The position numbers and the translations under genes are program-made. Below the pieces are notes generated by a model that did no database searches, was not told where the DNA came from, and saw only the letters and a list, made by a program, of their open reading frames with translations. From a virus, in IMG/VR virus record IMGVR_UViG_3300030012_003256, positions 1-55,975 of that record: a stretch of 55,975 nt of DNA. One strand, written 5' to 3'. Each line of letters begins with the position of its first letter. Position 1 is the stretch's first letter. This document shows positions 1-55,975 of this stretch, one piece after another.

Positions 1-51
1 TTCGCATTATCTATTCCCTAGTAAGTTTGTTAGGTAAGGGGGAGAAATAAC

Positions 52-1671
52 ATGAGCGCAGAAGATATATTTTTAGGTAGCCAAGCAAGTTTGACATTAG
101 TTCCTGAAGTGGACTTATGGATTCCATTAAATCACACGAATAGCACAACAACCGTTTTAGAATGCGGTGATTCGTGGGAAGCACATTTTTTACTTGTAAA
201 TAACCTATATGTTGGGTGTATTGTTGAATTATATGATTCAGCCGCCCAAACCACAGTAGTTTCAACTCACACTATTACAGCCAATACTGCTAATTCGTTC
301 ACTATTTCACCCGCCCACTCGCACACCTTAGCAAGTGGAGATTTTATTCATATTAGAGGATATGGCGCACCTTGCGTTGGTGAAAAGTCTACTAACACAA
401 AGAGGCTTAATGCTGATAATTGGTTAGGTATTCTTGAAAGTGCTACCTTCCCTGATGTTGAGGTAGAGATGAAACAATTAAATTTGTCTCTCGGTGGTTC
501 AAGAAACTATACTTATCAATATAAAGGCATTGAAACCGCAGGTGCGGCAAATCTTAATCTTGTCGCAAATCATGGTGCTTTTCTATATTATGCTTTGGGA
601 CGATGCACAGAAATTACTGCTACATTTGGGAACCCTTCGGGTCATTCTCCTGTTGATGTATTAAATGCTCATGGAACTCCTACTGTTGATGATAGACGGC
701 ATGTTTATCTTGAATCATCTAATGCTACTGGAGAACACACAATTACTACATTTTTAGAACAAGGCCCAATCTTTTACAAAACAGCGAGAGCATCAGATAC
801 TTTACTCCCACCTCTTCTTAACGGATTTGATACTGCGGCAACTACAGAATTAGTCAATAGAACAACTACTACTGCAACTGCTTTAACAAACCCAATTACT
901 TACAAATTTGAAGAAGCAAATGGTGAAAAACTACCTTCTTTTGCTTTAGAACAAACTTTGGCTAAGACTAGCACATTAACTACGAATACTGAATCCGATT
1001 CAGAAGATACTACTTTTGTTCGTATTGCTAGAGGAAACCGAGTCAATACCTTAACAATGACGGCTAACGAAAATGAAGAAATTAAAATGACTCTTGACTT
1101 AAATGCAAGAGCAGTTCACAAATTAGAGCAAGATGAAAATTATGAAGCAAGAGGCGGAATTACTGATAATCGTCAATTATTTAATTTTGAGCAAGCCAAT
1201 GACTCAAGCACAACTGATAAAGATGCTGAATTTTTAGAGCCTTTCTTCTTTTCAAGTGGATTGTTCAGCGTATTTGGACAACAGTTCTTGAAAATTACAA
1301 ACCTTACTTTGACCATCAACAATAATCTTCAAGACAAGAGATTTGTGGGTATTGGTAATAAATCAATCAAAGACGCTATTCCAGCACAAAGAACCTATGA
1401 AGTTTCTTTTACTGCTATGGTGACTGATGATAAATTGTTTGAAGAATTGTTAAATCAAACAGAAGTAGGTAGTGCAACAGATACTCTCTTAACTCTACAA
1501 TTTGATAAAGCAAATGGAGAGCAGATTTTGATGAAGTTCCAAGACTATTTCCTTAGTTCTGCAAACTTTACTATTCCTGATGATAAAGGCCCAATTACCG
1601 TTGAAGGAACGGTTATGCCGAGAACATTAAACTCATGCACAGTTAAGACTCATTGGGTTTTGCAGGGGTGA
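52..1671 (+). CDS. Probable major tail (tube) protein
   Basis: This 539-residue protein has no motif I can name. Its place directly before a frameshifting tail chaperone and the tape measure gene is where tailed viruses keep the major tail protein, so it probably polymerises into the tail tube. It is rich in Thr, Ser, Asn and Gly with alternating beta-type segments. The start ATG follows a strong GGGGGAG ribosome binding site with 7-8 bases spacing. At 539 residues it is larger than many tube proteins, so surface-exposed Ig-like domains are possible. Position supports the role well; sequence alone does not prove it. Confidence 0.6.
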   Translation: MSAEDIFLGSQASLTLVPEVDLWIPLNHTNSTTTVLECGDSWEAHFLLVNNLYVGCIVELYDSAAQTTVVSTHTITANTANSFTISPAHSHTLASGDFIHIRGYGAPCVGEKSTNTKRLNADNWLGILESATFPDVEVEMKQLNLSLGGSRNYTYQYKGIETAGAANLNLVANHGAFLYYALGRCTEITATFGNPSGHSPVDVLNAHGTPTVDDRRHVYLESSNATGEHTITTFLEQGPIFYKTARASDTLLPPLLNGFDTAATTELVNRTTTTATALTNPITYKFEEANGEKLPSFALEQTLAKTSTLTTNTESDSEDTTFVRIARGNRVNTLTMTANENEEIKMTLDLNARAVHKLEQDENYEARGGITDNRQLFNFEQANDSSTTDKDAEFLEPFFFSSGLFSVFGQQFLKITNLTLTINNNLQDKRFVGIGNKSIKDAIPAQRTYEVSFTAMVTDDKLFEELLNQTEVGSATDTLLTLQFDKANGEQILMKFQDYFLSSANFTIPDDKGPITVEGTVMPRTLNSCTVKTHWVLQG

Positions 1672-1675
1672 TTAA

Positions 1676-1774
1676 ATGGTTTCCAAAGCAGAAAAAGGTC
1701 GCTTGATTAGAGAAGCATCTAAGAAAAAGAAGGTTAAGAAAGAGACTACTAAAAAATCTAAGTTAGCAGAATAA
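1676..1774 (+). CDS. Small Lys-rich protein, 32 aa
   Basis: A short open frame starts with ATG just after the tail protein stop and ends before a 50-base gap. The product is extremely basic, with Lys clusters such as KKKKVKKETTKK, and no hydrophobic segment. It sits between the tail tube and chaperone genes, so it may be a minor structural or assembly peptide. Function unknown; it could also be a chance frame. Confidence 0.4.
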   Translation: MVSKAEKGRLIREASKKKKVKKETTKKSKLAE

Positions 1775-1823
1775 TATTCCACCAACACCGTTTGTTTGTT
1801 TGTTGGTATAAAAGGTGGATAAA

Positions 1824-2192
1824 ATGTTGAACAAAAAAGTTGTATCAGATAAAAGCGTGCTTTTTGCACTAACCGAGCCAAAACTACACTATATTCGTGT
1901 AGCACCTGAGAAAGAAGAATACCTCAAAGTCTGGGTAAAAGAACCCACATGGCTTGAGGTTGATAAGGCCATGAACGCCATGATGAAGATTGATGCAAAG
2001 CGTCAAGACATGGAGTTAGACCTAAACGCTATGTTTAGATTCATGGTTGAAAATTTCGTAGTAAAGACTGAACCAAGTCTTTCTGCGATTGACATTTTAC
2101 GACTCACGCCGTATATCGGCAATCAGTTAAAAGAAATTCTCCCAAACCCGTTTTCGGCGTTAGAGGAGGATGAAGAAAAAAACGAAGACTAA
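1824..2192 (+). CDS. Tail assembly chaperone, short (G-like) form
   Basis: The 122-residue product sits between the major tail protein and the tape measure gene and ends in an acidic tail, as G-type tail chaperones do. Such proteins coat the tape measure protein while the tail tube forms. The ATG at 1824 is preferred over the GTG at 1815 because an AAAGGTGG ribosome binding site lies 5 bases before it. A slippery A AAA AAC heptamer lies three codons before the stop and gives access to a longer product. Identification rests on gene order plus the frameshift signal; I see no residue motif of its own. Confidence 0.7.
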   Translation: MLNKKVVSDKSVLFALTEPKLHYIRVAPEKEEYLKVWVKEPTWLEVDKAMNAMMKIDAKRQDMELDLNAMFRFMVENFVVKTEPSLSAIDILRLTPYIGNQLKEILPNPFSALEEDEEKNED

Positions 2193-2413
2193 AGGGGGTA
2201 TTCAAGGGAAGACAAGGTTCCCCTGAAGATATTTCCTTGATTATCGTTTATACTTTAGCGAAAGCATTAGCAATAAGCCCATTAGAAATCTATAAAATGC
2301 CGAGTTCTCTTGTTATAGATTTATTGTCAGTTCATAAAGTTATGATGGAATTAGAAAAAGAAGAGATGGATAAGATAGAAAAACAATCTAAATCTAGTAT
2401 GAGAGGAATGTGA
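1824..2413 (+). CDS. Tail assembly chaperone, long GT-like form made by -1 frameshift
   Basis: If ribosomes slip back one base at 2177-2183, translation leaves the zero frame after codon 120. It then continues for 76 codons from CGA at 2183 to TGA at 2411, giving about 196 residues. The minus-one frame is fully open across this stretch and has normal codon content (residues EDISLIIVYTLAKALAISPL), although no usable start codon with a ribosome site serves it. The stop overlaps the tape measure start region. This matches the lambda G/GT arrangement, where the T part binds the tail tube subunit. Frame openness is seen directly; slippage itself is inferred. Confidence 0.65.
2177..2224 (+). promoter_or_regulatory. 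Programmed -1 ribosomal frameshift site
   Basis: The heptamer A AAA AAC at 2177-2183 is in the correct phase (zero-frame codons GAA AAA AAC). About nine bases further, AGGGG (2193-2197) can pair with CCCCT (2220-2224). Alternatively GGGAA (2206-2210) can pair with TTCCC (2218-2222). A downstream structure at this distance is the usual stimulator. Confidence 0.65.
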
Positions 2414-2418
2414 TAGAT

Positions 2419-4089
2419 ATGAGTAATGTCACCGTTTTGACTCAAGAAACTAATACCTTAACAGATTCATTAAATGAAATGAATAAGGCGTTAGCATCTA
2501 TGAAAAAATATTATGATAATTTAAATAAAACTCAAGAAGAAGCATTAAAACTTAAGAAATTAAATAAACAAGAATTAAGAGAAACAGTTCAGGACGAAGA
2601 AGGGTTAAAAAAGAGAACTAAAATTCTTAATACAACTTTAAAACTAAATAATGATATGCTAACTTTTGGCATAAAAAGCCTTAGAGATTATAGAAAAGCG
2701 GGAGGAACAACCTTAGAATACCTTGCTACTTTTATGACTTCAACAAAAGAAGAGGTTAGATTACTTGGTTTTGAGGCCGCTTCTGCTAGAAGGTTTATGT
2801 ATGGATTTCTACCGCCCGGAATGTTTAGATTGGTAAATAAAGTAGCAACTGCTTTCAATGGTATGGGAAGCGCAATAAGAGCAATTAGGGATTCTGCTTC
2901 AGGTGCAAATAAAGAAAGCAGTAATTTATTTTCTACTCTTGCGGCTGGAATGGTCGGTCTTGCTAAATTACCTAAAATGACTTTAGGTGATTTTAAGAAA
3001 GGGTTGGGCGGAATAACAAAAGTAGTAGGTAAAGATTTTGAAAGAGCAAAAAAAATAAAACAGTCAAAGAAAGATGAAAAAGACCTACTAGTATCAATTA
3101 AAAAATTAGAAGCGAAAGGCAAACAACCTGACTACTTAAAAACCCTACTTAAAAAACAGAAAAAAAGAACCTATGACATGGAAAGAAGAAGAAATAAAGC
3201 ATTAGAAAAAACCAAAATAGGCAGGGCGATTTTAGCGATGAATAAAGTATTCACAGCATTACAACCAAAAAATATTGCTCGTTTCTTTGTGAAGGCTCTT
3301 CAATTTTTCTTAAAGGGCATGATATATATGACTCTAACTCTGGCTGTCCTTTATATCTTATACAAGACAGTTGGAAAAACATTGATAGCAGCGTTTAAAG
3401 AAGCATTACCAACAATAAAATTAGCAGGTCAAGTAATAATGGGTTCAATTTCTATGATTTGGTCAGGGATTACTGATATATGGAATGGCTTTTTCGGTGA
3501 TGGAAACCTATCTGATGTTATAGATGGTATGATTAAAATTGCTGTTGGTATTATCGGTGTAGCAGTTGGAATTATTGGAGCAGGTCTATTATTCATAGGT
3601 GGGATATTTGTAGAATTTTTTAAACAAGGATGGGTAAGATTCACAGAATACCTTAAAGGTGTGGGGAGTAAATTTTCTGAAAAAATAGGATATATTGCGG
3701 GTGTTATTGCTTTTATTGTAGTTGTTGGTGCTTTCATTATGAGTGCGCCAGTTTGGTTAGCGGCTCTTCTTGGTTTAATTGCATATAGACTTGTGAGATT
3801 ATTTACAGATAAAATACCCTTTATGGCTAATGGAGGCATCGCTCAAGGAGGACTAACTGTTGTTGGTGAAAAAGGCCCAGAATTGGTAAATCTTCCAAGA
3901 GGAGCAAGAGTTAATTCTAACCGAGATAGTAAAAAGATGGTTGGAGGAAAATCTGTTGTAAATAACTTCAATATTACTGTTAATGCAAAAGATTCTTCAA
4001 AAGCAGAAATGCGTAGAATGGCAGATGAAATTGGTCGCATGATTAATTCTAAAATTAACAGAAGCACTTCTTCAAGTACATTTAGGTGA
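2419..4089 (+). CDS. Tail tape measure protein
   Basis: This roughly 556-residue protein sets tail length and is probably carried inside the tail tube. The N-terminal 90 residues are coiled-coil-like. A Lys-rich middle follows, then several hydrophobic segments (around residues 300-330, 385-405 and 430-470). The C-terminal part has the GPELVNLPRGARV signature common in tape measure proteins. At about 1.5 angstroms per residue, the family rule of thumb, the tail would be roughly 80 nm. ATG 2419 is used, 11 bases after GAGAGGA; a GTG at 2410 is possible and overlaps the chaperone fusion stop. Unusually short for a tape measure. Confidence 0.88.
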   Translation: MSNVTVLTQETNTLTDSLNEMNKALASMKKYYDNLNKTQEEALKLKKLNKQELRETVQDEEGLKKRTKILNTTLKLNNDMLTFGIKSLRDYRKAGGTTLEYLATFMTSTKEEVRLLGFEAASARRFMYGFLPPGMFRLVNKVATAFNGMGSAIRAIRDSASGANKESSNLFSTLAAGMVGLAKLPKMTLGDFKKGLGGITKVVGKDFERAKKIKQSKKDEKDLLVSIKKLEAKGKQPDYLKTLLKKQKKRTYDMERRRNKALEKTKIGRAILAMNKVFTALQPKNIARFFVKALQFFLKGMIYMTLTLAVLYILYKTVGKTLIAAFKEALPTIKLAGQVIMGSISMIWSGITDIWNGFFGDGNLSDVIDGMIKIAVGIIGVAVGIIGAGLLFIGGIFVEFFKQGWVRFTEYLKGVGSKFSEKIGYIAGVIAFIVVVGAFIMSAPVWLAALLGLIAYRLVRLFTDKIPFMANGGIAQGGLTVVGEKGPELVNLPRGARVNSNRDSKKMVGGKSVVNNFNITVNAKDSSKAEMRRMADEIGRMINSKINRSTSSSTFR

Positions 4090-4094
4090 TTTAA

Positions 4095-4709
4095 ATGAGT
4101 TATGTATATCTAAAATTACAAAAACATAGTGGTAGTAGTGCAACAATTGATACTATTCCATTGAAGGTGAATAGCATAAGTGTTTCGGTTGATAAAACGA
4201 TTCCCGCTATTCCTATTCCTTTAAGTGGTTTAGCAACAGGAGAATCAACTACCGTTGCTTTAGATTTAGGAATGTCTAATAAAAGAATTTCATTAAATGG
4301 GATTATTGTTGATACAGAAATAAGAAGAAGCCACACTAAATCAGGAGGAAGTGCTACTAACCTAACTTTTACAGCGCAAGAAGTCGCTCAAATGATTGCT
4401 TCGGGTGTTGATTCAACAGGTCTGGCTTCTTATCAAGCAATTAATGAATTGGTCATTCTTATGGATTCAAAGGTTGATGAAAACTATGCAGAAAGAGCCA
4501 GCACCATTCAAATTCCTTTAACCTTTAGAGCAAGAGGAAATGCCTTAGAAAAGGACAATACGAATGTTATCGGTTCATTTGCTTTTCCGACATCTTCAAC
4601 ATCTAAAGGTCTTAATGGATTTATTCAGAGTTTTTCTTATGAAATGACAGGGGAAACAATTGAAGTTTCTTTTAGTTTAGAATTTGTTGTAGCAAATGTT
4701 CTTCCTTGA
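4095..4709 (+). CDS. Tail protein, function unknown (distal tail candidate)
   Basis: A 204-residue protein lies five bases after the tape measure stop, where tailed viruses usually encode distal-tail or tail-completion proteins. The sequence alternates short polar and hydrophobic stretches consistent with beta structure, and I see no catalytic motif. Naming beyond tail protein is inference from position. Confidence 0.55.
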   Translation: MSYVYLKLQKHSGSSATIDTIPLKVNSISVSVDKTIPAIPIPLSGLATGESTTVALDLGMSNKRISLNGIIVDTEIRRSHTKSGGSATNLTFTAQEVAQMIASGVDSTGLASYQAINELVILMDSKVDENYAERASTIQIPLTFRARGNALEKDNTNVIGSFAFPTSSTSKGLNGFIQSFSYEMTGETIEVSFSLEFVVANVLP

Positions 4710-4718
4710 GGTTTTATC

Positions 4719-5906
4719 ATGTCATACGCTATTTTTACAGGAAAACAACGCTCGCTTGTTTTTCCAATTATGTGTAATGGTTTTTTGACAATTGATTATT
4801 CAGATAATGTAGTTTCATCTGCATCAGGAATACCTTATGGTATCTGGGATTTAGATAATAATTTTACATTTGAGTGTGTATTGACTCCCTATGAAATTAA
4901 TGGTTATGGAACTCATAGTAGTACGGGCGACACTTACATACCGACTACTGGGAGTCTTTCAAAGGTAAGTCATAGCGATGGTTTGGGTATTGTTTCCAAT
5001 AGTAAAAAAATAATGCCTGCTTTAGAGGAATCTATCTATACTGCTGGAACACAAAATAATCATCAAAGCGAATTATATTTACCAAGAGCAAATCGTAAAA
5101 ACCATGAAATGAGAATTTTTCATAGCACTAACTTTCAAGTGAGTTTAATAAATGATACTCTACATAACGAAAATAATCCGGCAAGATATAAAATAAAAGT
5201 CGGAATTAAGTTAGGTTCGGCCTCTATGGAAAACTTTACAACTGATGCTGTAATTTTACCGAATGAAGGGGGTCAATACAGTTATTCTTCTACACCCGAC
5301 TTACAGGGCTTTGATACTGATGGCAAGTTAAAATATAGAAGGATAAGTTTTGCTCTTGCTGGTTCATCAGGAACTACTCTTAAGATGACGACTGGAACAG
5401 GAGTTGATGATAAGTTATTTGAAAATGTTGAATTATTTACTAGAAGTGGAACAGATTTAGTATCTATTGGTCTATTTGATAGTAAGCCTTCTGCTAGCAC
5501 TATTACTCTAAAGTCTGCACTAACGAGAACTATTTCTTCTGGCGACCCAATTTTTATTAAACATATTCAAGAGCCGAGTTATATTAATAACATATATCAT
5601 ATTGCCTGTTCTTGGGATAATCAAAATAAAGAGATACTTATCTTTTTTAATGGTCGTTTAGTTAAGACAGCAACACACACCCAAACAGATTCATTTACAA
5701 TGGCCGCAGAAGATTTTTATGTCGGTGCAAATGGAACAGGGGCAACGGGGGCTAATTCAGCCACTACTAATAATCAATTTATGGGAGAATTGCATGAATT
5801 GAGTATTATGAATATCAGAAAAACTGAATTTAGTGCAGTTAATAACCTAATGCCTAATTTAAATAATACTGTTTTATATTTAAGATTTGAGGAGGTGGAT
5901 GAATGA
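4719..5906 (+). CDS. Tail protein with LamG/concanavalin-like domain
   Basis: The 395-residue product has a C-terminal half resembling laminin-G/ConA-like lectin folds: YHIACSWDNQNKEILIFFNG followed by a short turn and FYVGANG, then FMGELHELSIMNI. Such domains bind glycans or help build tail tips. The stop overlaps the start of the next gene (ATGA), so the two are translationally coupled. A role in binding the host surface is inference. Confidence 0.55.
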   Translation: MSYAIFTGKQRSLVFPIMCNGFLTIDYSDNVVSSASGIPYGIWDLDNNFTFECVLTPYEINGYGTHSSTGDTYIPTTGSLSKVSHSDGLGIVSNSKKIMPALEESIYTAGTQNNHQSELYLPRANRKNHEMRIFHSTNFQVSLINDTLHNENNPARYKIKVGIKLGSASMENFTTDAVILPNEGGQYSYSSTPDLQGFDTDGKLKYRRISFALAGSSGTTLKMTTGTGVDDKLFENVELFTRSGTDLVSIGLFDSKPSASTITLKSALTRTISSGDPIFIKHIQEPSYINNIYHIACSWDNQNKEILIFFNGRLVKTATHTQTDSFTMAAEDFYVGANGTGATGANSATTNNQFMGELHELSIMNIRKTEFSAVNNLMPNLNNTVLYLRFEEVDE

Positions 5907-8900
5907 GCATTAATATTGAGGGAGATGATTTCAATACTCCCACTAACCCCTATCTAATTGATTCTTTAAGCGGTGCTTCTACGGGGCATCGTGTTTATGC
6001 GGTTATTGCTACAGATGGAGAAATTTCAGCAAGCATTACTGGATGGGTTTCCGGTTCATCTATTACAGAAAATAATAATTTAAACAATACAAAAGGATTT
6101 AGAATTAAATGCTATGACTCTCTCACTACAACTGGAGTTAGATTTAATCCGAGTGCATCTGACTTAAACGCTAACGATTATTTTGTTCTTGTGCATTCTG
6201 ATAAGCCTTTACAACACCACTTTGCAAAAATTACTGAAGTATTAACAGAAGATGAATATGGGGATGCATTTGAATTTGAACCAAAGTTAGGTAATGAAAT
6301 AGCCAAAGATACAAAATTTATTATTTTTCAAATGCCCAAAAATACTGGCGTTGTTGCTATTTCGGCAGGAATGAAACAAGATGATGATTTAGGAAGTTTA
6401 GATAATAATTTTGAGGGAGAATTAGTTAGAAGGTTATCTGTAGCAAGACCGCTATTTTATTTCTATAATGATAGTTTAGATAAGCCGAATGAATTAGACC
6501 ATAATACAAAATATATGGTTCTTAGAGAAGTTAATGATGCCTCTACTTCTAATGGTGCTACATTATCAAAGGCAGACGATTCAAAACCTTTTACTACTGT
6601 TCAAGATTTTGGTAAGAAGGTTATTGATTACAGTAGGTTTAGTTATAGTATTACTATGACTGATAAATTAAGAGATTTAGATGATGATTCTACAAATTCG
6701 GTATCAAACGAGGGAAGCCCCGCTTCATTTAATTTTTCTTCATCAAGCGATGATTATAGTGGTAGATTTATCAATGCGGAAAGAGAAGCAGAAGATAAAA
6801 TTGACTCTACTGTTTCAAATATGAGATATACTGGGCCAAAAAGATATTTACATTATGACTTTTCACCTACTAAATCAAACTTTCTTTACAATGTATATGA
6901 CCATACAAATACCGAATCTATTGACGGCAAGGGCGGCTTTTCAGAAACCTCTATCATTGATAACGGCAGAATTATGCCAAGAAAGATAAAAGAGTTTGAC
7001 GCATATCGTGTAAGGCATAATATTCATCGTGGTGATATGAATGAGTTCTTTTCTTTGCCCGCAACATTTAGTTCAAAAACTTCTAATGCCGTATTTTCTT
7101 TTGAAACAGAATATAATTTAAATACTGTTCTAAATGCAGGAGATGAGGTCAAGTTAGGAGATAACATTTTAATTGTTCAGTCTTTTGGAAGCCTGTCTGG
7201 AACAACCCAAGAGATAACCTTCCAATCGTCCACCCATCCCTTTGTGAGAACGGAGAACGACGGTGTTTTTACCGCACAGTCCACGACACCGACAAGCGGA
7301 GATGTGCTTAAACGGCGAGCATATAACGCCACAGACGGGACGCTTATGCTTGATATTTCACTACTAAACGGCAGGTTTAGCAAGATGTATGTCTCTTTTA
7401 CATCATTAAATCATAATGAAAGATTTGCTACCATTACTGCTTGTGATGCTGTAAAAGGTATGATTACTCTCTCATTTAGTGATGACTCCTACAATACTAA
7501 TCCGTTAAGTTTTGCTAAAGGACAATATCAACTCTTTATTGAAAGATTTAATGGTGAAGTTGAAAATATTGAAAGTAAAAAGGAGAATGGACAAACTATT
7601 ATGGAGATTCAAGGAAGAGATAAGTTTAGTAAATTACTTTCTCCGATTGTGAATCTAAATACTTTGTTTAGTGAGGATATTATTTATTCTAGCAATAGCC
7701 CGTATAATAAATTAGCCTCCATTAAATCCGGAACAAACCTTAGTGTGGCCCTAGGAGCAATTTATGTAGATACAGGTATTGTTGCTTTAACTTCTAATTT
7801 TGACAATTACCCTGCTGTTGGAGATAAGTTATTTACTGTTAATGGATATTTAGGAGAAGTTGTAGATTTACTATTTCACGCAACAGTTAATTTAAGAATT
7901 GAAATCACCCCCGCAATAACAGAAGCGAACTCGGAAGAAATATATATTGCCACAGAAAAAAATTATATTCTCTCAAAAGCACTTGGCTCATCTCATCTTG
8001 CTACAAATAAACCATCTTCTCTTACAGGAGCCGCTAATAAGGGATTAATTTTTACATCAGGTAATAAAATCAAAAGAGTGAGTTTAACCGCAACAACAAA
8101 TGGAAATACTACAGTAAATATTTCAGCAACAGGAGAAGATACCTCAGACTTAGAAGCAGGTATGATTATATCGGGTCATAGCGGTATTCCTACGGGAACA
8201 ACAATTGTTTCGGTTGATAGCACCTCTGCAATCACTATAAGCGCATCAGCAACAAATAGTGCCGCCGAAGCAGGAACGGTTTTCTTTGGTGGCGAAGACA
8301 CCAGTTTAGTCTCAACGAGCGCAAACGCAAGCGAGGGAGCGATTGGTTATGCAATCAATAAGCCATCATCTATCTCAAATGACTTTGCTTTCCAAGCATT
8401 ATTGAAAGACGAACATGGAAGCGCAGGGTCATCCTCCTTTGATACGGTAAATACTCTAATTGATTTTGAAGTCGTTTCAACTTCAAAGAAGGACAACATT
8501 ACAGAAATTGAATTAGCCCCATATGTTCCTATCACTTTGGGAAGAAAAATACCTAATTTTGGAAATACAGAAGGATATACTTTAACAGAAAGGGCTACTA
8601 TTGAGCATACTGGTGCAAACATTAATAGCGCAAACCCGAATATTATTGAAGCCACAAATGACGGCATTAAAAATTTAGACCGAAATGACCCTGTATTTAT
8701 TGGTGCAAGTGCAGACACAGCCACCTTTGCAGGATTTGTTAGAACAAAAAAGATGATAAGAGGAACTGCCGACCAAAGTAATTTATTATATTTAGATAGA
8801 GACTTTACTACAACAGCAGGTCATAAAATATATTCTGTAAGTAAAGACACTCACGATTTATTTTTGATAAATGGGGCGCACTTATGGGGAGGAAAAATGC

Positions 8901-11900
8901 TTTCTTTGCCTCATAGCAAACTAACCTCATCCGGGCCAGTCCCTTTAAACTTAGATAATATCTATGGTAGTAACACAGATACAAATAAAAAATATGGACA
9001 ATCGTTATACAAAACAATTTCTATGTCTTTTGGACAGTTTAATATTTTACTGAAAGAGCCAAGTAATGCGGTATATGGTTTTAGACGAACCTATCCGAAT
9101 AATTCAAACTTTAGTTATTCTACAGTCGCTTACAAATTTTCTCCAAATATTTTATCTGATAATAAAAATGAATTTGATAAGACGGGAACGGGTAATGATA
9201 TTCACATGGACTTTGATATGAGGGGTTTTGGAAGTGCATATGGCTCATTATTTTCTGGTCTTGAAAGAATTAGAAGAAACCAAGACTCTAAATATCCCGA
9301 TGATTTTTCATCAAGCGTTTCAGCGACTGAATCTTTATTGTCCTCCATAAGCCAAAAAGTAAGTAATGCAGCAACATTATTTTTATATATCAATTCTGAT
9401 TTATTACCATATTCGTCATTAAGAAAAGATAGTCTGATGGACGGTAATAAAAATTTGATAAATTATAATTTATTTTTGGTAGAAAATAATAAGTTAAAGG
9501 ACAAAGTATTAGAATTTACGGAAACTTCTTCAGGTAATCAACTATTATTAACCGATAACTCATTTCAAACTATATCTATTACTGATAATACTGACATTTC
9601 TACTCTGAAAAGATTTGGACTGATGAGATTAACAGAAATTTGCTTTGATATTCATTTTAATTTATTTAATCCCGAAAAAGATACTGTTAAAAATAGAGAT
9701 TACTTTAGTGCAAGCCAAATTAATGGATATACCTTTTCTGCTGTTGGGACATTAAGTTCAACTTCTATCACAAATTCCTTAGCGGCCTCAAATACTACTT
9801 TGATTTTAGATACAGTAGAGTCTTCAAATCCACCAACAGGAACAGATATTCTTTACGATGCAAACTTTAAAAGAATTGGAACAGTCAGTAGTTATAATAG
9901 TGGAACTAAAACAATCACTTTAACAAGTGCCGCAATTTTAAATGATGATGCTACATTTACAGTAGGGACCGTTTTTCAACAAAGCAGATTAGACATTATT
10001 TTCTTAGAAGGAACTAAAGATGGAAATACTTTTATTTCTAAAGATAGAGCACATATACAAAAAGGTGCAATTATTACTGATAACTATTTATCTGATTCTG
10101 GTGATGTTTGGGAAGGCAATAATGATGGCGTATTAAATATGACAAATGAAGATATTATTTCTACACCGATACGATATAGATATTCTAACGCAGGTGGGAC
10201 TTTATCCGCTACCCCAAGAGCATTACCAACAAAGCCAATGGATGAGATATTTCCCGCGTCAAATGTTAGACAAATTTTTAAACATAGTATTGGAGTAATT
10301 CTAGACACTTATTTTATTGAACAGGGACAAAAGCACACAATTGAAAAAGGAGTAACTATTCCTTTTAATATCGGAAATCAAGTTGTTTTTGACGATGGAA
10401 CTACAAATAACTTCACAAACTTTATTACCTTAGGAAATACTTCGCCTAACTATCAATTTGGAGATAAATACCCAGATGGAACTTCTAACACCTTAACAGC
10501 GTCGGGTAGTCAACCTTACGAAGCAACAGGTGTTAAGTTTGGGATAAAACCTAGACTATACTATGATAGTGGAATTAGTGGATATTCTACAGCAACAATA
10601 TCTTCTTCCAATGGAGACTTATTTCAATATAATTTTGCAGTTTTTACTGGAAGTATTGGATGGATAGATTTCATAGACTTGACAGGTTGCTATTTGATTT
10701 CAGAAGCAGGATACGATACCGATTTACAGACGGCTGTAGATTCAGGAGATGAAAATACTAATTCATGTAGAAATATGAATGGAGTAATTCCTCAAGACAT
10801 AATTTATGTTGTTTCTCATACTGTTAGGAATGATAGTGATAGGCAACATCGCTTGGTTCTTGATAAAGAACTGACCCATCAAGAGGCATATCGCATACTT
10901 AAGCCAAATGAAACTACTTTTTATGATTTTATGCCAGAACAAATACATTTGAATATGCTTTCATCAAAGTATACAAAAATGCCAGAAGAAAACAAAGTAT
11001 ATGAAGTAAATCAAGATATTGAAATTGTAGAAGGAACAAAAGAAAAAACTTCAACAAAAGAAGGGCCAAGAAGAGAATCTTTCTTGTCTATGTTTGTGGC
11101 TGTTGACCCCGATAAACAAAGTAATAATGAGAATCATTTAATTGTAAAAAATGCAGAAAACTTTTTAGATATATTAGAAGAAGGAGAACATTCTCTTTTT
11201 GCCTCTGATGGAGAAAATAGTATGAAAATATCGGCTACCGTTAAGTCAGAATTTGATTTTACTGGAGAGCAAGATATTATTCTTACTTTATCTGATATGA
11301 AAACGATGAAAGGGGTCGTTAGTTTCTCTGAAACCTTTACCCTAAATACAACAGAAGAGTTAAAAATTGACCCAACGAGAGCATGTATTGGTTCTACTGT
11401 TAGCGTTGGTCTTGAAGGTGAAGACCTTATCAATGAATTACTTGAACAAGAGGGGATTGAATTTACAACCACTTCAACTGATACTCCAATGTATTTAGCA
11501 CCAAATTATCAAGGAGTAGATTTATTTTCAGCCATCCGATATATTCTTGATAGAAAGGGAATGAAACTTGTTGAAGAGAACAATGTGTTCAAGATTATTC
11601 CCGAAGATGAGGACTCTTTGAGAACAAACATTACAATTGATGATAGCGGTAATTTCCTGATTAGCGACTTTGAAAAAGTATCTACTCTTTTTGACTTCTT
11701 TAATGAAATTAATGTTTATGGAAACGCCCACAAAGCGATTCGCAAAGACCTTCGCTCAATACAAAAAAGAGGAAGAAAGACCTTAGAGGTTGTAGATAAT
11801 ACTCTACTGACTCAAGAAGAAGTAGATAAAAGAGCAACTAAACTTTTAAGAATACATTCTCGTCTTAATCAGAAACTATCTTTTACTATGCAAAATAAAG

Positions 11901-12304
11901 GAATAAATCAACTACGAGTTGGTGATGTTGTAAATGTATCTATTCCTAGAGAAAATATTCCAATGAATGAATTCATTGTTTTAGAGATGGAACATCAACT
12001 TACTGGTTTTATTAAATTAGAACTTGGCCGTTATAGCAAAGACCTTTCCGACATTTTCTCTGAACTGCTAATTTCAAATAAAGAAACAAAAGCAGCCTTA
12101 AGGAGCAACGATTTAAACACACAGGAAGTCTCGTTTAATTTCCTTGACACGGTGGACACCAAAGAGATTAAATTGTTGGTCCGTAAGAGAAGTGCGACAG
12201 GGACGACGCTCGGCTTCACTACCCCGATTGGCTTTGGATTACCTATTGGATTCGGTGGCGGAACAATCACAATTACTGATTTATTGGAGAAGGATTTAGC
12301 ATGA
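5903..12304 (+). CDS. Giant tail hub/tip protein, 2133 aa
   Basis: This is the longest gene in the window, and the product probably forms the tail tip or hub. The middle has repeated small Ser/Thr/Ala-rich modules such as TTVNISATGEDTS and TIVSVDSTSAITISASAT, typical of adhesin-like virion proteins. Near the C terminus, residues around 1950-2060 (LRVGDVVNVSIPRENIPM, EMEHQLTGFIKLELGRY) resemble the end of phage baseplate or gpJ-like proteins. The N terminus is coupled to the preceding gene. Short stretches near 7190-7330 and 12100-12240 look clearly richer in G and C than their flanks. Exact role uncertain. Confidence 0.65.
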   Translation: MSINIEGDDFNTPTNPYLIDSLSGASTGHRVYAVIATDGEISASITGWVSGSSITENNNLNNTKGFRIKCYDSLTTTGVRFNPSASDLNANDYFVLVHSDKPLQHHFAKITEVLTEDEYGDAFEFEPKLGNEIAKDTKFIIFQMPKNTGVVAISAGMKQDDDLGSLDNNFEGELVRRLSVARPLFYFYNDSLDKPNELDHNTKYMVLREVNDASTSNGATLSKADDSKPFTTVQDFGKKVIDYSRFSYSITMTDKLRDLDDDSTNSVSNEGSPASFNFSSSSDDYSGRFINAEREAEDKIDSTVSNMRYTGPKRYLHYDFSPTKSNFLYNVYDHTNTESIDGKGGFSETSIIDNGRIMPRKIKEFDAYRVRHNIHRGDMNEFFSLPATFSSKTSNAVFSFETEYNLNTVLNAGDEVKLGDNILIVQSFGSLSGTTQEITFQSSTHPFVRTENDGVFTAQSTTPTSGDVLKRRAYNATDGTLMLDISLLNGRFSKMYVSFTSLNHNERFATITACDAVKGMITLSFSDDSYNTNPLSFAKGQYQLFIERFNGEVENIESKKENGQTIMEIQGRDKFSKLLSPIVNLNTLFSEDIIYSSNSPYNKLASIKSGTNLSVALGAIYVDTGIVALTSNFDNYPAVGDKLFTVNGYLGEVVDLLFHATVNLRIEITPAITEANSEEIYIATEKNYILSKALGSSHLATNKPSSLTGAANKGLIFTSGNKIKRVSLTATTNGNTTVNISATGEDTSDLEAGMIISGHSGIPTGTTIVSVDSTSAITISASATNSAAEAGTVFFGGEDTSLVSTSANASEGAIGYAINKPSSISNDFAFQALLKDEHGSAGSSSFDTVNTLIDFEVVSTSKKDNITEIELAPYVPITLGRKIPNFGNTEGYTLTERATIEHTGANINSANPNIIEATNDGIKNLDRNDPVFIGASADTATFAGFVRTKKMIRGTADQSNLLYLDRDFTTTAGHKIYSVSKDTHDLFLINGAHLWGGKMLSLPHSKLTSSGPVPLNLDNIYGSNTDTNKKYGQSLYKTISMSFGQFNILLKEPSNAVYGFRRTYPNNSNFSYSTVAYKFSPNILSDNKNEFDKTGTGNDIHMDFDMRGFGSAYGSLFSGLERIRRNQDSKYPDDFSSSVSATESLLSSISQKVSNAATLFLYINSDLLPYSSLRKDSLMDGNKNLINYNLFLVENNKLKDKVLEFTETSSGNQLLLTDNSFQTISITDNTDISTLKRFGLMRLTEICFDIHFNLFNPEKDTVKNRDYFSASQINGYTFSAVGTLSSTSITNSLAASNTTLILDTVESSNPPTGTDILYDANFKRIGTVSSYNSGTKTITLTSAAILNDDATFTVGTVFQQSRLDIIFLEGTKDGNTFISKDRAHIQKGAIITDNYLSDSGDVWEGNNDGVLNMTNEDIISTPIRYRYSNAGGTLSATPRALPTKPMDEIFPASNVRQIFKHSIGVILDTYFIEQGQKHTIEKGVTIPFNIGNQVVFDDGTTNNFTNFITLGNTSPNYQFGDKYPDGTSNTLTASGSQPYEATGVKFGIKPRLYYDSGISGYSTATISSSNGDLFQYNFAVFTGSIGWIDFIDLTGCYLISEAGYDTDLQTAVDSGDENTNSCRNMNGVIPQDIIYVVSHTVRNDSDRQHRLVLDKELTHQEAYRILKPNETTFYDFMPEQIHLNMLSSKYTKMPEENKVYEVNQDIEIVEGTKEKTSTKEGPRRESFLSMFVAVDPDKQSNNENHLIVKNAENFLDILEEGEHSLFASDGENSMKISATVKSEFDFTGEQDIILTLSDMKTMKGVVSFSETFTLNTTEELKIDPTRACIGSTVSVGLEGEDLINELLEQEGIEFTTTSTDTPMYLAPNYQGVDLFSAIRYILDRKGMKLVEENNVFKIIPEDEDSLRTNITIDDSGNFLISDFEKVSTLFDFFNEINVYGNAHKAIRKDLRSIQKRGRKTLEVVDNTLLTQEEVDKRATKLLRIHSRLNQKLSFTMQNKGINQLRVGDVVNVSIPRENIPMNEFIVLEMEHQLTGFIKLELGRYSKDLSDIFSELLISNKETKAALRSNDLNTQEVSFNFLDTVDTKEIKLLVRKRSATGTTLGFTTPIGFGLPIGFGGGTITITDLLEKDLA

Positions 12305-12639
12305 TAACTGATGAACTAAAAAGCCAAATTGCAACGCACATCAAGGATAATCTCTTTGATAGTGCAAAAGTGGGACTTGGGGGGAATGCTACAAGTCCTA
12401 CTGCTACCGATTTAGATGTGCCTTTAAGTGTTGTTCCATCAATCGTTAAAACAAAATCAGATTTGAATGTTATTGAAGTAAAGGTATCGGTAGCAGGAAG
12501 TTCTATCCAAGGACAGGTTATCCGTGAAGTAGGATTATTTGATGGCAGTAATTTGGTATATAGAACCAACTTTGAAGGCGTAGGCCCATTTTCCACAGCA
12601 GAAACATTAGAACTGTTTATTTTGTTGGAGGTTGAATAA
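12301..12639 (+). CDS. Tail-associated protein, 112 aa
   Basis: The gene overlaps the giant tail protein by ATGA and precedes the tail fibre. The segment IQGQVIREVGLFDGSNLVYR resembles the tail-collar type of short tail proteins, which link a fibre to the tail. It is short, with an acidic C terminus. Called from context and a weak motif. Confidence 0.5.
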   Translation: MITDELKSQIATHIKDNLFDSAKVGLGGNATSPTATDLDVPLSVVPSIVKTKSDLNVIEVKVSVAGSSIQGQVIREVGLFDGSNLVYRTNFEGVGPFSTAETLELFILLEVE

Positions 12640-12640
12640 T

Positions 12641-14248
12641 ATGGGAAGCGCACTTAATCCAGATACATACGGGCAAAGCACAACAGGCAACGCAAATCAA
12701 ATTGAAGATGGCGTAGATTTTCCTCATAGTGGGATTATTAAGGCTCTTTCAGATGGAATGGGACAAAACTATGCAATTGATGGTTTTGATATTTCTAGTA
12801 CAAATGCTACTGCTTTAACGGTTGCAGCAGGTAAAATTTTCAGAGATGGACAATTAGTTTCTGTTTCGGGTGCAAGTTTAACTCTTTCTTCTACCTACAC
12901 AAATGGCTATCATCTTCTTGTTGCTCCAAGTGGTAGTACCCCTACGGTTGTTTTGAGAAATCCGTCTGCTGTTGATAAAGTTCCTGATATTACTTCTGGA
13001 GACACAATTATTGCCGTTATTACACATACTGGCGTTAATCCTTGTAGTATTCAGTTTTTAACAGTCCATAAAAGAGAGCATTCCCTAAGCATTGGCAGAA
13101 ATAACTCAAGCGTTTATACAGAAGGATTAACAATTAAAAGCAACGCAGGGGATATTGAGTTTGAGTCTTTGGAAACAGATAAGGACATCATTTTCAAAGT
13201 GAAGGATGGTTCTAGTGTAGTAGATAGATTAATCCTTTATGGTGATAATGACCCGACATTTCCGAATACAGAAGTGAAAATTGAAGGCTCATTGTTAGCA
13301 ACAGAAGATATTCAAGCAAATAAAATTTCCCTTGGATATGGAAATTCACCGACTTCTGGACTAGCAGAAATAAGGGCATATTCTCCATCAGAACCTATGG
13401 TTTTCAAAACTGGTTCGGCGGCAGAAAGAATGAGAATAGATACAGTTGGTAAAATTGGAATAGGAACAGCATCACCTCAAAATAAACTTCATGTGAGCCA
13501 TACTGGTGCAGATGGAGATAATGGTATCATCATTGTAAGAGAAGACTCTACTACCGCCGATACTGATTTATTAGGCGGTATTGGTTTTGATTCCACAGAT
13601 GGAAATGTCCCATCATCAGTTTTGGAAGCGTCTGCTTATATTGCAGCATTAGCGGCAGAAGACCACGGAACGGGAGATAAAGGAGCAGATTTGACTTTTG
13701 GAACCGCCGCCATTGATGAAAATGACGATACTGTTTCAACAGAACATATGAGAATCCTTTCGGATGGAAAGGTAGGTATTGGAACCAATGCTCCACTTCA
13801 TACTTTCCATGCTGTTGATAGGACAAATAATTTTCCATATCGTTTTGAAGTTTCTGAGGGAAATTTAAGAATTAACAAGTTTGGTCATTTGCAGATACAG
13901 AACGAAAACTCTGGAGATGCGAATGCTACTTCTTTTGATGACCCTTTTTGGCAAATAGCGCAAAGAGATACCGGGGAGTTAGATATTGCCTTTGGCACAC
14001 CGGGAACGGGTAATGCCTTTGTTGGGGCTAACGATGATATAATCTCTATGAAAAGGGATTCAAATAGTGCAACAGGAGCAAAACAAATCGGTTTTCTCGG
14101 AGCAACTGCTGTTTCAAGGCCAGCCGCACCTTCCGCCGTTTCATCTATTGCCTCTAGTGGAGGAGCCGCACCTGCTGACCCTGAAGCCAATGCTGACGCT
14201 ATCAATGCGCTAATAACTGCTTTAACAAATTTAGGGCTAATTGGCTGA
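12641..14248 (+). CDS. Tail fibre with repeated RMRI-GKIGIGT modules
   Basis: The 535-residue protein carries two copies of a module seen in many marine virus fibres: ERMRIDTVGKIGIGTASPQ and HMRILSDGKVGIGTNAPLH. It ends with a Pro/Ala/Ser linker and a short helix (ADAINALITALTNLGLIG) that could trimerise. The ATG at 12641 is chosen over the TTG nine bases before, because a GGAGGTTGAATAAT ribosome site lies upstream. It is the last gene of the plus-strand tail block. Probably contacts the host; the receptor is unknown. Confidence 0.75.
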   Translation: MGSALNPDTYGQSTTGNANQIEDGVDFPHSGIIKALSDGMGQNYAIDGFDISSTNATALTVAAGKIFRDGQLVSVSGASLTLSSTYTNGYHLLVAPSGSTPTVVLRNPSAVDKVPDITSGDTIIAVITHTGVNPCSIQFLTVHKREHSLSIGRNNSSVYTEGLTIKSNAGDIEFESLETDKDIIFKVKDGSSVVDRLILYGDNDPTFPNTEVKIEGSLLATEDIQANKISLGYGNSPTSGLAEIRAYSPSEPMVFKTGSAAERMRIDTVGKIGIGTASPQNKLHVSHTGADGDNGIIIVREDSTTADTDLLGGIGFDSTDGNVPSSVLEASAYIAALAAEDHGTGDKGADLTFGTAAIDENDDTVSTEHMRILSDGKVGIGTNAPLHTFHAVDRTNNFPYRFEVSEGNLRINKFGHLQIQNENSGDANATSFDDPFWQIAQRDTGELDIAFGTPGTGNAFVGANDDIISMKRDSNSATGAKQIGFLGATAVSRPAAPSAVSSIASSGGAAPADPEANADAINALITALTNLGLIG

Positions 14249-14312
14249 AATTTTTAGTTGTATGGGCTAATCTCCTGATTTAGCCGAACAAAATAAATTT
14301 TTCAGCATGGAT
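14246..14312 (+). terminator. Cruciform-like inverted repeat after the tail operon
   Basis: Right after the fibre stop, GGCTAA pairs with TTAGCC in an inner stem. GCTGAAA near 14246 can pair with TTTCAGC near 14307 as an outer stem. The T-rich sequence nearby fits a transcript end for the tail operon. Confidence 0.45.
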
Positions 14313-14331
14313 GAAAAACCAAAAAAAAGGC

Positions 14332-14362
14332 GAGGGAGGCCGAAGCCCCCCTCATTTTTTTT
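14332..14362. terminator. Bidirectional hairpin terminator at the convergence point
   Basis: GAGGGAGGC (14332-14340), loop CGAA, then GCCCCCCTC (14345-14353) form a stem with one mismatch. A run of eight T follows on one side and a run of eight A lies just before it. It is placed where plus-strand tail genes and minus-strand replication genes meet. Confidence 0.75.
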
Positions 14363-14492
14363 CTGACCATATCCCTAAACAGGCTCTACATTCCCACAAT
14401 TTAACTTGTTCGGTTGAACCCACATAAAAACCATATAGCCGTCTGGCTATGGTTTTTTCCGAACAATACGGGCAAGCCTGCTTTAGACCCAT
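14352..14492 (-). CDS. Small zinc-ribbon protein, 46 aa
   Basis: The product has two Cys pairs, CPYC near residue 7 and CRAC near residue 35, spaced as in a zinc ribbon, and a Lys-rich end. The ATG at 14492 lies just below the stop of the preceding small membrane gene, in the same direction. The stop codon lies inside the terminator hairpin, so this is the last gene of the minus-strand array. Function unknown. Confidence 0.6.
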   Translation of the reverse strand: MGLKQACPYCSEKTIARRLYGFYVGSTEQVKLWECRACLGIWSEKK

Positions 14493-14496
14493 TCAA

Positions 14497-14643
14497 TCAC
14501 TTTTTAGAGTCTTCACTCATAAGACGCTTCATATATTCTTCAACGCTTTCATCGGTGATTGAAGTTCCACCAAAAGCGGCAAAGAAAAGAAGCATCAGAA
14601 TGATGACAAAAATGATTAATCCGAACCAATCCCAACCATCCAT
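14497..14643 (-). CDS. Small membrane protein, 48 aa
   Basis: The first 25 residues hold one hydrophobic helix (LIIFVIILMLLFFAAF). A charged tail (DESVEEYMKRLMSEDSKK) follows. The start overlaps the exonuclease stop as TAATG, so the two are coupled. A single-pass viral peptide in the host membrane is likely; no family recognised. Confidence 0.55.
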   Translation of the reverse strand: MDGWDWFGLIIFVIILMLLFFAAFGGTSITDESVEEYMKRLMSEDSKK

Positions 14644-15248
14644 TACCAATTCACCTCCAAATCTTTGTGTTCTCCATGCTCAATAGAGAATCCTTTAACA
14701 AACCCATTATCCTGACCATATTTCCAAAGGTCATATACTAACTGTGTATCTTTCATACAATACTCAACAACCTCATCAAATTTACCCATTTTCCATAATC
14801 GGGGCGCATCTGCACTTTCCATCAATTTAAAATCATTCATTGTGCATTTTACCAAGTTTTTGAGTTGGTATCGCTCGCCGTGTTCTTTTAATATTGCTTT
14901 TGAGGTGTCAATATACTTCTTATCTTTAAGGTATTTAGTGATACAAAAAATATCCATCGAGTCTCTTAATATGGGTAAATCAAAAGCACCGATATTGTGG
15001 CCTAATAATAGGCCACCCTTTTGTAAATGATTATCTAAATCATATTTTAGTTCACTCAATGATTTAACAATGTGCCCCGATTTAGCAAAGGATTCAACGG
15101 GTTCATCAACATAAACAGTCCCGTTGTTTCCATCCCAAGTGGCTACTGTTGAAACCTGAAACATATGGGTATTACCGAAACCACCAATGTCATACGACAT
15201 ATTTTTGGTTTCAAGGTCAATAGCCAAAACTGACACTTTAATCACCAC
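14643..15248 (-). CDS. DEDDy 3'-5' exonuclease (RNase H fold)
   Basis: This 201-residue protein holds the three exonuclease motifs in order: AIDLET near the N terminus (Asp-x-Glu), GHNIGAFDLPIL in the middle (Exo II Asn and Asp), and YCMKD near residue 170 (Tyr-xxx-Asp, the DEDDy form). It is free-standing, whereas the virus polymerase has its own exonuclease domain. It may proofread in trans, trim recombination ends or act on RNA. Start uncertain: GTG codons at 15248, 15245 and 15236 are all possible, the last with GGTGAT ahead. Confidence 0.75.
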   Translation of the reverse strand: MVIKVSVLAIDLETKNMSYDIGGFGNTHMFQVSTVATWDGNNGTVYVDEPVESFAKSGHIVKSLSELKYDLDNHLQKGGLLLGHNIGAFDLPILRDSMDIFCITKYLKDKKYIDTSKAILKEHGERYQLKNLVKCTMNDFKLMESADAPRLWKMGKFDEVVEYCMKDTQLVYDLWKYGQDNGFVKGFSIEHGEHKDLEVNW

Positions 15249-15465
15249 TAGACCAAAGTTTAGAAATCTTTTCTTCTTCTTTGTCCACCTTTGGTTCTTC
15301 GTTGAGGTCGGTTCGTCGCTTCAGGAAAGCCACGATTTGCTTATTTGCTACGCTTAACATAGCGCAACATTCCCAACCATCATCACCATAGGTATTCAAA
15401 GTATCAACGATAACATTTGGCCCTTTAGAGATTTCAAAATATAATACTGTATTTTCCCACTTCAT
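15238..15465 (-). CDS. Small DUF4177-like protein, 75 aa
   Basis: The N-terminal 50 residues (MKWENTVLYFEI, then LNTYGDDGWECCAML and AFLKRR) resemble the short DUF4177 fold found in many phages. A charged tail follows. It overlaps both neighbours by a few bases. Function unknown. Confidence 0.5.
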   Translation of the reverse strand: MKWENTVLYFEISKGPNVIVDTLNTYGDDGWECCAMLSVANKQIVAFLKRRTDLNEEPKVDKEEEKISKLWSSGD

Positions 15466-16940
15466 TCTATATCACCTGCGATGTATTTAACATATTTGCT
15501 TTGCCCAATATTTGTTTCTTCAAACTTGTGCTTGATTGATGTGTAGTTGCGATAGACTTGAGATTGTGATTTCTTAGATTTCTTTTTCACAGTCTCAAAC
15601 AATTTTCCTTTGTGAACAAATCCTTCTTCATTTTTGTCAAGAACCTCAAATGCTTTCTTAAAGATTGATTCATCGGCTTTCTCGGCTTGCGACTTCTTCC
15701 GCACCCGTAGGCTTCGCTCCAACCAATCAACCAATGTCATATAAGACTGTCGGACAATTGTTGCGGCTTGACGGACATTATGCCCAGTTACGATGAATTT
15801 ATCGTTTTTATTTTTAATTGAAGGTGCAGACGCAACACTACATAGAACTGCCATTTTCATGAGAATTTTCATCAATCTGGTAGTAAAATTTGACGCAATC
15901 GCTTCAACTTCGGGGCGAGTATTCCAAAGATAATTGTTCATGTTATTGTATTCTAATCTGAGAACATCGTTGTAATCTGGTGAATACCTCATCACTTTAA
16001 GCGGGTCGCCGCCTACCTCTCTAAATCTTTCTTCAACTAATTCATAAATAGTAAATAAAGCATTTGAATATCTCTCAATCTCTTGCTCAACGGGAATGTA
16101 TTTTCCTGCTTGGTCAATCTGTTCAAGACGCATTTTGTGTTGAATAAACTTAGGAACTTCCCAAACAAACAAAAGCATTCTTTGAAGAACACCTTTTTCA
16201 GCCATAACATCATTTAGATTGCTAGGTGGATAAGTCATAGCCATAACAGAACGCTGTGAGAAACATTCCATAACTTGATTTTCAAAAGAAGTCAGAGCCT
16301 TTGAGATAATCCAAGATTCTCCAGCCAATGAATTCATTAGAGTATTCATATAGACAATGGACTTTTCTTGATGTTGGCTCTGTTTAAAGATACCCGAATA
16401 TTCAAACTCATCCCAATGAGCCAAACCGTTTCCTTCCAATTGACCAGCAATTCTTTCCCAAACAATTTCTCCTTCATCATCAAATTCTTTCTTAAATCCA
16501 CCGATAAGAACAGCATCTGTGTAATCTGTCAAACCAAAAATATCAAAGGTTCTTTTCATTGTTGGTCTATCTTTTAGAACCAATGAAGGGTGCTTCCCCT
16601 TAGCATTAATTTTTTCAAATACCTTTCTTGAAACAGGCCCAACAAAGTTCCACAATGTAGATTTACCAGTTCCGCTTGTTTGAACCCAACAAAAATGTAT
16701 TCGGGTATCTTCAAGATTGCTTCCACTTGGGACATAGATAAAGTCTTTAACAATTTGTCCAAGGATTGTAAAGAAAGAAATACCAGCAGGAATATCATTA
16801 TAATGAGAAAACTTTACTGCTTCCCCCTGAAAATCCCTAATTACTTTAGGTAATGCTTCTCTAAATACAGACGCATTGGCTTCAAAATTATCCCAATACA
16901 AATCCATGTCTTCGCTTTCATATAAATTTTCTTCTTTCAT
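15462..16940 (-). CDS. P-loop ATPase, candidate replicative helicase
   Basis: This 492-residue protein has a P-loop (WVQTSGTGKST near residue 90) and a Walker B (GLAHWDEFEY near 175). A sensor-like strand (RSVMAMTYPP) and GVLQRMLLFVWE follow. The C-terminal 90 residues look like a basic winged helix. The layout fits DUF3987/MCM-like viral helicases, with DNA unwinding for replication as the likely role. It is encoded just after the primase and XPF-like nuclease. The first P-loop position is Gln rather than Gly or Ala. No other replicative helicase is seen in the window, which supports the assignment by elimination only. Confidence 0.55.
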   Translation of the reverse strand: MKEENLYESEDMDLYWDNFEANASVFREALPKVIRDFQGEAVKFSHYNDIPAGISFFTILGQIVKDFIYVPSGSNLEDTRIHFCWVQTSGTGKSTLWNFVGPVSRKVFEKINAKGKHPSLVLKDRPTMKRTFDIFGLTDYTDAVLIGGFKKEFDDEGEIVWERIAGQLEGNGLAHWDEFEYSGIFKQSQHQEKSIVYMNTLMNSLAGESWIISKALTSFENQVMECFSQRSVMAMTYPPSNLNDVMAEKGVLQRMLLFVWEVPKFIQHKMRLEQIDQAGKYIPVEQEIERYSNALFTIYELVEERFREVGGDPLKVMRYSPDYNDVLRLEYNNMNNYLWNTRPEVEAIASNFTTRLMKILMKMAVLCSVASAPSIKNKNDKFIVTGHNVRQAATIVRQSYMTLVDWLERSLRVRKKSQAEKADESIFKKAFEVLDKNEEGFVHKGKLFETVKKKSKKSQSQVYRNYTSIKHKFEETNIGQSKYVKYIAGDIE

Positions 16941-17626
16941 ATTTTCACCTTCTCTTCCGAGTTTAATGTGGAGATTATTCTGTTGGCTAAGGTTTCTCCA
17001 ATTCCTTCAACGGCTTGCAATTCATATGCTGAACACTCACCTATTTCCATAATAGAGCCAAATTGTTTTATTAGTTGTTTTGCTTTTTTAATAGATACGC
17101 CTTTGATACTGCTTAGTAAATCAATTCTTAAATCATCTGTTGTTAATCTTTTAAATACTTGTGGGGCTATTGTTTCTCTTGTTAGTGGTTTCATCTTACT
17201 TACTGCGGTTATAATCAATGCTGCTTCTTCTTCTGTTTGTACCCAAAAGGGCTTAATGTCTGTATCAAGAACAATCCTACCAATTGCTCCAAGAAATTTA
17301 TTATTCAACATAATACTTCTTGAACCGACTGTCATGTTGCTCTTTGAATTTTCAATAACATTCAAAATTGCTTCTTGCATATCTCCATGAATAATTACAA
17401 TATTAGTAGCATAATGTCTATCCATGTTGTCTAATTGCGTCCATAATCTTTTAGACATTACTGAACCTAAGAAATCCGTTGTTGATTTTGCTTCAAAACA
17501 AACATCATCAAAAACATAATCACCAATTTCTAACCATTTAGTTTCAGTTGGTATCTGCATGGCTTTTGCTTTCTGCATGACTAATTTAGCCAATTTTGAT
17601 TTTTCTCTTGAATCAATCACTAGCAT
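16937..17626 (-). CDS. XPF/ERCC4-type nuclease with HhH2 tail
   Basis: The 229-residue protein starts with an ERCC4 nuclease core: IDSREKS, then EIGDYVF and FEAKSTTDFLGS, matching the family D...GDY...ExK pattern with Ala in place of the usual Arg. The C-terminal 60 residues hold two helix-hairpin-helix motifs (SIKKAKQLIKQFGS and VEGIGETLANRII) that bind branched DNA. Such proteins cut flaps or forks during replication and repair. ATG 17626 is chosen over 17665 because GGAGGT lies six bases ahead. It overlaps the primase end by 14 bases. Confidence 0.82.
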   Translation of the reverse strand: MLVIDSREKSKLAKLVMQKAKAMQIPTETKWLEIGDYVFDDVCFEAKSTTDFLGSVMSKRLWTQLDNMDRHYATNIVIIHGDMQEAILNVIENSKSNMTVGSRSIMLNNKFLGAIGRIVLDTDIKPFWVQTEEEAALIITAVSKMKPLTRETIAPQVFKRLTTDDLRIDLLSSIKGVSIKKAKQLIKQFGSIMEIGECSAYELQAVEGIGETLANRIISTLNSEEKVKI

Positions 17627-18653
17627 TTGAATACCTCCAGCACTTGCCCACACAAAATCCTTCACTAATCAATCTATCACAATGCGGCGTATTGTAGTTA
17701 TTATGCACAGTAAATCTTGCGTGTTTCTTTGTGGTATTTTTATCCCAATCAAGCCATACTGAATCAGATTTACCAAAGACTCTTTCAAGTTCTTCAACCA
17801 CCGACTCAAGCACTTCCTCTTTAAGTTGGTGTGTATTTAGGTCTTGGTAGCCTGAAAGCAAGTCCCGATACCAAGAAACGAGGTATGCTCTTGCTATATG
17901 CGTCGGATTCTCCACCATGACCGCATTATGCAAACAGGGCAAAATAGGCAATTTTCCTACGCCCTTCGGCACAGAAACCGACCCTTGCATTTCCTTGATA
18001 GGGGGTGCTTCGGGGAAAATGGCCTCCACTTTTCCGCCCTTTCGGAAGGATAAAAGGCGAGGCTCTTTTGCTAATAAGAGTATTTCTTCAATACTAAGAG
18101 ATAAGTCATCAACTGTTAAAGGAACACAATAGAGAGCATTTCCTTGACCATCGGAAGAAGACATATTAACTGTATTTGGAACTCTTCGTAGTCGGGTAAT
18201 TTGACCAACTCTTTCATCAAGAGTATTATTTTTACCTACTTTAGAAATTAAGTATTCTTTAATTTCTTTAAAAAGAGTCTGAACATTTCTCATGTTATTA
18301 GTTCTCTTACCGAAAATGAACAAATGGAAACCACGGCCTGAAAAGAAAAGAGTATGAAGATAATTTCGTTGAATGACCAACTGCATAACCTCCTTTACAT
18401 CACGCCATGCTTTATCTAATTCATCTTCATGTGCATCAAAGTCCAAAAAAATTCTATCAATAATCACCGTTGAATCAATAGCCATTTTTTCACTAAAATG
18501 TTCAAAGTCATAAACAGTAGTATATACATTCGTTCTATTGTTTTGAGATTGAACGAATTTAATATACTGTTCTTTACTTTCCATCTTCTTTCTTTTCATC
18601 TGCGGAGCGTTTTTGATTTGACTTCCCGCCCAAACCATTCTCGGAAATTTCAT
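17613..18653 (-). CDS. priS: Archaeo-eukaryotic primase, PriS core fused to PriL-CTD-like Fe-S region
   Basis: The N-terminal part has the catalytic primase motifs: FLDFDA (residues 69-74, metal-binding Asp pair), SGRGFHLF (105-112) and ITRLRRVPNTVN (nucleotide-binding Arg/Asn). The last 120 residues look like the C-terminal domain of the large primase subunit: LPILPC, later TPHCDRLISEGFCVGKC, giving four Cys that could hold an Fe-S cluster. Primer synthesis and initiation could thus be in one 346-residue chain. ATG 18653 has GGAGGT seven bases ahead; the ATG at 18668 overlaps that site. It overlaps the preceding small gene by 80 bases in another frame. Confidence 0.8.
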   Translation of the reverse strand: MKFPRMVWAGSQIKNAPQMKRKKMESKEQYIKFVQSQNNRTNVYTTVYDFEHFSEKMAIDSTVIIDRIFLDFDAHEDELDKAWRDVKEVMQLVIQRNYLHTLFFSGRGFHLFIFGKRTNNMRNVQTLFKEIKEYLISKVGKNNTLDERVGQITRLRRVPNTVNMSSSDGQGNALYCVPLTVDDLSLSIEEILLLAKEPRLLSFRKGGKVEAIFPEAPPIKEMQGSVSVPKGVGKLPILPCLHNAVMVENPTHIARAYLVSWYRDLLSGYQDLNTHQLKEEVLESVVEELERVFGKSDSVWLDWDKNTTKKHARFTVHNNYNTPHCDRLISEGFCVGKCWRYSNASD

Positions 18654-18939
18654 TTTTATTACCTCCAAAATTAATTGTTGCTGTATTTAGTAATTCTTTA
18701 ATTGTTTCTGCTACCTGTACCTGTAATGAAGTATAAACTATATCTCCTAAGACATGATATAATTCCATACCAACATATGATTCTTTTATTCTAACTTCAT
18801 TGGCTAAAGTAAATCTTTCCATTAGTGTCAATTCCTCTGATAACTCATTACAAATTAATGAAATTGTTGATTTCAAATCTGCTATTTCATTAAATGTCCA
18901 ATTCCTTGATAGCACTTTCTTTTTAATTAGTTCTTTCAT
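18574..18939 (-). CDS. Hypothetical protein, 121 aa, ahead of primase
   Basis: The product is mostly helical with a polar, Gly/Asn/Lys-rich tail encoded in the overlap with the primase start. No motif recognised. ATG 18939 is used because the preceding nuclease stop lies just before it; upstream starts would overlap that gene. The 80-base overlap with the primase is long, and the tail may be poorly constrained. Confidence 0.5.
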   Translation of the reverse strand: MKELIKKKVLSRNWTFNEIADLKSTISLICNELSEELTLMERFTLANEVRIKESYVGMELYHVLGDIVYTSLQVQVAETIKELLNTATINFGGNKNEISENGLGGKSNQKRSADEKKEDGK

Positions 18940-18943
18940 TATA

Positions 18944-19861
18944 TCACAACCATGAATCATTTTGTGCCGCTTCACAAATTCCATAATAAGAACAATACTG
19001 AGAGCAGGTTTTCATGTAAAATGTAGCAGGGAAATGTCCTTGCTCATAAGTATAAATTAACTTAGCAATATTATCCCAAAGAGCCGTCATGGAACGCTTC
19101 TTAACAGGTTCAACGGTAATGTGATTAGCCACAGGATAATACCAACCCCAATGACTAACCTCCATGTCTTTTGTCAATCCATATTTTTCAAGCACTTCTT
19201 CGGGTGCATTCTCAATCATCAATTGATAGAAAGCCATTTCTTGACGCATAGAAGAAGCCTTAGAATCTTTCCAACTGCCTGTCTTATATTCAAAAGGAAT
19301 TAGTTTCCCATTCTCAATAAACACACGGTCAATGATACCTTGAAGTCTCACAACATAATCTCGTTGTAAAGGATATTTCTTACTTACATTTTTAGGAACA
19401 GTAATTTCACAATCAAATAATTTTTCATTGATAACTGGAAGAAATTCATCAACTCTTTTTTCGCTTTTTGCCTCAATGAACCGTTGTGCCTCAAATGCGG
19501 CAACAGTTAGAGAAATATCAAAATAATCATCAATAGGCATTAAAGCGGTGCAATATTCTAAAATTTCTGAGTTATTCATGCCCTCTGCCTTTTTAATATC
19601 AAATTCTTCAAAGAAAGCCTCTCTATGATTATGTAGAATAGTTCCTTTTCTCATCGCTTCTGTTTGGTCTGTTGGTAATCGCTGAATATAAGCAAATTCG
19701 TATTTCTTGTTGCACCAACCAAAAGAATTTACTAAAGAAGATTTACTAATCTTTAGAATTGGTTTTGATGGGTCGTCTGCATTTTCAGGCTTCCAATCAT
19801 AAGTAAAGTCTCTCATAGACTTAATTCTTGCTTCATATTTTTCATCTGTATTCAAAACCAT
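18944..19861 (-). CDS. Cas4/RecB-like PD-(D/E)XK nuclease
   Basis: This 305-residue protein begins with a SLVNSFGWCNKKYEF motif and GTILHNHREAFF. The nuclease core PFEYKTGSWKD gives the Glu-x-Lys end of PD-(D/E)XK, followed by a Gln-Tyr helix (QEMAFYQLMI). The C terminus has Cys at CSQYCSYYGIC, which with the N-terminal Cys fits a Cas4-type Fe-S cluster. Likely a DNA end-processing nuclease for recombination. The annotated ATG has GGAGGA directly before it, so the TTG two codons in is also possible. Overlaps PolB C-part by ten bases. Confidence 0.75.
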   Translation of the reverse strand: MVLNTDEKYEARIKSMRDFTYDWKPENADDPSKPILKISKSSLVNSFGWCNKKYEFAYIQRLPTDQTEAMRKGTILHNHREAFFEEFDIKKAEGMNNSEILEYCTALMPIDDYFDISLTVAAFEAQRFIEAKSEKRVDEFLPVINEKLFDCEITVPKNVSKKYPLQRDYVVRLQGIIDRVFIENGKLIPFEYKTGSWKDSKASSMRQEMAFYQLMIENAPEEVLEKYGLTKDMEVSHWGWYYPVANHITVEPVKKRSMTALWDNIAKLIYTYEQGHFPATFYMKTCSQYCSYYGICEAAQNDSWL

Positions 19862-20745
19862 TCCTCCAATGTTTTTTGTATTCTTCCTGTTCTAATACTG
19901 GATAAATCCCAGTCCATAGCCTTAAAAATAGGTTCAGCCTTCTTCAAAACCTGTTCGGCATAGTGTTCAAGGTCGGGAAGAAGGCCGCTAAAGTCTTTCA
20001 TTTCAACACCGGATATAAACTCAACGGCTCGTTTTTCATGTGTCAAGGGATGCGTATAGACATCGTTCATACCCTTTACTTTCAAAAATAAATATGAATC
20101 ATCAAAATTAGCGTCATATTTTTCCCAAGCATATAAAACACCAGCAATACCCGAACCTATTGATGGCTTTTTGCCTTCAATTGTAGTAAAGTTCTTTATT
20201 GGTGAAGCACATTTGGGGCAAGCCCTATATTTCATGGTAATACAATCTCTCAGATGATATTTTGAACGACATTCGGGGCATTTTACCTCAAAACGATTTC
20301 TTCTTAATCGGCTTCTTTTAATAAAAGAATCAAGAGGCATTTTACCAGACATGATTTCTTCATAGGTTTTATGAAGAGAGGCAACGATTTCTTCCTGTGT
20401 TTTCTCACTAACCCACATTTTAAGAGTCCGAGTTTGCACTTCTTTTGCCATTTTTGTTTCACTAACACGCTTTGCAGTAAAACCTGTCATTGTGAACTTT
20501 GGCTCATCAAGCCATACTCCATCATCCCAAGTAATCAATCCTGCGTTTCTGTTTTTCGTAGTGCCGACCCCAAGAGCCGAATAAAACTTTTCAAACTCCA
20601 GACTAACGGGATGCTGTTCAAGTCCGAGAACATTCGGGAAACTTTTTTTGACTTCATCTTCAATCACCTTAATTGCTTTTTGTGCGGCTTCTACGGAATC
20701 AATTTGCACATAGATAGAATCTGTATGTCCATAAACCACTTTCAT
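19852..20745 (-). CDS. polB: DNA polymerase B, C-terminal part (motif C, thumb, PIP box)
   Basis: The chain starts directly with palm motif C, VVYGHTDSIYVQ, where most family B enzymes have YGDTDS; His replaces the first Asp. A KFTMTGFTAKRV segment fits the conserved Lys-rich KxY region. The thumb carries a zinc-ribbon insertion (CPEC and CPKC, about 20 residues apart). The final residues QKTLEEWF match a PIP box (QxxLxxWF) for binding the sliding clamp. It must pair with the product of 21430-23124 to give a complete polymerase. ATG has GAGGTG seven bases ahead. No sequence between the halves appears lost. Confidence 0.85.
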   Translation of the reverse strand: MKVVYGHTDSIYVQIDSVEAAQKAIKVIEDEVKKSFPNVLGLEQHPVSLEFEKFYSALGVGTTKNRNAGLITWDDGVWLDEPKFTMTGFTAKRVSETKMAKEVQTRTLKMWVSEKTQEEIVASLHKTYEEIMSGKMPLDSFIKRSRLRRNRFEVKCPECRSKYHLRDCITMKYRACPKCASPIKNFTTIEGKKPSIGSGIAGVLYAWEKYDANFDDSYLFLKVKGMNDVYTHPLTHEKRAVEFISGVEMKDFSGLLPDLEHYAEQVLKKAEPIFKAMDWDLSSIRTGRIQKTLEEWF

Positions 20746-20749
20746 GTAA

Positions 20750-20944
20750 TCACCTCAAGGTAAAAAGCATACCAACTGGCTGTTGTTGCATTTTAGCGAC
20801 TTCTCCCTGAAGTTCCAAAATTTGTCTTTTCATTAATTGAAGAGAGCGAAGTTTAAATTCCATATGCTCCAATTCGTCTTCTAAATGCGCTTTCATCTTT
20901 TTAATTTCTTTAAGTGCTTCTAAATAATATTTTTCTTCTTTCAT
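20750..20944 (-). CDS. Small coiled-coil protein, 64 aa
   Basis: The product is nearly all helix with heptad-like Leu/Met spacing and many Glu, Lys and Gln, ending in QQQPVGMLFTLR. It lies between the two polymerase halves and overlaps the 29-residue peptide gene by ATGA. It might bridge the polymerase halves, but that is speculation. Confidence 0.5.
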   Translation of the reverse strand: MKEEKYYLEALKEIKKMKAHLEDELEHMEFKLRSLQLMKRQILELQGEVAKMQQQPVGMLFTLR

Positions 20945-21030
20945 AATACCACCACCAGTAATGTAATGATTGTCGCAATATTAACTACATTAACCATCAT
21001 TAAAATTTTGTTGCTTCTGCTAATCATCAT
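20941..21030 (-). CDS. Tiny membrane peptide, 29 aa
   Basis: GGAGG lies eight bases before an ATG that opens a 29-codon frame whose last 18 residues are hydrophobic (VVNIATIITLLVVVL). The stop overlaps the next start. The good ribosome site and coupling support it, but the length leaves doubt. Confidence 0.4.
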   Translation of the reverse strand: MMISRSNKILMMVNVVNIATIITLLVVVL

Positions 21031-21049
21031 CAATAATTCCTCCAATAAT

Positions 21050-21223
21050 TCATTCGTCCTGTCCATCATCATTTTCATTCACACCTTGCTCAATATTTAC
21101 AATGATAGCGTTCCTTTTTAGATTATTCATCATCTGAAATATTTCTTTTACCTCTTGCATCGTTATTTCATAAGTTTCTTCTGTATCATAGGATAATTTA
21201 ACAGTTATAAATTTAGTTCTCAT
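21050..21223 (-). CDS. Hypothetical protein, 57 aa
   Basis: Short acidic protein (MRTKFITVKLSYDTEETYEI at the start, NENDDGQDE at the end). ATG 21223 has GGAGG seven bases ahead; an upstream ATG at 21259 lies inside the preceding gene. It is part of the gene group between the polymerase halves. No family recognised. Confidence 0.5.
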   Translation of the reverse strand: MRTKFITVKLSYDTEETYEITMQEVKEIFQMMNNLKRNAIIVNIEQGVNENDDGQDE

Positions 21224-21437
21224 GTTCAGTCCTCCAATATGTTCTTTTATTTCTATCATCTACAATAGTAATTAATTTAGAATGCCTTGATAAATAGGAA
21301 CCTATTGTAGTCGTGTTTTCTAAATATCTTAAGGTTTTCATTTTATCAACCATTCTATCTTTCATTTGTGCCGCAGAAAAACCGTCTGGCATATTTGGTA
21401 TTTCTTTATCAATTTTCTTACTTAAAAAACTATTCAT
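21213..21437 (-). CDS. Hypothetical small protein, possibly winged helix, 74 aa
   Basis: Two helices (AAQMKDRMVDKMKTLRYL and TIGSYLSRH) followed by KLITIVDDRNKRTYWRT would fit a small winged-helix DNA-binding fold, though this is only a pattern reading. It starts within the end of PolB N-part with AAAGGAGATG ahead. Confidence 0.5.
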   Translation of the reverse strand: MNSFLSKKIDKEIPNMPDGFSAAQMKDRMVDKMKTLRYLENTTTIGSYLSRHSKLITIVDDRNKRTYWRTEHEN

Positions 21438-23124
21438 CTATTTTCATCTCCTTTGCTTTAAATGCGGCAAGTCTAATTGCTTCTCTTGCACTTGCGGTAA
21501 TAGATGCGGCTAAATCAACATCAGCCCATCCAAATCCTTGAAAAGCAACAATGCCATAAAAAGAGGCCATTAATCGCTTTACTGCCATTTGATTGTTATA
21601 CCATTTAGCATACTCGCCGTTGTCCTCCTTTTGTGCTTGATACATAAGTCGCTTATATTCATTTCGCAACTCCTTCAATTCAAGAACGGCTCTCGGTAAA
21701 AGACCGAGTTTATCTGTTTTATAGTAAAGCATATCTTGATATTTAACTTCACTAAAATCTCTTGGTGTAAGAATATTTACAGCAAATTCTGTTGGTTGTT
21801 TTGATTTTGTTTCCCAACTAATATTGCGAGCAATCATCATTGAAGGATATAGACCAGCAAAATCAAAAGCGGCAACATTCAAATGTAATCCGTTTGTCTC
21901 TTCGCTTAACGGGTCATAAATCATCGCACCTTCATATTCTTTGCGTTCATCAACCTTTTTACCTGTTGGTGCTTTCCAAGTAGCATTTCGCATAAAATAA
22001 ATACTACCCATATGAGAAGCATAGAAACAAGCATCAAATGGTGCTTTCAATAACCTTTGAAGTGAAAGAATCGCTTCACTACAAAAATTAGTCTCATCAA
22101 TTTCAACCATCAGTTCAACATCTCTCACAGCATACTTAAGATAAGTTCCTGTATCTTCTAACCAACCTTTACGATAAAACTCGTTAGTATCTGGAAACTT
22201 CCAAGAAACCAATTTCTTTTTGTTAAGAACAGTCTCTCCGATATAATCAAGCGATAAAGAAGGTAATGTTCCTCTTTGGCTGTCATTCCATTGTCTTTCA
22301 AAAGCAAGGTCTAACGAGAGGGTTATGCGACCCCCTACGGGTTGCTCAATGGGAGAGAACCCACTTTCACCATAGGCGAAAGAGAAGCCGTCCTTGACCT
22401 TTTTAACGCCCTTAACGAAGCCAATTGGAGACATGATGCGAGGGTCAAGACCCACGGCACACACCCGTTCAAATAATTTCGGTAAATCAGCAAAATGACC
22501 AAACCAAGCAATTAACATATCTGGGTCTTTTACAATCATTGTAGTCATAAAAGATTCAAGCATTTCTTTTTCTGAAGGAAAAATATGCAAGTGCGTTTCG
22601 GTGTCGTTGGAAAGTGCTTCCCAATCAAAGGAATGCTTCGTGTGCATTTTATTAGGAAACCAGACCCATTGAATATACTTTTCATCGTAGTTATCATAAG
22701 AAACAATTGTTGTAATGCAATCGTGATATTCTCCGCCTTGTTGCCATTCCATATCCCAATACCACTTTCGCAGTTTATATTCAGGCATTTCATCTAATTC
22801 ATCAACACAATACCGAAAATGCAAAGGAACATCTGCCTCATAGGTTTCATTCCACATCTTCTTTGCATTACGAACATCATTTGCATTCTCAACAAAAACT
22901 TTTTTCAAAGACTTCCCTTCAAGATTAGTCCAGTTGCCACGAACATATTCAAAGTCTCTAGTAATATATTTACTTGGCGAATAACTAAAAAATTCTGTGG
23001 CTTCTTCATCCACAAAGAAGTATGGTCTAAAATTTACCATTTCATACTTTCTTTCACCGTTTTCTCTCCATGCTTTATATATTCTCATTCCATCATTCAT
23101 TTTATTAATAATCACTAATATCAC
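21430..23124 (-). CDS. polB: DNA polymerase B, N-terminal and exonuclease part to motif B
   Basis: This 564-residue chain starts like archaeal PolB (VNFRPYFFVDEE). The exonuclease domain has WYWDMEW (Exo I, Asp124 and Glu126), LIAWFGHFADLPKL (Exo II, with the usual Asn replaced) and YAVRD (Exo III). The palm follows with FDFAGLYPSM (motif A) and KRLMASFYG (motif B). The chain stops just before motif C, which opens the gene at 19852-20745. Four small genes lie between. GTG 23124 overlaps the sliding clamp stop (GTGA) and is needed to include the conserved first strand; no good ribosome site is seen. Confidence 0.88.
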   Translation of the reverse strand: MILVIINKMNDGMRIYKAWRENGERKYEMVNFRPYFFVDEEATEFFSYSPSKYITRDFEYVRGNWTNLEGKSLKKVFVENANDVRNAKKMWNETYEADVPLHFRYCVDELDEMPEYKLRKWYWDMEWQQGGEYHDCITTIVSYDNYDEKYIQWVWFPNKMHTKHSFDWEALSNDTETHLHIFPSEKEMLESFMTTMIVKDPDMLIAWFGHFADLPKLFERVCAVGLDPRIMSPIGFVKGVKKVKDGFSFAYGESGFSPIEQPVGGRITLSLDLAFERQWNDSQRGTLPSLSLDYIGETVLNKKKLVSWKFPDTNEFYRKGWLEDTGTYLKYAVRDVELMVEIDETNFCSEAILSLQRLLKAPFDACFYASHMGSIYFMRNATWKAPTGKKVDERKEYEGAMIYDPLSEETNGLHLNVAAFDFAGLYPSMMIARNISWETKSKQPTEFAVNILTPRDFSEVKYQDMLYYKTDKLGLLPRAVLELKELRNEYKRLMYQAQKEDNGEYAKWYNNQMAVKRLMASFYGIVAFQGFGWADVDLAASITASAREAIRLAAFKAKEMKIDE

Positions 23125-23885
23125 CCGTTAATTTGTGGTGCTTTTATTAACATTCTGTCTTCTGCTACCATAAGGATAGGGAAGTCGTCTTTTAAATACA
23201 CATTTACCATTTGTTCTTTCTCAAATAAAGAATATAGCGGTCCACTAAATTCAACTGTTGCTGATTCTCCTAATTGAAAAACAGGAGAAACAGTTTCTTC
23301 ATATTTATTACTTGTACCATCTCTTGAAGATATTGAAAGAACCTGTTCGTGATAATTTAATTTATATACACCTGTTTTAACCAACTCACAATTCTTAATC
23401 GCATTAACCAGTTGGTTTTGTGTAAGACTGATTCCTGCTTCAAATTTTGATTTACCGAAATTAAAAAGCATTTGAGGCTGAACTTCATAACTTACATGAT
23501 TCAAAAGACCACGCATTCTTGAAATAGAATCTTCTTGAGGATGGCGAACCACCAAAGGAATAGATGCTTTTCTGTTTTCAGTAGTCAATTGAATAAAATC
23601 CCCAACCGAGAACTTTACCTCTTCTTTGAATGATTTAAGATACGGAGCAACTTTCGTAATATCAATGACGACAACACCATTTTCTTCACCCTCAACTGTC
23701 AAATTTAATTGAACGGCAACAGTATTATTGCCGTTCCAAATAGAAAGAACATTACCTTCCAGAAATAAAGAAGCATAGTTTCCAAGACTCGTATTTCCGA
23801 ATCCACTTCCACTAATTCCTTTACCTTTCATTTGAACTTGGGTTAACGCTTTTAATAATTTTTCACTATCAATTGTAAATTTCAA
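23121..23885 (-). CDS. pcn: Sliding clamp (PCNA-like)
   Basis: The 254-residue protein has the length and secondary-structure rhythm of PCNA, from MKFTIDSEKLLKALTQV to the C-terminal FSGPLYSLFEKEQMVNVYLK and DFPILMVAEDRMLIKAP. It would encircle DNA and tether polymerase. Two gene products here end with PIP-box-like motifs, which supports a viral clamp. Its neighbours are a Sak4-like ATPase upstream and PolB downstream. Translation seems to start at TTG with GAGGGA ahead; no suitable ATG is near. Sequence divergence keeps the call short of certain. Confidence 0.78.
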   Translation of the reverse strand: MKFTIDSEKLLKALTQVQMKGKGISGSGFGNTSLGNYASLFLEGNVLSIWNGNNTVAVQLNLTVEGEENGVVVIDITKVAPYLKSFKEEVKFSVGDFIQLTTENRKASIPLVVRHPQEDSISRMRGLLNHVSYEVQPQMLFNFGKSKFEAGISLTQNQLVNAIKNCELVKTGVYKLNYHEQVLSISSRDGTSNKYEETVSPVFQLGESATVEFSGPLYSLFEKEQMVNVYLKDDFPILMVAEDRMLIKAPQING

Positions 23886-24673
23886 ATTAATCCCTCACGC
23901 AATTCGGGGATTCCATTCCAAGAAATGTTAGGAGCCTTGCCTTCACGAACAGTCCATGTTTTACCCACTAAATTACCATTTGTCCTTGACCCTACTAATT
24001 TTGCAATATAGTGTAATTCACCTTTAATATTCTTTTTTTGACAATGTATCTCTTGTTCTAATTTTCCGCCCCAATCTCGCCATGCGGGTTGAACACCAAC
24101 TGGTGAATTATCTACATATTTTTCTACTTCATGGGTTATAAAAATTACATCACACTTGAGTCTATAAATAGAAATCATCAGAGCCTCAAAAGTTTTATTT
24201 CTCGGTCCGTATTGATATGGCATCATTTTAGTCACTTTAGTAGGGTCAGGATTTATTTTGTAAATACAACTATTAAACCAAGTATCTACTCCATCAAACA
24301 CAAAGATAGGATTTTCACCCTCTTGTATTTTGCTGTGGACATATTTAACAAAATCTCTTGAGTTTTTCTCAGATTTGTAAATGTCCAATTTAGCATCAAT
24401 GTCTTGAACTATTGGGTCAAATACTTCAATTCTTTCTGTTGCATCATGGCAAGTAATCCATGTGGATTCTACTCCGCTATCCCAATCAAGAACATATATT
24501 TTTCTATCAGGAAAATCCAAAGCAAGACCAGTTTTACCTGTTTTTGGTTCTCCCCAAATACCTAAAACCAATCTTGGCTGTTTATTTTGCCTTTTATTTT
24601 CCATTTGTTTTTTGTGCATTTCCAAAAATGTTTCACTTGGAAGCGCACTACCGCTTGAACTTGTTAATCCCAT
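23882..24673 (-). CDS. Sak4-like RecA/Rad51-fold ATPase
   Basis: This 263-residue protein has a Walker A (IWGEPKTGKTGLA) and Walker B (PIFVFDGVD) and the size of phage Sak4/AAA_24 ATPases, which assist single-strand annealing or recombination. A THEVEKYVD segment after the sensor strand fits that family. It is not a full RadA, because no N-terminal HhH domain is present. The gene precedes the sliding clamp with a four-base overlap and has GGTGAT ahead of its ATG. A direct role in replication-linked recombination is inferred. Confidence 0.72.
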   Translation of the reverse strand: MGLTSSSGSALPSETFLEMHKKQMENKRQNKQPRLVLGIWGEPKTGKTGLALDFPDRKIYVLDWDSGVESTWITCHDATERIEVFDPIVQDIDAKLDIYKSEKNSRDFVKYVHSKIQEGENPIFVFDGVDTWFNSCIYKINPDPTKVTKMMPYQYGPRNKTFEALMISIYRLKCDVIFITHEVEKYVDNSPVGVQPAWRDWGGKLEQEIHCQKKNIKGELHYIAKLVGSRTNGNLVGKTWTVREGKAPNISWNGIPELREGLI

Positions 24674-24677
24674 ATTA

Positions 24678-24929
24678 TCACCAAATTAAATCTTCTTCTT
24701 CTATTTCAATTTCTTCTCCCCTTAGACGAGTCCATGACTTAACCAAGTCATGCAGTTCTTCTAAAGACGAACAGACATATCGGGCTTCCTTTGTTCCAAT
24801 ATGAAGTTTAACCCAATAAGTGCCTGTCTCATTTTCGTTTTCTTTCCAAGTAATAAAATCAACATTGAATAAATCAATCATATAACTATTACTTTTGATT
24901 AAATATCTTTTATTAAATAAATTTTCCAT
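24678..24929 (-). CDS. Hypothetical protein, 83 aa
   Basis: Starts with a GGGGGTG ribosome site and ends in an acidic tail (EEIEIEEEDLIW). The middle (GTYWVKLHIGTKEARYVC) looks like beta strands. No family recognised. It follows a conserved hairpin-containing spacer after the SSB candidate. Confidence 0.55.
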   Translation of the reverse strand: MENLFNKRYLIKSNSYMIDLFNVDFITWKENENETGTYWVKLHIGTKEARYVCSSLEELHDLVKSWTRLRGEEIEIEEEDLIW

Positions 24930-24951
24930 AATTTCACCCCCTCAAGGGAGA

Positions 24952-25011
24952 GGCTTCGCACCCCTTTGACCGTCATTATCGCCAACGGCTACACAATTGA
25001 GTTAAACTCAA
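24952..25011 (-). repeat. Conserved spacer element, copy 1 (after the SSB candidate)
   Basis: Just after the upstream gene's stop comes the hairpin TTGAGTTtAACTCAA. A block follows that reads GGTCAAAGGGGTGCGAAGCC on the minus strand. A closely similar block is at 48722-48782 after the UvrD-like gene. It is probably an RNA 3' end or leader. Confidence 0.45.
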
Positions 25012-26217
25012 TCAAAACCAGTCAAAGTTTTCTTCAACTGGCTGTGCGACTTCAACCGCAGAACCATGACGAACTGTGCAGTAAAGACCAGCAACATTGA
25101 TTGTTATTGGTTCAACGCCTTCATCAGTTGTTCTTTGACTTGTTCGGCCAATAACGATAACAGAAGAACCAATGCCGAAGTCAAGAGACAAATGCTCTGG
25201 AATCCAACAAGTAGTAATTGCATCATCATCATAAGATATTTCAGCATTCAAATCTGTTAGGTTAATGATTCGGTTTCCATTTTTAGTTGGGGTCATGTTC
25301 ATATTGCACACAGTTCCATCGGTAATAACGAAACGCTCTCTTGAAGCCTGATGTTGTAGTTCAAGATGCGCTCTTTCCAACTCAACAAGAGGATAAAGGT
25401 GCTTATCAAAGTTGTTTCGCAGACAGTCTTCAAAGTCAAACGAAGACATATCACGATACAAGTCATTTTCTTTATCCATTTCAGCATTCATTGTGAGACT
25501 ACTAAAAGTCAAATCAGTTGCCCCATAAAGGTCTGTTCCATTCTCGTTAGCAACACAAAGGAAATGACACCATTCAAAGGTATTTGGTTTGAAATCAACC
25601 CCTCCTTGGTTCTTGTAAGAAAAGAAATAAGGCTTCATTTCACCATTTCCGATTTGACCAAAGAAAACACCTGTTCGTCGGAACAGTTCCTTTGGTAATG
25701 GCATTCCATAATTTTCGTTCTTTCCGCCATTCATGTAAGTTTCTGTTGCATCAAGAGGAATATAGACTCGCTCATCTTCAAGAATTTCTGCACCTTCTGG
25801 CAACTCATCTCTAGTGGCTTCTCTATATTCTCCTTTATGATAGCGAGAAATAATCCACTTTCCTAAAGCATTTTTAGTTGCTACTGCAACAACACCCTTT
25901 TCAAGAGCATTATCGGAATCACGAAGAAATTCCTCCTTTGCTTTGTTTCGGTTCCAACTCATCGTATCTCTTGGTGCATCAAGAGAAACAAAGAACCCAA
26001 AAGCGTTCTTGTAGAAAGAATCATTTGATTTTGAATCATTATCAGACTTCTGCGCTCGTCGGGTGTTTGCGACAAAGTTTCTCCAAAGACCCAATGCAAT
26101 AGGGTTGGAGGTTTCAATGCCGTTTTCAGAACAAATTTCTTCCAATTTGCTCGTCGCTTCTTCAACGCTCAAGCCAATGACCTTTGCGCCTTCTTCAATT
26201 TGGTTTTTCATATCCAT
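25012..26217 (-). CDS. Candidate single-stranded DNA-binding protein (RPA-like)
   Basis: A 401-residue protein. Its C-terminal third has a likely OB fold (FVITDGTVCNMNMTP to SSVIVIGRTSQRTT). It ends with an acidic-aromatic tip, VEENFDWF, much like the tip by which SSB proteins recruit partners. The gene lies between the clamp loader and Sak4-like ATPase, where an SSB would be expected. I see no zinc finger of the archaeal RPA type. ATG 26217 is preferred because AAAGGTG lies six bases ahead. Function is inferred from tail and context. Confidence 0.5.
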   Translation of the reverse strand: MDMKNQIEEGAKVIGLSVEEATSKLEEICSENGIETSNPIALGLWRNFVANTRRAQKSDNDSKSNDSFYKNAFGFFVSLDAPRDTMSWNRNKAKEEFLRDSDNALEKGVVAVATKNALGKWIISRYHKGEYREATRDELPEGAEILEDERVYIPLDATETYMNGGKNENYGMPLPKELFRRTGVFFGQIGNGEMKPYFFSYKNQGGVDFKPNTFEWCHFLCVANENGTDLYGATDLTFSSLTMNAEMDKENDLYRDMSSFDFEDCLRNNFDKHLYPLVELERAHLELQHQASRERFVITDGTVCNMNMTPTKNGNRIINLTDLNAEISYDDDAITTCWIPEHLSLDFGIGSSVIVIGRTSQRTTDEGVEPITINVAGLYCTVRHGSAVEVAQPVEENFDWF

Positions 26218-26239
26218 TTTTTTCACCTTTTTTGTTTTT

Positions 26240-27151
26240 TTATAGTAATTGACCCATCATCCATGATACTAACACTTTCGGGGTCATTGTGTTAGAACGC
26301 CATTCGCTTTCGCCTAATGTTCGTAGGAATTTAAATTTTGTTGTTGAATCCAGATTTTCTGCATTAATAACTGCATCATGCAAACCGACACAAATATCTC
26401 TAACTGATTTACCATCATACAAGAAATCATGGACTTTGCTGAGAGCATTTGCACTTTTATTCGTAATTAATATTAACAATTCGTTATATTCAGTCAAACC
26501 GATTTCAAGTTGTTTTGAAAGAGGGGAATTGCTTGCTTTAGCGGCTTGCAGTTCGGTTATCCCTCGTCTTAAATCACCATGAAGAGAGTATATAAAGGGC
26601 TTCATCTCTTCTGCGGTAAATCGTGTTATTTCTTCACGCTTGAGGATTGATTGTAATACATCAAGCATAACTTCATTAGAAAGAGGTTTGAAATGATAAT
26701 TTGCACATCTGCTTTGAAGAGCAAAGATAATTTTATTCCTATCATTACAGGTAATAATAAAACGAATATTACCTGCATACCTTTCCATAATACGCTTCAA
26801 GGCATTTTGAGCATCAGTAGTCATACCATCCATTTCATCAAGAAGCATGATTCTAAACGGAACATCTCCAATAGTGCCGCTTTGGGCATAGTTCTTAATT
26901 GTGGTTCGCACCGTTTCTAAACGCCTATCATCTGAAGCATTCACCTCAATAAAATTATCATTAAAATTATCGCCTAATACTTCTCTTGCTATCACCATTC
27001 CTGCTCCTGTTTTACCAGTTCCGGGATTTCCGTATAATAGAAGATTAGGAATATCCTTTTCTTCAATCCAACTTCTAGCGTCCATTACAAAATGTTCTTG
27101 TCCTTTGATTTCTTTAATTGTTTTTGGTCTATATTTTTCTGTCCATAGCAT
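26240..27151 (-). CDS. rfcS: Clamp loader small subunit (RFC-S)
   Basis: The 303-residue protein follows RFC-S from its first residues: WTEKYRPKTIKEIKGQEH. Walker A LLLYGNPGTGKT, the EVNASDDR motif, Walker B LLDEMDGM (Met replaces Ala in DEAD), sensor FIITCND and the ALQSRC arginine-finger motif follow. It would load the sliding clamp with the gene product of 27377-28222. ATG has GGAGGAATAAAA ahead. Slightly shorter than cellular RFC-S at the C terminus. Confidence 0.93.
   Translation of the reverse strand: MLWTEKYRPKTIKEIKGQEHFVMDARSWIEEKDIPNLLLYGNPGTGKTGAGMVIAREVLGDNFNDNFIEVNASDDRRLETVRTTIKNYAQSGTIGDVPFRIMLLDEMDGMTTDAQNALKRIMERYAGNIRFIITCNDRNKIIFALQSRCANYHFKPLSNEVMLDVLQSILKREEITRFTAEEMKPFIYSLHGDLRRGITELQAAKASNSPLSKQLEIGLTEYNELLILITNKSANALSKVHDFLYDGKSVRDICVGLHDAVINAENLDSTTKFKFLRTLGESEWRSNTMTPKVLVSWMMGQLL
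26589..26606 (-). promoter_or_regulatory. Promoter-like element inside the clamp loader gene
   Basis: GATGAAGCCCTTTATATA on the minus strand is an exact 18-base match to the element before the ubiquitin-like gene (44061-44078). Here it encodes MKPFIY within the reading frame, so it may be an internal promoter or a coincidence. Confidence 0.35.
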
Positions 27152-27153
27152 TT

Positions 27154-27384
27154 TTATTCCTCCTTAACTGTATATATTTTAGTTTTATTTGATAATCTAT
27201 CATAAACAACAAAGGGTCGTCTTTTTAAATATTGTGCTAATATATCTGTTGTGATACACATTGTGCTCAATTTCTTAATTGAAAGCAGTTTAGTTCTTAA
27301 AGTGTTTGCTGTCATTGGCCCATCCTTTTTTAGAATTTTTTCTGCTTCTTTCATCATTACTTTTTTTCCTGTTGTTCTAGGCAT
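27154..27384 (-). CDS. Small winged-helix-like protein, 76 aa
   Basis: The layout (EAEKILKKDGPMTANTLRTK, then TDILAQYLKRRPF and KTKIYTVKEE) looks like a winged helix-turn-helix. It lies between the two clamp-loader genes and overlaps the large one. It could be a regulator or a displaced clamp-loader domain. ATG has GGAGG ahead. Confidence 0.5.
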   Translation of the reverse strand: MPRTTGKKVMMKEAEKILKKDGPMTANTLRTKLLSIKKLSTMCITTDILAQYLKRRPFVVYDRLSNKTKIYTVKEE

Positions 27385-28222
27385 AGTATTCCTCCAATGT
27401 TCGTTGTTGAACCTCTATTGGGTCTGTTTTTTTTCTTTTTCTTTTTTCACCAATTTTAAGTAGTCGGCATTCTGCATTTGTTAATTTCTTCTTTGCCCAT
27501 TCTTTAATTTGCGGGTCTTTTAATAGTTGATTTAATATGATGGGGTTTTTAACGCCTAACTTACGGGAAAGATATGGTATTTTAGAATACTGTCTCCTTC
27601 TCGGCATATTTAACCGACCTGCCATGTTTCCTTGATGCGAATACGCCAACATTTCATAGAAGTATCGCTGACTCCAACGCCTTTTGACTACACCATCAAC
27701 AAAAATTAGCCTGTTTGGATGCATATTTTCCGCCAACCAAGATAGAATCTGCGTATCGGCTGGTTTATTGAACAAAAGCAAGTCTTTAATCAAATCACGA
27801 TTACTCTCCTTCAAATATTCATAACAAAGAGAATAAGTGTCTCTTTCGTAAGAGAAGGGAGGCTCTGAATGTGGAGCCATAGTTTGCACTTGATTACGAA
27901 GAAAGTTGTTGCTTCCTGCTCTTTTGATTTTACACATCGCCATGATATTTTTTGGCACAGATTTTTGATTAATAGAAGTTAAAACTATTTGGCCTCTATA
28001 TCTGCGAAGAATATCAAGAATTGCTTCTTTATCGGGTTTATAATGAACATCTTCAATAATGATACCTCTTTCAATCGGGAAAGAGCCTACATCAAAGTCA
28101 ATATCATTTGCATACATCACGATAGGGTCATTCACAAAAGTCTTTGCTTTTGTTGATTTGCCTGTTCCGTGTTTTCCTGTTAGTAGTATTGGTCTTTCTT
28201 TATTATAATTGGTTAATCCCAT
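27377..28222 (-). CDS. rfcL: Candidate clamp loader large subunit with C-terminal PIP box
   Basis: The 281-residue ATPase has Walker A (LLTGKHGTGKST), a Walker B-like GIIIEDVHY and a sensor-like strand (QIVLTSINQKSVPKNI, compare LTANxxxxLPKxL in RFC-L). The end is a Lys/Arg-rich run (KRKRKK) and QRTLEEYY, a good PIP box, as cellular RFC-L also has near its end. A helical middle segment replaces the usual lid and collar. The adjacent RFC-S gene supports pairing. The protein is far shorter than cellular RFC-L. Unrelated AAA+ ATPase is the alternative. Confidence 0.6.
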   Translation of the reverse strand: MGLTNYNKERPILLTGKHGTGKSTKAKTFVNDPIVMYANDIDFDVGSFPIERGIIIEDVHYKPDKEAILDILRRYRGQIVLTSINQKSVPKNIMAMCKIKRAGSNNFLRNQVQTMAPHSEPPFSYERDTYSLCYEYLKESNRDLIKDLLLFNKPADTQILSWLAENMHPNRLIFVDGVVKRRWSQRYFYEMLAYSHQGNMAGRLNMPRRRQYSKIPYLSRKLGVKNPIILNQLLKDPQIKEWAKKKLTNAECRLLKIGEKRKRKKTDPIEVQQRTLEEYYA

Positions 28223-28618
28223 TCATATTACTCCTTTCAATTCAAATATTCTTTCTAATCCTTCTGCATTACGGTGTTCTCCATGAGAAACTAAATGCAC
28301 TACTTCTCTAAATACTGTCCATTCGTTCTTTGCATCTGGAAGATTCGGTGTCATTTCAACTATCTTGTATAGATTCTTTATACCGCCTATCTTAAGAATA
28401 GGTCTTGGTCGCGTTTTACTCTCCTTTTCTTTGTAAGAAGAGGTAATTTCATGTTGTAATAGGCTTCTCTTAACACCCAGAAGAAACTTTTCATCTGCTC
28501 TTAATGACAGACCTAATCTAACAATATATCCCATCTTTGATGGAGGACTTCTCTCTAAAATGAAGTCCATCTTAGAAAGACCAAGAAGAATACCAATAAG
28601 CATATCTTTACTATACAT
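28223..28618 (-). CDS. Degenerate LAGLIDADG-like protein
   Basis: The 131-residue product reads like one LAGLIDADG domain: LIGILLGLSKMDF replaces the catalytic LAGLIDADG helix, then YIVRLGLSLRADEKFLLGVK, LKIGGIKNLYKIVEM, and a C-terminal WTVFREVVHLVSHGEHRNAEGLE. The acidic catalytic end of the helix (DADG) is changed to KMDF, so cleavage may be weak or lost. It may be a domesticated homing endonuclease now used to bind DNA. ATG 28618 has GGAGTG six bases ahead. Confidence 0.5.
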   Translation of the reverse strand: MYSKDMLIGILLGLSKMDFILERSPPSKMGYIVRLGLSLRADEKFLLGVKRSLLQHEITSSYKEKESKTRPRPILKIGGIKNLYKIVEMTPNLPDAKNEWTVFREVVHLVSHGEHRNAEGLERIFELKGVI

Positions 28619-28985
28619 AAGAAACACTCCTTGTTATTCCTTGAAAGTCGGCTTTATATCTTAAAAATTCTAATCCATCTAAAATAGTTTCCTCAACTAA
28701 TTTCATAATATTTTCTTCGGGCATATCATGGGAAGCATAAATAACATTTAGACTCGTTCCTTGAAATGTTCTATGAAGAACCGCAGTTTCTTCAGAAATT
28801 GGGTCAAACAATAATACTGCCCGTCCCTCCTGTCCAGAGGGTATTTTGCTGGAAATCATAACTATTAATCCTTTAGTTAAAAGTTTGACTTCTTCAGAAG
28901 TCATATCCCCATATACTAAAAAGTTGTAATTAAAGACATACTCATACTCATCAACCAGTTTTTGTAATACTGGGTCATTGACCAT
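28611..28985 (-). CDS. Hypothetical protein, 124 aa
   Basis: No motif recognised. The sequence mixes helix (MKLVEETILDGLEFLRYK) and strands (AVLLFDP, LNVIYASHD). It overlaps the neighbouring genes by a few bases; ATG 28985 is used with GAGAGTGA ahead. Confidence 0.55.
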   Translation of the reverse strand: MVNDPVLQKLVDEYEYVFNYNFLVYGDMTSEEVKLLTKGLIVMISSKIPSGQEGRAVLLFDPISEETAVLHRTFQGTSLNVIYASHDMPEENIMKLVEETILDGLEFLRYKADFQGITRSVSYV

Positions 28986-28986
28986 T

Positions 28987-29433
28987 TTATTCACTCTCGT
29001 TCATATATTCTTTATTTTCGGGCCAATAACCGTTAGGTGCAGTATTTGTCTCAAGCCAAAAGAAGTGGGCGGCAGTTAAGCGAGAGTGTCCCATCATTAA
29101 AGCATTTTCCTCGGCGTTGCTGACCAAATTAGAAATTGCTGTTTCAACCCACTCACCAATAAAATACTTTGCATCATTAGATACAGTTAAATCAGTTGTA
29201 TTCTTAATAAGTTGAGTCAAATTTATTTTTGTTGTTCGTGGAATTGGTTTTGGTTTTGGTTTTTCAGGAATAATAAGTTCTCCATTTAGAATATAAGGGC
29301 AGTATTGTTGCTCAACAATCTTAGGTCTGCCCTGTTCATGTAAAATATTCTTCAAATGAGCCTTTCCGCCTTCAATCTTTAAACAACGATATGTCGTTGT
29401 TCCAATAATTGTCATATCACCCTGTTCAATCAT
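28987..29433 (-). CDS. Hypothetical protein, 148 aa
   Basis: A Pro/Lys-rich linker (EKPKPKPIPRTT) separates a small N-terminal beta-rich region from a helical C-terminal half. The start follows the upstream stop in a four-base overlap with AGGTG ahead. No family recognised. Confidence 0.55.
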   Translation of the reverse strand: MIEQGDMTIIGTTTYRCLKIEGGKAHLKNILHEQGRPKIVEQQYCPYILNGELIIPEKPKPKPIPRTTKINLTQLIKNTTDLTVSNDAKYFIGEWVETAISNLVSNAEENALMMGHSRLTAAHFFWLETNTAPNGYWPENKEYMNESE

Positions 29434-29795
29434 TCTTCTAACACCTGCCTCAAAATAGCCTCAATCACAGAAAGGTCAGCGTTATTATTTTCAAACATGG
29501 AAAGACACAGTAAAATTAATTGTTTATATCTTTGTTCATTTTCTGGTTTAAAATCTTTTATGCCGACCCACTCTGCTACCTTGCGTTGATTCTTTCTTGG
29601 CTCAATCGGTTTTCCCAACAACTGCGACCTTCGCTCATACAAATGAATAAGCATTTTACTATTCCATTTAATTATCCTGGAAATATGACCTAAATGACTA
29701 TTTACCTGTTTTAAACTCATATCTGTAATTTTTCTAACCTTCCCTGTTGAATCTGCAATATGGTTTGCTCTTGCTTTTGCATCTGATTTACTCAT
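29430..29795 (-). CDS. Hypothetical protein, 121 aa
   Basis: A mostly helical basic protein (KARANHIADSTGKVRKI at the start) with an acidic end. It sits in a run of coupled genes before the ligase-linked group. The ribosome site AAGAGGTG is clear. Function unknown. Confidence 0.55.
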   Translation of the reverse strand: MSKSDAKARANHIADSTGKVRKITDMSLKQVNSHLGHISRIIKWNSKMLIHLYERRSQLLGKPIEPRKNQRKVAEWVGIKDFKPENEQRYKQLILLCLSMFENNNADLSVIEAILRQVLEE

Positions 29796-30214
29796 TCTTC
29801 TTCACCTCTTCTAATGGGCCACCCGTCTGGACGGAAATGGTTTAACATAAGACGAATAAATTTTTGAGTCTTTTCAAAATTCATTCTCCGAGAGAAAACG
29901 ATTTCCGAAATCATTTGAAGCACATCTGGGAATTTTTCCCCATAGTCTGTCCAGAAACGAGAAGAATTCATGCTTTCAGCGAGTTCTACAAATCTCTGAT
30001 TTTCATATTCTTTCTTAAACTCAAGCCAAGAAAGAAGAAGACCTTTATCCATGCGAAGAATAAAGTCTTCTAATTCGTATTCTCTCCAACCATTAGTTGT
30101 TGATTTTCCTTTCCAAAGTTGGCGAGGGTGAGTGTTTTTGAAACGAGGCCATTTCTTTCGCAAGTCTGCAAGAATTTGTTCTTGTTCTTCATCAGTTAAT
30201 TTATCCCATTTCAT
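29792..30214 (-). CDS. Hypothetical protein, 140 aa
   Basis: Helix-rich product with many Trp and Arg residues (KKWPRFKNTHPRQLWKG) and an EEE end that carries the next gene's overlap. It is directly downstream of the ligase with a four-base overlap, so the two are likely co-translated. No family recognised. Confidence 0.55.
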   Translation of the reverse strand: MKWDKLTDEEQEQILADLRKKWPRFKNTHPRQLWKGKSTTNGWREYELEDFILRMDKGLLLSWLEFKKEYENQRFVELAESMNSSRFWTDYGEKFPDVLQMISEIVFSRRMNFEKTQKFIRLMLNHFRPDGWPIRRGEEE

Positions 30215-31752
30215 TCTAATCTCTCCACATCTTCTAAGGTATTAATATCCGCAACAAATTTATCATCACGAATACGAATACATCTTGGGAATCTAAGCCC
30301 AATATCATTATTAGCATCTCGGCTAACCAAATCAGCCTTGACTTCAAGAACAACAACAGGCGAAACAAAGAATCGCCCATTATCAAAGGATTCAACATTA
30401 CGCCGTAGCGTATTCGTGAGGTTGATTAAATCGCTATCCGAGAAGCCTGTTCCACACCATCCGACGCTGTGATAACCATTATTAGCCCTCACGCCTAATT
30501 CGTAAGTGCCGAAAACATTTGACCGCTTTCCTTCCCCGTATTTTGCGGAGAGGATAACAACATCAAGATTAATCTGCGGAGGTTTGTATTTAGCCCAAAA
30601 AACGGAGCGTTTTCCTGATTGGTAGGGTTGGCTTGCATCCTTAACGATGATTCCTTCAAACCCTTCGTTGATTGCTTCATGGTAAAAGGCCATAATGTCG
30701 CCCTCGGTTATACGGTGTGCTTGATTCGGCAAGTCTTTCATCTTCTCTAAGCGTTCCGTATATGATAAATCCATGACTGTTTCGTTGTTCAACATAAGAC
30801 AATCAAAAATAACCCACTTAACTTTGACTCGTTCCATAGCCTCTTGAACATTCTTTGAATGAACCCTTGTTCCCATTTGCTTATGAGGCGCAGGTGCGCC
30901 ATTTTCCAAAATAGGATAGATTTCACCATCAAGAATAGCGTTTTCAATATCATAGGCTTGAACCAATTCAACAACATCGGGAAATTGTTGAGTCACGATT
31001 TTACCTTTACGATTAAAAATAATTGTTTTATTTCCATCAATATGAATTTGATAGCGGTTTCCATCGTATTTGTAATCAACAACAAAATCAGTCGGCCACT
31101 TATTCATCGGAACTTCCTTAGCAAGCATTGGTTTAATGAATTTTCCATATGTTAGATTACATGGAGGATTAGAGCCAGCATTATAGTGATAACAAACCAC
31201 CTCAACAGAATTAAAATTCAAATGTTTCTTTACATCTGCTTGCTTCTTATTGTAGTGCTTGGCGATAATCTTCGCAACTGTTCCTTCATTGATTCCGTTT
31301 CGTGGCGTTCTAAGCATATACCGAATAAACCAGCGTCGTGCGTTTGCAGACATAGCCAAAATTGATTCCTCAATCATTTCAAATTCATTAGAATCAATCT
31401 TTCCACAATTCATGTTCAGTAGTCGGTGAACATACTGAACAGAAAAGTTTCGTTGTTTTTCTGCTGATGAATCAAGATGATAAATCGCTTCGCCCAAATC
31501 ATCGTGAGCGTACATCAATCCATCAATTTCATCATCAAAAACATCAAAGATTTTAGCAATCCATTTCTTTGCTTTTGCTAATCCAAGATTATTCGCTTCA
31601 AGTTTATCTTTATCAAGAATTTGCAAAACCAAAGAAGGACTACTCTTCTCCGTTGTGAATGTTTCCAAGTCCCGTGAAATCCGACTTATCTGTTGAGTCG
31701 GTGTCAATTGGTCTGTCGCTTGTAGCATTCTGCTCATATTTTCCCATGTCAT
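30211..31752 (-). CDS. lig: ATP-dependent DNA ligase
   Basis: The adenylation motif VVDYKYDGNRY places the AMP-carrying Lys at about residue 228, after an archaeal/eukaryal-type N-terminal DNA-binding domain (ILAMSANARRWFIRYML). Motifs ILDGEI, GFEGIIVKD and AKYKP follow, and the OB domain ends near DIGLRFPRCIRIRDDK. At 513 residues it is close to cellular archaeal ligases. It would seal nicks during viral replication. ATG 31752 with GGAGATG ahead is chosen over a TTG at 31758. Confidence 0.95.
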   Translation of the reverse strand: MTWENMSRMLQATDQLTPTQQISRISRDLETFTTEKSSPSLVLQILDKDKLEANNLGLAKAKKWIAKIFDVFDDEIDGLMYAHDDLGEAIYHLDSSAEKQRNFSVQYVHRLLNMNCGKIDSNEFEMIEESILAMSANARRWFIRYMLRTPRNGINEGTVAKIIAKHYNKKQADVKKHLNFNSVEVVCYHYNAGSNPPCNLTYGKFIKPMLAKEVPMNKWPTDFVVDYKYDGNRYQIHIDGNKTIIFNRKGKIVTQQFPDVVELVQAYDIENAILDGEIYPILENGAPAPHKQMGTRVHSKNVQEAMERVKVKWVIFDCLMLNNETVMDLSYTERLEKMKDLPNQAHRITEGDIMAFYHEAINEGFEGIIVKDASQPYQSGKRSVFWAKYKPPQINLDVVILSAKYGEGKRSNVFGTYELGVRANNGYHSVGWCGTGFSDSDLINLTNTLRRNVESFDNGRFFVSPVVVLEVKADLVSRDANNDIGLRFPRCIRIRDDKFVADINTLEDVERLE

Positions 31753-31882
31753 TTTCAATCATCTCCTTACTATTATTTATTTCTTTAATCAGTTGTTTTA
31801 GAAGTATACTGATTTTTCCTTCATTTCTTTCTGAATAAGTCCACATAGCGTTTGCTAAATAGACCCAATCATTCTTCTTCAT
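31640..31882 (-). CDS. Hypothetical protein, 80 aa, overlapping ligase start
   Basis: ATG 31882 has AGGTGG six bases ahead. The N-terminal half is helical (DWVYLANAMWTYSE) and the C-terminal half, encoded across the ligase start, is polar (DRPIDTDSTDKSDF). The overlap with the ligase is 113 bases, so the true end may matter less than the first half. No family recognised. Confidence 0.45.
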   Translation of the reverse strand: MKKNDWVYLANAMWTYSERNEGKISILLKQLIKEINNSKEMIENDMGKYEQNATSDRPIDTDSTDKSDFTGLGNIHNGEE

Positions 31883-32222
31883 TTTTTCCACCTAATGCTT
31901 GCAAAAGCCGCAAAAAATTAATCATAATTTGTTCAACCACCTGTGCCTCTTCAACTTGTCCTTGTTCAAGAAAACGATGCATCATGTGAATAAGTGTTGC
32001 TTGAGTAATTGCTGGTGCTAATCTAGCAAGACTATTGTTCATTGAGATTTCCCAATAACAAACAAAACTGGCTCTTGCTAAATAATTTGCTCCGTCTGCT
32101 AATTCAGCATAACCTTGATTAAAGTGGTCAAGGTTTAATTCATTAGGAATTAATCCCTTCATTTCTTTTGCCCATTCTTCAAATGCTTTATCATCAACGG
32201 TAGTATTGTATAGTTCATTCAT
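31869..32222 (-). CDS. Hypothetical protein, 117 aa
   Basis: Helical product with no motif; it ends in NEEE, whose codons form a purine-rich run and ATGA-type junction with the next gene. Strong coupling to both neighbours supports it as real. Confidence 0.55.
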   Translation of the reverse strand: MNELYNTTVDDKAFEEWAKEMKGLIPNELNLDHFNQGYAELADGANYLARASFVCYWEISMNNSLARLAPAITQATLIHMMHRFLEQGQVEEAQVVEQIMINFLRLLQALGGKNEEE

Positions 32223-32521
32223 TCTTCTTCCTCTCCTTTCTTTGTATTTGCTTCTTCATCCATAAATTGCCTCATAGCCTGATACATTCTTCCAAATGCC
32301 ATTTCAACATGCGGTAATTGAACACGGCAACCTCTCCCACTATTCGGGGGCATAGGCATTCTTTGTTCAATATATAAAGCAAATAAATCCACTAATTCTC
32401 CTGCCTTTGCTCTAAACTTTGTTAGAGACTGACCATGAGAATTACCCCATTGTCTTTCAGGGTTGGCTTTTCTTACTGCTTTCTTCGCTTGTAGTTCACT
32501 TATTTTAGTTCTCTCCGTCAT
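32219..32521 (-). CDS. Hypothetical basic protein, 100 aa
   Basis: Arg/Lys-rich N terminus (KKAVRKANPERQWGNSHGQ), a helical middle, and an EEEE tail at the overlap with the next gene. GGAGGGAAC lies before the ATG. It might bind nucleic acid; no family recognised. Confidence 0.5.
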   Translation of the reverse strand: MTERTKISELQAKKAVRKANPERQWGNSHGQSLTKFRAKAGELVDLFALYIEQRMPMPPNSGRGCRVQLPHVEMAFGRMYQAMRQFMDEEANTKKGEEEE

Positions 32522-32726
32522 TGAGTTCCCTCCTTAATATATCTAATAATGTTTTTGCTTCTTCTCTATTCAGGCGTATGCCTTTATTAGTTGGTTTATC
32601 GCTATTGTACCAGCGAATATCAACCACTTCAATGTTCCAATATAGGCCCATCTTAATTTTACAATCTTGGTTTGCGTTCCGAACAATTGTTCCTTTTACT
32701 TCTAATTCATCTGTCAATTCATCCAC
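32505..32726 (-). CDS. PC4-like small ssDNA-binding/transcription protein, 73 aa
   Basis: The middle and end, VVDIRWYNSDKPTNKGIRLN, followed by a helix (EEAKTLLDILRREL), match the PC4/p15 core pattern VDIRxxY...PTKKGISL plus helix. PC4 proteins dimerise and bind single-stranded DNA at melted promoters or forks. Translation probably starts at GTG 32726. The gene overlaps neighbours on both sides. The match is by eye only. Confidence 0.5.
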   Translation of the reverse strand: MDELTDELEVKGTIVRNANQDCKIKMGLYWNIEVVDIRWYNSDKPTNKGIRLNREEAKTLLDILRRELNDGEN

Positions 32727-33109
32727 CCCTGTTTGAATCTGTCTAACTCCTGCTTAGATGTAAAATACCTTGGAGTATCTAAAGAATCAAGACGATTAAC
32801 AATCCAACACACCCCACCAAGGGACGATATTTGAACGACTTCATATTGACCATCATTTAATTCTAACACTTCAACTGTATTAACTTCAGGATTTAATCCA
32901 TACTTTTTAGTCAATTCATTTGCTACTGTTTGGATATTTTCAGCAACATATTTGATGATGTGTGTCCGTTGAATAGGAATTCTCGGTTCAACATCAATCT
33001 TCAATGAACCTGTAAATTTGCAGACCCTACATTTATTTCCTTCACAAACAGGGCATCTAATTTGAGCCTTGTGTGGTGCAGGTAAAACGACAGTTATTGC
33101 TTTTTTCAC
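32714..33109 (-). CDS. Zinc-finger protein, 131 aa
   Basis: Residues around 19-34 hold CPVCEGNKCRVCKFTG, close to half of a DnaJ-type zinc finger (CxxCxG...CxxCxG). The rest has a helix (ENIQTVANELTKKYG) and beta segments. It begins at GTG with GGGGGAT ahead and overlaps a small zinc-ribbon gene. Because the GroEL/GroES genes are nearby upstream, a chaperone link is conceivable but not shown. Confidence 0.55.
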   Translation of the reverse strand: MKKAITVVLPAPHKAQIRCPVCEGNKCRVCKFTGSLKIDVEPRIPIQRTHIIKYVAENIQTVANELTKKYGLNPEVNTVEVLELNDGQYEVVQISSLGGVCWIVNRLDSLDTPRYFTSKQELDRFKQGWMN

Positions 33110-33219
33110 TTTTTATCCCCCTTAAGTTGTTCCCAACAATCTTGACACATACCATATCTTCGGATATAATATCCACCAAAATGAGGAATAATATTTTTCT
33201 TACACTTTGGACATTCCAT
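33106..33219 (-). CDS. Small zinc-ribbon protein, 37 aa
   Basis: CPKC at residues 3-6 and CQDC near 25 make a compact zinc ribbon (MECPKCKKNIIPHF at the start). GGAGG is eight bases before the ATG and the stop overlaps the next start by ATGA. It lies just downstream of GroEL. Function unknown. Confidence 0.6.
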   Translation of the reverse strand: MECPKCKKNIIPHFGGYYIRRYGMCQDCWEQLKGDKK

Positions 33220-33221
33220 AT

Positions 33222-34745
33222 TTATTCCTCCACCAATACTGCAACATCTGTTGAATAAAACAATTGAGCAATTGATAATGCCGCTAAGAAACTGTTCTTA
33301 GAAACCTTCACGGGGTCAAAGACTCCTGCTTTAAACAAATCTTCGTGCTGACACGAAACAGCATTAAAACCCCAGTTAGGATTTGTTCCATCAATTGTTT
33401 TTTCAATTTCAAAAGAAACAATCCTTGTTTGCTCGGTAAAGTTTGCATTATCCAAAAGAACATGATAAGGCTCAACAACAGACTTTTTAAACCAAACTGG
33501 CGCATCAATAGCGTGAGCAAGACGAATGAATGGAACACCACCACCAACAACAATACCTTCTTCAAGAGCCGCTTTTGTTGCATTAAGAGCATCATCAAGT
33601 CGCTCTTTCTTTTCTCGCATTTCAATTGATGAAGAAGCACCAACTTTGATTGTAGCAACACCGCCCTTTAGACGAGTAATACGAGACTTAATTCGTGCCG
33701 CATCATATCCTTTCATTTCACTCAATGTTTTTTTGAGCGTAGCAATTCGTTCATCAGCATTTCCCTCACCACCCATAAAGGTAGTATTTTCTTTACTGAT
33801 GATAACCTTCTCACAAGTCCCAAAATCAGAAACAACAAACTGTTGAGGACTGTCTTTGCTTTCGTGGTTGAATACCTTTCCACCAACAATTGCTTGAATG
33901 TCAGCCAATTCATCAATTTGTGCATCACCAAAGTTAGGTGCAAGAATAGCCGCACACTCCACAGTCTTATTAATCAGATTCATCAATAAATTGTTCAACG
34001 CTGAACTTTCCATACCCTTACAAAGAATCAGCAAAGGTCTTCCGTTCTGCGAAGAATACTCAAGCATTGGCAACAAATCCTTAAAAGAACGGAAAGGAAT
34101 GTTGGATAAGAAAATCAATGGGTTTTCAAATTCAACCTTGCCGCTTTCGGTGTTGCACATTAAATGACTGATATATCCTTCAGGAACTTCCATTCCCTCT
34201 CGGAGAATCAATTTTGTAGCATAATTGTTAGATTCTTCAACGGTGATAACACCATCACGACCGACCGTATTAAACGCTTCTTGAATCAAATGGCCAAGAG
34301 AAGCATCGTTATTCGCAGCAATTGTAGCAATATTTAGAATATCTGAATCTTCGACTGACATCGAGATATTATCTAAGAAATTAATAGTTTGTTGGCGAAG
34401 GTTCTCCATCAAGAGGTTAAAGTCGTGTGCTGTCATTTTATCTTCATTATTAAATAATTCATTACAAAAAGCCTGTGCAAGAATACAAGCCGTTGTAGTT
34501 CCATCACCTGAACCTTCTTGTGCCTTACTTGCCAGATTTTGAACTAATTGCACACCCATTTGAACATAAGGGTCTTCATGGGAAATATACTTCGTAATTG
34601 TTACACCGTCATTAATTACAACTGGTGGATTACCCTGCAAAATAACAGTTTTTGCTTGTGGCCCTAATGTTGGTTTAACGGTATCAGCCACCAAGTTAAT
34701 TCCTTGTAGCAGTTTTTCTTTTACTTCTCTTCCTTTAATAATCAT
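33222..34745 (-). CDS. groL: Group I chaperonin (GroEL/Hsp60-like)
   Basis: The 507-residue protein has bacterial-type Hsp60 signatures rather than thermosome ones: LGPQAKTVILQG, NDGVTITKYI, GSGDGTTTACILAQ (nucleotide binding), IKSRITRLKGGVATIKVG, and ALEEGIVVGGG. It lacks the C-terminal GGM repeats and is a little shorter than GroEL. It would fold virus proteins such as tail or capsid subunits in a barrel capped by the GroES-like product encoded nearby. ATG has GGAGGAG ahead. An archaeal virus carrying a group I chaperonin is notable. Confidence 0.93.
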   Translation of the reverse strand: MIIKGREVKEKLLQGINLVADTVKPTLGPQAKTVILQGNPPVVINDGVTITKYISHEDPYVQMGVQLVQNLASKAQEGSGDGTTTACILAQAFCNELFNNEDKMTAHDFNLLMENLRQQTINFLDNISMSVEDSDILNIATIAANNDASLGHLIQEAFNTVGRDGVITVEESNNYATKLILREGMEVPEGYISHLMCNTESGKVEFENPLIFLSNIPFRSFKDLLPMLEYSSQNGRPLLILCKGMESSALNNLLMNLINKTVECAAILAPNFGDAQIDELADIQAIVGGKVFNHESKDSPQQFVVSDFGTCEKVIISKENTTFMGGEGNADERIATLKKTLSEMKGYDAARIKSRITRLKGGVATIKVGASSSIEMREKKERLDDALNATKAALEEGIVVGGGVPFIRLAHAIDAPVWFKKSVVEPYHVLLDNANFTEQTRIVSFEIEKTIDGTNPNWGFNAVSCQHEDLFKAGVFDPVKVSKNSFLAALSIAQLFYSTDVAVLVEE

Positions 34746-34935
34746 AATTAATCTCCTCCAATCTAAGTATTAACTCAATTGTTTTCCAAATGAACTTATA
34801 ATTGTTATCTGTGGGATTAGTAGAACAAAGATACAATAGATATTCAGCAAAGTCTTCATCAGCATTTAAATGCCATGTTGCCCAACCATGAAACTTCTCA
34901 ATCTTATTCCTATATTTTTGTTGCCTAAAAAACAT
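34735..34935 (-). CDS. Hypothetical protein, 66 aa, between GroES and GroEL
   Basis: A short, aromatic-rich helical protein (KFHGWATWHLNADEDF; FIWKTIELILRLEEI). It starts with AGGGGAT ahead and overlaps the GroEL start. No family recognised; position suggests a chaperonin accessory at most. Confidence 0.5.
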   Translation of the reverse strand: MFFRQQKYRNKIEKFHGWATWHLNADEDFAEYLLYLCSTNPTDNNYKFIWKTIELILRLEEINYDY

Positions 34936-34936
34936 T

Positions 34937-35164
34937 TTAATCCCCTAACTCCTCTAAACAAAGCAAAAGATAATCTTTATGAATAATGACATTGTCTTCG
35001 TATTCATGATATTTCTGGTCTGAATCAAACATCACTTTTTTTCCTTCAATATGAGGAAGACTTGGTGCAGAAATACAAATACCATATCCGTCGTTTTTTA
35101 CATGTATTCCCCCAATAATAGTAGGAGGGATATTAATTAAAACATATTCACCAATAGCAATCAT
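34937..35164 (-). CDS. groS: GroES-like co-chaperonin, 75 aa
   Basis: The chain aligns by eye with GroES. EYVLINIPPTIIGGIHV carries the mobile-loop GGI. GYGICIS follows, then KKVMFDSDQKYHEYEDNVII and a final KDYLLLCLEE, like the GroES end that reads EDDILAVIE. It is shorter than cellular GroES (about 95). It would cap the GroEL-like barrel. It sits in the same operon, separated from GroEL by one small gene, and overlaps the zinc-ribbon gene upstream by ATGA. Confidence 0.75.
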   Translation of the reverse strand: MIAIGEYVLINIPPTIIGGIHVKNDGYGICISAPSLPHIEGKKVMFDSDQKYHEYEDNVIIHKDYLLLCLEELGD

Positions 35165-35298
35165 TCTTCTTCACCATACCATTCTGTTTTATTTACTTCC
35201 TTTATCCCATCATGGTCATTACAAGAAGAACATGACCAATAGCCTAAATTATCATTTGCCTCTGTTTCGCAGAAAATACAAATCATAATTTTTGTCAT
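35161..35298 (-). CDS. Small zinc-ribbon protein, 45 aa
   Basis: Two Cys pairs, CIFC near residue 7 and CSSC near 23, form a zinc ribbon, followed by an acidic tail ending GEEE. It overlaps GroES by ATGA and the basic protein gene upstream, so it is part of the same coupled array. Function unknown. Confidence 0.6.
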   Translation of the reverse strand: MTKIMICIFCETEANDNLGYWSCSSCNDHDGIKEVNKTEWYGEEE

Positions 35299-35597
35299 TC
35301 TTCTTCATCTCCCATTACCGGAATAGCGACCCATGCTCGCCTATCGTGAGAAACCCAAGTATAAACATGAGTCTTGTAAAACTCTTCAAGACGCTTTTCA
35401 CGAACAGTTCGCTTTTCATTTTTCTTTCGCCATTGAATACCCTTATCAGTTCTTTGTTTATTCTCATCATTTGGATGAGCCTTAGCATGACGCTTTGCTC
35501 TTTCCTTCAAAGAAATTTTTTCAGGTTTTTCCATAGGTCTATCTTGATATTTAGCGGCTGTGCTTAATCCTTTCTTAATTGTTTTAAATCTTGTCAT
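35295..35597 (-). CDS. Very basic protein, 100 aa
   Basis: Dense in Lys and Arg (ERAKRHAKAHPNDENKQRTD, RKKNEKRTVREKR) with an acidic GDEEE end. It could bind nucleic acid. It is encoded immediately after the JAMM peptidase gene and overlaps it by four bases. No family recognised. Confidence 0.5.
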   Translation of the reverse strand: MTRFKTIKKGLSTAAKYQDRPMEKPEKISLKERAKRHAKAHPNDENKQRTDKGIQWRKKNEKRTVREKRLEEFYKTHVYTWVSHDRRAWVAIPVMGDEEE

Positions 35598-36178
35598 TCT
35601 TCTTCACCCCATGTTTGTGTTTTAACTGGCTCATTGTTCAAGTATATTTCTAATTGCTTAGGATTAAATTGGCTGTCCCAAAAACCATAGTGTCCTTCTC
35701 CACCAAGAACATATGCACATTCCATATTCGGCTCCCAAATAGAAACTGTCCGAATATCCGTTCCACTAAAATATGCGGCTCCAAATGGATGAGTATGAAT
35801 CCAACAACGGATAGGAAGAGACATACCAATTGGAGGCTCAAAGAAATCAACAAAACCCGGACTTCCTGTTGAAACGAAACAATTATTCTTTCCATCAATT
35901 ACAACCTGCACTTCAAGATTAGGGAGAGTTTCTGTTGATGCTCGCCAAATAGTTTCTTGAAATTCTAAATGGTGCATAGCAACGCCTTGCAATTTTTCTC
36001 TTGGCCCAACACAAGAACGCAACTGTTGATTCAAAAGAAACTCATAATGTGCTTTAATGTCATCAATTGCCTTTTGACGAAAATATTCCAATTCTGCTTG
36101 TTCAATTTCATAATGGTCATAAATATCATCACCATCATCATTACCATCTTTAATCATTTTATCTTTGATTCTTCCCAT
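35594..36178 (-). CDS. JAMM/MPN-type metallopeptidase (deubiquitinase-like)
   Basis: The 194-residue protein has the JAMM zinc site in full: HTH at 128-130, seven residues, Ser138, two residues, Asp141 (HTHPFGAAYFSGTD). JAMM peptidases cut after Gly-Gly of ubiquitin-like proteins. Here a ThiS-like gene ending GG-NY and an E1-like gene are in the same minus-strand array. The N-terminal 70 residues are helical and acidic and may bind a partner. The upstream catalytic Glu is not certain. A tail-assembly role, as for lambda K, is less likely because there is no NlpC domain and it is not in the tail operon. Confidence 0.82.
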   Translation of the reverse strand: MGRIKDKMIKDGNDDGDDIYDHYEIEQAELEYFRQKAIDDIKAHYEFLLNQQLRSCVGPREKLQGVAMHHLEFQETIWRASTETLPNLEVQVVIDGKNNCFVSTGSPGFVDFFEPPIGMSLPIRCWIHTHPFGAAYFSGTDIRTVSIWEPNMECAYVLGGEGHYGFWDSQFNPKQLEIYLNNEPVKTQTWGEEE

Positions 36179-36180
36179 AT

Positions 36181-37239
36181 TTATTCACCTCTTAGTCGGT
36201 TCAATTTTCTTTCCATTTTTGCCTCAAGGCGAGCAACCTTAGCGGCCCGTCTTTCTGCTTTCTTTGCCACCCTGCGCTCCTTTCGTGAGGGCTTTTGGGG
36301 CTTCTCGGTTCGTGGACTCTTCCGCTTCATAACGATGTCCGAAGCCTCCATAAGCATAGCAATATGCTCTGGTTCTGAAGAATCAAATAGCATTTCAAGC
36401 CTTTGAGCAACAACCCAGAAAGGTCGTGCAAATGCTTCTCTTACTTCATCAATAGACATTTCATAGAAATTTACCAAGATGTTCATATCTTGGGAACGAG
36501 TCCAAGCAAAACTATTTTCATTCTTTTCATTAGACTGCAAAACTACTGGTTCATCTTCCAGAGGCTCTGGTTCTACAACAGTTTCAATCTTCTTTCTTTC
36601 CGTTGGTAGGAACTTTCGCAGTCGTGAAGGAACAGCAGATTCTTCTTTCATTTTAAACCATTCACCACTTCTCATAAGTTTGCTTCGCTTTGCTTGACAG
36701 GCTTTACTTGACCTTCCAATAACTTCAGAAATTTGATTCCAAGTTTTATTAGAATGATACATGTCAAATAGTAATTTAATTTGCATTTCAGACCAATTCC
36801 TTGTTTTCTTCTTTTTAGAGAGAATAACAGGATTTGTTGTTTCTATTTCAGATTTTCCCATATTTAATTGAATTAAATCGGAAGCCTCTCCCTTTGTCAT
36901 TCCTCTTGTTTCAAAAGAATCTGCAAGAGCCATTCTGTCCTTTATTCCTGAATCTGGTGCAGTCAAAGAGGCTAATGTCCTCAATTGACGGCGAGTTGCG
37001 CTTTCAGCCCTCCAATTCTTTTGGCTAAGAATAGGCTTTGGTGCAAGGCTTTCTTGAATAGTTTCTTTCTTACTACCTTCTTTAGTAGAAACAATAGAAT
37101 CATATTTTCGCTTTAGGTTTTGTACTAGCCTATCATGTCCATATTTTTCTAACATCAATTCTCTAATTTCTGTATAAGTGCTACCTGCGCTTCTCATTAC
37201 AACAAGCGTGGCTATTTCTTCTGCGGTATATTTTGGCAT
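36181..37239 (-). CDS. Myb/SANT-like DNA-binding protein, three repeats
   Basis: This 352-residue protein shows three tryptophan-type helix-turn-helix units: YTAEEIATLVVMRSAGSTY at the start, RNWSEMQIKLLFDMYHSNKT in the middle, and FAWTRSQDMNILVNFYEMS later. The middle one is followed by SSKACQAKRSKLM, as in Myb/SANT repeats. The end is a long Lys/Arg/Ala run (RRVAKKAERRAAKVARLEAK). It probably binds DNA as a viral regulator or DNA organiser. It lies between the E1-like and JAMM genes; whether it is part of that system is unknown. Confidence 0.6.
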   Translation of the reverse strand: MPKYTAEEIATLVVMRSAGSTYTEIRELMLEKYGHDRLVQNLKRKYDSIVSTKEGSKKETIQESLAPKPILSQKNWRAESATRRQLRTLASLTAPDSGIKDRMALADSFETRGMTKGEASDLIQLNMGKSEIETTNPVILSKKKKTRNWSEMQIKLLFDMYHSNKTWNQISEVIGRSSKACQAKRSKLMRSGEWFKMKEESAVPSRLRKFLPTERKKIETVVEPEPLEDEPVVLQSNEKNENSFAWTRSQDMNILVNFYEMSIDEVREAFARPFWVVAQRLEMLFDSSEPEHIAMLMEASDIVMKRKSPRTEKPQKPSRKERRVAKKAERRAAKVARLEAKMERKLNRLRGE

Positions 37240-37252
37240 TTTTTATTCCTCC

Positions 37253-37810
37253 TTACATATTTATTACGGTGTATTCTTTTACTTCTTCTCCGTTGAAGAA
37301 CCTTTGAATCCATTGTGCGCCTAATCCTGCGATTGCGACTTGCATAAAATGAACTCCTGTATTTGTTCCATCCCATGAATCCCCTTGACAACTGAAAGAA
37401 CCTTCTTCACCTGCTAAGAGCATATCATACATTTTAGGGTCGGCCTTGTGCGACACAAGGGCGGCGTTTCTACCCTGCGCTCGTAGGTCAAGCCATTTAA
37501 GACTTGTGTTGTATAATGTTCGCCTGACGCTCAAGTTATCAACACAACAAACCACAAGGTCATAACCCTGCATCTGCTTCTTAGTCAAAATAGGATATTC
37601 GCTACCAAGACTGACAGAATCATAATTTTCAGCCATAATGGATGCCTTGTTGCGACTTACATGACCGAGATTAAAGTTTTGATAAGATATATTCTTATCT
37701 TCAACTGAATCTGGGTCAGCCACAGTTATATCATAAAGACCTACTTTATCTAAAAGGGGAATTAGAAAACTTCCAATTCCACCTGCTCCAATTACTAATA
37801 CTTTTCTCAT
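37253..37810 (-). CDS. E1-like (ThiF/MoeB/UBA) adenylating enzyme
   Basis: The 185-residue protein has the ThiF Rossmann core: GAGGIG (8-13), acidic ADPDSVEDKN (31-40), SRNKA (Arg53 and Lys55), CCVDN (88-92) and a candidate catalytic Cys at 141 (GSFSCQGDSW). These enzymes adenylate the C-terminal Gly of a ubiquitin-like protein using ATP. It is shorter than ThiF (about 250) and lacks the C-terminal zinc region. Its partners here would be the ThiS-like protein at 43815-44021 and the JAMM peptidase two genes downstream. AAGGAGG precedes the ATG. Confidence 0.85.
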   Translation of the reverse strand: MRKVLVIGAGGIGSFLIPLLDKVGLYDITVADPDSVEDKNISYQNFNLGHVSRNKASIMAENYDSVSLGSEYPILTKKQMQGYDLVVCCVDNLSVRRTLYNTSLKWLDLRAQGRNAALVSHKADPKMYDMLLAGEEGSFSCQGDSWDGTNTGVHFMQVAIAGLGAQWIQRFFNGEEVKEYTVINM

Positions 37811-38289
37811 TCATATTCCTCCTTATCAAGTTCTTCATAATATGCAATATTATCAGCATATTCCTTTTTAATTTTCTTCCAATGAATTTCGTGAGAACAA
37901 AATTCACAATTTTCATCTCCACAATCTTCCATTCCAATCTTCTTCTCAAGCGTATAATTGAGATATGCGTCATATTCAGGATGCCAGACAACTAAATGCC
38001 CCATATCCTCGTATTTCTTAACTTCTGCTTCTTCTTTGGAAAGAGGCATAACATCATTTACATTTACATTTGTCTTACAAATAGGACAATCCCAATTAGT
38101 CCTGAGCATGAAATCTAAATCTAGTGGTGCTGATGTCAAAAAACGATTGTTTTGTTCTCGCAAATAAAGTTCAGCCTTTTCTTTACAGAAAGGACAGTCT
38201 GTTCTTAGTCTCTCAAGAACACTAGCAACTCCTTTTTCCATTTCATCGGCAAGTTTTGATTCATCAAATTCTTCAATTACTTTTTCCAT
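37807..38289 (-). CDS. Multi-zinc-ribbon protein, 160 aa
   Basis: Three Cys clusters occur: CPFC near residue 32, CPIC near 69, and CGDENCEFC near 127 with a nearby His. Multiple ribbons may bind nucleic acid or a protein partner. It overlaps the E1-like gene by four bases, so a joint role (for instance an adaptor) is conceivable but unproven. Confidence 0.55.
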   Translation of the reverse strand: MEKVIEEFDESKLADEMEKGVASVLERLRTDCPFCKEKAELYLREQNNRFLTSAPLDLDFMLRTNWDCPICKTNVNVNDVMPLSKEEAEVKKYEDMGHLVVWHPEYDAYLNYTLEKKIGMEDCGDENCEFCSHEIHWKKIKKEYADNIAYYEELDKEEYE

Positions 38290-38291
38290 AT

Positions 38292-38468
38292 TTATTCCTC
38301 CACTAAAATCATTCTAGGAACAATAAGTTCATCAGTTAGCACACAATTCCAATTACAAGTAAGATTAACAGGCAGACCTGCCGCAAGTATCTTATTTTGA
38401 TGTTGGATTTGCCGCATCATTTGGATGCAACAAGGGCAGTCTGTGTTTAATTTTTTATCTTTATACAT
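38292..38468 (-). CDS. Small Cys-rich protein, 58 aa
   Basis: Cys residues at CPCC and CNWNC suggest metal binding. It starts after GGAGGAATAAAT and ends just before the next gene's ribosome site. No family recognised. Confidence 0.55.
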   Translation of the reverse strand: MYKDKKLNTDCPCCIQMMRQIQHQNKILAAGLPVNLTCNWNCVLTDELIVPRMILVEE

Positions 38469-38480
38469 ATTTATTCCTCC

Positions 38481-38807
38481 TCAAAATGTTTTACCATGCA
38501 TAAATTCACGACTTTCGTTGTATTCTATTTTTGCTAGAATTGCTCCTGCAATATCTAAATCTTTACCAAACGCATAATCCATAATACGAATTACTGCATC
38601 GGCTAATTCTTCTTCAAGATTACTAAACTCCATAATCTTTGACGAAGAAGGATTACCTTCACGCAAAGCCTCAAGTGCTTCGCTAATTTCAGCATGAATC
38701 AAGGCCATGCGTTCTCCGTCATTTGGTTCTTCTTTCCAAAAACCATGATTAACAGCGTTCTTATAAACTTTCTTTGCAACTTTATTCCATTCTTTAGAAA
38801 ATGTCAT
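38481..38807 (-). CDS. mazG: MazG-like nucleotide pyrophosphohydrolase
   Basis: The 108-residue helical protein has the MazG metal site pattern: ALIHAEISEALEAL (ExxE) and ELADAVIRIMDYA (ExxD). MazG hydrolyses dNTPs or signalling nucleotides to monophosphates and pyrophosphate; marine viruses often carry it, possibly to alter host nucleotide pools. It is followed in the window by dNTP-related RNR upstream in the same array. GAGGTG precedes the ATG. Confidence 0.8.
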   Translation of the reverse strand: MTFSKEWNKVAKKVYKNAVNHGFWKEEPNDGERMALIHAEISEALEALREGNPSSSKIMEFSNLEEELADAVIRIMDYAFGKDLDIAGAILAKIEYNESREFMHGKTF

Positions 38808-38992
38808 TGTTTCACCTCAATATATCCTCGCTCAATCTGAACCTTTCGTGGTAAGCATTTTGCACACATAGCAAACACTTCTCCATTATTTACCCAGAGT
38901 TTTGATTCTTCACGGCTCATTTCTTTTCCACATTTATCGCAAGTTGTAATAGCACGATAATGCTCATTTGTTTTGTTTTTATTTTTTACCAT
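38804..38992 (-). CDS. Small zinc-ribbon protein, 62 aa
   Basis: CDKCGKEMS near residue 18 and CAKCLPRK near 43 form a zinc ribbon. It overlaps TFB upstream and MazG downstream by a few bases. GGGGGAA precedes the ATG. Function unknown; a DNA- or RNA-binding role is possible. Confidence 0.6.
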   Translation of the reverse strand: MVKNKNKTNEHYRAITTCDKCGKEMSREESKLWVNNGEVFAMCAKCLPRKVQIERGYIEVKQ

Positions 38993-39852
38993 AATTTTTT
39001 CCCCCTAATTTCTTTAACCTTTTTCATATCGAGATAGGATAAAAGGGTTCTAGTATTTTTTAATAAACTATCTCTTTTTTTGTTTGTTTTTTCACAAATG
39101 TATTTTTGTGTAATTTCTGTGTGTGAAAGAATCACATTTGCAGTAATCCAGCAAATACATTCATAGTGATTAACTGTTTTGTTATAGTCATTTGCTTCAA
39201 GAATAGTTTCAAAATATTCCATTGTCTTGACCGCTTCTTTATTAAAATCATTTCCAGCATTTAGTTTAGAAAGAACTCTATCTAAAAGAAAGTATTTATT
39301 CTCACGCACAGGTCTAAAACCTACATGTTTCTTTATCTTCTTTACTACCTTTTTTGCTTTTGGTATTTCAGAAGATAAGTCTAAAGCCACCTCTTCAAAG
39401 GTATGCGGTGTTCCTTGTTTTAGTAGCAGAAAATATACAATAGATACTGCTCTTGTCTCATAAGTGTCGCTAGTTGAAAATACGCCCCTATTGAATAAGT
39501 CAAGATATAACTTATGCATTTCTTCTTGATTTAGAAGATGACTAAATGGTGCAAAAACCATATTGCAGTTATGCAGACCGTCCATTACATATGGTGGGAG
39601 AACTGAATTAATAGTTTTCTTAACTACATGTGATTTAATATTTTTAATATCACCAACAATGGAAGAACCCAATCCACGATTGAATAGTCCCAAGTTAGCA
39701 GTATGGGTCGCTTCTCCACCTTTAAAGCCTAAAGTGGTCTGCTCAAAGATTTGAACATCAAGAACAAGACCGCATACAGAACAGACGGTTTCTCCAAGAG
39801 TTTCGTCAAATTCGTTGTTTCGGCTTCCACAATCTTCACATTTCAATTTCAT
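38986..39852 (-). CDS. tfb: Transcription factor B (TFB/TFIIB-like)
   Basis: The N-terminal zinc ribbon has CEDC (5-8) and CSVCG (24-28), followed by the linker region GLFNRGLGSSIVGD, which matches the archaeal TFB signature after the B-finger. The rest is helical, with two cyclin-like repeats (TVNHYECICWITANVIL and TEITQKYICEKTNKKRDS). TFB bridges TATA-bound TBP and RNA polymerase. A viral copy may direct transcription to virus promoters, and a repeated BRE-like GAAGCCC element is seen in the window. Start at ATG 39852 puts the ribbon at the end; ATG 39873 is possible. Confidence 0.85.
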   Translation of the reverse strand: MKLKCEDCGSRNNEFDETLGETVCSVCGLVLDVQIFEQTTLGFKGGEATHTANLGLFNRGLGSSIVGDIKNIKSHVVKKTINSVLPPYVMDGLHNCNMVFAPFSHLLNQEEMHKLYLDLFNRGVFSTSDTYETRAVSIVYFLLLKQGTPHTFEEVALDLSSEIPKAKKVVKKIKKHVGFRPVRENKYFLLDRVLSKLNAGNDFNKEAVKTMEYFETILEANDYNKTVNHYECICWITANVILSHTEITQKYICEKTNKKRDSLLKNTRTLLSYLDMKKVKEIRGKKLW

Positions 39853-40966
39853 CAAAATCAAACCTATTTTCATTTTTATTACCGACCAAATAGCGTCGGA
39901 TGGTGCTCACAATTTGTATCGTAAAAGTGTCATTTAATAAGGCTAACGCTCTTGCGGCGAATTGGTCGCCAAGTGAGGAACCCTTTGCCATATTGTCAAT
40001 ACAAATTGGGCCTCGCCAATCTATGTCATCTTCATCATCTTTTCTAATGGGTTGCCAAACATATGTTGAAACCATCTGAATTTCAGACTTAAATTTAGTG
40101 TCTGTAATTTTCCAGTCGTAGTCCTTTCCTTTAACATAGAGAGAAGAAAGTTCACCCTCTTCATCATAAGTGGCTCTAAGTCTGTCGGGGTACTGGTTAA
40201 GAAGTTCTTGAACCAATTCAATGGCTCTTTGTTCAACAATATCTTGTGTTCGGTTCTGCGAAAGAAATGCTCTCATCACTTTCATGCTTGATTCCGAACC
40301 TTCTTCATCCATTAGACGATAATAAAGTTCATCGGGGCTAATATTTACCCAAGAACCGACTTTCTTCCCATGAAGATAAAAATTACAGAAAGTATTTAAT
40401 TCTCGGACGGTCATTGTTCCCCAAATACCATCACTAATCTCAACTGCGATTTCTTTATCGCCAATCTGCTGACAGTTAAGACGAACCTCAATTTTTTCAC
40501 GACTCTCATTAAAATCATAAAAGAAATAAGGAATACGATTTTCAAGACAATACTTTACATCAGCAGGTAGATTCAGCGTTGCATACAAAGTAAGTAATAA
40601 CTTAGCAGGGTCTTGTTCAAAACAAGATTTATATGTCAAACGAGCCAATGCAGAAATAATATCTGCCAAATTAGCAACCTTGCCATTTATTTCATAACGA
40701 ATACCTGAACGAGAAAGCAATACGGGACAGGAACCAATTTTAACTAAATGATTAAAAGTTGGCTGAAAGCCATTTCTACGATTATATCTTGTCTTTTTAG
40801 GAGACAAATAGCCCCGCCAGTAGTTCTCAATTCCTGCTAAAACAGGGTCTTTCTTTGACCTGTTCGGCCTAATAAGTTCTCTGGAAAAGGTAAAGGTTTC
40901 ACAATTAATTGTAGTGTTATATTTTTCACCACTATCATCGGGTTTTTGAATTTGAATTTCTGCCAT
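39836..40966 (-). CDS. Hypothetical protein, 376 aa
   Basis: No recognised family. The sequence has mixed helix and strand, with Arg-rich segments near residue 60 (KKTRYNRRNGFQPTFNHL) and an acidic middle (IRKDDEDDIDWRGP). It is the longest unassigned product in this part of the array and overlaps the TFB start, so its expression is coupled to TFB. Confidence 0.6.
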   Translation of the reverse strand: MAEIQIQKPDDSGEKYNTTINCETFTFSRELIRPNRSKKDPVLAGIENYWRGYLSPKKTRYNRRNGFQPTFNHLVKIGSCPVLLSRSGIRYEINGKVANLADIISALARLTYKSCFEQDPAKLLLTLYATLNLPADVKYCLENRIPYFFYDFNESREKIEVRLNCQQIGDKEIAVEISDGIWGTMTVRELNTFCNFYLHGKKVGSWVNISPDELYYRLMDEEGSESSMKVMRAFLSQNRTQDIVEQRAIELVQELLNQYPDRLRATYDEEGELSSLYVKGKDYDWKITDTKFKSEIQMVSTYVWQPIRKDDEDDIDWRGPICIDNMAKGSSLGDQFAARALALLNDTFTIQIVSTIRRYLVGNKNENRFDFDEIEM

Positions 40967-40970
40967 ATTT

Positions 40971-41132
40971 TCACATCACATACATATTTTTATTATCATT
41001 ATCACAGAAATTGTGGATTTCCTTTTGTATTTCTTCTATTGACAACAATTGTTTTCCACAGACTCTACATTGTGTAGCGACCTGCTTATTTTTTCTCCTA
41101 TTGAGAATATATTTTGGGTCTTTTTCTTTCAT
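40971..41132 (-). CDS. Small Cys-containing protein, 53 aa
   Basis: Basic N terminus and a CRVCGKQL motif near residue 21, plus one Cys near the end (HNFCDND), suggest a metal site. The gene overlaps the preceding one by 35 bases. Function unknown. Confidence 0.45.
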   Translation of the reverse strand: MKEKDPKYILNRRKNKQVATQCRVCGKQLLSIEEIQKEIHNFCDNDNKNMYVM

Positions 41133-41469
41133 ACATTTTCACCATTTTTTCTTTGATATTTTTTTCGTGAATACACACTTTACAATTATGTTTAGGGCAT
41201 TCTTTTTCATGATAATCTAACATTTGTTTTATTTTTTCTGATTCGTCTTTAAAATATTTATGAAATCCTTTACTGATTGCTTCATCGTTATTCCAAAGAG
41301 TTTTTAGAAAGGTTTGAGAAAGTCTCCATATTTTTTCTTTATCATCTTGAAGAGAATGACAGACATTAATAGCCATAGCCAATCTATCAAGATTTGAATT
41401 ATCATTATAATTACACATTTGGATTATTACACTTTCACATTCCTTATAGGAATTAAAAAGCGTTGTCAT
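41098..41469 (-). CDS. Hypothetical protein, 123 aa
   Basis: Helical protein ending with HEKECPKHNCKVCIHEKN, a Cys/His cluster that may bind zinc. It follows the RNR gene by eight bases with AGGTGG ahead of ATG. No family recognised. Confidence 0.55.
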   Translation of the reverse strand: MTTLFNSYKECESVIIQMCNYNDNSNLDRLAMAINVCHSLQDDKEKIWRLSQTFLKTLWNNDEAISKGFHKYFKDESEKIKQMLDYHEKECPKHNCKVCIHEKNIKEKMVKMYERKRPKIYSQ

Positions 41470-41477
41470 ATTCCCAC

Positions 41478-43343
41478 CTAAATTTCACAAGCACCACCCG
41501 CACAGGCTAGTTCGCCCGATAGGTCAGTATTGTCTTGAGTTTCAACAACTTTAGACAAATCAACTTGAGTCAGAGTTTTGCTTAATTCTTTAAACATTTC
41601 AGCATTACAATCTTCGAAGGGTGCTTGAGTATAAGACCCGCCATCATAAGGTAAAACAGATAAACCGTTATAATAATGTCTGTTAATCCACATCCATTCA
41701 GCAACCTTCTCCCATTCATCTTCTTTGATAGAAACTGTTGCTGAAACATTATGTGTATTCAGCCCGTCATTATGACCCGCACCAACCCAACGAATACTAA
41801 AGTTCTTAACTCGCTCTAATAAATCAAATACTGATTCGTGGCGAGTGATTGCTCCTTCTGGAGCCTTTTGAGGAATACTAATAACTGCTTGTTCAATCGG
41901 ATTAAAGAACTCATCTTCAACCAATTCGGGATGATTACGAATCAAGTAGTCATAAATGGCTTCATTTTTGCCTACTCTAATTCTGCGAATGTAGTAATCG
42001 TTGTGCCAAGCATGAATGCCACTTGATGTTCCAAGAACAAGAGAAGTGGTTCCAGCAGGTTTAACACAAGTTGTCCGTGAAGCAGGATTAATACCGATAA
42101 TTTTGGCAACTCTTTCATTTTCTTTTTTAACTTCATATGCGGCCATTTCTAAATCAAGATGTTCCACAACATTGGAAGCGATACCTGTCATAGAAACACC
42201 AAGCAAAGCATCTTTTTCTGTTGCTTTACGCCATACTTCACGAAGATAATGAAAATCAGTATATCCCGCTTGAAGCGTTCCGAGGAAAGCGGCGGCAGAA
42301 ACTCTTGATTCTAAATCTGCTTGGTCAATTACATTTGACGCATTTACTTCCGTAAGATTACAAAACTGATATGGTCGCAAAGCAATTTCACAGCAGGGAT
42401 TCGTTCCCCAGTCTTTGTCATTATTGAAATAAATTCCCGGTTCTCCTGAACCCGATGCTTTAATTCTGTTCCACAAATCCATAAAGAAATCTTTCTTTAC
42501 ACGGTGTCGCAATAAAACTGCTGAATTGTTTGCTCTTCCTCTTTGAGCATTCTTTTCCCACCAATTGCCAGACTTACATGCAATCATTTCGTGGTCATCT
42601 GCTGAAAATAAACTTATCATAGCCGCACGACGAATACCGCCACTTAAAACTGCATCAGCAATATGACACATAATATCATGTGCTTGGATTGGTTTTAACA
42701 TAGAGCCGTTAGGAATGTTTTGGAGCATACCTTCAATTTTGACAAGACATTCTCTTAGTGGCTGTGGGCCGGGGGCTTTTCCACCGGAAGTTTTCAAAAG
42801 AGAACCTTTTGGTCTAATATCAGAATAATCAAATGTAGGCGTAGATGTTCTAACTCCTGTATAACACTCCATCAAAATCTTAACTGCGTCAGCCCAACCT
42901 TCTATTGAATCATTCACTAAATATCGCCTTTGGCGATTTGGATTAGGATGTTGAATCGGTGCCAGCAATTCAACATGATGTCGCTGAACAGAATATCCAA
43001 CTCCTGTTCCACCCAATAACAGAAACATAGCCTCACTAAAAGCAACATGGGTATCAATAGGCATATATGCACAATTATATACACGATTTGGGCTAATCTC
43101 AATTGGCTTACCACCAAACTGCATTGAGCGCATAGATGGCAATACTTTCTTTGTTTTCACAAAATGAGTATAAACATCTATAATTTCATCCTTAAGTTGT
43201 GGATAGGTTTTAATGTGCATTTGCATATTTCTCTCAACGATTTCATCCCAAGTTTCTCTTCGGGACTTTTCTTCGCTAAATTTAGCATATTTCATATGCA
43301 CCGTAATATCTGATAATATCTTAATGTTTTGTTCTTGTATCAT
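41478..43343 (-). CDS. nrdJ: Adenosylcobalamin-dependent (class II) ribonucleotide reductase
   Basis: The 621-residue enzyme reduces ribonucleotides to deoxyribonucleotides. Conserved pieces are NCAYMP (first redox Cys), NPCCEIAL (radical Cys region), FCNLTEVN, PAGTTSLVLG, and a C-terminal Cys pair CAGGAC for reactivation. No separate small subunit gene is near, as expected for class II, so it depends on host or environmental vitamin B12. ATG 43343 with AGGTG six bases ahead is chosen. It would supply dNTPs for the AT-rich viral genome. No intein or frameshift is seen. Confidence 0.93.
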   Translation of the reverse strand: MIQEQNIKILSDITVHMKYAKFSEEKSRRETWDEIVERNMQMHIKTYPQLKDEIIDVYTHFVKTKKVLPSMRSMQFGGKPIEISPNRVYNCAYMPIDTHVAFSEAMFLLLGGTGVGYSVQRHHVELLAPIQHPNPNRQRRYLVNDSIEGWADAVKILMECYTGVRTSTPTFDYSDIRPKGSLLKTSGGKAPGPQPLRECLVKIEGMLQNIPNGSMLKPIQAHDIMCHIADAVLSGGIRRAAMISLFSADDHEMIACKSGNWWEKNAQRGRANNSAVLLRHRVKKDFFMDLWNRIKASGSGEPGIYFNNDKDWGTNPCCEIALRPYQFCNLTEVNASNVIDQADLESRVSAAAFLGTLQAGYTDFHYLREVWRKATEKDALLGVSMTGIASNVVEHLDLEMAAYEVKKENERVAKIIGINPASRTTCVKPAGTTSLVLGTSSGIHAWHNDYYIRRIRVGKNEAIYDYLIRNHPELVEDEFFNPIEQAVISIPQKAPEGAITRHESVFDLLERVKNFSIRWVGAGHNDGLNTHNVSATVSIKEDEWEKVAEWMWINRHYYNGLSVLPYDGGSYTQAPFEDCNAEMFKELSKTLTQVDLSKVVETQDNTDLSGELACAGGACEI

Positions 43344-43345
43344 GT

Positions 43346-43732
43346 TTAACACCTATATTTTGTCCTTTTTGGCAAAGCATCTAAAGTTGTAAAACTAAAG
43401 ATAAATGGTGTTTGTCCATCTGTCAAGACCCATTCTTTTTCCTCCACAAAAGACCAATTCTTAAAATCAAGAATTGCTTCTTTTCCGTGTGTTGTAAATA
43501 AATCTTCAACAGAAACAAACACCTGCCCTGCGTAGTCAATCCGAGTTTGTCCCTCGGCATAAATGTAGCCCTTCCGCCCCGTCGCAAGGATATGACGAGG
43601 TGGGTAAAAATCGGGCTTCACAACTGCTAAACCATTGAGCAGTAATGCGTTTTTGGCGTATTGCCAGCCCTTCAAATCAAGCATTAATTTAAGGGCATCT
43701 TCGTGAATAAAATTGAGCAAATCGGGTTCCAT
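43346..43732 (-). CDS. Hypothetical protein, 128 aa
   Basis: No motif recognised; beta-rich middle (RIDYAGQVFVSVEDLF) and many aromatic residues. It lies between the ubiquitin-like gene and RNR, and its start region follows a strong hairpin (43743-43779). Because of position it could be a partner of either neighbour. Confidence 0.55.
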   Translation of the reverse strand: MEPDLLNFIHEDALKLMLDLKGWQYAKNALLLNGLAVVKPDFYPPRHILATGRKGYIYAEGQTRIDYAGQVFVSVEDLFTTHGKEAILDFKNWSFVEEKEWVLTDGQTPFIFSFTTLDALPKRTKYRC

Positions 43733-43742
43733 CACTCAAAAA

Positions 43743-43779
43743 AGGGGAAGCCGCCAGTTAATATAACTAACGACTCCCC
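43743..43779 (-). other. Long hairpin ahead of the RNR operon part
   Basis: On the minus strand GGGG pairs with CCCC, then GTCGT with GCGGC, then AGTTA with TAACT around a TAT loop, giving about 16 pairs including G-T pairs. A TATATTAA stretch is in the loop region, so the element may combine a promoter and an RNA processing signal. Confidence 0.5.
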
Positions 43780-43805
43780 CGATTGTGGGCGATTGAGAAC
43801 AGAAA

Positions 43806-43824
43806 GAATTACTTTCAGTAATTC
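43806..43824 (-). terminator. Hairpin over the stop of the ubiquitin-like gene
   Basis: GAATTACT, a three-base loop, then AGTAATTC is a perfect 8-bp stem that overlaps the stop codon. On the minus strand it is followed by TTTCTGTTCTC, so it may end or stabilise a short transcript. Confidence 0.5.
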
Positions 43825-44021
43825 CCTCCAACAATAGCAGGGGTCAAGTCCACCGCTTGAACGGTGTCCCAGTTAATCTCTGCTATTGCTTCTCTCGCAA
43901 CCATTTCTCCATCAATAAAAACCCAATGGGTCGGATGGTCGCCAATTTGCTCAATCACTTCAGATGAAGCGAGCATTAAGTCTGTATGTCCTGTTTCATT
44001 CAAAATTCGTAGTCTAATCAT
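43815..44021 (-). CDS. ThiS/MoaD/ubiquitin-like beta-grasp protein, 68 aa, ends GG-NY
   Basis: The first strand IRLRILNE, a helix (SSEVIEQIGD), strand HWVFIDGEMVARE and the end VQAVDLTPAIVGGNY follow the ThiS/MoaD layout, whose ends read like ...LxPxVxGG. Gly65-Gly66 are followed by two extra residues (Asn-Tyr), as in ubiquitin-like precursors trimmed by a JAMM peptidase. An E1-like enzyme (37253) and a JAMM peptidase (35594) are in the same array. It has its own TTTATATA promoter at 44061. Role could be protein tagging or sulfur transfer. ATG 44021 has GGAGTTG ahead; an upstream ATG at 44057 is less likely. Confidence 0.6.
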   Translation of the reverse strand: MIRLRILNETGHTDLMLASSEVIEQIGDHPTHWVFIDGEMVAREAIAEINWDTVQAVDLTPAIVGGNY

Positions 44022-44060
44022 TGTTTCAACTCCTGTTGTATTCTTTCCTGTTCTCAATCA

Positions 44061-44078
44061 TATATAAAGGGCTTCATC
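44061..44078 (-). promoter_or_regulatory. Promoter of the ubiquitin-like gene
   Basis: GATGAAGCCCTTTATATA on the minus strand is a TATA box with a GAAGCCC BRE-like flank, ending about 40 bases before the ATG. The same 18 bases occur at 26589 and, with one change, at 51517. It overlaps the upstream gene's stop. Confidence 0.6.
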
Positions 44079-45447
44079 AAACGGGGTGGCCCCCACCCTG
44101 TTGTTGCTTTGCCTTTAATCTGTCAATTAATTCACTTGCCTCAAATTTGGTTTTCACCTTCTCATCATATCCGAGGTCTTTTAGATATTTGAGTTGTTTT
44201 TCCGTAGGTTTTAAGTCATTATACTTTCTGTGTAAGAAAGTAATGTCTTCCTCAGAAAGAGACTTTCTCCCTTCCATTCTTTCTTTGATTCTAACGAGTA
44301 TATTAAGTTCATTAGAATGTGAAGCCCAAGTTTCATCAAACATAGGTATATTGTATTGAGCACAACCAAAACGGAAGGTTCGGTTTTGCTCACGAAGAAA
44401 TGCTTTACTACGCTTCTGTTGTCGTTCAAATTCTTCTTGAATTTTCTTTTTACGCAAAAGACTAAGTCTTTCTCTTTCTTCACGCTCTTTACGGAGTTTT
44501 TCCTGATATTCAGGAGACTGAATATACCTACGATGTTCTTCTAACTTTGCCTGTCTTTCGGCTTCTAAACGACGGCGGCGTTCTTCCTTTTCTCTTCTTT
44601 TTTGAGCAAGATGAGCCTTTCTTTCTTCTATTCTTTTCTTTTCTTTTAAGAAAGGAATAGACAGTTCACCGGACTTAACATAAAATAATGCAAGGTCTTT
44701 CATCAGATTATCGTTTGGAAAACCGTGAACCGTTTGCTGATTCTTTGGATTATCGGGATGGTTCCAACGCCAAACAATAGATGCCATTTTATATCCAGTT
44801 TGTCCAAATCTGCCCTCTGCTCTTTTACGAATAGTTGTAATAAAGCGGCTTTCTTTGAGTTCTTCATCCCAATATTTGTCTCCTTTTTGGTGAACATTAT
44901 AAAATAAATCCATTTCACGAACTGCTTCAAACATCATTTCAAATGCTTGGCCCTGTTCAGCCCACCATGCTTCTGCTTTCATAGACTTAATACGAACATT
45001 AATCCATTCCTTGATTTGTTCATCAGTAATCATATCAGCAGAAATATTTAACTCCTGAGAAATTTGACGAACAATCAAATATGAATTGATATGGTCGCTA
45101 CCGACACATTCAACATTTCCATTCTCTGTATTTTCAATACGGAAATGATATTTAATCCGATGTCCACAAAGGCACTTGCCATATCCATTTCTGGAATTAG
45201 AAATCCATTCTGGCATTCTTTCTTGAGGAACATAATAGTCCGACCAAAAGACTTCACCAGTAGCAATCCATTCATGTTTTGCTTCTTCGTAATCATCTGC
45301 TACGGATAGTTCTACCATTCTCTCTTTCAAAATTCTATCCCATTTACCTTCACCTAATTGGCGTTTGACAGAGGTAATATCCAAATTATTCCTCTGTGAA
45401 TCCCAATCATCATCGTCTTCAATAGGTATTAATATTCTTCTCCTCAT
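44077..45447 (-). CDS. Long coiled-coil protein with CxCG zinc-like motif, 456 aa
   Basis: The N-terminal third contains KCLCGHRIKYHFRI and a later Cys (NVECVGSDHI), a pattern seen in phage proteins that start with a small zinc knuckle. Residues about 250-340 form a highly charged Arg/Glu/Lys coiled coil (RREKEERRRRLEAERQAKLE). The C-terminal part PTEKQLKYLKDLGYDEK, with a following helix, resembles a small domain often found at the end of phage recombination or DNA-binding proteins. Function unknown. ATG has GGGAG ahead. Confidence 0.6.
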   Translation of the reverse strand: MRRRILIPIEDDDDWDSQRNNLDITSVKRQLGEGKWDRILKERMVELSVADDYEEAKHEWIATGEVFWSDYYVPQERMPEWISNSRNGYGKCLCGHRIKYHFRIENTENGNVECVGSDHINSYLIVRQISQELNISADMITDEQIKEWINVRIKSMKAEAWWAEQGQAFEMMFEAVREMDLFYNVHQKGDKYWDEELKESRFITTIRKRAEGRFGQTGYKMASIVWRWNHPDNPKNQQTVHGFPNDNLMKDLALFYVKSGELSIPFLKEKKRIEERKAHLAQKRREKEERRRRLEAERQAKLEEHRRYIQSPEYQEKLRKEREERERLSLLRKKKIQEEFERQQKRSKAFLREQNRTFRFGCAQYNIPMFDETWASHSNELNILVRIKERMEGRKSLSEEDITFLHRKYNDLKPTEKQLKYLKDLGYDEKVKTKFEASELIDRLKAKQQQGGGHPV

Positions 45448-45701
45448 AGAAACTCCCTATCCTCTTTTTCAAAGTTATACTGTTCTTTCAAATATCCAGT
45501 TAGAATATCATCCATCTTTTCTTGTAGTCCGTCAATAATGCCTGCAATAATGCGACGATTAAGACTAATCCACAATTTGTGATACATATTGATTACCACC
45601 TTTGGTTGGTCTTCCTCGTTTTGAGTAATCACAATCGGCGGCATTTCATCAGTATCAATAATTCTAAATTCTACATTTGGTTTCATATTTAAGGGATTCA
45701 T
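45444..45701 (-). CDS. Hypothetical protein, 85 aa
   Basis: Short protein with a beta-rich start (NVEFRIIDTDEMPPIVI) and a helical end. ATG 45701 has GGAGGAT seven bases ahead; an ATG at 45716 is also present. It overlaps both neighbours by four bases. No family recognised. Confidence 0.5.
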   Translation of the reverse strand: MNPLNMKPNVEFRIIDTDEMPPIVITQNEEDQPKVVINMYHKLWISLNRRIIAGIIDGLQEKMDDILTGYLKEQYNFEKEDREFL

Positions 45702-46069
45702 ATTAACATCCTCCATTTTGCTTTTAACGAATCTGGATGCTGAATGTAATTACATTCAAAATTACCATTTTCATCATAGATTGGTTGCTGTAAATGCTCT
45801 TCGCAGAAGAGTCTTGCTTCGTTTGTCATTTGATATTGATTAACATTATCTAATGTTGCACTAAAAGTAAAAAAACGAATATCGTGCTTTCTAAATGCCC
45901 TCTGAATAGTAATACATATAGAGCGAATAAAATTTGTCGGTGTGCGTTCTAACTTTTTATCAAGACCGTGTGCTACAATTGCTTCATGAATATCATTAGG
46001 CGATAAGCGACTATACCTAATAAATTCATTAATAACTGCAGTTTCAATAAGATTTCTTTTTGTAAACAT
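45698..46069 (-). CDS. Hypothetical protein, 123 aa
   Basis: Helical N-terminal part (VINEFIRYSRLSPNDIHEAI) that could be a winged helix, then a mixed region. It is the first gene after the tRNA-Arg and has its own TATA-type promoter at 46125. Function unknown. Confidence 0.55.
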   Translation of the reverse strand: MFTKRNLIETAVINEFIRYSRLSPNDIHEAIVAHGLDKKLERTPTNFIRSICITIQRAFRKHDIRFFTFSATLDNVNQYQMTNEARLFCEEHLQQPIYDENGNFECNYIQHPDSLKAKWRMLI

Positions 46070-46094
46070 ATTTCTTCCTCATTTTTTTATTTTA

Positions 46095-46117
46095 AGGGGC
46101 GATGAAAGACCGCCCCT
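46095..46117 (-). terminator. GC-rich hairpin between tRNA-Arg and the next gene
   Basis: AGGGGCG and CGCCCCT form a 7-bp stem with a nine-base loop, followed on the minus strand by TTAAAATAAAAAAA. It may end the upstream transcript or form the 5' end of the next one. Confidence 0.45.
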
Positions 46118-46118
46118 A

Positions 46119-46136
46119 CGAGAGTATATAAAGAAC
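46119..46136 (-). promoter_or_regulatory. TATA promoter for gene 45698-46069
   Basis: CGTTCTTTATATACTCTC on the minus strand has the archaeal TTTATATA box about 55 bases before the ATG. The flank GTATATAAAG is shared with the element at 26589. Confidence 0.55.
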
Positions 46137-46146
46137 GCAAAAATAG

Positions 46147-46222
46147 TGGCGGGCGTATCAGGATTTGAACCCGAATCCCCGGCTTAGAAGGCCAGAATGC
46201 TATCCAATTACACCATACACCC
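46147..46222 (-). tRNA. tRNA-Arg (TCT)
   Basis: The cloverleaf is complete. GGGTGTA pairs with TACGCCC; the anticodon stem CTGGC/GCCGG encloses loop CTTCTAA (anticodon TCT, codon AGA); the T arm is TCGGG-TTCAAAT-CCTGA. Discriminator G and an encoded CCA end are present. AGA suits an AT-rich virus. Confidence 0.93.
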
Positions 46223-46238
46223 ATGCGAGCCACCATTC

Positions 46239-46547
46239 TCATTCTTTACTATAAAAGCCTCCTATTAAAAAGGCTTCGTTGATATTTTTGGTATGAATAA
46301 TGTTTTCAATCCTTCCCAAATCATCAACTACGCTTTTATCTGCTCCTTGAACAATAAATTCAGATAAGAGCAAAGCCATGCGTTGTGGACTTGCGCTGAC
46401 AATCATTTTAGATAATTGCTCAACCAAGTGGTCTTTATATTGCATGTGCGCTAGACAATCAAAACACTCAATTCTTTCAAGAGTATCATGTTTATGATTA
46501 GGAACGACATACCAAAGTTTGCCTTCGCACTTTTCACAAGCATCCAT
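46239..46547 (-). CDS. Zinc-ribbon protein, 102 aa
   Basis: CEKCEGKLWYVV near the start and CFDC near residue 27 make a zinc ribbon; the rest is helical (QRMALLLSEFIVQG). ATG 46547 has GGGAGG seven bases ahead, which makes it a better start than the TTG at 46637 that would overlap the neighbour. Function unknown. Confidence 0.5.
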   Translation of the reverse strand: MDACEKCEGKLWYVVPNHKHDTLERIECFDCLAHMQYKDHLVEQLSKMIVSASPQRMALLLSEFIVQGADKSVVDDLGRIENIIHTKNINEAFLIGGFYSKE

Positions 46548-46686
46548 ATGAAATCCTCCCATATCGTGCATGATTGCGACAATATCCTTTACAGAAACTC
46601 TGTTCTGGATAACCATATTTGTTTGCTTTTGATTCAAAGACTTTCTTACATTTATTATTACTACAAATTACTTTTATTGTTTTCAT
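46534..46686 (-). CDS. Small zinc-ribbon protein, 50 aa
   Basis: CSNNKCKKVF near residue 9 and CKGYCRNH near 29 form a likely metal site. GGAGGAATAAAA precedes the ATG. It overlaps the next gene by a few bases. Function unknown. Confidence 0.55.
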   Translation of the reverse strand: MKTIKVICSNNKCKKVFESKANKYGYPEQSFCKGYCRNHARYGRISYGCL

Positions 46687-46688
46687 TT

Positions 46689-46883
46689 TTATTCCTCCTC
46701 TTGATAAAAGTGAGCATGAACAAACAAAATTAGCCAAGAGTAGAAGTCCAAATTGTGTAGTCCTTCTGACATATCTTCTTTGTATTGTTCTTTAACAATT
46801 TCTTCAAAGGTTTCAAAATGCCTCATAAAATACATTTCTTCTTTTATTCTTTCTTTATCATAAAATGGGTTTGGTTCTTTCAT
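46689..46883 (-). CDS. Hypothetical acidic protein, 64 aa
   Basis: Helical, aromatic-rich, with an EEE end at the junction. GGAGGAATAAAA precedes the ATG. No family recognised. Confidence 0.5.
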   Translation of the reverse strand: MKEPNPFYDKERIKEEMYFMRHFETFEEIVKEQYKEDMSEGLHNLDFYSWLILFVHAHFYQEEE

Positions 46884-46885
46884 TT

Positions 46886-47572
46886 TTATTCCTCCATAAG
46901 TTGTTGTGGATAGCGGGGCTTACGGGCATTGTAAGCACGAACACCCACATTGTATTTCTTTGCATAGTGGTTTGCAGGAAACCAATCGGGACGACGGTTT
47001 TTACGCCATTCAGCAAAACGCCACTTGCCTTCAAGATAATAATGGCGGTAGGAACCAATTACAAAATCCCAATCATCAGTTTGCCTACCATACTGAACTC
47101 TTTGGGTATTATGAAACTCGTCTGCATTAATGCGATATTTGTCATCCATAGCAATTGAAACGGGAGTAAGTTTATTCAAAGGATAATTGTGATTTTCAAT
47201 TAATTCACGGTATGAACCGCAATCAACAATTCTTTTCTCTGTTCCGTGTTTTTTCTCATAACGATGAGTGTATTCAGAACAAAGAAACACACCGTGATAT
47301 AAAAGCCAGTCAAAGTTAGCCAAAGACTGCCTCGCCCAAATGGTTGAGGGGTGATTTAGCATGGCTGGCTTCATCAATTCGGACTCGGTGGCGAGGTGAA
47401 AAGCCTTAAGGTCTTTCAATTGAGGTTCTTTATCGTGTTCTTTGACATATTGCATATAAAGAATGTTAGTATGCAACATTTGACAGGTTTCAGTCGGCAT
47501 CTTGACAATATGTTTGTCAATCATTTCTTTAGCCGCTTGTTTTGGACTTCGTGATAGTGCAAAGATATTCAT
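46886..47572 (-). CDS. Conserved marine-virus protein (MNIF...HIVKMP family)
   Basis: The N-terminal region MNIFALSRSPKQAAKEMIDK plus HIVKMPTETCQML is typical of a protein family common in marine tailed viruses, sometimes labelled pyrimidine-dimer glycosylase. I cannot confirm a catalytic site, so no enzyme name is given. The C-terminal half is basic and rich in Tyr, Trp and Arg. It has CGGAG ahead of its ATG. Confidence 0.6.
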   Translation of the reverse strand: MNIFALSRSPKQAAKEMIDKHIVKMPTETCQMLHTNILYMQYVKEHDKEPQLKDLKAFHLATESELMKPAMLNHPSTIWARQSLANFDWLLYHGVFLCSEYTHRYEKKHGTEKRIVDCGSYRELIENHNYPLNKLTPVSIAMDDKYRINADEFHNTQRVQYGRQTDDWDFVIGSYRHYYLEGKWRFAEWRKNRRPDWFPANHYAKKYNVGVRAYNARKPRYPQQLMEE

Positions 47573-47576
47573 ATAA

Positions 47577-47741
47577 TCAACTCCGTGATTTTAGGTATGC
47601 TTTGTAGGAGTCCATACCTTGACTCCGATATAATTTGTAAAGCCTCGCTTCTCGTTCAGCAGTAGCGATAGGCTTCATTAAAAATTTTTTATCAAAGAAC
47701 CGATGGCTCTCTGGTTTAAGTTTATCTTTCATTAATTTCAT
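47577..47741 (-). CDS. Small basic protein, 54 aa
   Basis: GGAGAG precedes the ATG of a frame rich in Lys, Arg and Tyr (SHRFFDKKFLMKPI; LYKLYRSQGMDSYKAYLK). It is coupled closely to the gene at 46886-47572. Helical; may bind nucleic acid. Function unknown. Confidence 0.5.
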   Translation of the reverse strand: MKLMKDKLKPESHRFFDKKFLMKPIATAEREARLYKLYRSQGMDSYKAYLKSRS

Positions 47742-48002
47742 TTTTATCTCTCCATAAAGGGCGAGGAAAATAGGTTCATGCCAAAAACCAGCACTATTAC
47801 TGATGAGATAAGTACTTTCCTATTTTTAGTCGTAAAACCCCTGTGCAGGAAAATAAAGGCGTATAGCGTCAAAGACTTACAAAAGAAGTTTGAGGGTGTT
47901 GCGACCAACAACACCAACCCATTTAGGTAGCACCATTTCCTTATTTTTTATTTTGCTTAAACCTGCTATCAAATCGAGCGCACATGAGGCTCGAAGTGAA
48001 TA
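47742..48002. other. Gene-free spacer, 261 bases
   Basis: No good gene is seen. GGTGTTG and CAACACC make a 7-bp hairpin near 47900. A 19-codon minus-strand frame lacks a clear ribosome site. The spacer may hold a transcript end and start for the flanking gene groups. Confidence 0.35.
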
Positions 48003-48185
48003 TTATTCAATAATTAGTTTTGATTGATTTCCATTCCAAGTGATTTCAATTGGAATACGGAATGTTCTTTCACCAATCGCACCACATTCCAAACAAACAA
48101 AATGCTGGTCAATTACATTAAATCTACCATCAATCATTCTTAAGTCTTCTGCGGTTAATTCATATTCATCGTGTAGACAATTCAT
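48003..48185 (-). CDS. Small zinc-site protein, 60 aa
   Basis: A CLECGAIGER motif near residue 31, with Cys3 and His5 at the start (MNCLHDEYEL), suggests a metal site. GGAGGGAC precedes the ATG and it overlaps a 20-codon frame upstream. Function unknown. Confidence 0.5.
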   Translation of the reverse strand: MNCLHDEYELTAEDLRMIDGRFNVIDQHFVCLECGAIGERTFRIPIEITWNGNQSKLIIE

Positions 48186-48244
48186 AGTTGTCCCTCCAAA
48201 TACTTTTCAAATAGTTGTTCAAGTATTGCATCAATATATTTCAT
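48182..48244 (-). CDS. Possible 20-aa coupled peptide
   Basis: ATG at 48244 overlaps the upstream gene's TGA and its own TGA overlaps the next ATG. This gives a continuous stop-start chain; the GGAGGGAC site for the next gene lies inside it. It may be a real peptide or only a ribosome bridge. Confidence 0.3.
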   Translation of the reverse strand: MKYIDAILEQLFEKYLEGQL

Positions 48245-48462
48245 TCATCTTCCTCCGGTAGATTAGTATATTTCACAATATGATTACATCTGGCAAAGTG
48301 AGCAATTTCTTCTACTTCAATGGCATAATCATCTGCTTCTTGCCATTCATTCAATATATGTTCAAGAATGCTGGTGTTCCAATCAGGATATTCCATCAAG
48401 AAACAGACCACATCATTGTCTGACCATTTATCTACAATTTTCATAAACTCTTCATATTTCAT
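48241..48462 (-). CDS. Hypothetical acidic protein, 73 aa
   Basis: Helical, acidic (EWQEADDYAIEVEEIAHF), with overlaps at both ends. No motif apart from a lone Cys. Function unknown. Confidence 0.5.
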   Translation of the reverse strand: MKYEEFMKIVDKWSDNDVVCFLMEYPDWNTSILEHILNEWQEADDYAIEVEEIAHFARCNHIVKYTNLPEEDE

Positions 48463-48695
48463 TCTTCTTCCTCCGAAAGTTTCTTAAGCATTTCTTGGAC
48501 TTGTTTTGCCCAAGAATCAACACATAGCATATCGAGGAAAGCATTTCGGTAGTTTCCGTCTTCGTAATGTTTTAGTGCATCTCTCATACAAAGTGCCATC
48601 ACATGAATTTTTCTTTCTGGTTCAGAAAGAATATCTTCTTCTGCTTCCGTATATTTGCTGTTCAGTTCAATTTTAAATTCTTTTAGTATCAACAT
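48459..48695 (-). CDS. Hypothetical protein, 78 aa
   Basis: ATG 48695 follows GGAGAAATAAAA; a frame extending to 48746 has no good start. The protein is helical and ends EEEE at the ATGA overlap. No family recognised. Confidence 0.5.
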   Translation of the reverse strand: MLILKEFKIELNSKYTEAEEDILSEPERKIHVMALCMRDALKHYEDGNYRNAFLDMLCVDSWAKQVQEMLKKLSEEEE

Positions 48696-48721
48696 TTTTA
48701 TTTCTCCTATGTTTTGTTTAG

Positions 48722-48782
48722 GGCTTTGCACCCTTTTGAGCGTCAAAATTATCCAATTCGTTCACGCTTACACGAACAGAGC
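48722..48782 (-). repeat. Conserved spacer element, copy 2 (after the UvrD-like gene)
   Basis: The minus-strand block CTCAAAAGGGTGCAAAGCC resembles GTCAAAGGGGTGCGAAGCC at 24952-24980. Both follow GTGTAAGCGT or GTGTAGCCGT and lie just after a gene whose stop is followed by a hairpin; here CAGGG/CCCTG near 48786-48805. Confidence 0.45.
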
Positions 48783-48808
48783 AGGGGAAACATCATCCCT
48801 GTGGAATA

Positions 48809-50242
48809 TCAATTAATTCCCGGCCTTGGGCCAACAAAGAATAAATTCTGCTTTGCTCTGGTAATAGCAACATAACAAATGTTGTTTTCCTCATGTCCTC
48901 CCTTCGGATGAGGCATTCTATTCGTAGCAAGGATATAAACATTATCTGCTTCAAGTCCCTTTGCTTTATGAACAGTAGAAAGCATAATTTCTCCAACATC
49001 AGGATTGTCAAAAACACGCTTAATTTCTTCAATGATTCCACCGACAGTTGTTGCTTTACCAACAAAGATAGCGATACAATCCCGCCTATCTTCAAGAGCA
49101 AAGGCTTGAGACTTTTTATCTTCGCTAATTAATTTTTCATATTTAAAATCAAAGTCTTTCTCATACAATTGCCAGAACTCGTCTGAACCCATATGTTTAT
49201 TCTTTGAAATCTTCTCAACCGCCATAATTAATCCTTTAGTCATATCACGACCAAGAATATATGCAGATTTACCCGCACTAATTAATTCGTAAAACGCCCC
49301 AACTAAAGGTGCATTATATCTACAAAGAACCATATCATCTGCTTGTGGATTAAACGGAGCATCTTCAATGACACTACCATTAATTGCATTTTCATGGTAT
49401 TTTAGTTCAGGAACATATCTATTGGCTTCTTTAACAACCGATACGGGACACCGCCATGTAATTGAAAGAGGAAAATCGCTGATTTTTCTCTCGCCCTTTG
49501 AAAGACGCTGATGAAACATGGCAATTGAGTTTGAGTCAGCCCCACGGAAGCCGTAAATTGCTTGGTTTTTATCACCAACAATAATACAACGACCACCATT
49601 AACGCTTCGCATAATCAACTCACGCTGGCTTTCATTGAAATCTTGTGCTTCATCAACAAATAGAATATCATAGCGAGGAAGAGGGTAATTATTTACCAAT
49701 GGCAACCAAACCATGTCATCAAAATCAATCAAATGAGTTTGAGTTTTGCACATCGTAAGAATGGCTGGCATGGCTTCAAGAACGATATTTAATTCTCGTT
49801 CTGAATGAAAGTTGATGTTATATTCACCAATAAGTCCGTGTAGTGATTTGATGTCTTTTGCATCAATAAGGCTACCTTTGACTAAAGAAACCAGTTTCTT
49901 TACAGGTGGTATGTGAAAGTCCTTCCCAAGAAGTTCTTTTACAATATTATTTACTTTAAAGTTATTCACCTTTGTTCTTACTCCAGCACTACGAATAGCG
50001 GCAAATCCAAAGGCATGGAAAGTTTTTGCTTCTACATTGTCCGGTAGTCGCTCTTGTAATTCAGTAGCAATTGATTTATTGAAAGCCAAAAATGCTGCTT
50101 TTGTATTTTCAGGGAGTCTGTTTGCACCTTCAACAATAGTGAAGGTTTTACCGCATCCTGCACCTGCGCTAACAAATACATGGTCTTCTGTGTTTTCAAT
50201 TGCATTCCAAATGTTTTCTTGTTCTTGTGTTCCTTTTATCAT
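48809..50242 (-). CDS. UvrD/Rep-like superfamily 1 helicase
   Basis: This 477-residue protein carries the SF1 motifs in order: SAGAGCGKTFT (I), DIDFDDMVW-like region, DILFVDEAQDFN (II), IIVGDKNQAIYGFRGAD (III), LSITWRC (IV), LSTVHKAKGLEADNVY (V) and CYVAITRAKQNLFFVG (VI). It unwinds DNA from the 3' end and could act in replication restart or recombination. It is shorter than bacterial UvrD (about 720), with small 1B/2B domains. Downstream of tRNA-Leu and a highly structured leader; GGAG is ahead of ATG. Confidence 0.93.
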   Translation of the reverse strand: MIKGTQEQENIWNAIENTEDHVFVSAGAGCGKTFTIVEGANRLPENTKAAFLAFNKSIATELQERLPDNVEAKTFHAFGFAAIRSAGVRTKVNNFKVNNIVKELLGKDFHIPPVKKLVSLVKGSLIDAKDIKSLHGLIGEYNINFHSERELNIVLEAMPAILTMCKTQTHLIDFDDMVWLPLVNNYPLPRYDILFVDEAQDFNESQRELIMRSVNGGRCIIVGDKNQAIYGFRGADSNSIAMFHQRLSKGERKISDFPLSITWRCPVSVVKEANRYVPELKYHENAINGSVIEDAPFNPQADDMVLCRYNAPLVGAFYELISAGKSAYILGRDMTKGLIMAVEKISKNKHMGSDEFWQLYEKDFDFKYEKLISEDKKSQAFALEDRRDCIAIFVGKATTVGGIIEEIKRVFDNPDVGEIMLSTVHKAKGLEADNVYILATNRMPHPKGGHEENNICYVAITRAKQNLFFVGPRPGIN

Positions 50243-50273
50243 GTTTCTTTCTCCTGTAAATTAGGGAATAGGT

Positions 50274-50339
50274 GGAGAAGGAGGCAAAACCGAACTTAAT
50301 CGGTCATACTTCGTTTGTTGCCCCTGCCTCAACTTCTCC
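50274..50339 (-). other. Structured leader between tRNA-Leu and the UvrD-like gene
   Basis: GGAGAAG (50274-50280) pairs with CTTCTCC (50333-50339) and GAGGCA (50281-50286) with TGCCTC (50325-50330), with a two-base bulge. Inside, ACCGA and TCGGT form a small hairpin. The 13-pair arm may be an RNase target or control element. Confidence 0.55.
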
Positions 50340-50346
50340 GTGAAAA

Positions 50347-50433
50347 TGGTGCTGAGAGCAGGATTTGAACCTGCGAACCGTTAAGGACAGGAGTTTAAGC
50401 CCTGCGTGTTTAACCATGCTCCACCATCTCAGC
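50347..50433 (-). tRNA. tRNA-Leu (TAA)
   Basis: GCTGAGA pairs with TCTCAGC. The anticodon stem CAGGG/TCCTG holds loop CTTAAAC (anticodon TAA, codon TTA). A long variable arm fits Leu. The T arm GCAGG-TTCAAAT-CCTGC is standard. Discriminator A and encoded CCA are present. TTA decoding fits the AT-rich genes. Confidence 0.93.
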
Positions 50434-50582
50434 ATTTGAATTTGTATAATGAAATGAGAATATTTACATTAAATAGATGGAATAGTGCAACCATTCGGCG
50501 CACTTCAACAGGGGCAGGAGCGAGCCGTATAAGACCGGCGGCACCCCCCTCACTCTTTGTTGGCTGTTTGATTAAATCCTCA

Positions 50583-50831
50583 TCAATTAAACCTAATGAG
50601 GTAGATAAGCCACAAACAAAGACCTACAACAATTGACCCCCAAAAAAGTCTCAATCGTACATTGTTTGGAGGATTACATTTTTTCTTCAAGCAGTAATGA
50701 CTGGTTGAAATAACCCCATGATGCACATAGGATTCAAGAAGATGATTTGAACCTTCAGGAATATCAATACCGCAAGACTGGCAAATATAGTCTTGTTTTG
50801 CTTTGACATAAACTTCTTCAACAAGACGCAT
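50583..50831 (-). CDS. Zinc-site membrane protein, 82 aa
   Basis: CQSCGIDIPEG near residue 18 and CLKKKC near 48 make a zinc ribbon; the last 20 residues form a hydrophobic helix (WGSIVVGLCLWLIYLI), so it is probably anchored in the membrane with the ribbon inside. ATG 50831 has GGGTGATTTA ahead; a TTG at 50843 is less likely. Function unknown. Confidence 0.55.
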   Translation of the reverse strand: MRLVEEVYVKAKQDYICQSCGIDIPEGSNHLLESYVHHGVISTSHYCLKKKCNPPNNVRLRLFWGSIVVGLCLWLIYLIRFN

Positions 50832-50847
50832 TAAATCACCCAAAGGA

Positions 50848-51000
50848 GGAAGAAGAGAGGAAAAGCCCGAAAGCCCCCAAGTTCATGCGCCTCTCTTCTT
50901 CCATTTGTGGAAAAGGGGGGAATAGGGAACCTTGGCTCCCTATTCCCCATTGTTCAGTTCAAGGAACTGGAAATGCAAACAATAAAGAATTAACTTTATT
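50848..51000. repeat. Four tandem hairpins in one spacer
   Basis: Perfect inverted repeats follow one another: GGAAGAAGAGAGG (50848) with 50890-50902 (13 bp); GGGGAATAGGGA (50917) with 50937-50948 (12 bp); CAGTTC/GAACTG (50955-50969, 6 bp); AATAAAG/CTTTATT (50981-51000, 7 bp). The last overlaps the stop of the next gene. Confidence 0.75.
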
Positions 51001-51463
51001 CTTCGGAGGAAAGGAGGGAATCAACGCTTCCGTCCCATTGTCCGTCTTTATACAACTTTCCGAGGTTGTTGCGGGTTCGCTTAACAACTGCGGAAGCGTA
51101 TTCATTTGCATCTTCAAAAGCACCGCCACCAGATTTGATGTGCTTCATGGTAATTGCACCGATGATTTCATCGTGGTTAAAGTAGCCAGTAGCGGCTTCT
51201 TCAACAACTCCACAAATTCGGTCAATTGATACACGAACTGCGGCTGGAACAGCAGATTTTTGACCCCTTCGGAAAGGTGTGCCATCTCTGCCCTTCAAAA
51301 GTGCTTTCAAAGCACCTTCGGCGGCGGTTCGCTCATCAGGGTTGTTAGACCCAATTTGCAGGTTCAATTCAACGACTTGACGCAATCCAGCATCAAGCGA
51401 GGTGTCGGCTTCAAGGTATTCATTGACCTCAATAACGAGGCTTTCCCATTGTGTGTCGTCCAT
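50996..51463 (-). CDS. Paralogue family protein A (divergent early gene), 155 aa
   Basis: Helical, acidic-tailed protein. Its pieces LNLQIGSNN, FRRGQKSAVPA, GGGAFEDANEY and YKDGQWDGS align with those in the proteins at 53552-54091 and 54725-55231, so the three are paralogues. It is the first minus-strand gene and is read from a GATGAAGCCCC-TTATATA promoter. ATG has GGAGTTG ahead. No family recognised; abundance early in infection is a guess. Confidence 0.6.
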   Translation of the reverse strand: MDDTQWESLVIEVNEYLEADTSLDAGLRQVVELNLQIGSNNPDERTAAEGALKALLKGRDGTPFRRGQKSAVPAAVRVSIDRICGVVEEAATGYFNHDEIIGAITMKHIKSGGGAFEDANEYASAVVKRTRNNLGKLYKDGQWDGSVDSLLSSEE

Positions 51464-51516
51464 ATTTTTTCAACTCCAAGCCATTTTGTTGGCTCTGAAC
51501 TTTCCTCTTGTCAATG

Positions 51517-51535
51517 GTATATAAGGGGCTTCATC
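51517..51535 (-). promoter_or_regulatory. Promoter of the first minus-strand gene
   Basis: GATGAAGCCCCTTATATAC on the minus strand is the third copy of the BRE-TATA element, one base different from copies at 44061 and 26589. It lies about 54 bases before the ATG at 51463 and could start the whole minus-strand array. Confidence 0.65.
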
Positions 51536-51540
51536 TCCAA

Positions 51541-52228
51541 GGATGAGGTGTAATTTTTGCACCGCCGAAGGCAGAACCGAATCCGGCGAGGGCAGATTTG
51601 AATTTGCATAGCGGCATCTTTCAATCGTGTTTAAAATGAATCAAATGATTTCTTTTATCTTTACTTTGCCCTAATGTAATTAATTGTTCAAAATGAATAG
51701 CGATTGAAAGACATTAACGCTTCCACGCCATGAGAACCTTTCTCATGTGTTTCGCAGTCCATGAGAATCGGGGTTATGCAACACAACCTTTTCAAAACTA
51801 AACGAAAACAGCATTTTGCCCCACCTTTTTCGCATTTCTCATTTTCGCATGGGGGGCCATGATATTCTCCCTCTCATAATAGGGCACTTGTGTAAAGACA
51901 CATAAGCCCCTAATTTTAGAGGGGCATATTTCAGACACAGTATGATAATAATGAGAATATGATAATATATGTAAAACATATATCTTCTGCTACACAACCC
52001 TTTCATATTTGAGGGGATAGTGTTTCTCATCCCATGAGAAGTTCATGCGAAACAGTTCATACTTCTCTATAATACTAATATTCATATTCGTATTCTTATA
52101 CGAATTAATATAAGAACAATTGAATACTACCCAAATGACTCAATATCAAATTAAGGGGTAATAATTTATACAAAGTAATGCAGTTGAAGCATATGTAAAA
52201 CAACATAATGTCGCTTTTAATGATGTAT
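51541..52228. other. Divergent control region, origin candidate
   Basis: About 690 bases without a supported gene. ATGAGAA or its complement TTCTCAT occurs at least seven times (51729, 51740, 51760, 51835, 51951, 52024, 52033), twice as inverted pairs. A GCCCCT/AGGGGC hairpin is near 51906, and the stretch 51940-52130 is very AT-rich. Genes diverge on both sides. Confidence 0.5.
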
Positions 52229-52274
52229 TCAAACCATATGGTTTGAGACACTTTGTAGACTTAAACCCTATATT
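52229..52274 (+). promoter_or_regulatory. CCATATGG operator site A with TATA box
   Basis: TCAAACCATATGGTTTGA (52229-52246) is a perfect 18-base palindrome, and CTTTG follows at 52251. TATATT starts 27 bases after the CCATATGG core and 25 bases before ATG 52294, so the transcript may be leaderless. Confidence 0.65.
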
Positions 52275-52293
52275 CTCTAAGAATGGCTTAATT

Positions 52294-52578
52294 ATGTGCA
52301 GAGAATGTGTAAAAGCCTTGACCACCATTAGCCCGTTGATGAAAGCCCACCTCAAAGAGAAGTTCAATGAGTCTATGAAAAACGATTTGAAGATTCTTGA
52401 TGCCAATGTTCCGTTTCTTCGTGCTTACGAAATGCACGCTGAAGCCCTTAAACACACCATTGATTCGGTCTTGATGGAAGAAATCGGTGATATGGTCGTT
52501 TCTCTCCTTACCGGCGATATGTCCGGCATGATGGAAATGTTGGGCGAATCCAGCGACTTTCAAAAGGAGTGGGCTTGA
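52294..52578 (+). CDS. First rightward early protein, 94 aa
   Basis: ATG 52294 is chosen because its TATA box spacing (25 bases) equals that before the gene at 54231, implying leaderless transcription. The frame is open further upstream to 52165, with a TTG at 52243, but those starts would lie in the operator. The protein is helical (MKAHLKEKFNESMKNDLKIL) with an acidic, Met-rich end. The N terminus has CRECVKAL. No family recognised. Confidence 0.55.
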   Translation: MCRECVKALTTISPLMKAHLKEKFNESMKNDLKILDANVPFLRAYEMHAEALKHTIDSVLMEEIGDMVVSLLTGDMSGMMEMLGESSDFQKEWA

Positions 52579-52737
52579 ATGAAGAAAGAAATGAAAGAAA
52601 TCGTGTTTGAAATCCTTAACTATGCTGTTGATGCCTTGAAGTATGAAAGCCGTGGTGATGAACATTACAAAATCTCTTTGAGTCTTCTCAAAAGTTCTTC
52701 ACAACAACTTTTCTATTCTTGGGAAGAGGAAGAATAG
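52579..52737 (+). CDS. Small helical protein, 52 aa
   Basis: ATG follows directly on the preceding stop with AAAGGAG upstream. The product (KKEMKEIVFEILNYAVDALK at the start) is helical and ends WEEEE. A GCC-TTCG-GGC tetraloop hairpin comes right after the stop. Function unknown. Confidence 0.55.
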   Translation: MKKEMKEIVFEILNYAVDALKYESRGDEHYKISLSLLKSSSQQLFYSWEEEE

Positions 52738-52756
52738 TGCCTTCGGGCCATTAAAA

Positions 52757-52805
52757 CAAAGCATGACCATATGGTTGTATTGCTTTGCAATTAAAACCAT
52801 ATACT
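52757..52805 (+). promoter_or_regulatory. CCATATGG operator site B with TATA box
   Basis: CAAAGC (52757) and GCTTTG (52782) flank CCATATGG (52767-52774). TATACT begins 25 bases after the core. No gene starts within range, so transcription would enter the gene-free stretch 52825-53400. Confidence 0.6.
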
Positions 52806-53389
52806 GCAAAAGCACCCCTCTTTTGCTTCGGGGGTCGCTCCCCCGAAGGGGATTGACCGAATACCCTTGTTGGTGGGGGTAAGGTGTGATTTTTCTTGTA
52901 GTGAGACACATAGCGAATATGACGGCCAAGCGGTATAGATTATTTGTTCCCTGTGAAAGCGATTAAGGCTCAAAAGGCGCATGGCTACTAACCATGTTCG
53001 TAAAATCAGCAGACTGGCTCTTAAGACACTAAGAGCACCAAAAAGTGAGAGCGACCCAATCGTTTCAGTCTTGGAGATACCCAATTCTTCATCCCATCCT
53101 TCACATTCCTATGGCTATTAGTGGCCATAAAACCATAGTGAAACAAAGCCGAAACACAGCGTAGTAAATCGTGAAAGCAACAAGTAGCCTTCTATTGGTA
53201 TACCAGTTTTAGGAATAAGGAACAAAGTAGCGTAGTTAAGCGGATATGTATGGAGTAGGCGGCGTTTTATTCTCACAGCCACCTGTTAGAGAGCAACTGA
53301 TGTAGGAAACAGCATTGGCAATTGTAAAGGCACAAACGGGCATATTAGTAAAAATATCAATCATAATGAGACTTTTCCCTGCCCCGTTT
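52806..53389 (+). ncRNA. Possible structured non-coding transcript
   Basis: This region has no supported gene but lies behind promoter B. Hairpins: GCAAAAG/CTTTTGC (52806-52826), CTTCGGGGG/CCCCCGAAG with loop TCGCT (52826-52848), CATGG/CCATG (52980-52996), GCTCTTA/TAAGAGC (53027-53046). It resembles no RNA I can name. The alternative is a spacer or replication site. Confidence 0.35.
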
Positions 53390-53416
53390 GTTGCCCCCTC
53401 AAAATATATTGGGGTT
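53390..53416 (+). terminator. GTTGCCCC/GGGGTT hairpin, copy 1
   Basis: GTTGCCCCC and GGGGTT flank an AT-rich loop. The same arms occur at 54112-54144 and 55248-55266, each time 15-30 bases before a CAAAG-CCATATGG operator. Confidence 0.5.
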
Positions 53417-53430
53417 AAACATTACATTTG

Positions 53431-53482
53431 CAAAGCATTAAACCATATGGTTGTAGACTTTGTATTACAACCCTATTATATT
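53431..53482 (+). promoter_or_regulatory. CCATATGG operator site C with TATA box
   Basis: CAAAG (53431), CCATATGG (53443-53450) and CTTTG (53458) are symmetric, with seven bases on each side. TATATT begins 26 bases after the core at 53477. Expected start near 53502 leaves a 50-base leader that folds into a 5' hairpin. Confidence 0.65.
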
Positions 53483-53498
53483 CAATAGGGAATCCATT

Positions 53499-53526
53499 GT
53501 TGCTTCAAGGGGCTAACTTGAGCAAC
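53499..53526 (+). other. 5' leader hairpin of paralogue B
   Basis: GTTGCTTCAAG pairs with CTTGAGCAAC with one bulge around the loop GGGGCTAA. A comparable GCTTC/GAAGC hairpin with GGGG in its loop begins the leader at 54680. Confidence 0.5.
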
Positions 53527-53551
53527 ACCAACCGAAAAGAGGTGAAAAAAC

Positions 53552-54091
53552 ATGAAGAAAAACAACTGGATAAGTAATGCAAACAAAGTGCGAGCATGGG
53601 CCGAAAATCAAGACCCAAGCGATAACTTGAGTGCCGTTATGCTTTCCCTTCAACTGGGAGACAATGCGGCCAATGATGACCTTCGTTCTACCTATTGGAC
53701 AGCAATTCGTTCAATTGGTTCAACTATGGATGGTTTTCCACAGGCCCGCCGTGGCAGGGAAAGCAATCTATCAGAAACGCAGGAACTTGTTTTGGCGACT
53801 GTGGAGGAAAGCGTGGCATATGCCTTTGCTCAAATCCCTACTGAATACCACGAACTACTCCTTACGGTAATTGTTCCACACGGGCGAACTGGTGGCGTTT
53901 ATGGCTCCTTTGACGAATTGTGCGCTTCTTTCAAGAAGCAAGCACATAACTACATCATTCAATCAATGAAGGATGGTCGTGTGGCTATGACCAAAGACGG
54001 CGAATTTGACATGAAGGGCGACCTTCTTCAAATCACGCCCCGAACCAAGCCTATCAAGGCTGAATCTGACGGAGGTTCGGCAGAAGAGTGA
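53552..54091 (+). CDS. Paralogue family protein B, 179 aa
   Basis: The product shares LRSTYWTAIRSIGS, FPQARRGRES, VPHGRTGG and a late MKDGR with the protein at 54725-55231, and weaker pieces with that at 50996-51463. It is helical with a Ser/Gly/Glu tail. GAGGTG lies seven bases before the ATG, after a structured leader. Control by operator site C suggests co-regulation of the family. No enzyme motif is seen. Confidence 0.65.
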   Translation: MKKNNWISNANKVRAWAENQDPSDNLSAVMLSLQLGDNAANDDLRSTYWTAIRSIGSTMDGFPQARRGRESNLSETQELVLATVEESVAYAFAQIPTEYHELLLTVIVPHGRTGGVYGSFDELCASFKKQAHNYIIQSMKDGRVAMTKDGEFDMKGDLLQITPRTKPIKAESDGGSAEE

Positions 54092-54111
54092 TTGCAACAG
54101 GTTAGCCCCTT

Positions 54112-54144
54112 GTTGCCCCCTTTAGCCTTCGGGCTATTGGGGTT
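54112..54144 (+). terminator. GTTGCCCC/GGGGTT hairpin, copy 2
   Basis: The arms enclose AGCC-TTCG-GGCT, a stable UUCG tetraloop stem, so the element probably ends the paralogue B transcript. Confidence 0.6.
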
Positions 54145-54158
54145 CGCCATTACATTAA

Positions 54159-54211
54159 CAAAGTCTCAAACCATATGGTAAGAGAAACTTTGTGGCTACG
54201 CACCCTATATT
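54159..54211 (+). promoter_or_regulatory. CCATATGG operator site D with TATA box
   Basis: CAAAG (54159), CCATATGG (54171-54178) and CTTTG (54188). TATATT at 54206 is 27 bases after the core and 25 bases before ATG 54231, the same two distances as at site A. Confidence 0.7.
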
Positions 54212-54230
54212 GTATTAGTTAGGCTTTATC

Positions 54231-54461
54231 ATGTTTACCCGACAGCATTACGAAAGAATAGCCGAAAACCTTGCAGATAACCGAGAGGTTCACCCTAAGA
54301 CCATTGAAATTATGATTTGGTCATTCAAGTGCGATAATCCACGCTTTGACGAGAACCGCTTTCTTGAATACTTCTACGCCGAATATGTCGAAAGCCACGG
54401 TTTCCAGTACCCTTGGGTATTGGAAGAGGATAACCCAAAATTGACCATTCCTCATGTATGA
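54231..54461 (+). CDS. Conserved phage-type small protein, 76 aa
   Basis: The pattern FTRQHYERIAENLAD, then NPRFDENRFLEYF, is common in small proteins of many tailed viruses, without known function. The ATG is 25 bases behind a TATA box with no ribosome site, fitting leaderless translation. It lies between two paralogue genes and is under the same type of operator. Confidence 0.65.
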   Translation: MFTRQHYERIAENLADNREVHPKTIEIMIWSFKCDNPRFDENRFLEYFYAEYVESHGFQYPWVLEEDNPKLTIPHV

Positions 54462-54538
54462 GGTAAAACCGCCCGACAATTGGCGACCCTCGGCCAATTA
54501 GCCCGACCCGAACAAACAGGGAAGGCAGGGATTAAAGA

Positions 54539-54575
54539 CCACCCACGGAGAAAAGGGTTAATTCTCCGTGGGTGG
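54539..54575 (+). terminator. Strong 14-bp hairpin after gene 54231-54461
   Basis: CCACCCACGGAGAA (54539-54552) pairs perfectly with TTCTCCGTGGGTGG (54562-54575) around a nine-base loop. A second stem, AATTGGC/GCCAATT, is near 54478-54500. No long T run follows. Confidence 0.6.
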
Positions 54576-54599
54576 CATCGGGCCGTTTCACTTAATTAA

Positions 54600-54660
54600 C
54601 AAAGCATATTACCATATGGTTGTAATGGCTTTGCCTGCACTTTAATTACAACCTTATACT
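54600..54660 (+). promoter_or_regulatory. CCATATGG operator site E with TATA box
   Basis: CAAAGC (54600), CCATATGG (54612-54619) and GCTTTG (54628) form a symmetric site. TATACT starts 35 bases after the core, nine or ten more than at the other sites, about one helical turn. Confidence 0.65.
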
Positions 54661-54679
54661 GAATAGTGGGGTCTTGGTT

Positions 54680-54699
54680 GCTTCGGGGAGTTATGAAGC
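54680..54699 (+). other. 5' leader hairpin of paralogue C
   Basis: GCTTC and GAAGC enclose GGGGAGTTAT directly at the expected transcript start, much like the leader at 53499. Confidence 0.45.
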
Positions 54700-54724
54700 A
54701 TCAAACCCACTTGGAGGAATTGAT

Positions 54725-55231
54725 ATGAATACGAAAAATTGGACGAAAAACACGAATGCCGTTCTTGCGTGGCTTGGGCGTGAAGAACGAGGTGATAACG
54801 GTAAGGCCATTGAATTGAGCATTATGCTTGGAAATGGTGCAGAGAACGACGATATGCGTTCTACTTACTGGACGGCTATCCGAAGTATTGGGAGCGTTTA
54901 TGACGATTTCCCAGTCGCTCGCCGTGGTCGGGAGTCTTCACTTCCCGACTATGTGGAGCAAAATGCGCTTTCTGTGAAGAATGCGGTTCAAAATGCCTTT
55001 GCCACCATTGGTAGTGCTGACTTGATTTTGCAGGTCATTCTGCCTCATGGACGAACTGGCGGTGCTTTTGCAGATATTGAAGCATTGGCGGAGAACTACG
55101 CTGAAAAGGCGTACAAGGCTCTTTTGACCGGCTACAAAGATGGTCGTTGGGATGGCTCGCTTGATGGCGAAATGCCCAACATGACCCCACCTGCCGTGAA
55201 AACGGCTGAAGGAGGTCAAGAAGAGGAATGA
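54725..55231 (+). CDS. Paralogue family protein C, 168 aa
   Basis: It shares MRSTYWTAIRSIGS, FPVARRGRES and LPHGRTGG with paralogue B, and YKDGRWDGS with paralogue A. It is helical with an acidic end (GGQEEE). ATG 54725 has GGAGG seven bases ahead; the TTG at 54674 lies at or before the expected transcript start and is rejected. Gene duplication inside the virus is likely. Function unknown. Confidence 0.65.
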   Translation: MNTKNWTKNTNAVLAWLGREERGDNGKAIELSIMLGNGAENDDMRSTYWTAIRSIGSVYDDFPVARRGRESSLPDYVEQNALSVKNAVQNAFATIGSADLILQVILPHGRTGGAFADIEALAENYAEKAYKALLTGYKDGRWDGSLDGEMPNMTPPAVKTAEGGQEEE

Positions 55232-55247
55232 TGCGGATTAACTCCCC

Positions 55248-55266
55248 GTTGCCCCTTTTTGGGGTT
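55248..55266 (+). terminator. GTTGCCCC/GGGGTT hairpin, copy 3
   Basis: GCCCC, TTTTT, GGGG form a short stem after the paralogue C stop, with the same arms as the copies at 53390 and 54112. Confidence 0.5.
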
Positions 55267-55278
55267 TCCGTAAACTGG

Positions 55279-55324
55279 CAAAGCCAAACCATATGGTTGT
55301 AAAGTTGTTAATAACTACTATATA
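55279..55324 (+). promoter_or_regulatory. CCATATGG operator site F with TATA box
   Basis: CAAAGC (55279) and CCATATGG (55289-55296) are present but the right CTTTG arm is not. TATATA lies 22 bases after the core. Only very short frames follow (17 codons at 55370). Confidence 0.5.
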
Positions 55325-55664
55325 GGTTTGTATAACTGGTGTAGTTATTCATCATAGATGGCTGTAAACAATGTTTAAACAGTTGCGTAATGCGTTCTAT
55401 AGAAAAGCGTTAGTGTATATTTAACGAAATAAACAAAAAGAAATGGTAGTTATTAACAACTTTTCGCGCTTCATAAGAACATACAACCATATGGCTTTGT
55501 TTCAAATTTTTTAAATTAGTTTGTTTTAAAGAATTATCGTTTAAACCACCTATTTTGAATAAAAACGCTTTAATTATTCATCTTTAAAGCATTAAATTAC
55601 TTTGCCCCAAGGCAATAACCGCCACTATTATAGGGTATGGCGTTCACCCAGTAAATGATACAGA
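55325..55664. other. AT-rich stretch without a clear gene
   Basis: Behind promoter F there is no good frame; a 17-codon ATG frame starts near 55370. Operator G lies in the middle. GTTGTTAATAAC and GTTATTAACAAC near 55304 and 55447 are similar to each other. It may hold a small RNA or peptide. Confidence 0.35.
55487..55499 (+). promoter_or_regulatory. CCATATGG operator site G (incomplete)
   Basis: CCATATGG is followed directly by CTTTG without the usual spacing, and no left CAAAG arm or clear TATA box at the usual distance is seen. Confidence 0.4.
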
Positions 55665-55901
55665 ATGTCTCCCGAACAAGAGGCAAAAGACAGATTAACC
55701 GAAGTATTCACAATAATCAAAGATACTCTAGAAGATGCAAATAAGAGTAAACGAACATTAAGGAAACTTACTGATGAAGAGAAAGCCGCAATATCAGAAA
55801 TAACAAATAAATTAAAACAAGTTAGAACTAATTTATCCAATTATTTAAAAACATTTAGAGTACAAACAAGCCTACAAGATTTTAACACGGGCCAAAACTG
55901 A
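55665..55901 (+). CDS. Small coiled-coil protein, 78 aa
   Basis: A helical, Lys/Glu-rich protein (EVFTIIKDTLEDANKSKR; AISEITNKLKQVRTNLSNYL) with no motif. ATTATAGG about 35 bases ahead of the ATG may be its TATA box; no ribosome site is visible. It is the last gene seen; the remaining 74 bases hold nothing I can name. Confidence 0.5.
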   Translation: MSPEQEAKDRLTEVFTIIKDTLEDANKSKRTLRKLTDEEKAAISEITNKLKQVRTNLSNYLKTFRVQTSLQDFNTGQN

Positions 55902-55975
55902 TAATCTTTAAAACATATACTTTTTATCCTGGGAATACATTTTTTATCATTTAAATGAGGACGCAAGTGCCAAAA

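Follow-up and report, generated by a model that had tools for sequence, protein, structure and literature searches.

The window analysed here, 55,975 nt of the IMG/VR record IMGVR_UViG_3300030012_003256, carries three genes which an initial annotation had read as a possible viral ubiquitin-like system: a 68-aa beta-grasp protein (UbL), a 185-aa E1-like enzyme and a 194-aa JAMM peptidase. All three reading frames are open on the minus strand, at the coordinates and with the motifs described there. The features are as follows.

43815..44021, minus strand: UbL, a ThiS/MoaD-like beta-grasp protein of 68 aa with C-terminus GGNY (reading frame, AlphaFold2 model, fold matches, conserved GG).
43818..43829, minus strand: codons for Gly65-Gly66 and the tail Asn67-Tyr68 (GG invariant, 0-2 variable tail residues).
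37253..37810, minus strand: putative minimal E1-like adenylating enzyme of the ThiF family, 185 aa, beginning at GxGGxG (Pfam ThiF, profile matches, 57-row alignment).
37385..37393, minus strand: invariant Ser140-Cys141-Gln142, with Cys141 the candidate catalytic cysteine.
35594..36178, minus strand: JAMM/MPN+ metallopeptidase, 194 aa (sub-cut-off Prok-JAB match, AMSH profile match, structure model).
35756..35797, minus strand: JAMM motif His128-Thr-His130-x7-Ser138-x2-Asp141.
35912..35914, minus strand: Glu89, candidate catalytic Glu of the JAMM protein, assigned by inference from the family's Glu position.

The genes share a direction of transcription and are not adjacent in the window: some 6 kb filled by other genes stands between UbL and E1, and a single gene (36181-37239) separates E1 from JAMM. 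They sit in a minus-strand block of replication and nucleotide-metabolism genes; the structural block is on the plus strand (1-14.2 kb). The related IMG/VR contigs belong to a magrovirus-like group, whose hosts are probably abundant marine archaea. Over many pairs, dN/dS has a median of 0.20 for UbL, 0.18 for E1 and 0.32 for JAMM, which indicates purifying selection on all three and argues that none is a chance reading frame.

The UbL frame starts with ATG and ends in ...LTPAIVGGNY. Its structure as predicted by AlphaFold2 (pLDDT 85) is the anticipated ubiquitin-type beta-grasp, with elements in the order b-b-a-b-b-a-b, and the nearest folds are ubiquitin, NEDD8, SUMO, MoaD, ThiS and SAMP2. 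The top Foldseek matches are the ubiquitin family nearly throughout, with probabilities up to 0.99 but an E-value of 5e-3, and the VIA structure search puts MoaD first at a modest Z of 5.8, with ThiS and TtuB among the matches listed. In sequence UbL most resembles ThiS, with GG at the same distance and a V-x-R-E in common. In profile searches the Pfam ThiS model matched only 1 of 41 UbL members (E 0.033), and no PRTRC match to UbL was found. The Gly-Gly near the C-terminus, after the last strand, is never lost among 83 distinct homologues. The two masking residues are not universal: 55 homologues have two residues after GG, 9 have one, and 19 end in a naked GG. An identity as the Lon inhibitor PinA was also considered, as Pfam PF10465 matches weakly in 23 of 41 members (best 4.6e-4), and was rejected because T4 PinA aligns only to the middle stretch of UbL and excludes the GG end.

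Pfam ThiF matches the E1-like protein at 8.4e-15 (55 bits against a cut-off of 28.1), which upholds the identity first proposed for this GAGGIG-bearing protein. ThiF models are the best-matching ones, and profile matches include UBA5, Cap2, NAE and MoeB. Invariant positions in the 57-row alignment are G8, G10-S14, D32, K55 and D91-N92, which make up the GxGGxG, Asp, Lys and DN motifs. Its sequence marks it as a ThiF/E1-type adenylating enzyme of minimal size, for which ATP-dependent adenylation of the UbL C-terminus is inferred. That chemistry can only be inferred because the N-terminal Arg helix of MoeB is absent, the protein beginning at GxGGxG, and an invariant Tyr43 occupies the column of MoeB Arg73. 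The candidate Cys141 lies in an SCQ triplet found in 103 of 103 viral E1s and in relatives at 28% identity. A MAFFT alignment places it at ThiF Cys184/MoeB Cys187 and another near a zinc-ligand position of UBA5, so its conservation is clear while its catalytic role stays inferred. A rhodanese domain is absent from the protein, as are the CxxC pairs found in MoeB/ThiF.

The JAMM protein falls short of the Pfam Prok-JAB gathering score (19.7 vs 25 bits), and Prok-JAB matches 54 of 55 members, below the cut-off. A profile search returns AMSH first (E 1.8e-4) and then CsRpn11, both deubiquitinases; WD40 and coatomer PDB matches obtained with the single sequence vanish with the profile and were dismissed as repeat artefacts. 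The structure model (pLDDT 85) lies nearest to AMSH (Z 8.9) and PfJAMM1 (Z 8.8), followed by CsRpn11 (Z 8.2). E89, H128, H130, S138 and D141 are invariant in all 55 members, and the HTH-x7-S-x2-D type of pattern recurs in 98 of 98 distinct relatives. Its modelled fold and full E-H-H-S-D set identify the 194-aa protein as a JAMM peptidase.

The expectation that the three genes would co-occur in related genomes was met: all three are present in every locus with enough flank, and the order UbL-E1-JAMM is kept in 189 of 189 complete loci. Comparison of the related IMG/VR contigs shows the three genes forming what appears to be one system. Because the trio is part of a core region that is itself conserved, co-inheritance alone is weaker evidence than adjacency would be. 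The E1 and JAMM frames overlap in part of the virus group, and in remote Aenigmatarchaeota-binned contigs at most one gene separates UbL from E1; no JAMM was found near the UbL-E1 pairs of these remote elements. In annotated phage genomes, E1 relatives are below 60% identity and come mainly from crAss-like phages, no JAMM relative was found, and UbL gave merely two matches at E=1. For the Pacearchaeota-type E1, a search returned no close relative among viruses.

The zinc-ribbon gene adjoining E1, initially put forward as a partner, was dropped: only 4 of 56 E1 loci have it, and the upstream neighbour of E1 varies among viruses. At locus L210 a zinc-ribbon gene, apparently unrelated to that of the window, is located between UbL and E1.

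Sequence and fold prediction together thus establish a ThiS/SAMP-like modifier with an invariant C-terminal GG, an E1-type adenylating enzyme and a JAMM protein with its full catalytic set, in an order kept across the group. The reading we favour, with moderate confidence, is that they make up a compact viral ubiquitin-like modifier cycle for reversible, E2-less protein tagging. JAMM would cut off the 1-2 residue tail of UbL where one is present, and the E1-like enzyme would then adenylate Gly66 at the expense of ATP, perhaps keeping the modifier bound at Cys141. UbL would next be attached to lysine residues of host or viral proteins with no dedicated E2 involved, much as archaeal SAMP proteins are, although no conjugate or target is known. 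JAMM would afterwards strip it from tagged proteins. Such a cycle would probably control protein activity or stability in infection; its targets and purpose are unknown.

The trimming role initially proposed for JAMM remains plausible where UbL has a tail, but cannot be its only job, because all 18 testable lineages with a naked GG (of the 19 naked-GG UbLs) retain it. The naked and tailed states have changed at least three times on the E1 tree, and this retention fits deconjugation; the deubiquitinase matches of the JAMM profile also count for the favoured reading. No E2 or E3 was found, and no E2 is among the Pfam matches of reading frames in the window or in G003, a 94-kb relative; a divergent E2 is not excluded without fold prediction.

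The closest cellular likeness is to SAMP/UbaA/HvJAMM1 of archaea, which also has a GG-ending beta-grasp modifier, a single E1-like enzyme, a JAMM able to release the modifier and no dedicated E2. The present trio differs in being virus-encoded, in its far shorter E1 (29.6 bits against 450 for the UbaA equivalog model, far under the cut-off), in a UbL that frequently has a 1-2 residue tail, and in its unknown targets. UbaA-SAMP and similar cellular E1-UbL pairs serve both tagging and sulfur transfer, which counts against a reading as tagging only.

The main rival is accordingly a sulfur-carrier module, in which JAMM trims UbL, E1 adenylates Gly66, a host desulfurase gives the sulfur, and the UbL thiocarboxylate passes it to a tRNA, nucleotide or metabolite, as with ThiS, TtuB, QbsE and CysO. 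The ThiS-like sequence of UbL, the MoaD, ThiS and TtuB structure matches and the ThiF-like E1 all suit it, and sulfur-carrier pathways also include JAMM enzymes. QbsE-QbsD-QbsC, a bacterial sulfur carrier for thioquinolobactin, brings together a JAMM, an E1-like enzyme and a UbL in which two further residues mask the GG, much like the viral set; no biosynthetic partner or sulfur enzymes were found with the viral trio, and its JAMM persists where there is no tail to trim. Sulfur-mobilising Pfam families are absent from searches of G003 (none at E 1e-8) and of the window (none at 1e-7), and E1 has neither the rhodanese domain nor the CxxC pairs. The sulfur enzymes could come from the host, and cysH has been reported in some magroviruses (PMC10160649). 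On balance we hold sulfur transfer to be the less probable function, without ruling it out; sequence alone leaves the choice between it and conjugation undecided.

UbL might instead act on the host's SAMP/UbaA machinery as a decoy or regulator, with the viral JAMM removing host tags and no viral conjugation cycle. Many putative deSAMPylases on Borg elements have been proposed as an answer to host tagging (PMC12660748), but the virus has its own conserved E1-like enzyme and the remote elements carry UbL-E1 pairs with no JAMM found nearby, so this seems improbable. Least credible of all is a role in virion assembly, with UbL processed in morphogenesis but not conjugated, as proposed for the lambda-type TapI (Ub-like) and TapK (JAB) pair of tail gene clusters (PMC1779556), given that an E1 is present and the trio lies away from the structural block.

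The trio also resembles the PRTRC system, of which a PRTRC-like cassette occurs in crAss-like phages, in bringing together JAB, ThiF and small proteins in mobile elements or phages. Membership was rejected, as all scores are far under the NCBIfam cut-offs: PRTRC_ThiF, one of the better matches to E1, scores 40.8 of 144.75 bits, PRTRC_A reaches 11.6 of 101.8, and PRTRC_C does not match UbL. The E1 adenylation domain and JAMM fold have relatives in the antiphage systems Bil/Bub and type II CBASS (E1-E2-UbL-JAB), but those are host defences with an E2, and in the viral E1 the PADLOC matches are confined to the nucleotide-binding part.

A MoeB/ThiF-family gene has been reported to be common among archaeal viruses predicted as such (RaFAH, PMC8276007) and is probably, by inference, of the same class as the E1-like gene of the window. 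That report, so far as its available portion goes, treats the E1-type gene only, without a JAMM or UbL partner. Apart from this gene, a literature search turned up no description of either UbL or JAMM in these viruses, though an earlier mention is not excluded.

Probably, then, these viruses run their own tagging or sulfur-carrying cycle while infecting. Whether it is a self-contained conjugation and deconjugation cycle, encoded by core genes throughout a major group of marine archaeal viruses, that tags host or viral proteins in infection with a minimal, unorthodox E1 (no MoeB-type arginines, an invariant SCQ) and no E2, seems to us evenly balanced. Prokaryotic ubiquitin-like tagging has so far been described in the cells of archaea and in the antiphage defence of bacteria; if a complete viral set is part of the core genes, the virus itself would wield a ubiquitin-like cycle. 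The minimal E2-less trio of E1, UbL and JAMM would then be small enough for full biochemical reconstitution and would bear on the origin of ubiquitin chemistry, and it offers a handle on viral control of abundant, uncultured marine archaea.

The ubiquitin-like protein (UbL), E1-like enzyme and JAMM peptidase encoded in the window are strongly supported as one system. The initial annotation had proposed them as a minimal tagging set from sequence alone, and all three ORFs were found again at the same positions:

43815-44021, minus strand: ThiS/MoaD-like UbL, 68 aa, C-terminus GGNY
37253-37810, minus strand: ThiF/E1-like adenylating enzyme (E1), 185 aa
35594-36178, minus strand: predicted metallopeptidase (JAMM), 194 aa

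Relatives were taken from IMG/VR, where at least 182 places encode relatives of the UbL and at least 307 relatives of the E1; the counts below rest on loci among the matches listed (80 per search). Loss of GG in relatives, or a failure of the three genes to co-occur, would have spoken against the proposal. Among those matches, GG is retained in 83/83 distinct UbLs, followed by no residue in 19, one in 9 and two in 55, and the order UbL-E1-JAMM is kept in all 189 loci holding all three genes. These are loci and not independent viruses, as one contig can give several, and where one gene is missing a truncated flank accounts for it. The Ser-Cys-Gln (SCQ) motif is present in 103/103 distinct E1s and the JAMM motif in 98/98 distinct JAMMs, again among the matches listed. 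Median dN/dS is 0.20 for UbL, 0.18 for E1 and 0.32 for JAMM. UbLs have changed between naked GG and tailed ends at least three times on the E1 tree, and JAMM is present in 18 of the 18 naked-GG lineages where it would be visible (among the matches listed). The 184,733-base record IMGVR_UViG_3300021958_000021 carries two different UbL gene copies ~93 kb apart, and may join two virus genomes. Three MAG contigs labelled Altibacter and Maricaulis (L093, L094, L095) carry E1 and JAMM, with UbL in L093; they look like virus contigs binned together with bacteria.

Family-model searches matched the UbL to no family, weak hits aside. Its suspected beta-grasp fold is borne out by structure prediction (pLDDT 85), with the order b-b-a-b-b-a-b and a flexible C-terminus. 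Top Foldseek matches are almost exclusively ubiquitin, NEDD8 and SUMO (prob to 0.99, E ~5e-3), and in VIA the Z-scores are 5.8 for MoaD, 5.1 for SAMP2 and 5.0 for ThiS, modest values that are no surprise given the protein's small size. Its C-terminal half aligns with E. coli ThiS with the spacing to GG kept.

The E1 matches Pfam ThiF above cut-off. It is an unusual member: because the protein starts at GxGGxG, the arginine helix found at the N-terminus of MoeB is absent, and the MoeB Arg73 column holds an invariant tyrosine. Across E1s down to 28% identity the invariant positions are mainly nucleotide-binding residues, D108, R110 and S140-C141-Q142. MAFFT aligns Cys141 with the ThiF Cys184/MoeB Cys187 column, whereas an HMM alignment puts it at a zinc-ligand region of UBA5, and its role as catalytic cysteine is therefore only inferred.

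The Prok-JAB match to the JAMM falls under the Pfam cut-off; 54/55 members of the JAMM alignment are matched. A profile built from the members finds AMSH first (E 1.8e-4), and the folds closest to the predicted model (pLDDT 85) are AMSH (Z 8.9), PfJAMM1 (8.8) and CsRpn11 (8.2).

Minimal SCQ-type E1 genes also occur outside the virus group, on contigs binned as Aenigmatarchaeota or Pacearchaeota, which are probably mobile elements:

L096, 1640-2446
L210/L256, 468-1481
L209, 1489-2088
L097 (Pacearchaeota), 3869-4432

Two of these lie beside or near a UbL: the Aenigmatarchaeota-binned L096 and L210/L256 encode a divergent UbL with terminal GG. In L096 it adjoins the E1, each gene being read in two frames, and in L210 a 75-aa zinc-ribbon gene separates the two. 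No UbL was found on the stretch examined in L097 or L209. L096 also has a tyrosine-recombinase-like ORF nearby. In the crAss-like phages L207 (2483-6660) and L208 (4598-6654) a JAB-like gene (HSHHTMGAFFSGTD) immediately precedes an E1-like gene, a cassette resembling PRTRC, with a possible beta-grasp protein upstream that was read by eye only.

The layout of the window, a 55,975-base IMG/VR virus record, agrees with that of magroviruses in the literature, which are tailed, have marine Poseidoniales as hosts and carry two oppositely transcribed modules on genomes of 90-110 kb (PMC12999244; PMC10160649):

1-14.2 kb, plus strand: structural genes
minus-strand block: family-B DNA polymerase, RFC small subunit, ERCC4 nuclease, ATP-dependent ligase
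further in that block: class II ribonucleotide reductase, GroEL-type chaperonin, TFB-like factor

It encodes tRNA-Arg(TCT), as does a published magrovirus (PMC5628999), and by resemblance to magroviruses its putative host is a marine Poseidoniales archaeon. The polymerase seems split (19852-20745 and 21430-23124, small ORFs between), as two members match DNA_pol_B. The GroEL (33222-34745; NCBIfam GroEL, best 3.3e-124) is bacterial-type (group I) in an archaeal-type virus. Many ORFs end in EEE (35594-36178, the JAMM; 29792-30214; 31869-32222; 32219-32521; 35295-35597; 46689-46883; 48459-48746), probably because the Shine-Dalgarno-like GAGGAGGA of the following gene overlaps the stop, though this is only inferred.

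Prokaryotic JAB/E1/Ub clusters and phage TapI/TapK were described by Iyer et al. 2006 (PMC1779556). In the RaFAH paper a ThiF/MoeB gene is named as one of the auxiliary genes most often present in predicted archaeal viruses, with a suggested link to ubiquitination (PMC8276007). Borg elements encode many putative deSAMPylases (PMC12660748), and HvJAMM1 frees SAMP1 from conjugates (PMC4443979). No report of the trio in archaeal viruses was found in the literature searched, whose coverage of relevant papers is incomplete.

The UbL could instead serve sulfur transfer, with a thiocarboxylate as product; its sequence is ThiS-like and cellular E1-UbL pairs have dual use, so this route remains open. 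No sulfur-mobilising families were found in the window or in a 94-kb relative. Because of that absence, because JAMM is retained where the UbL has no tail, and because the JAMM profile is deubiquitinase-like, we favour, with protein conjugate versus thiocarboxylate as product unsettled, reversible tagging.
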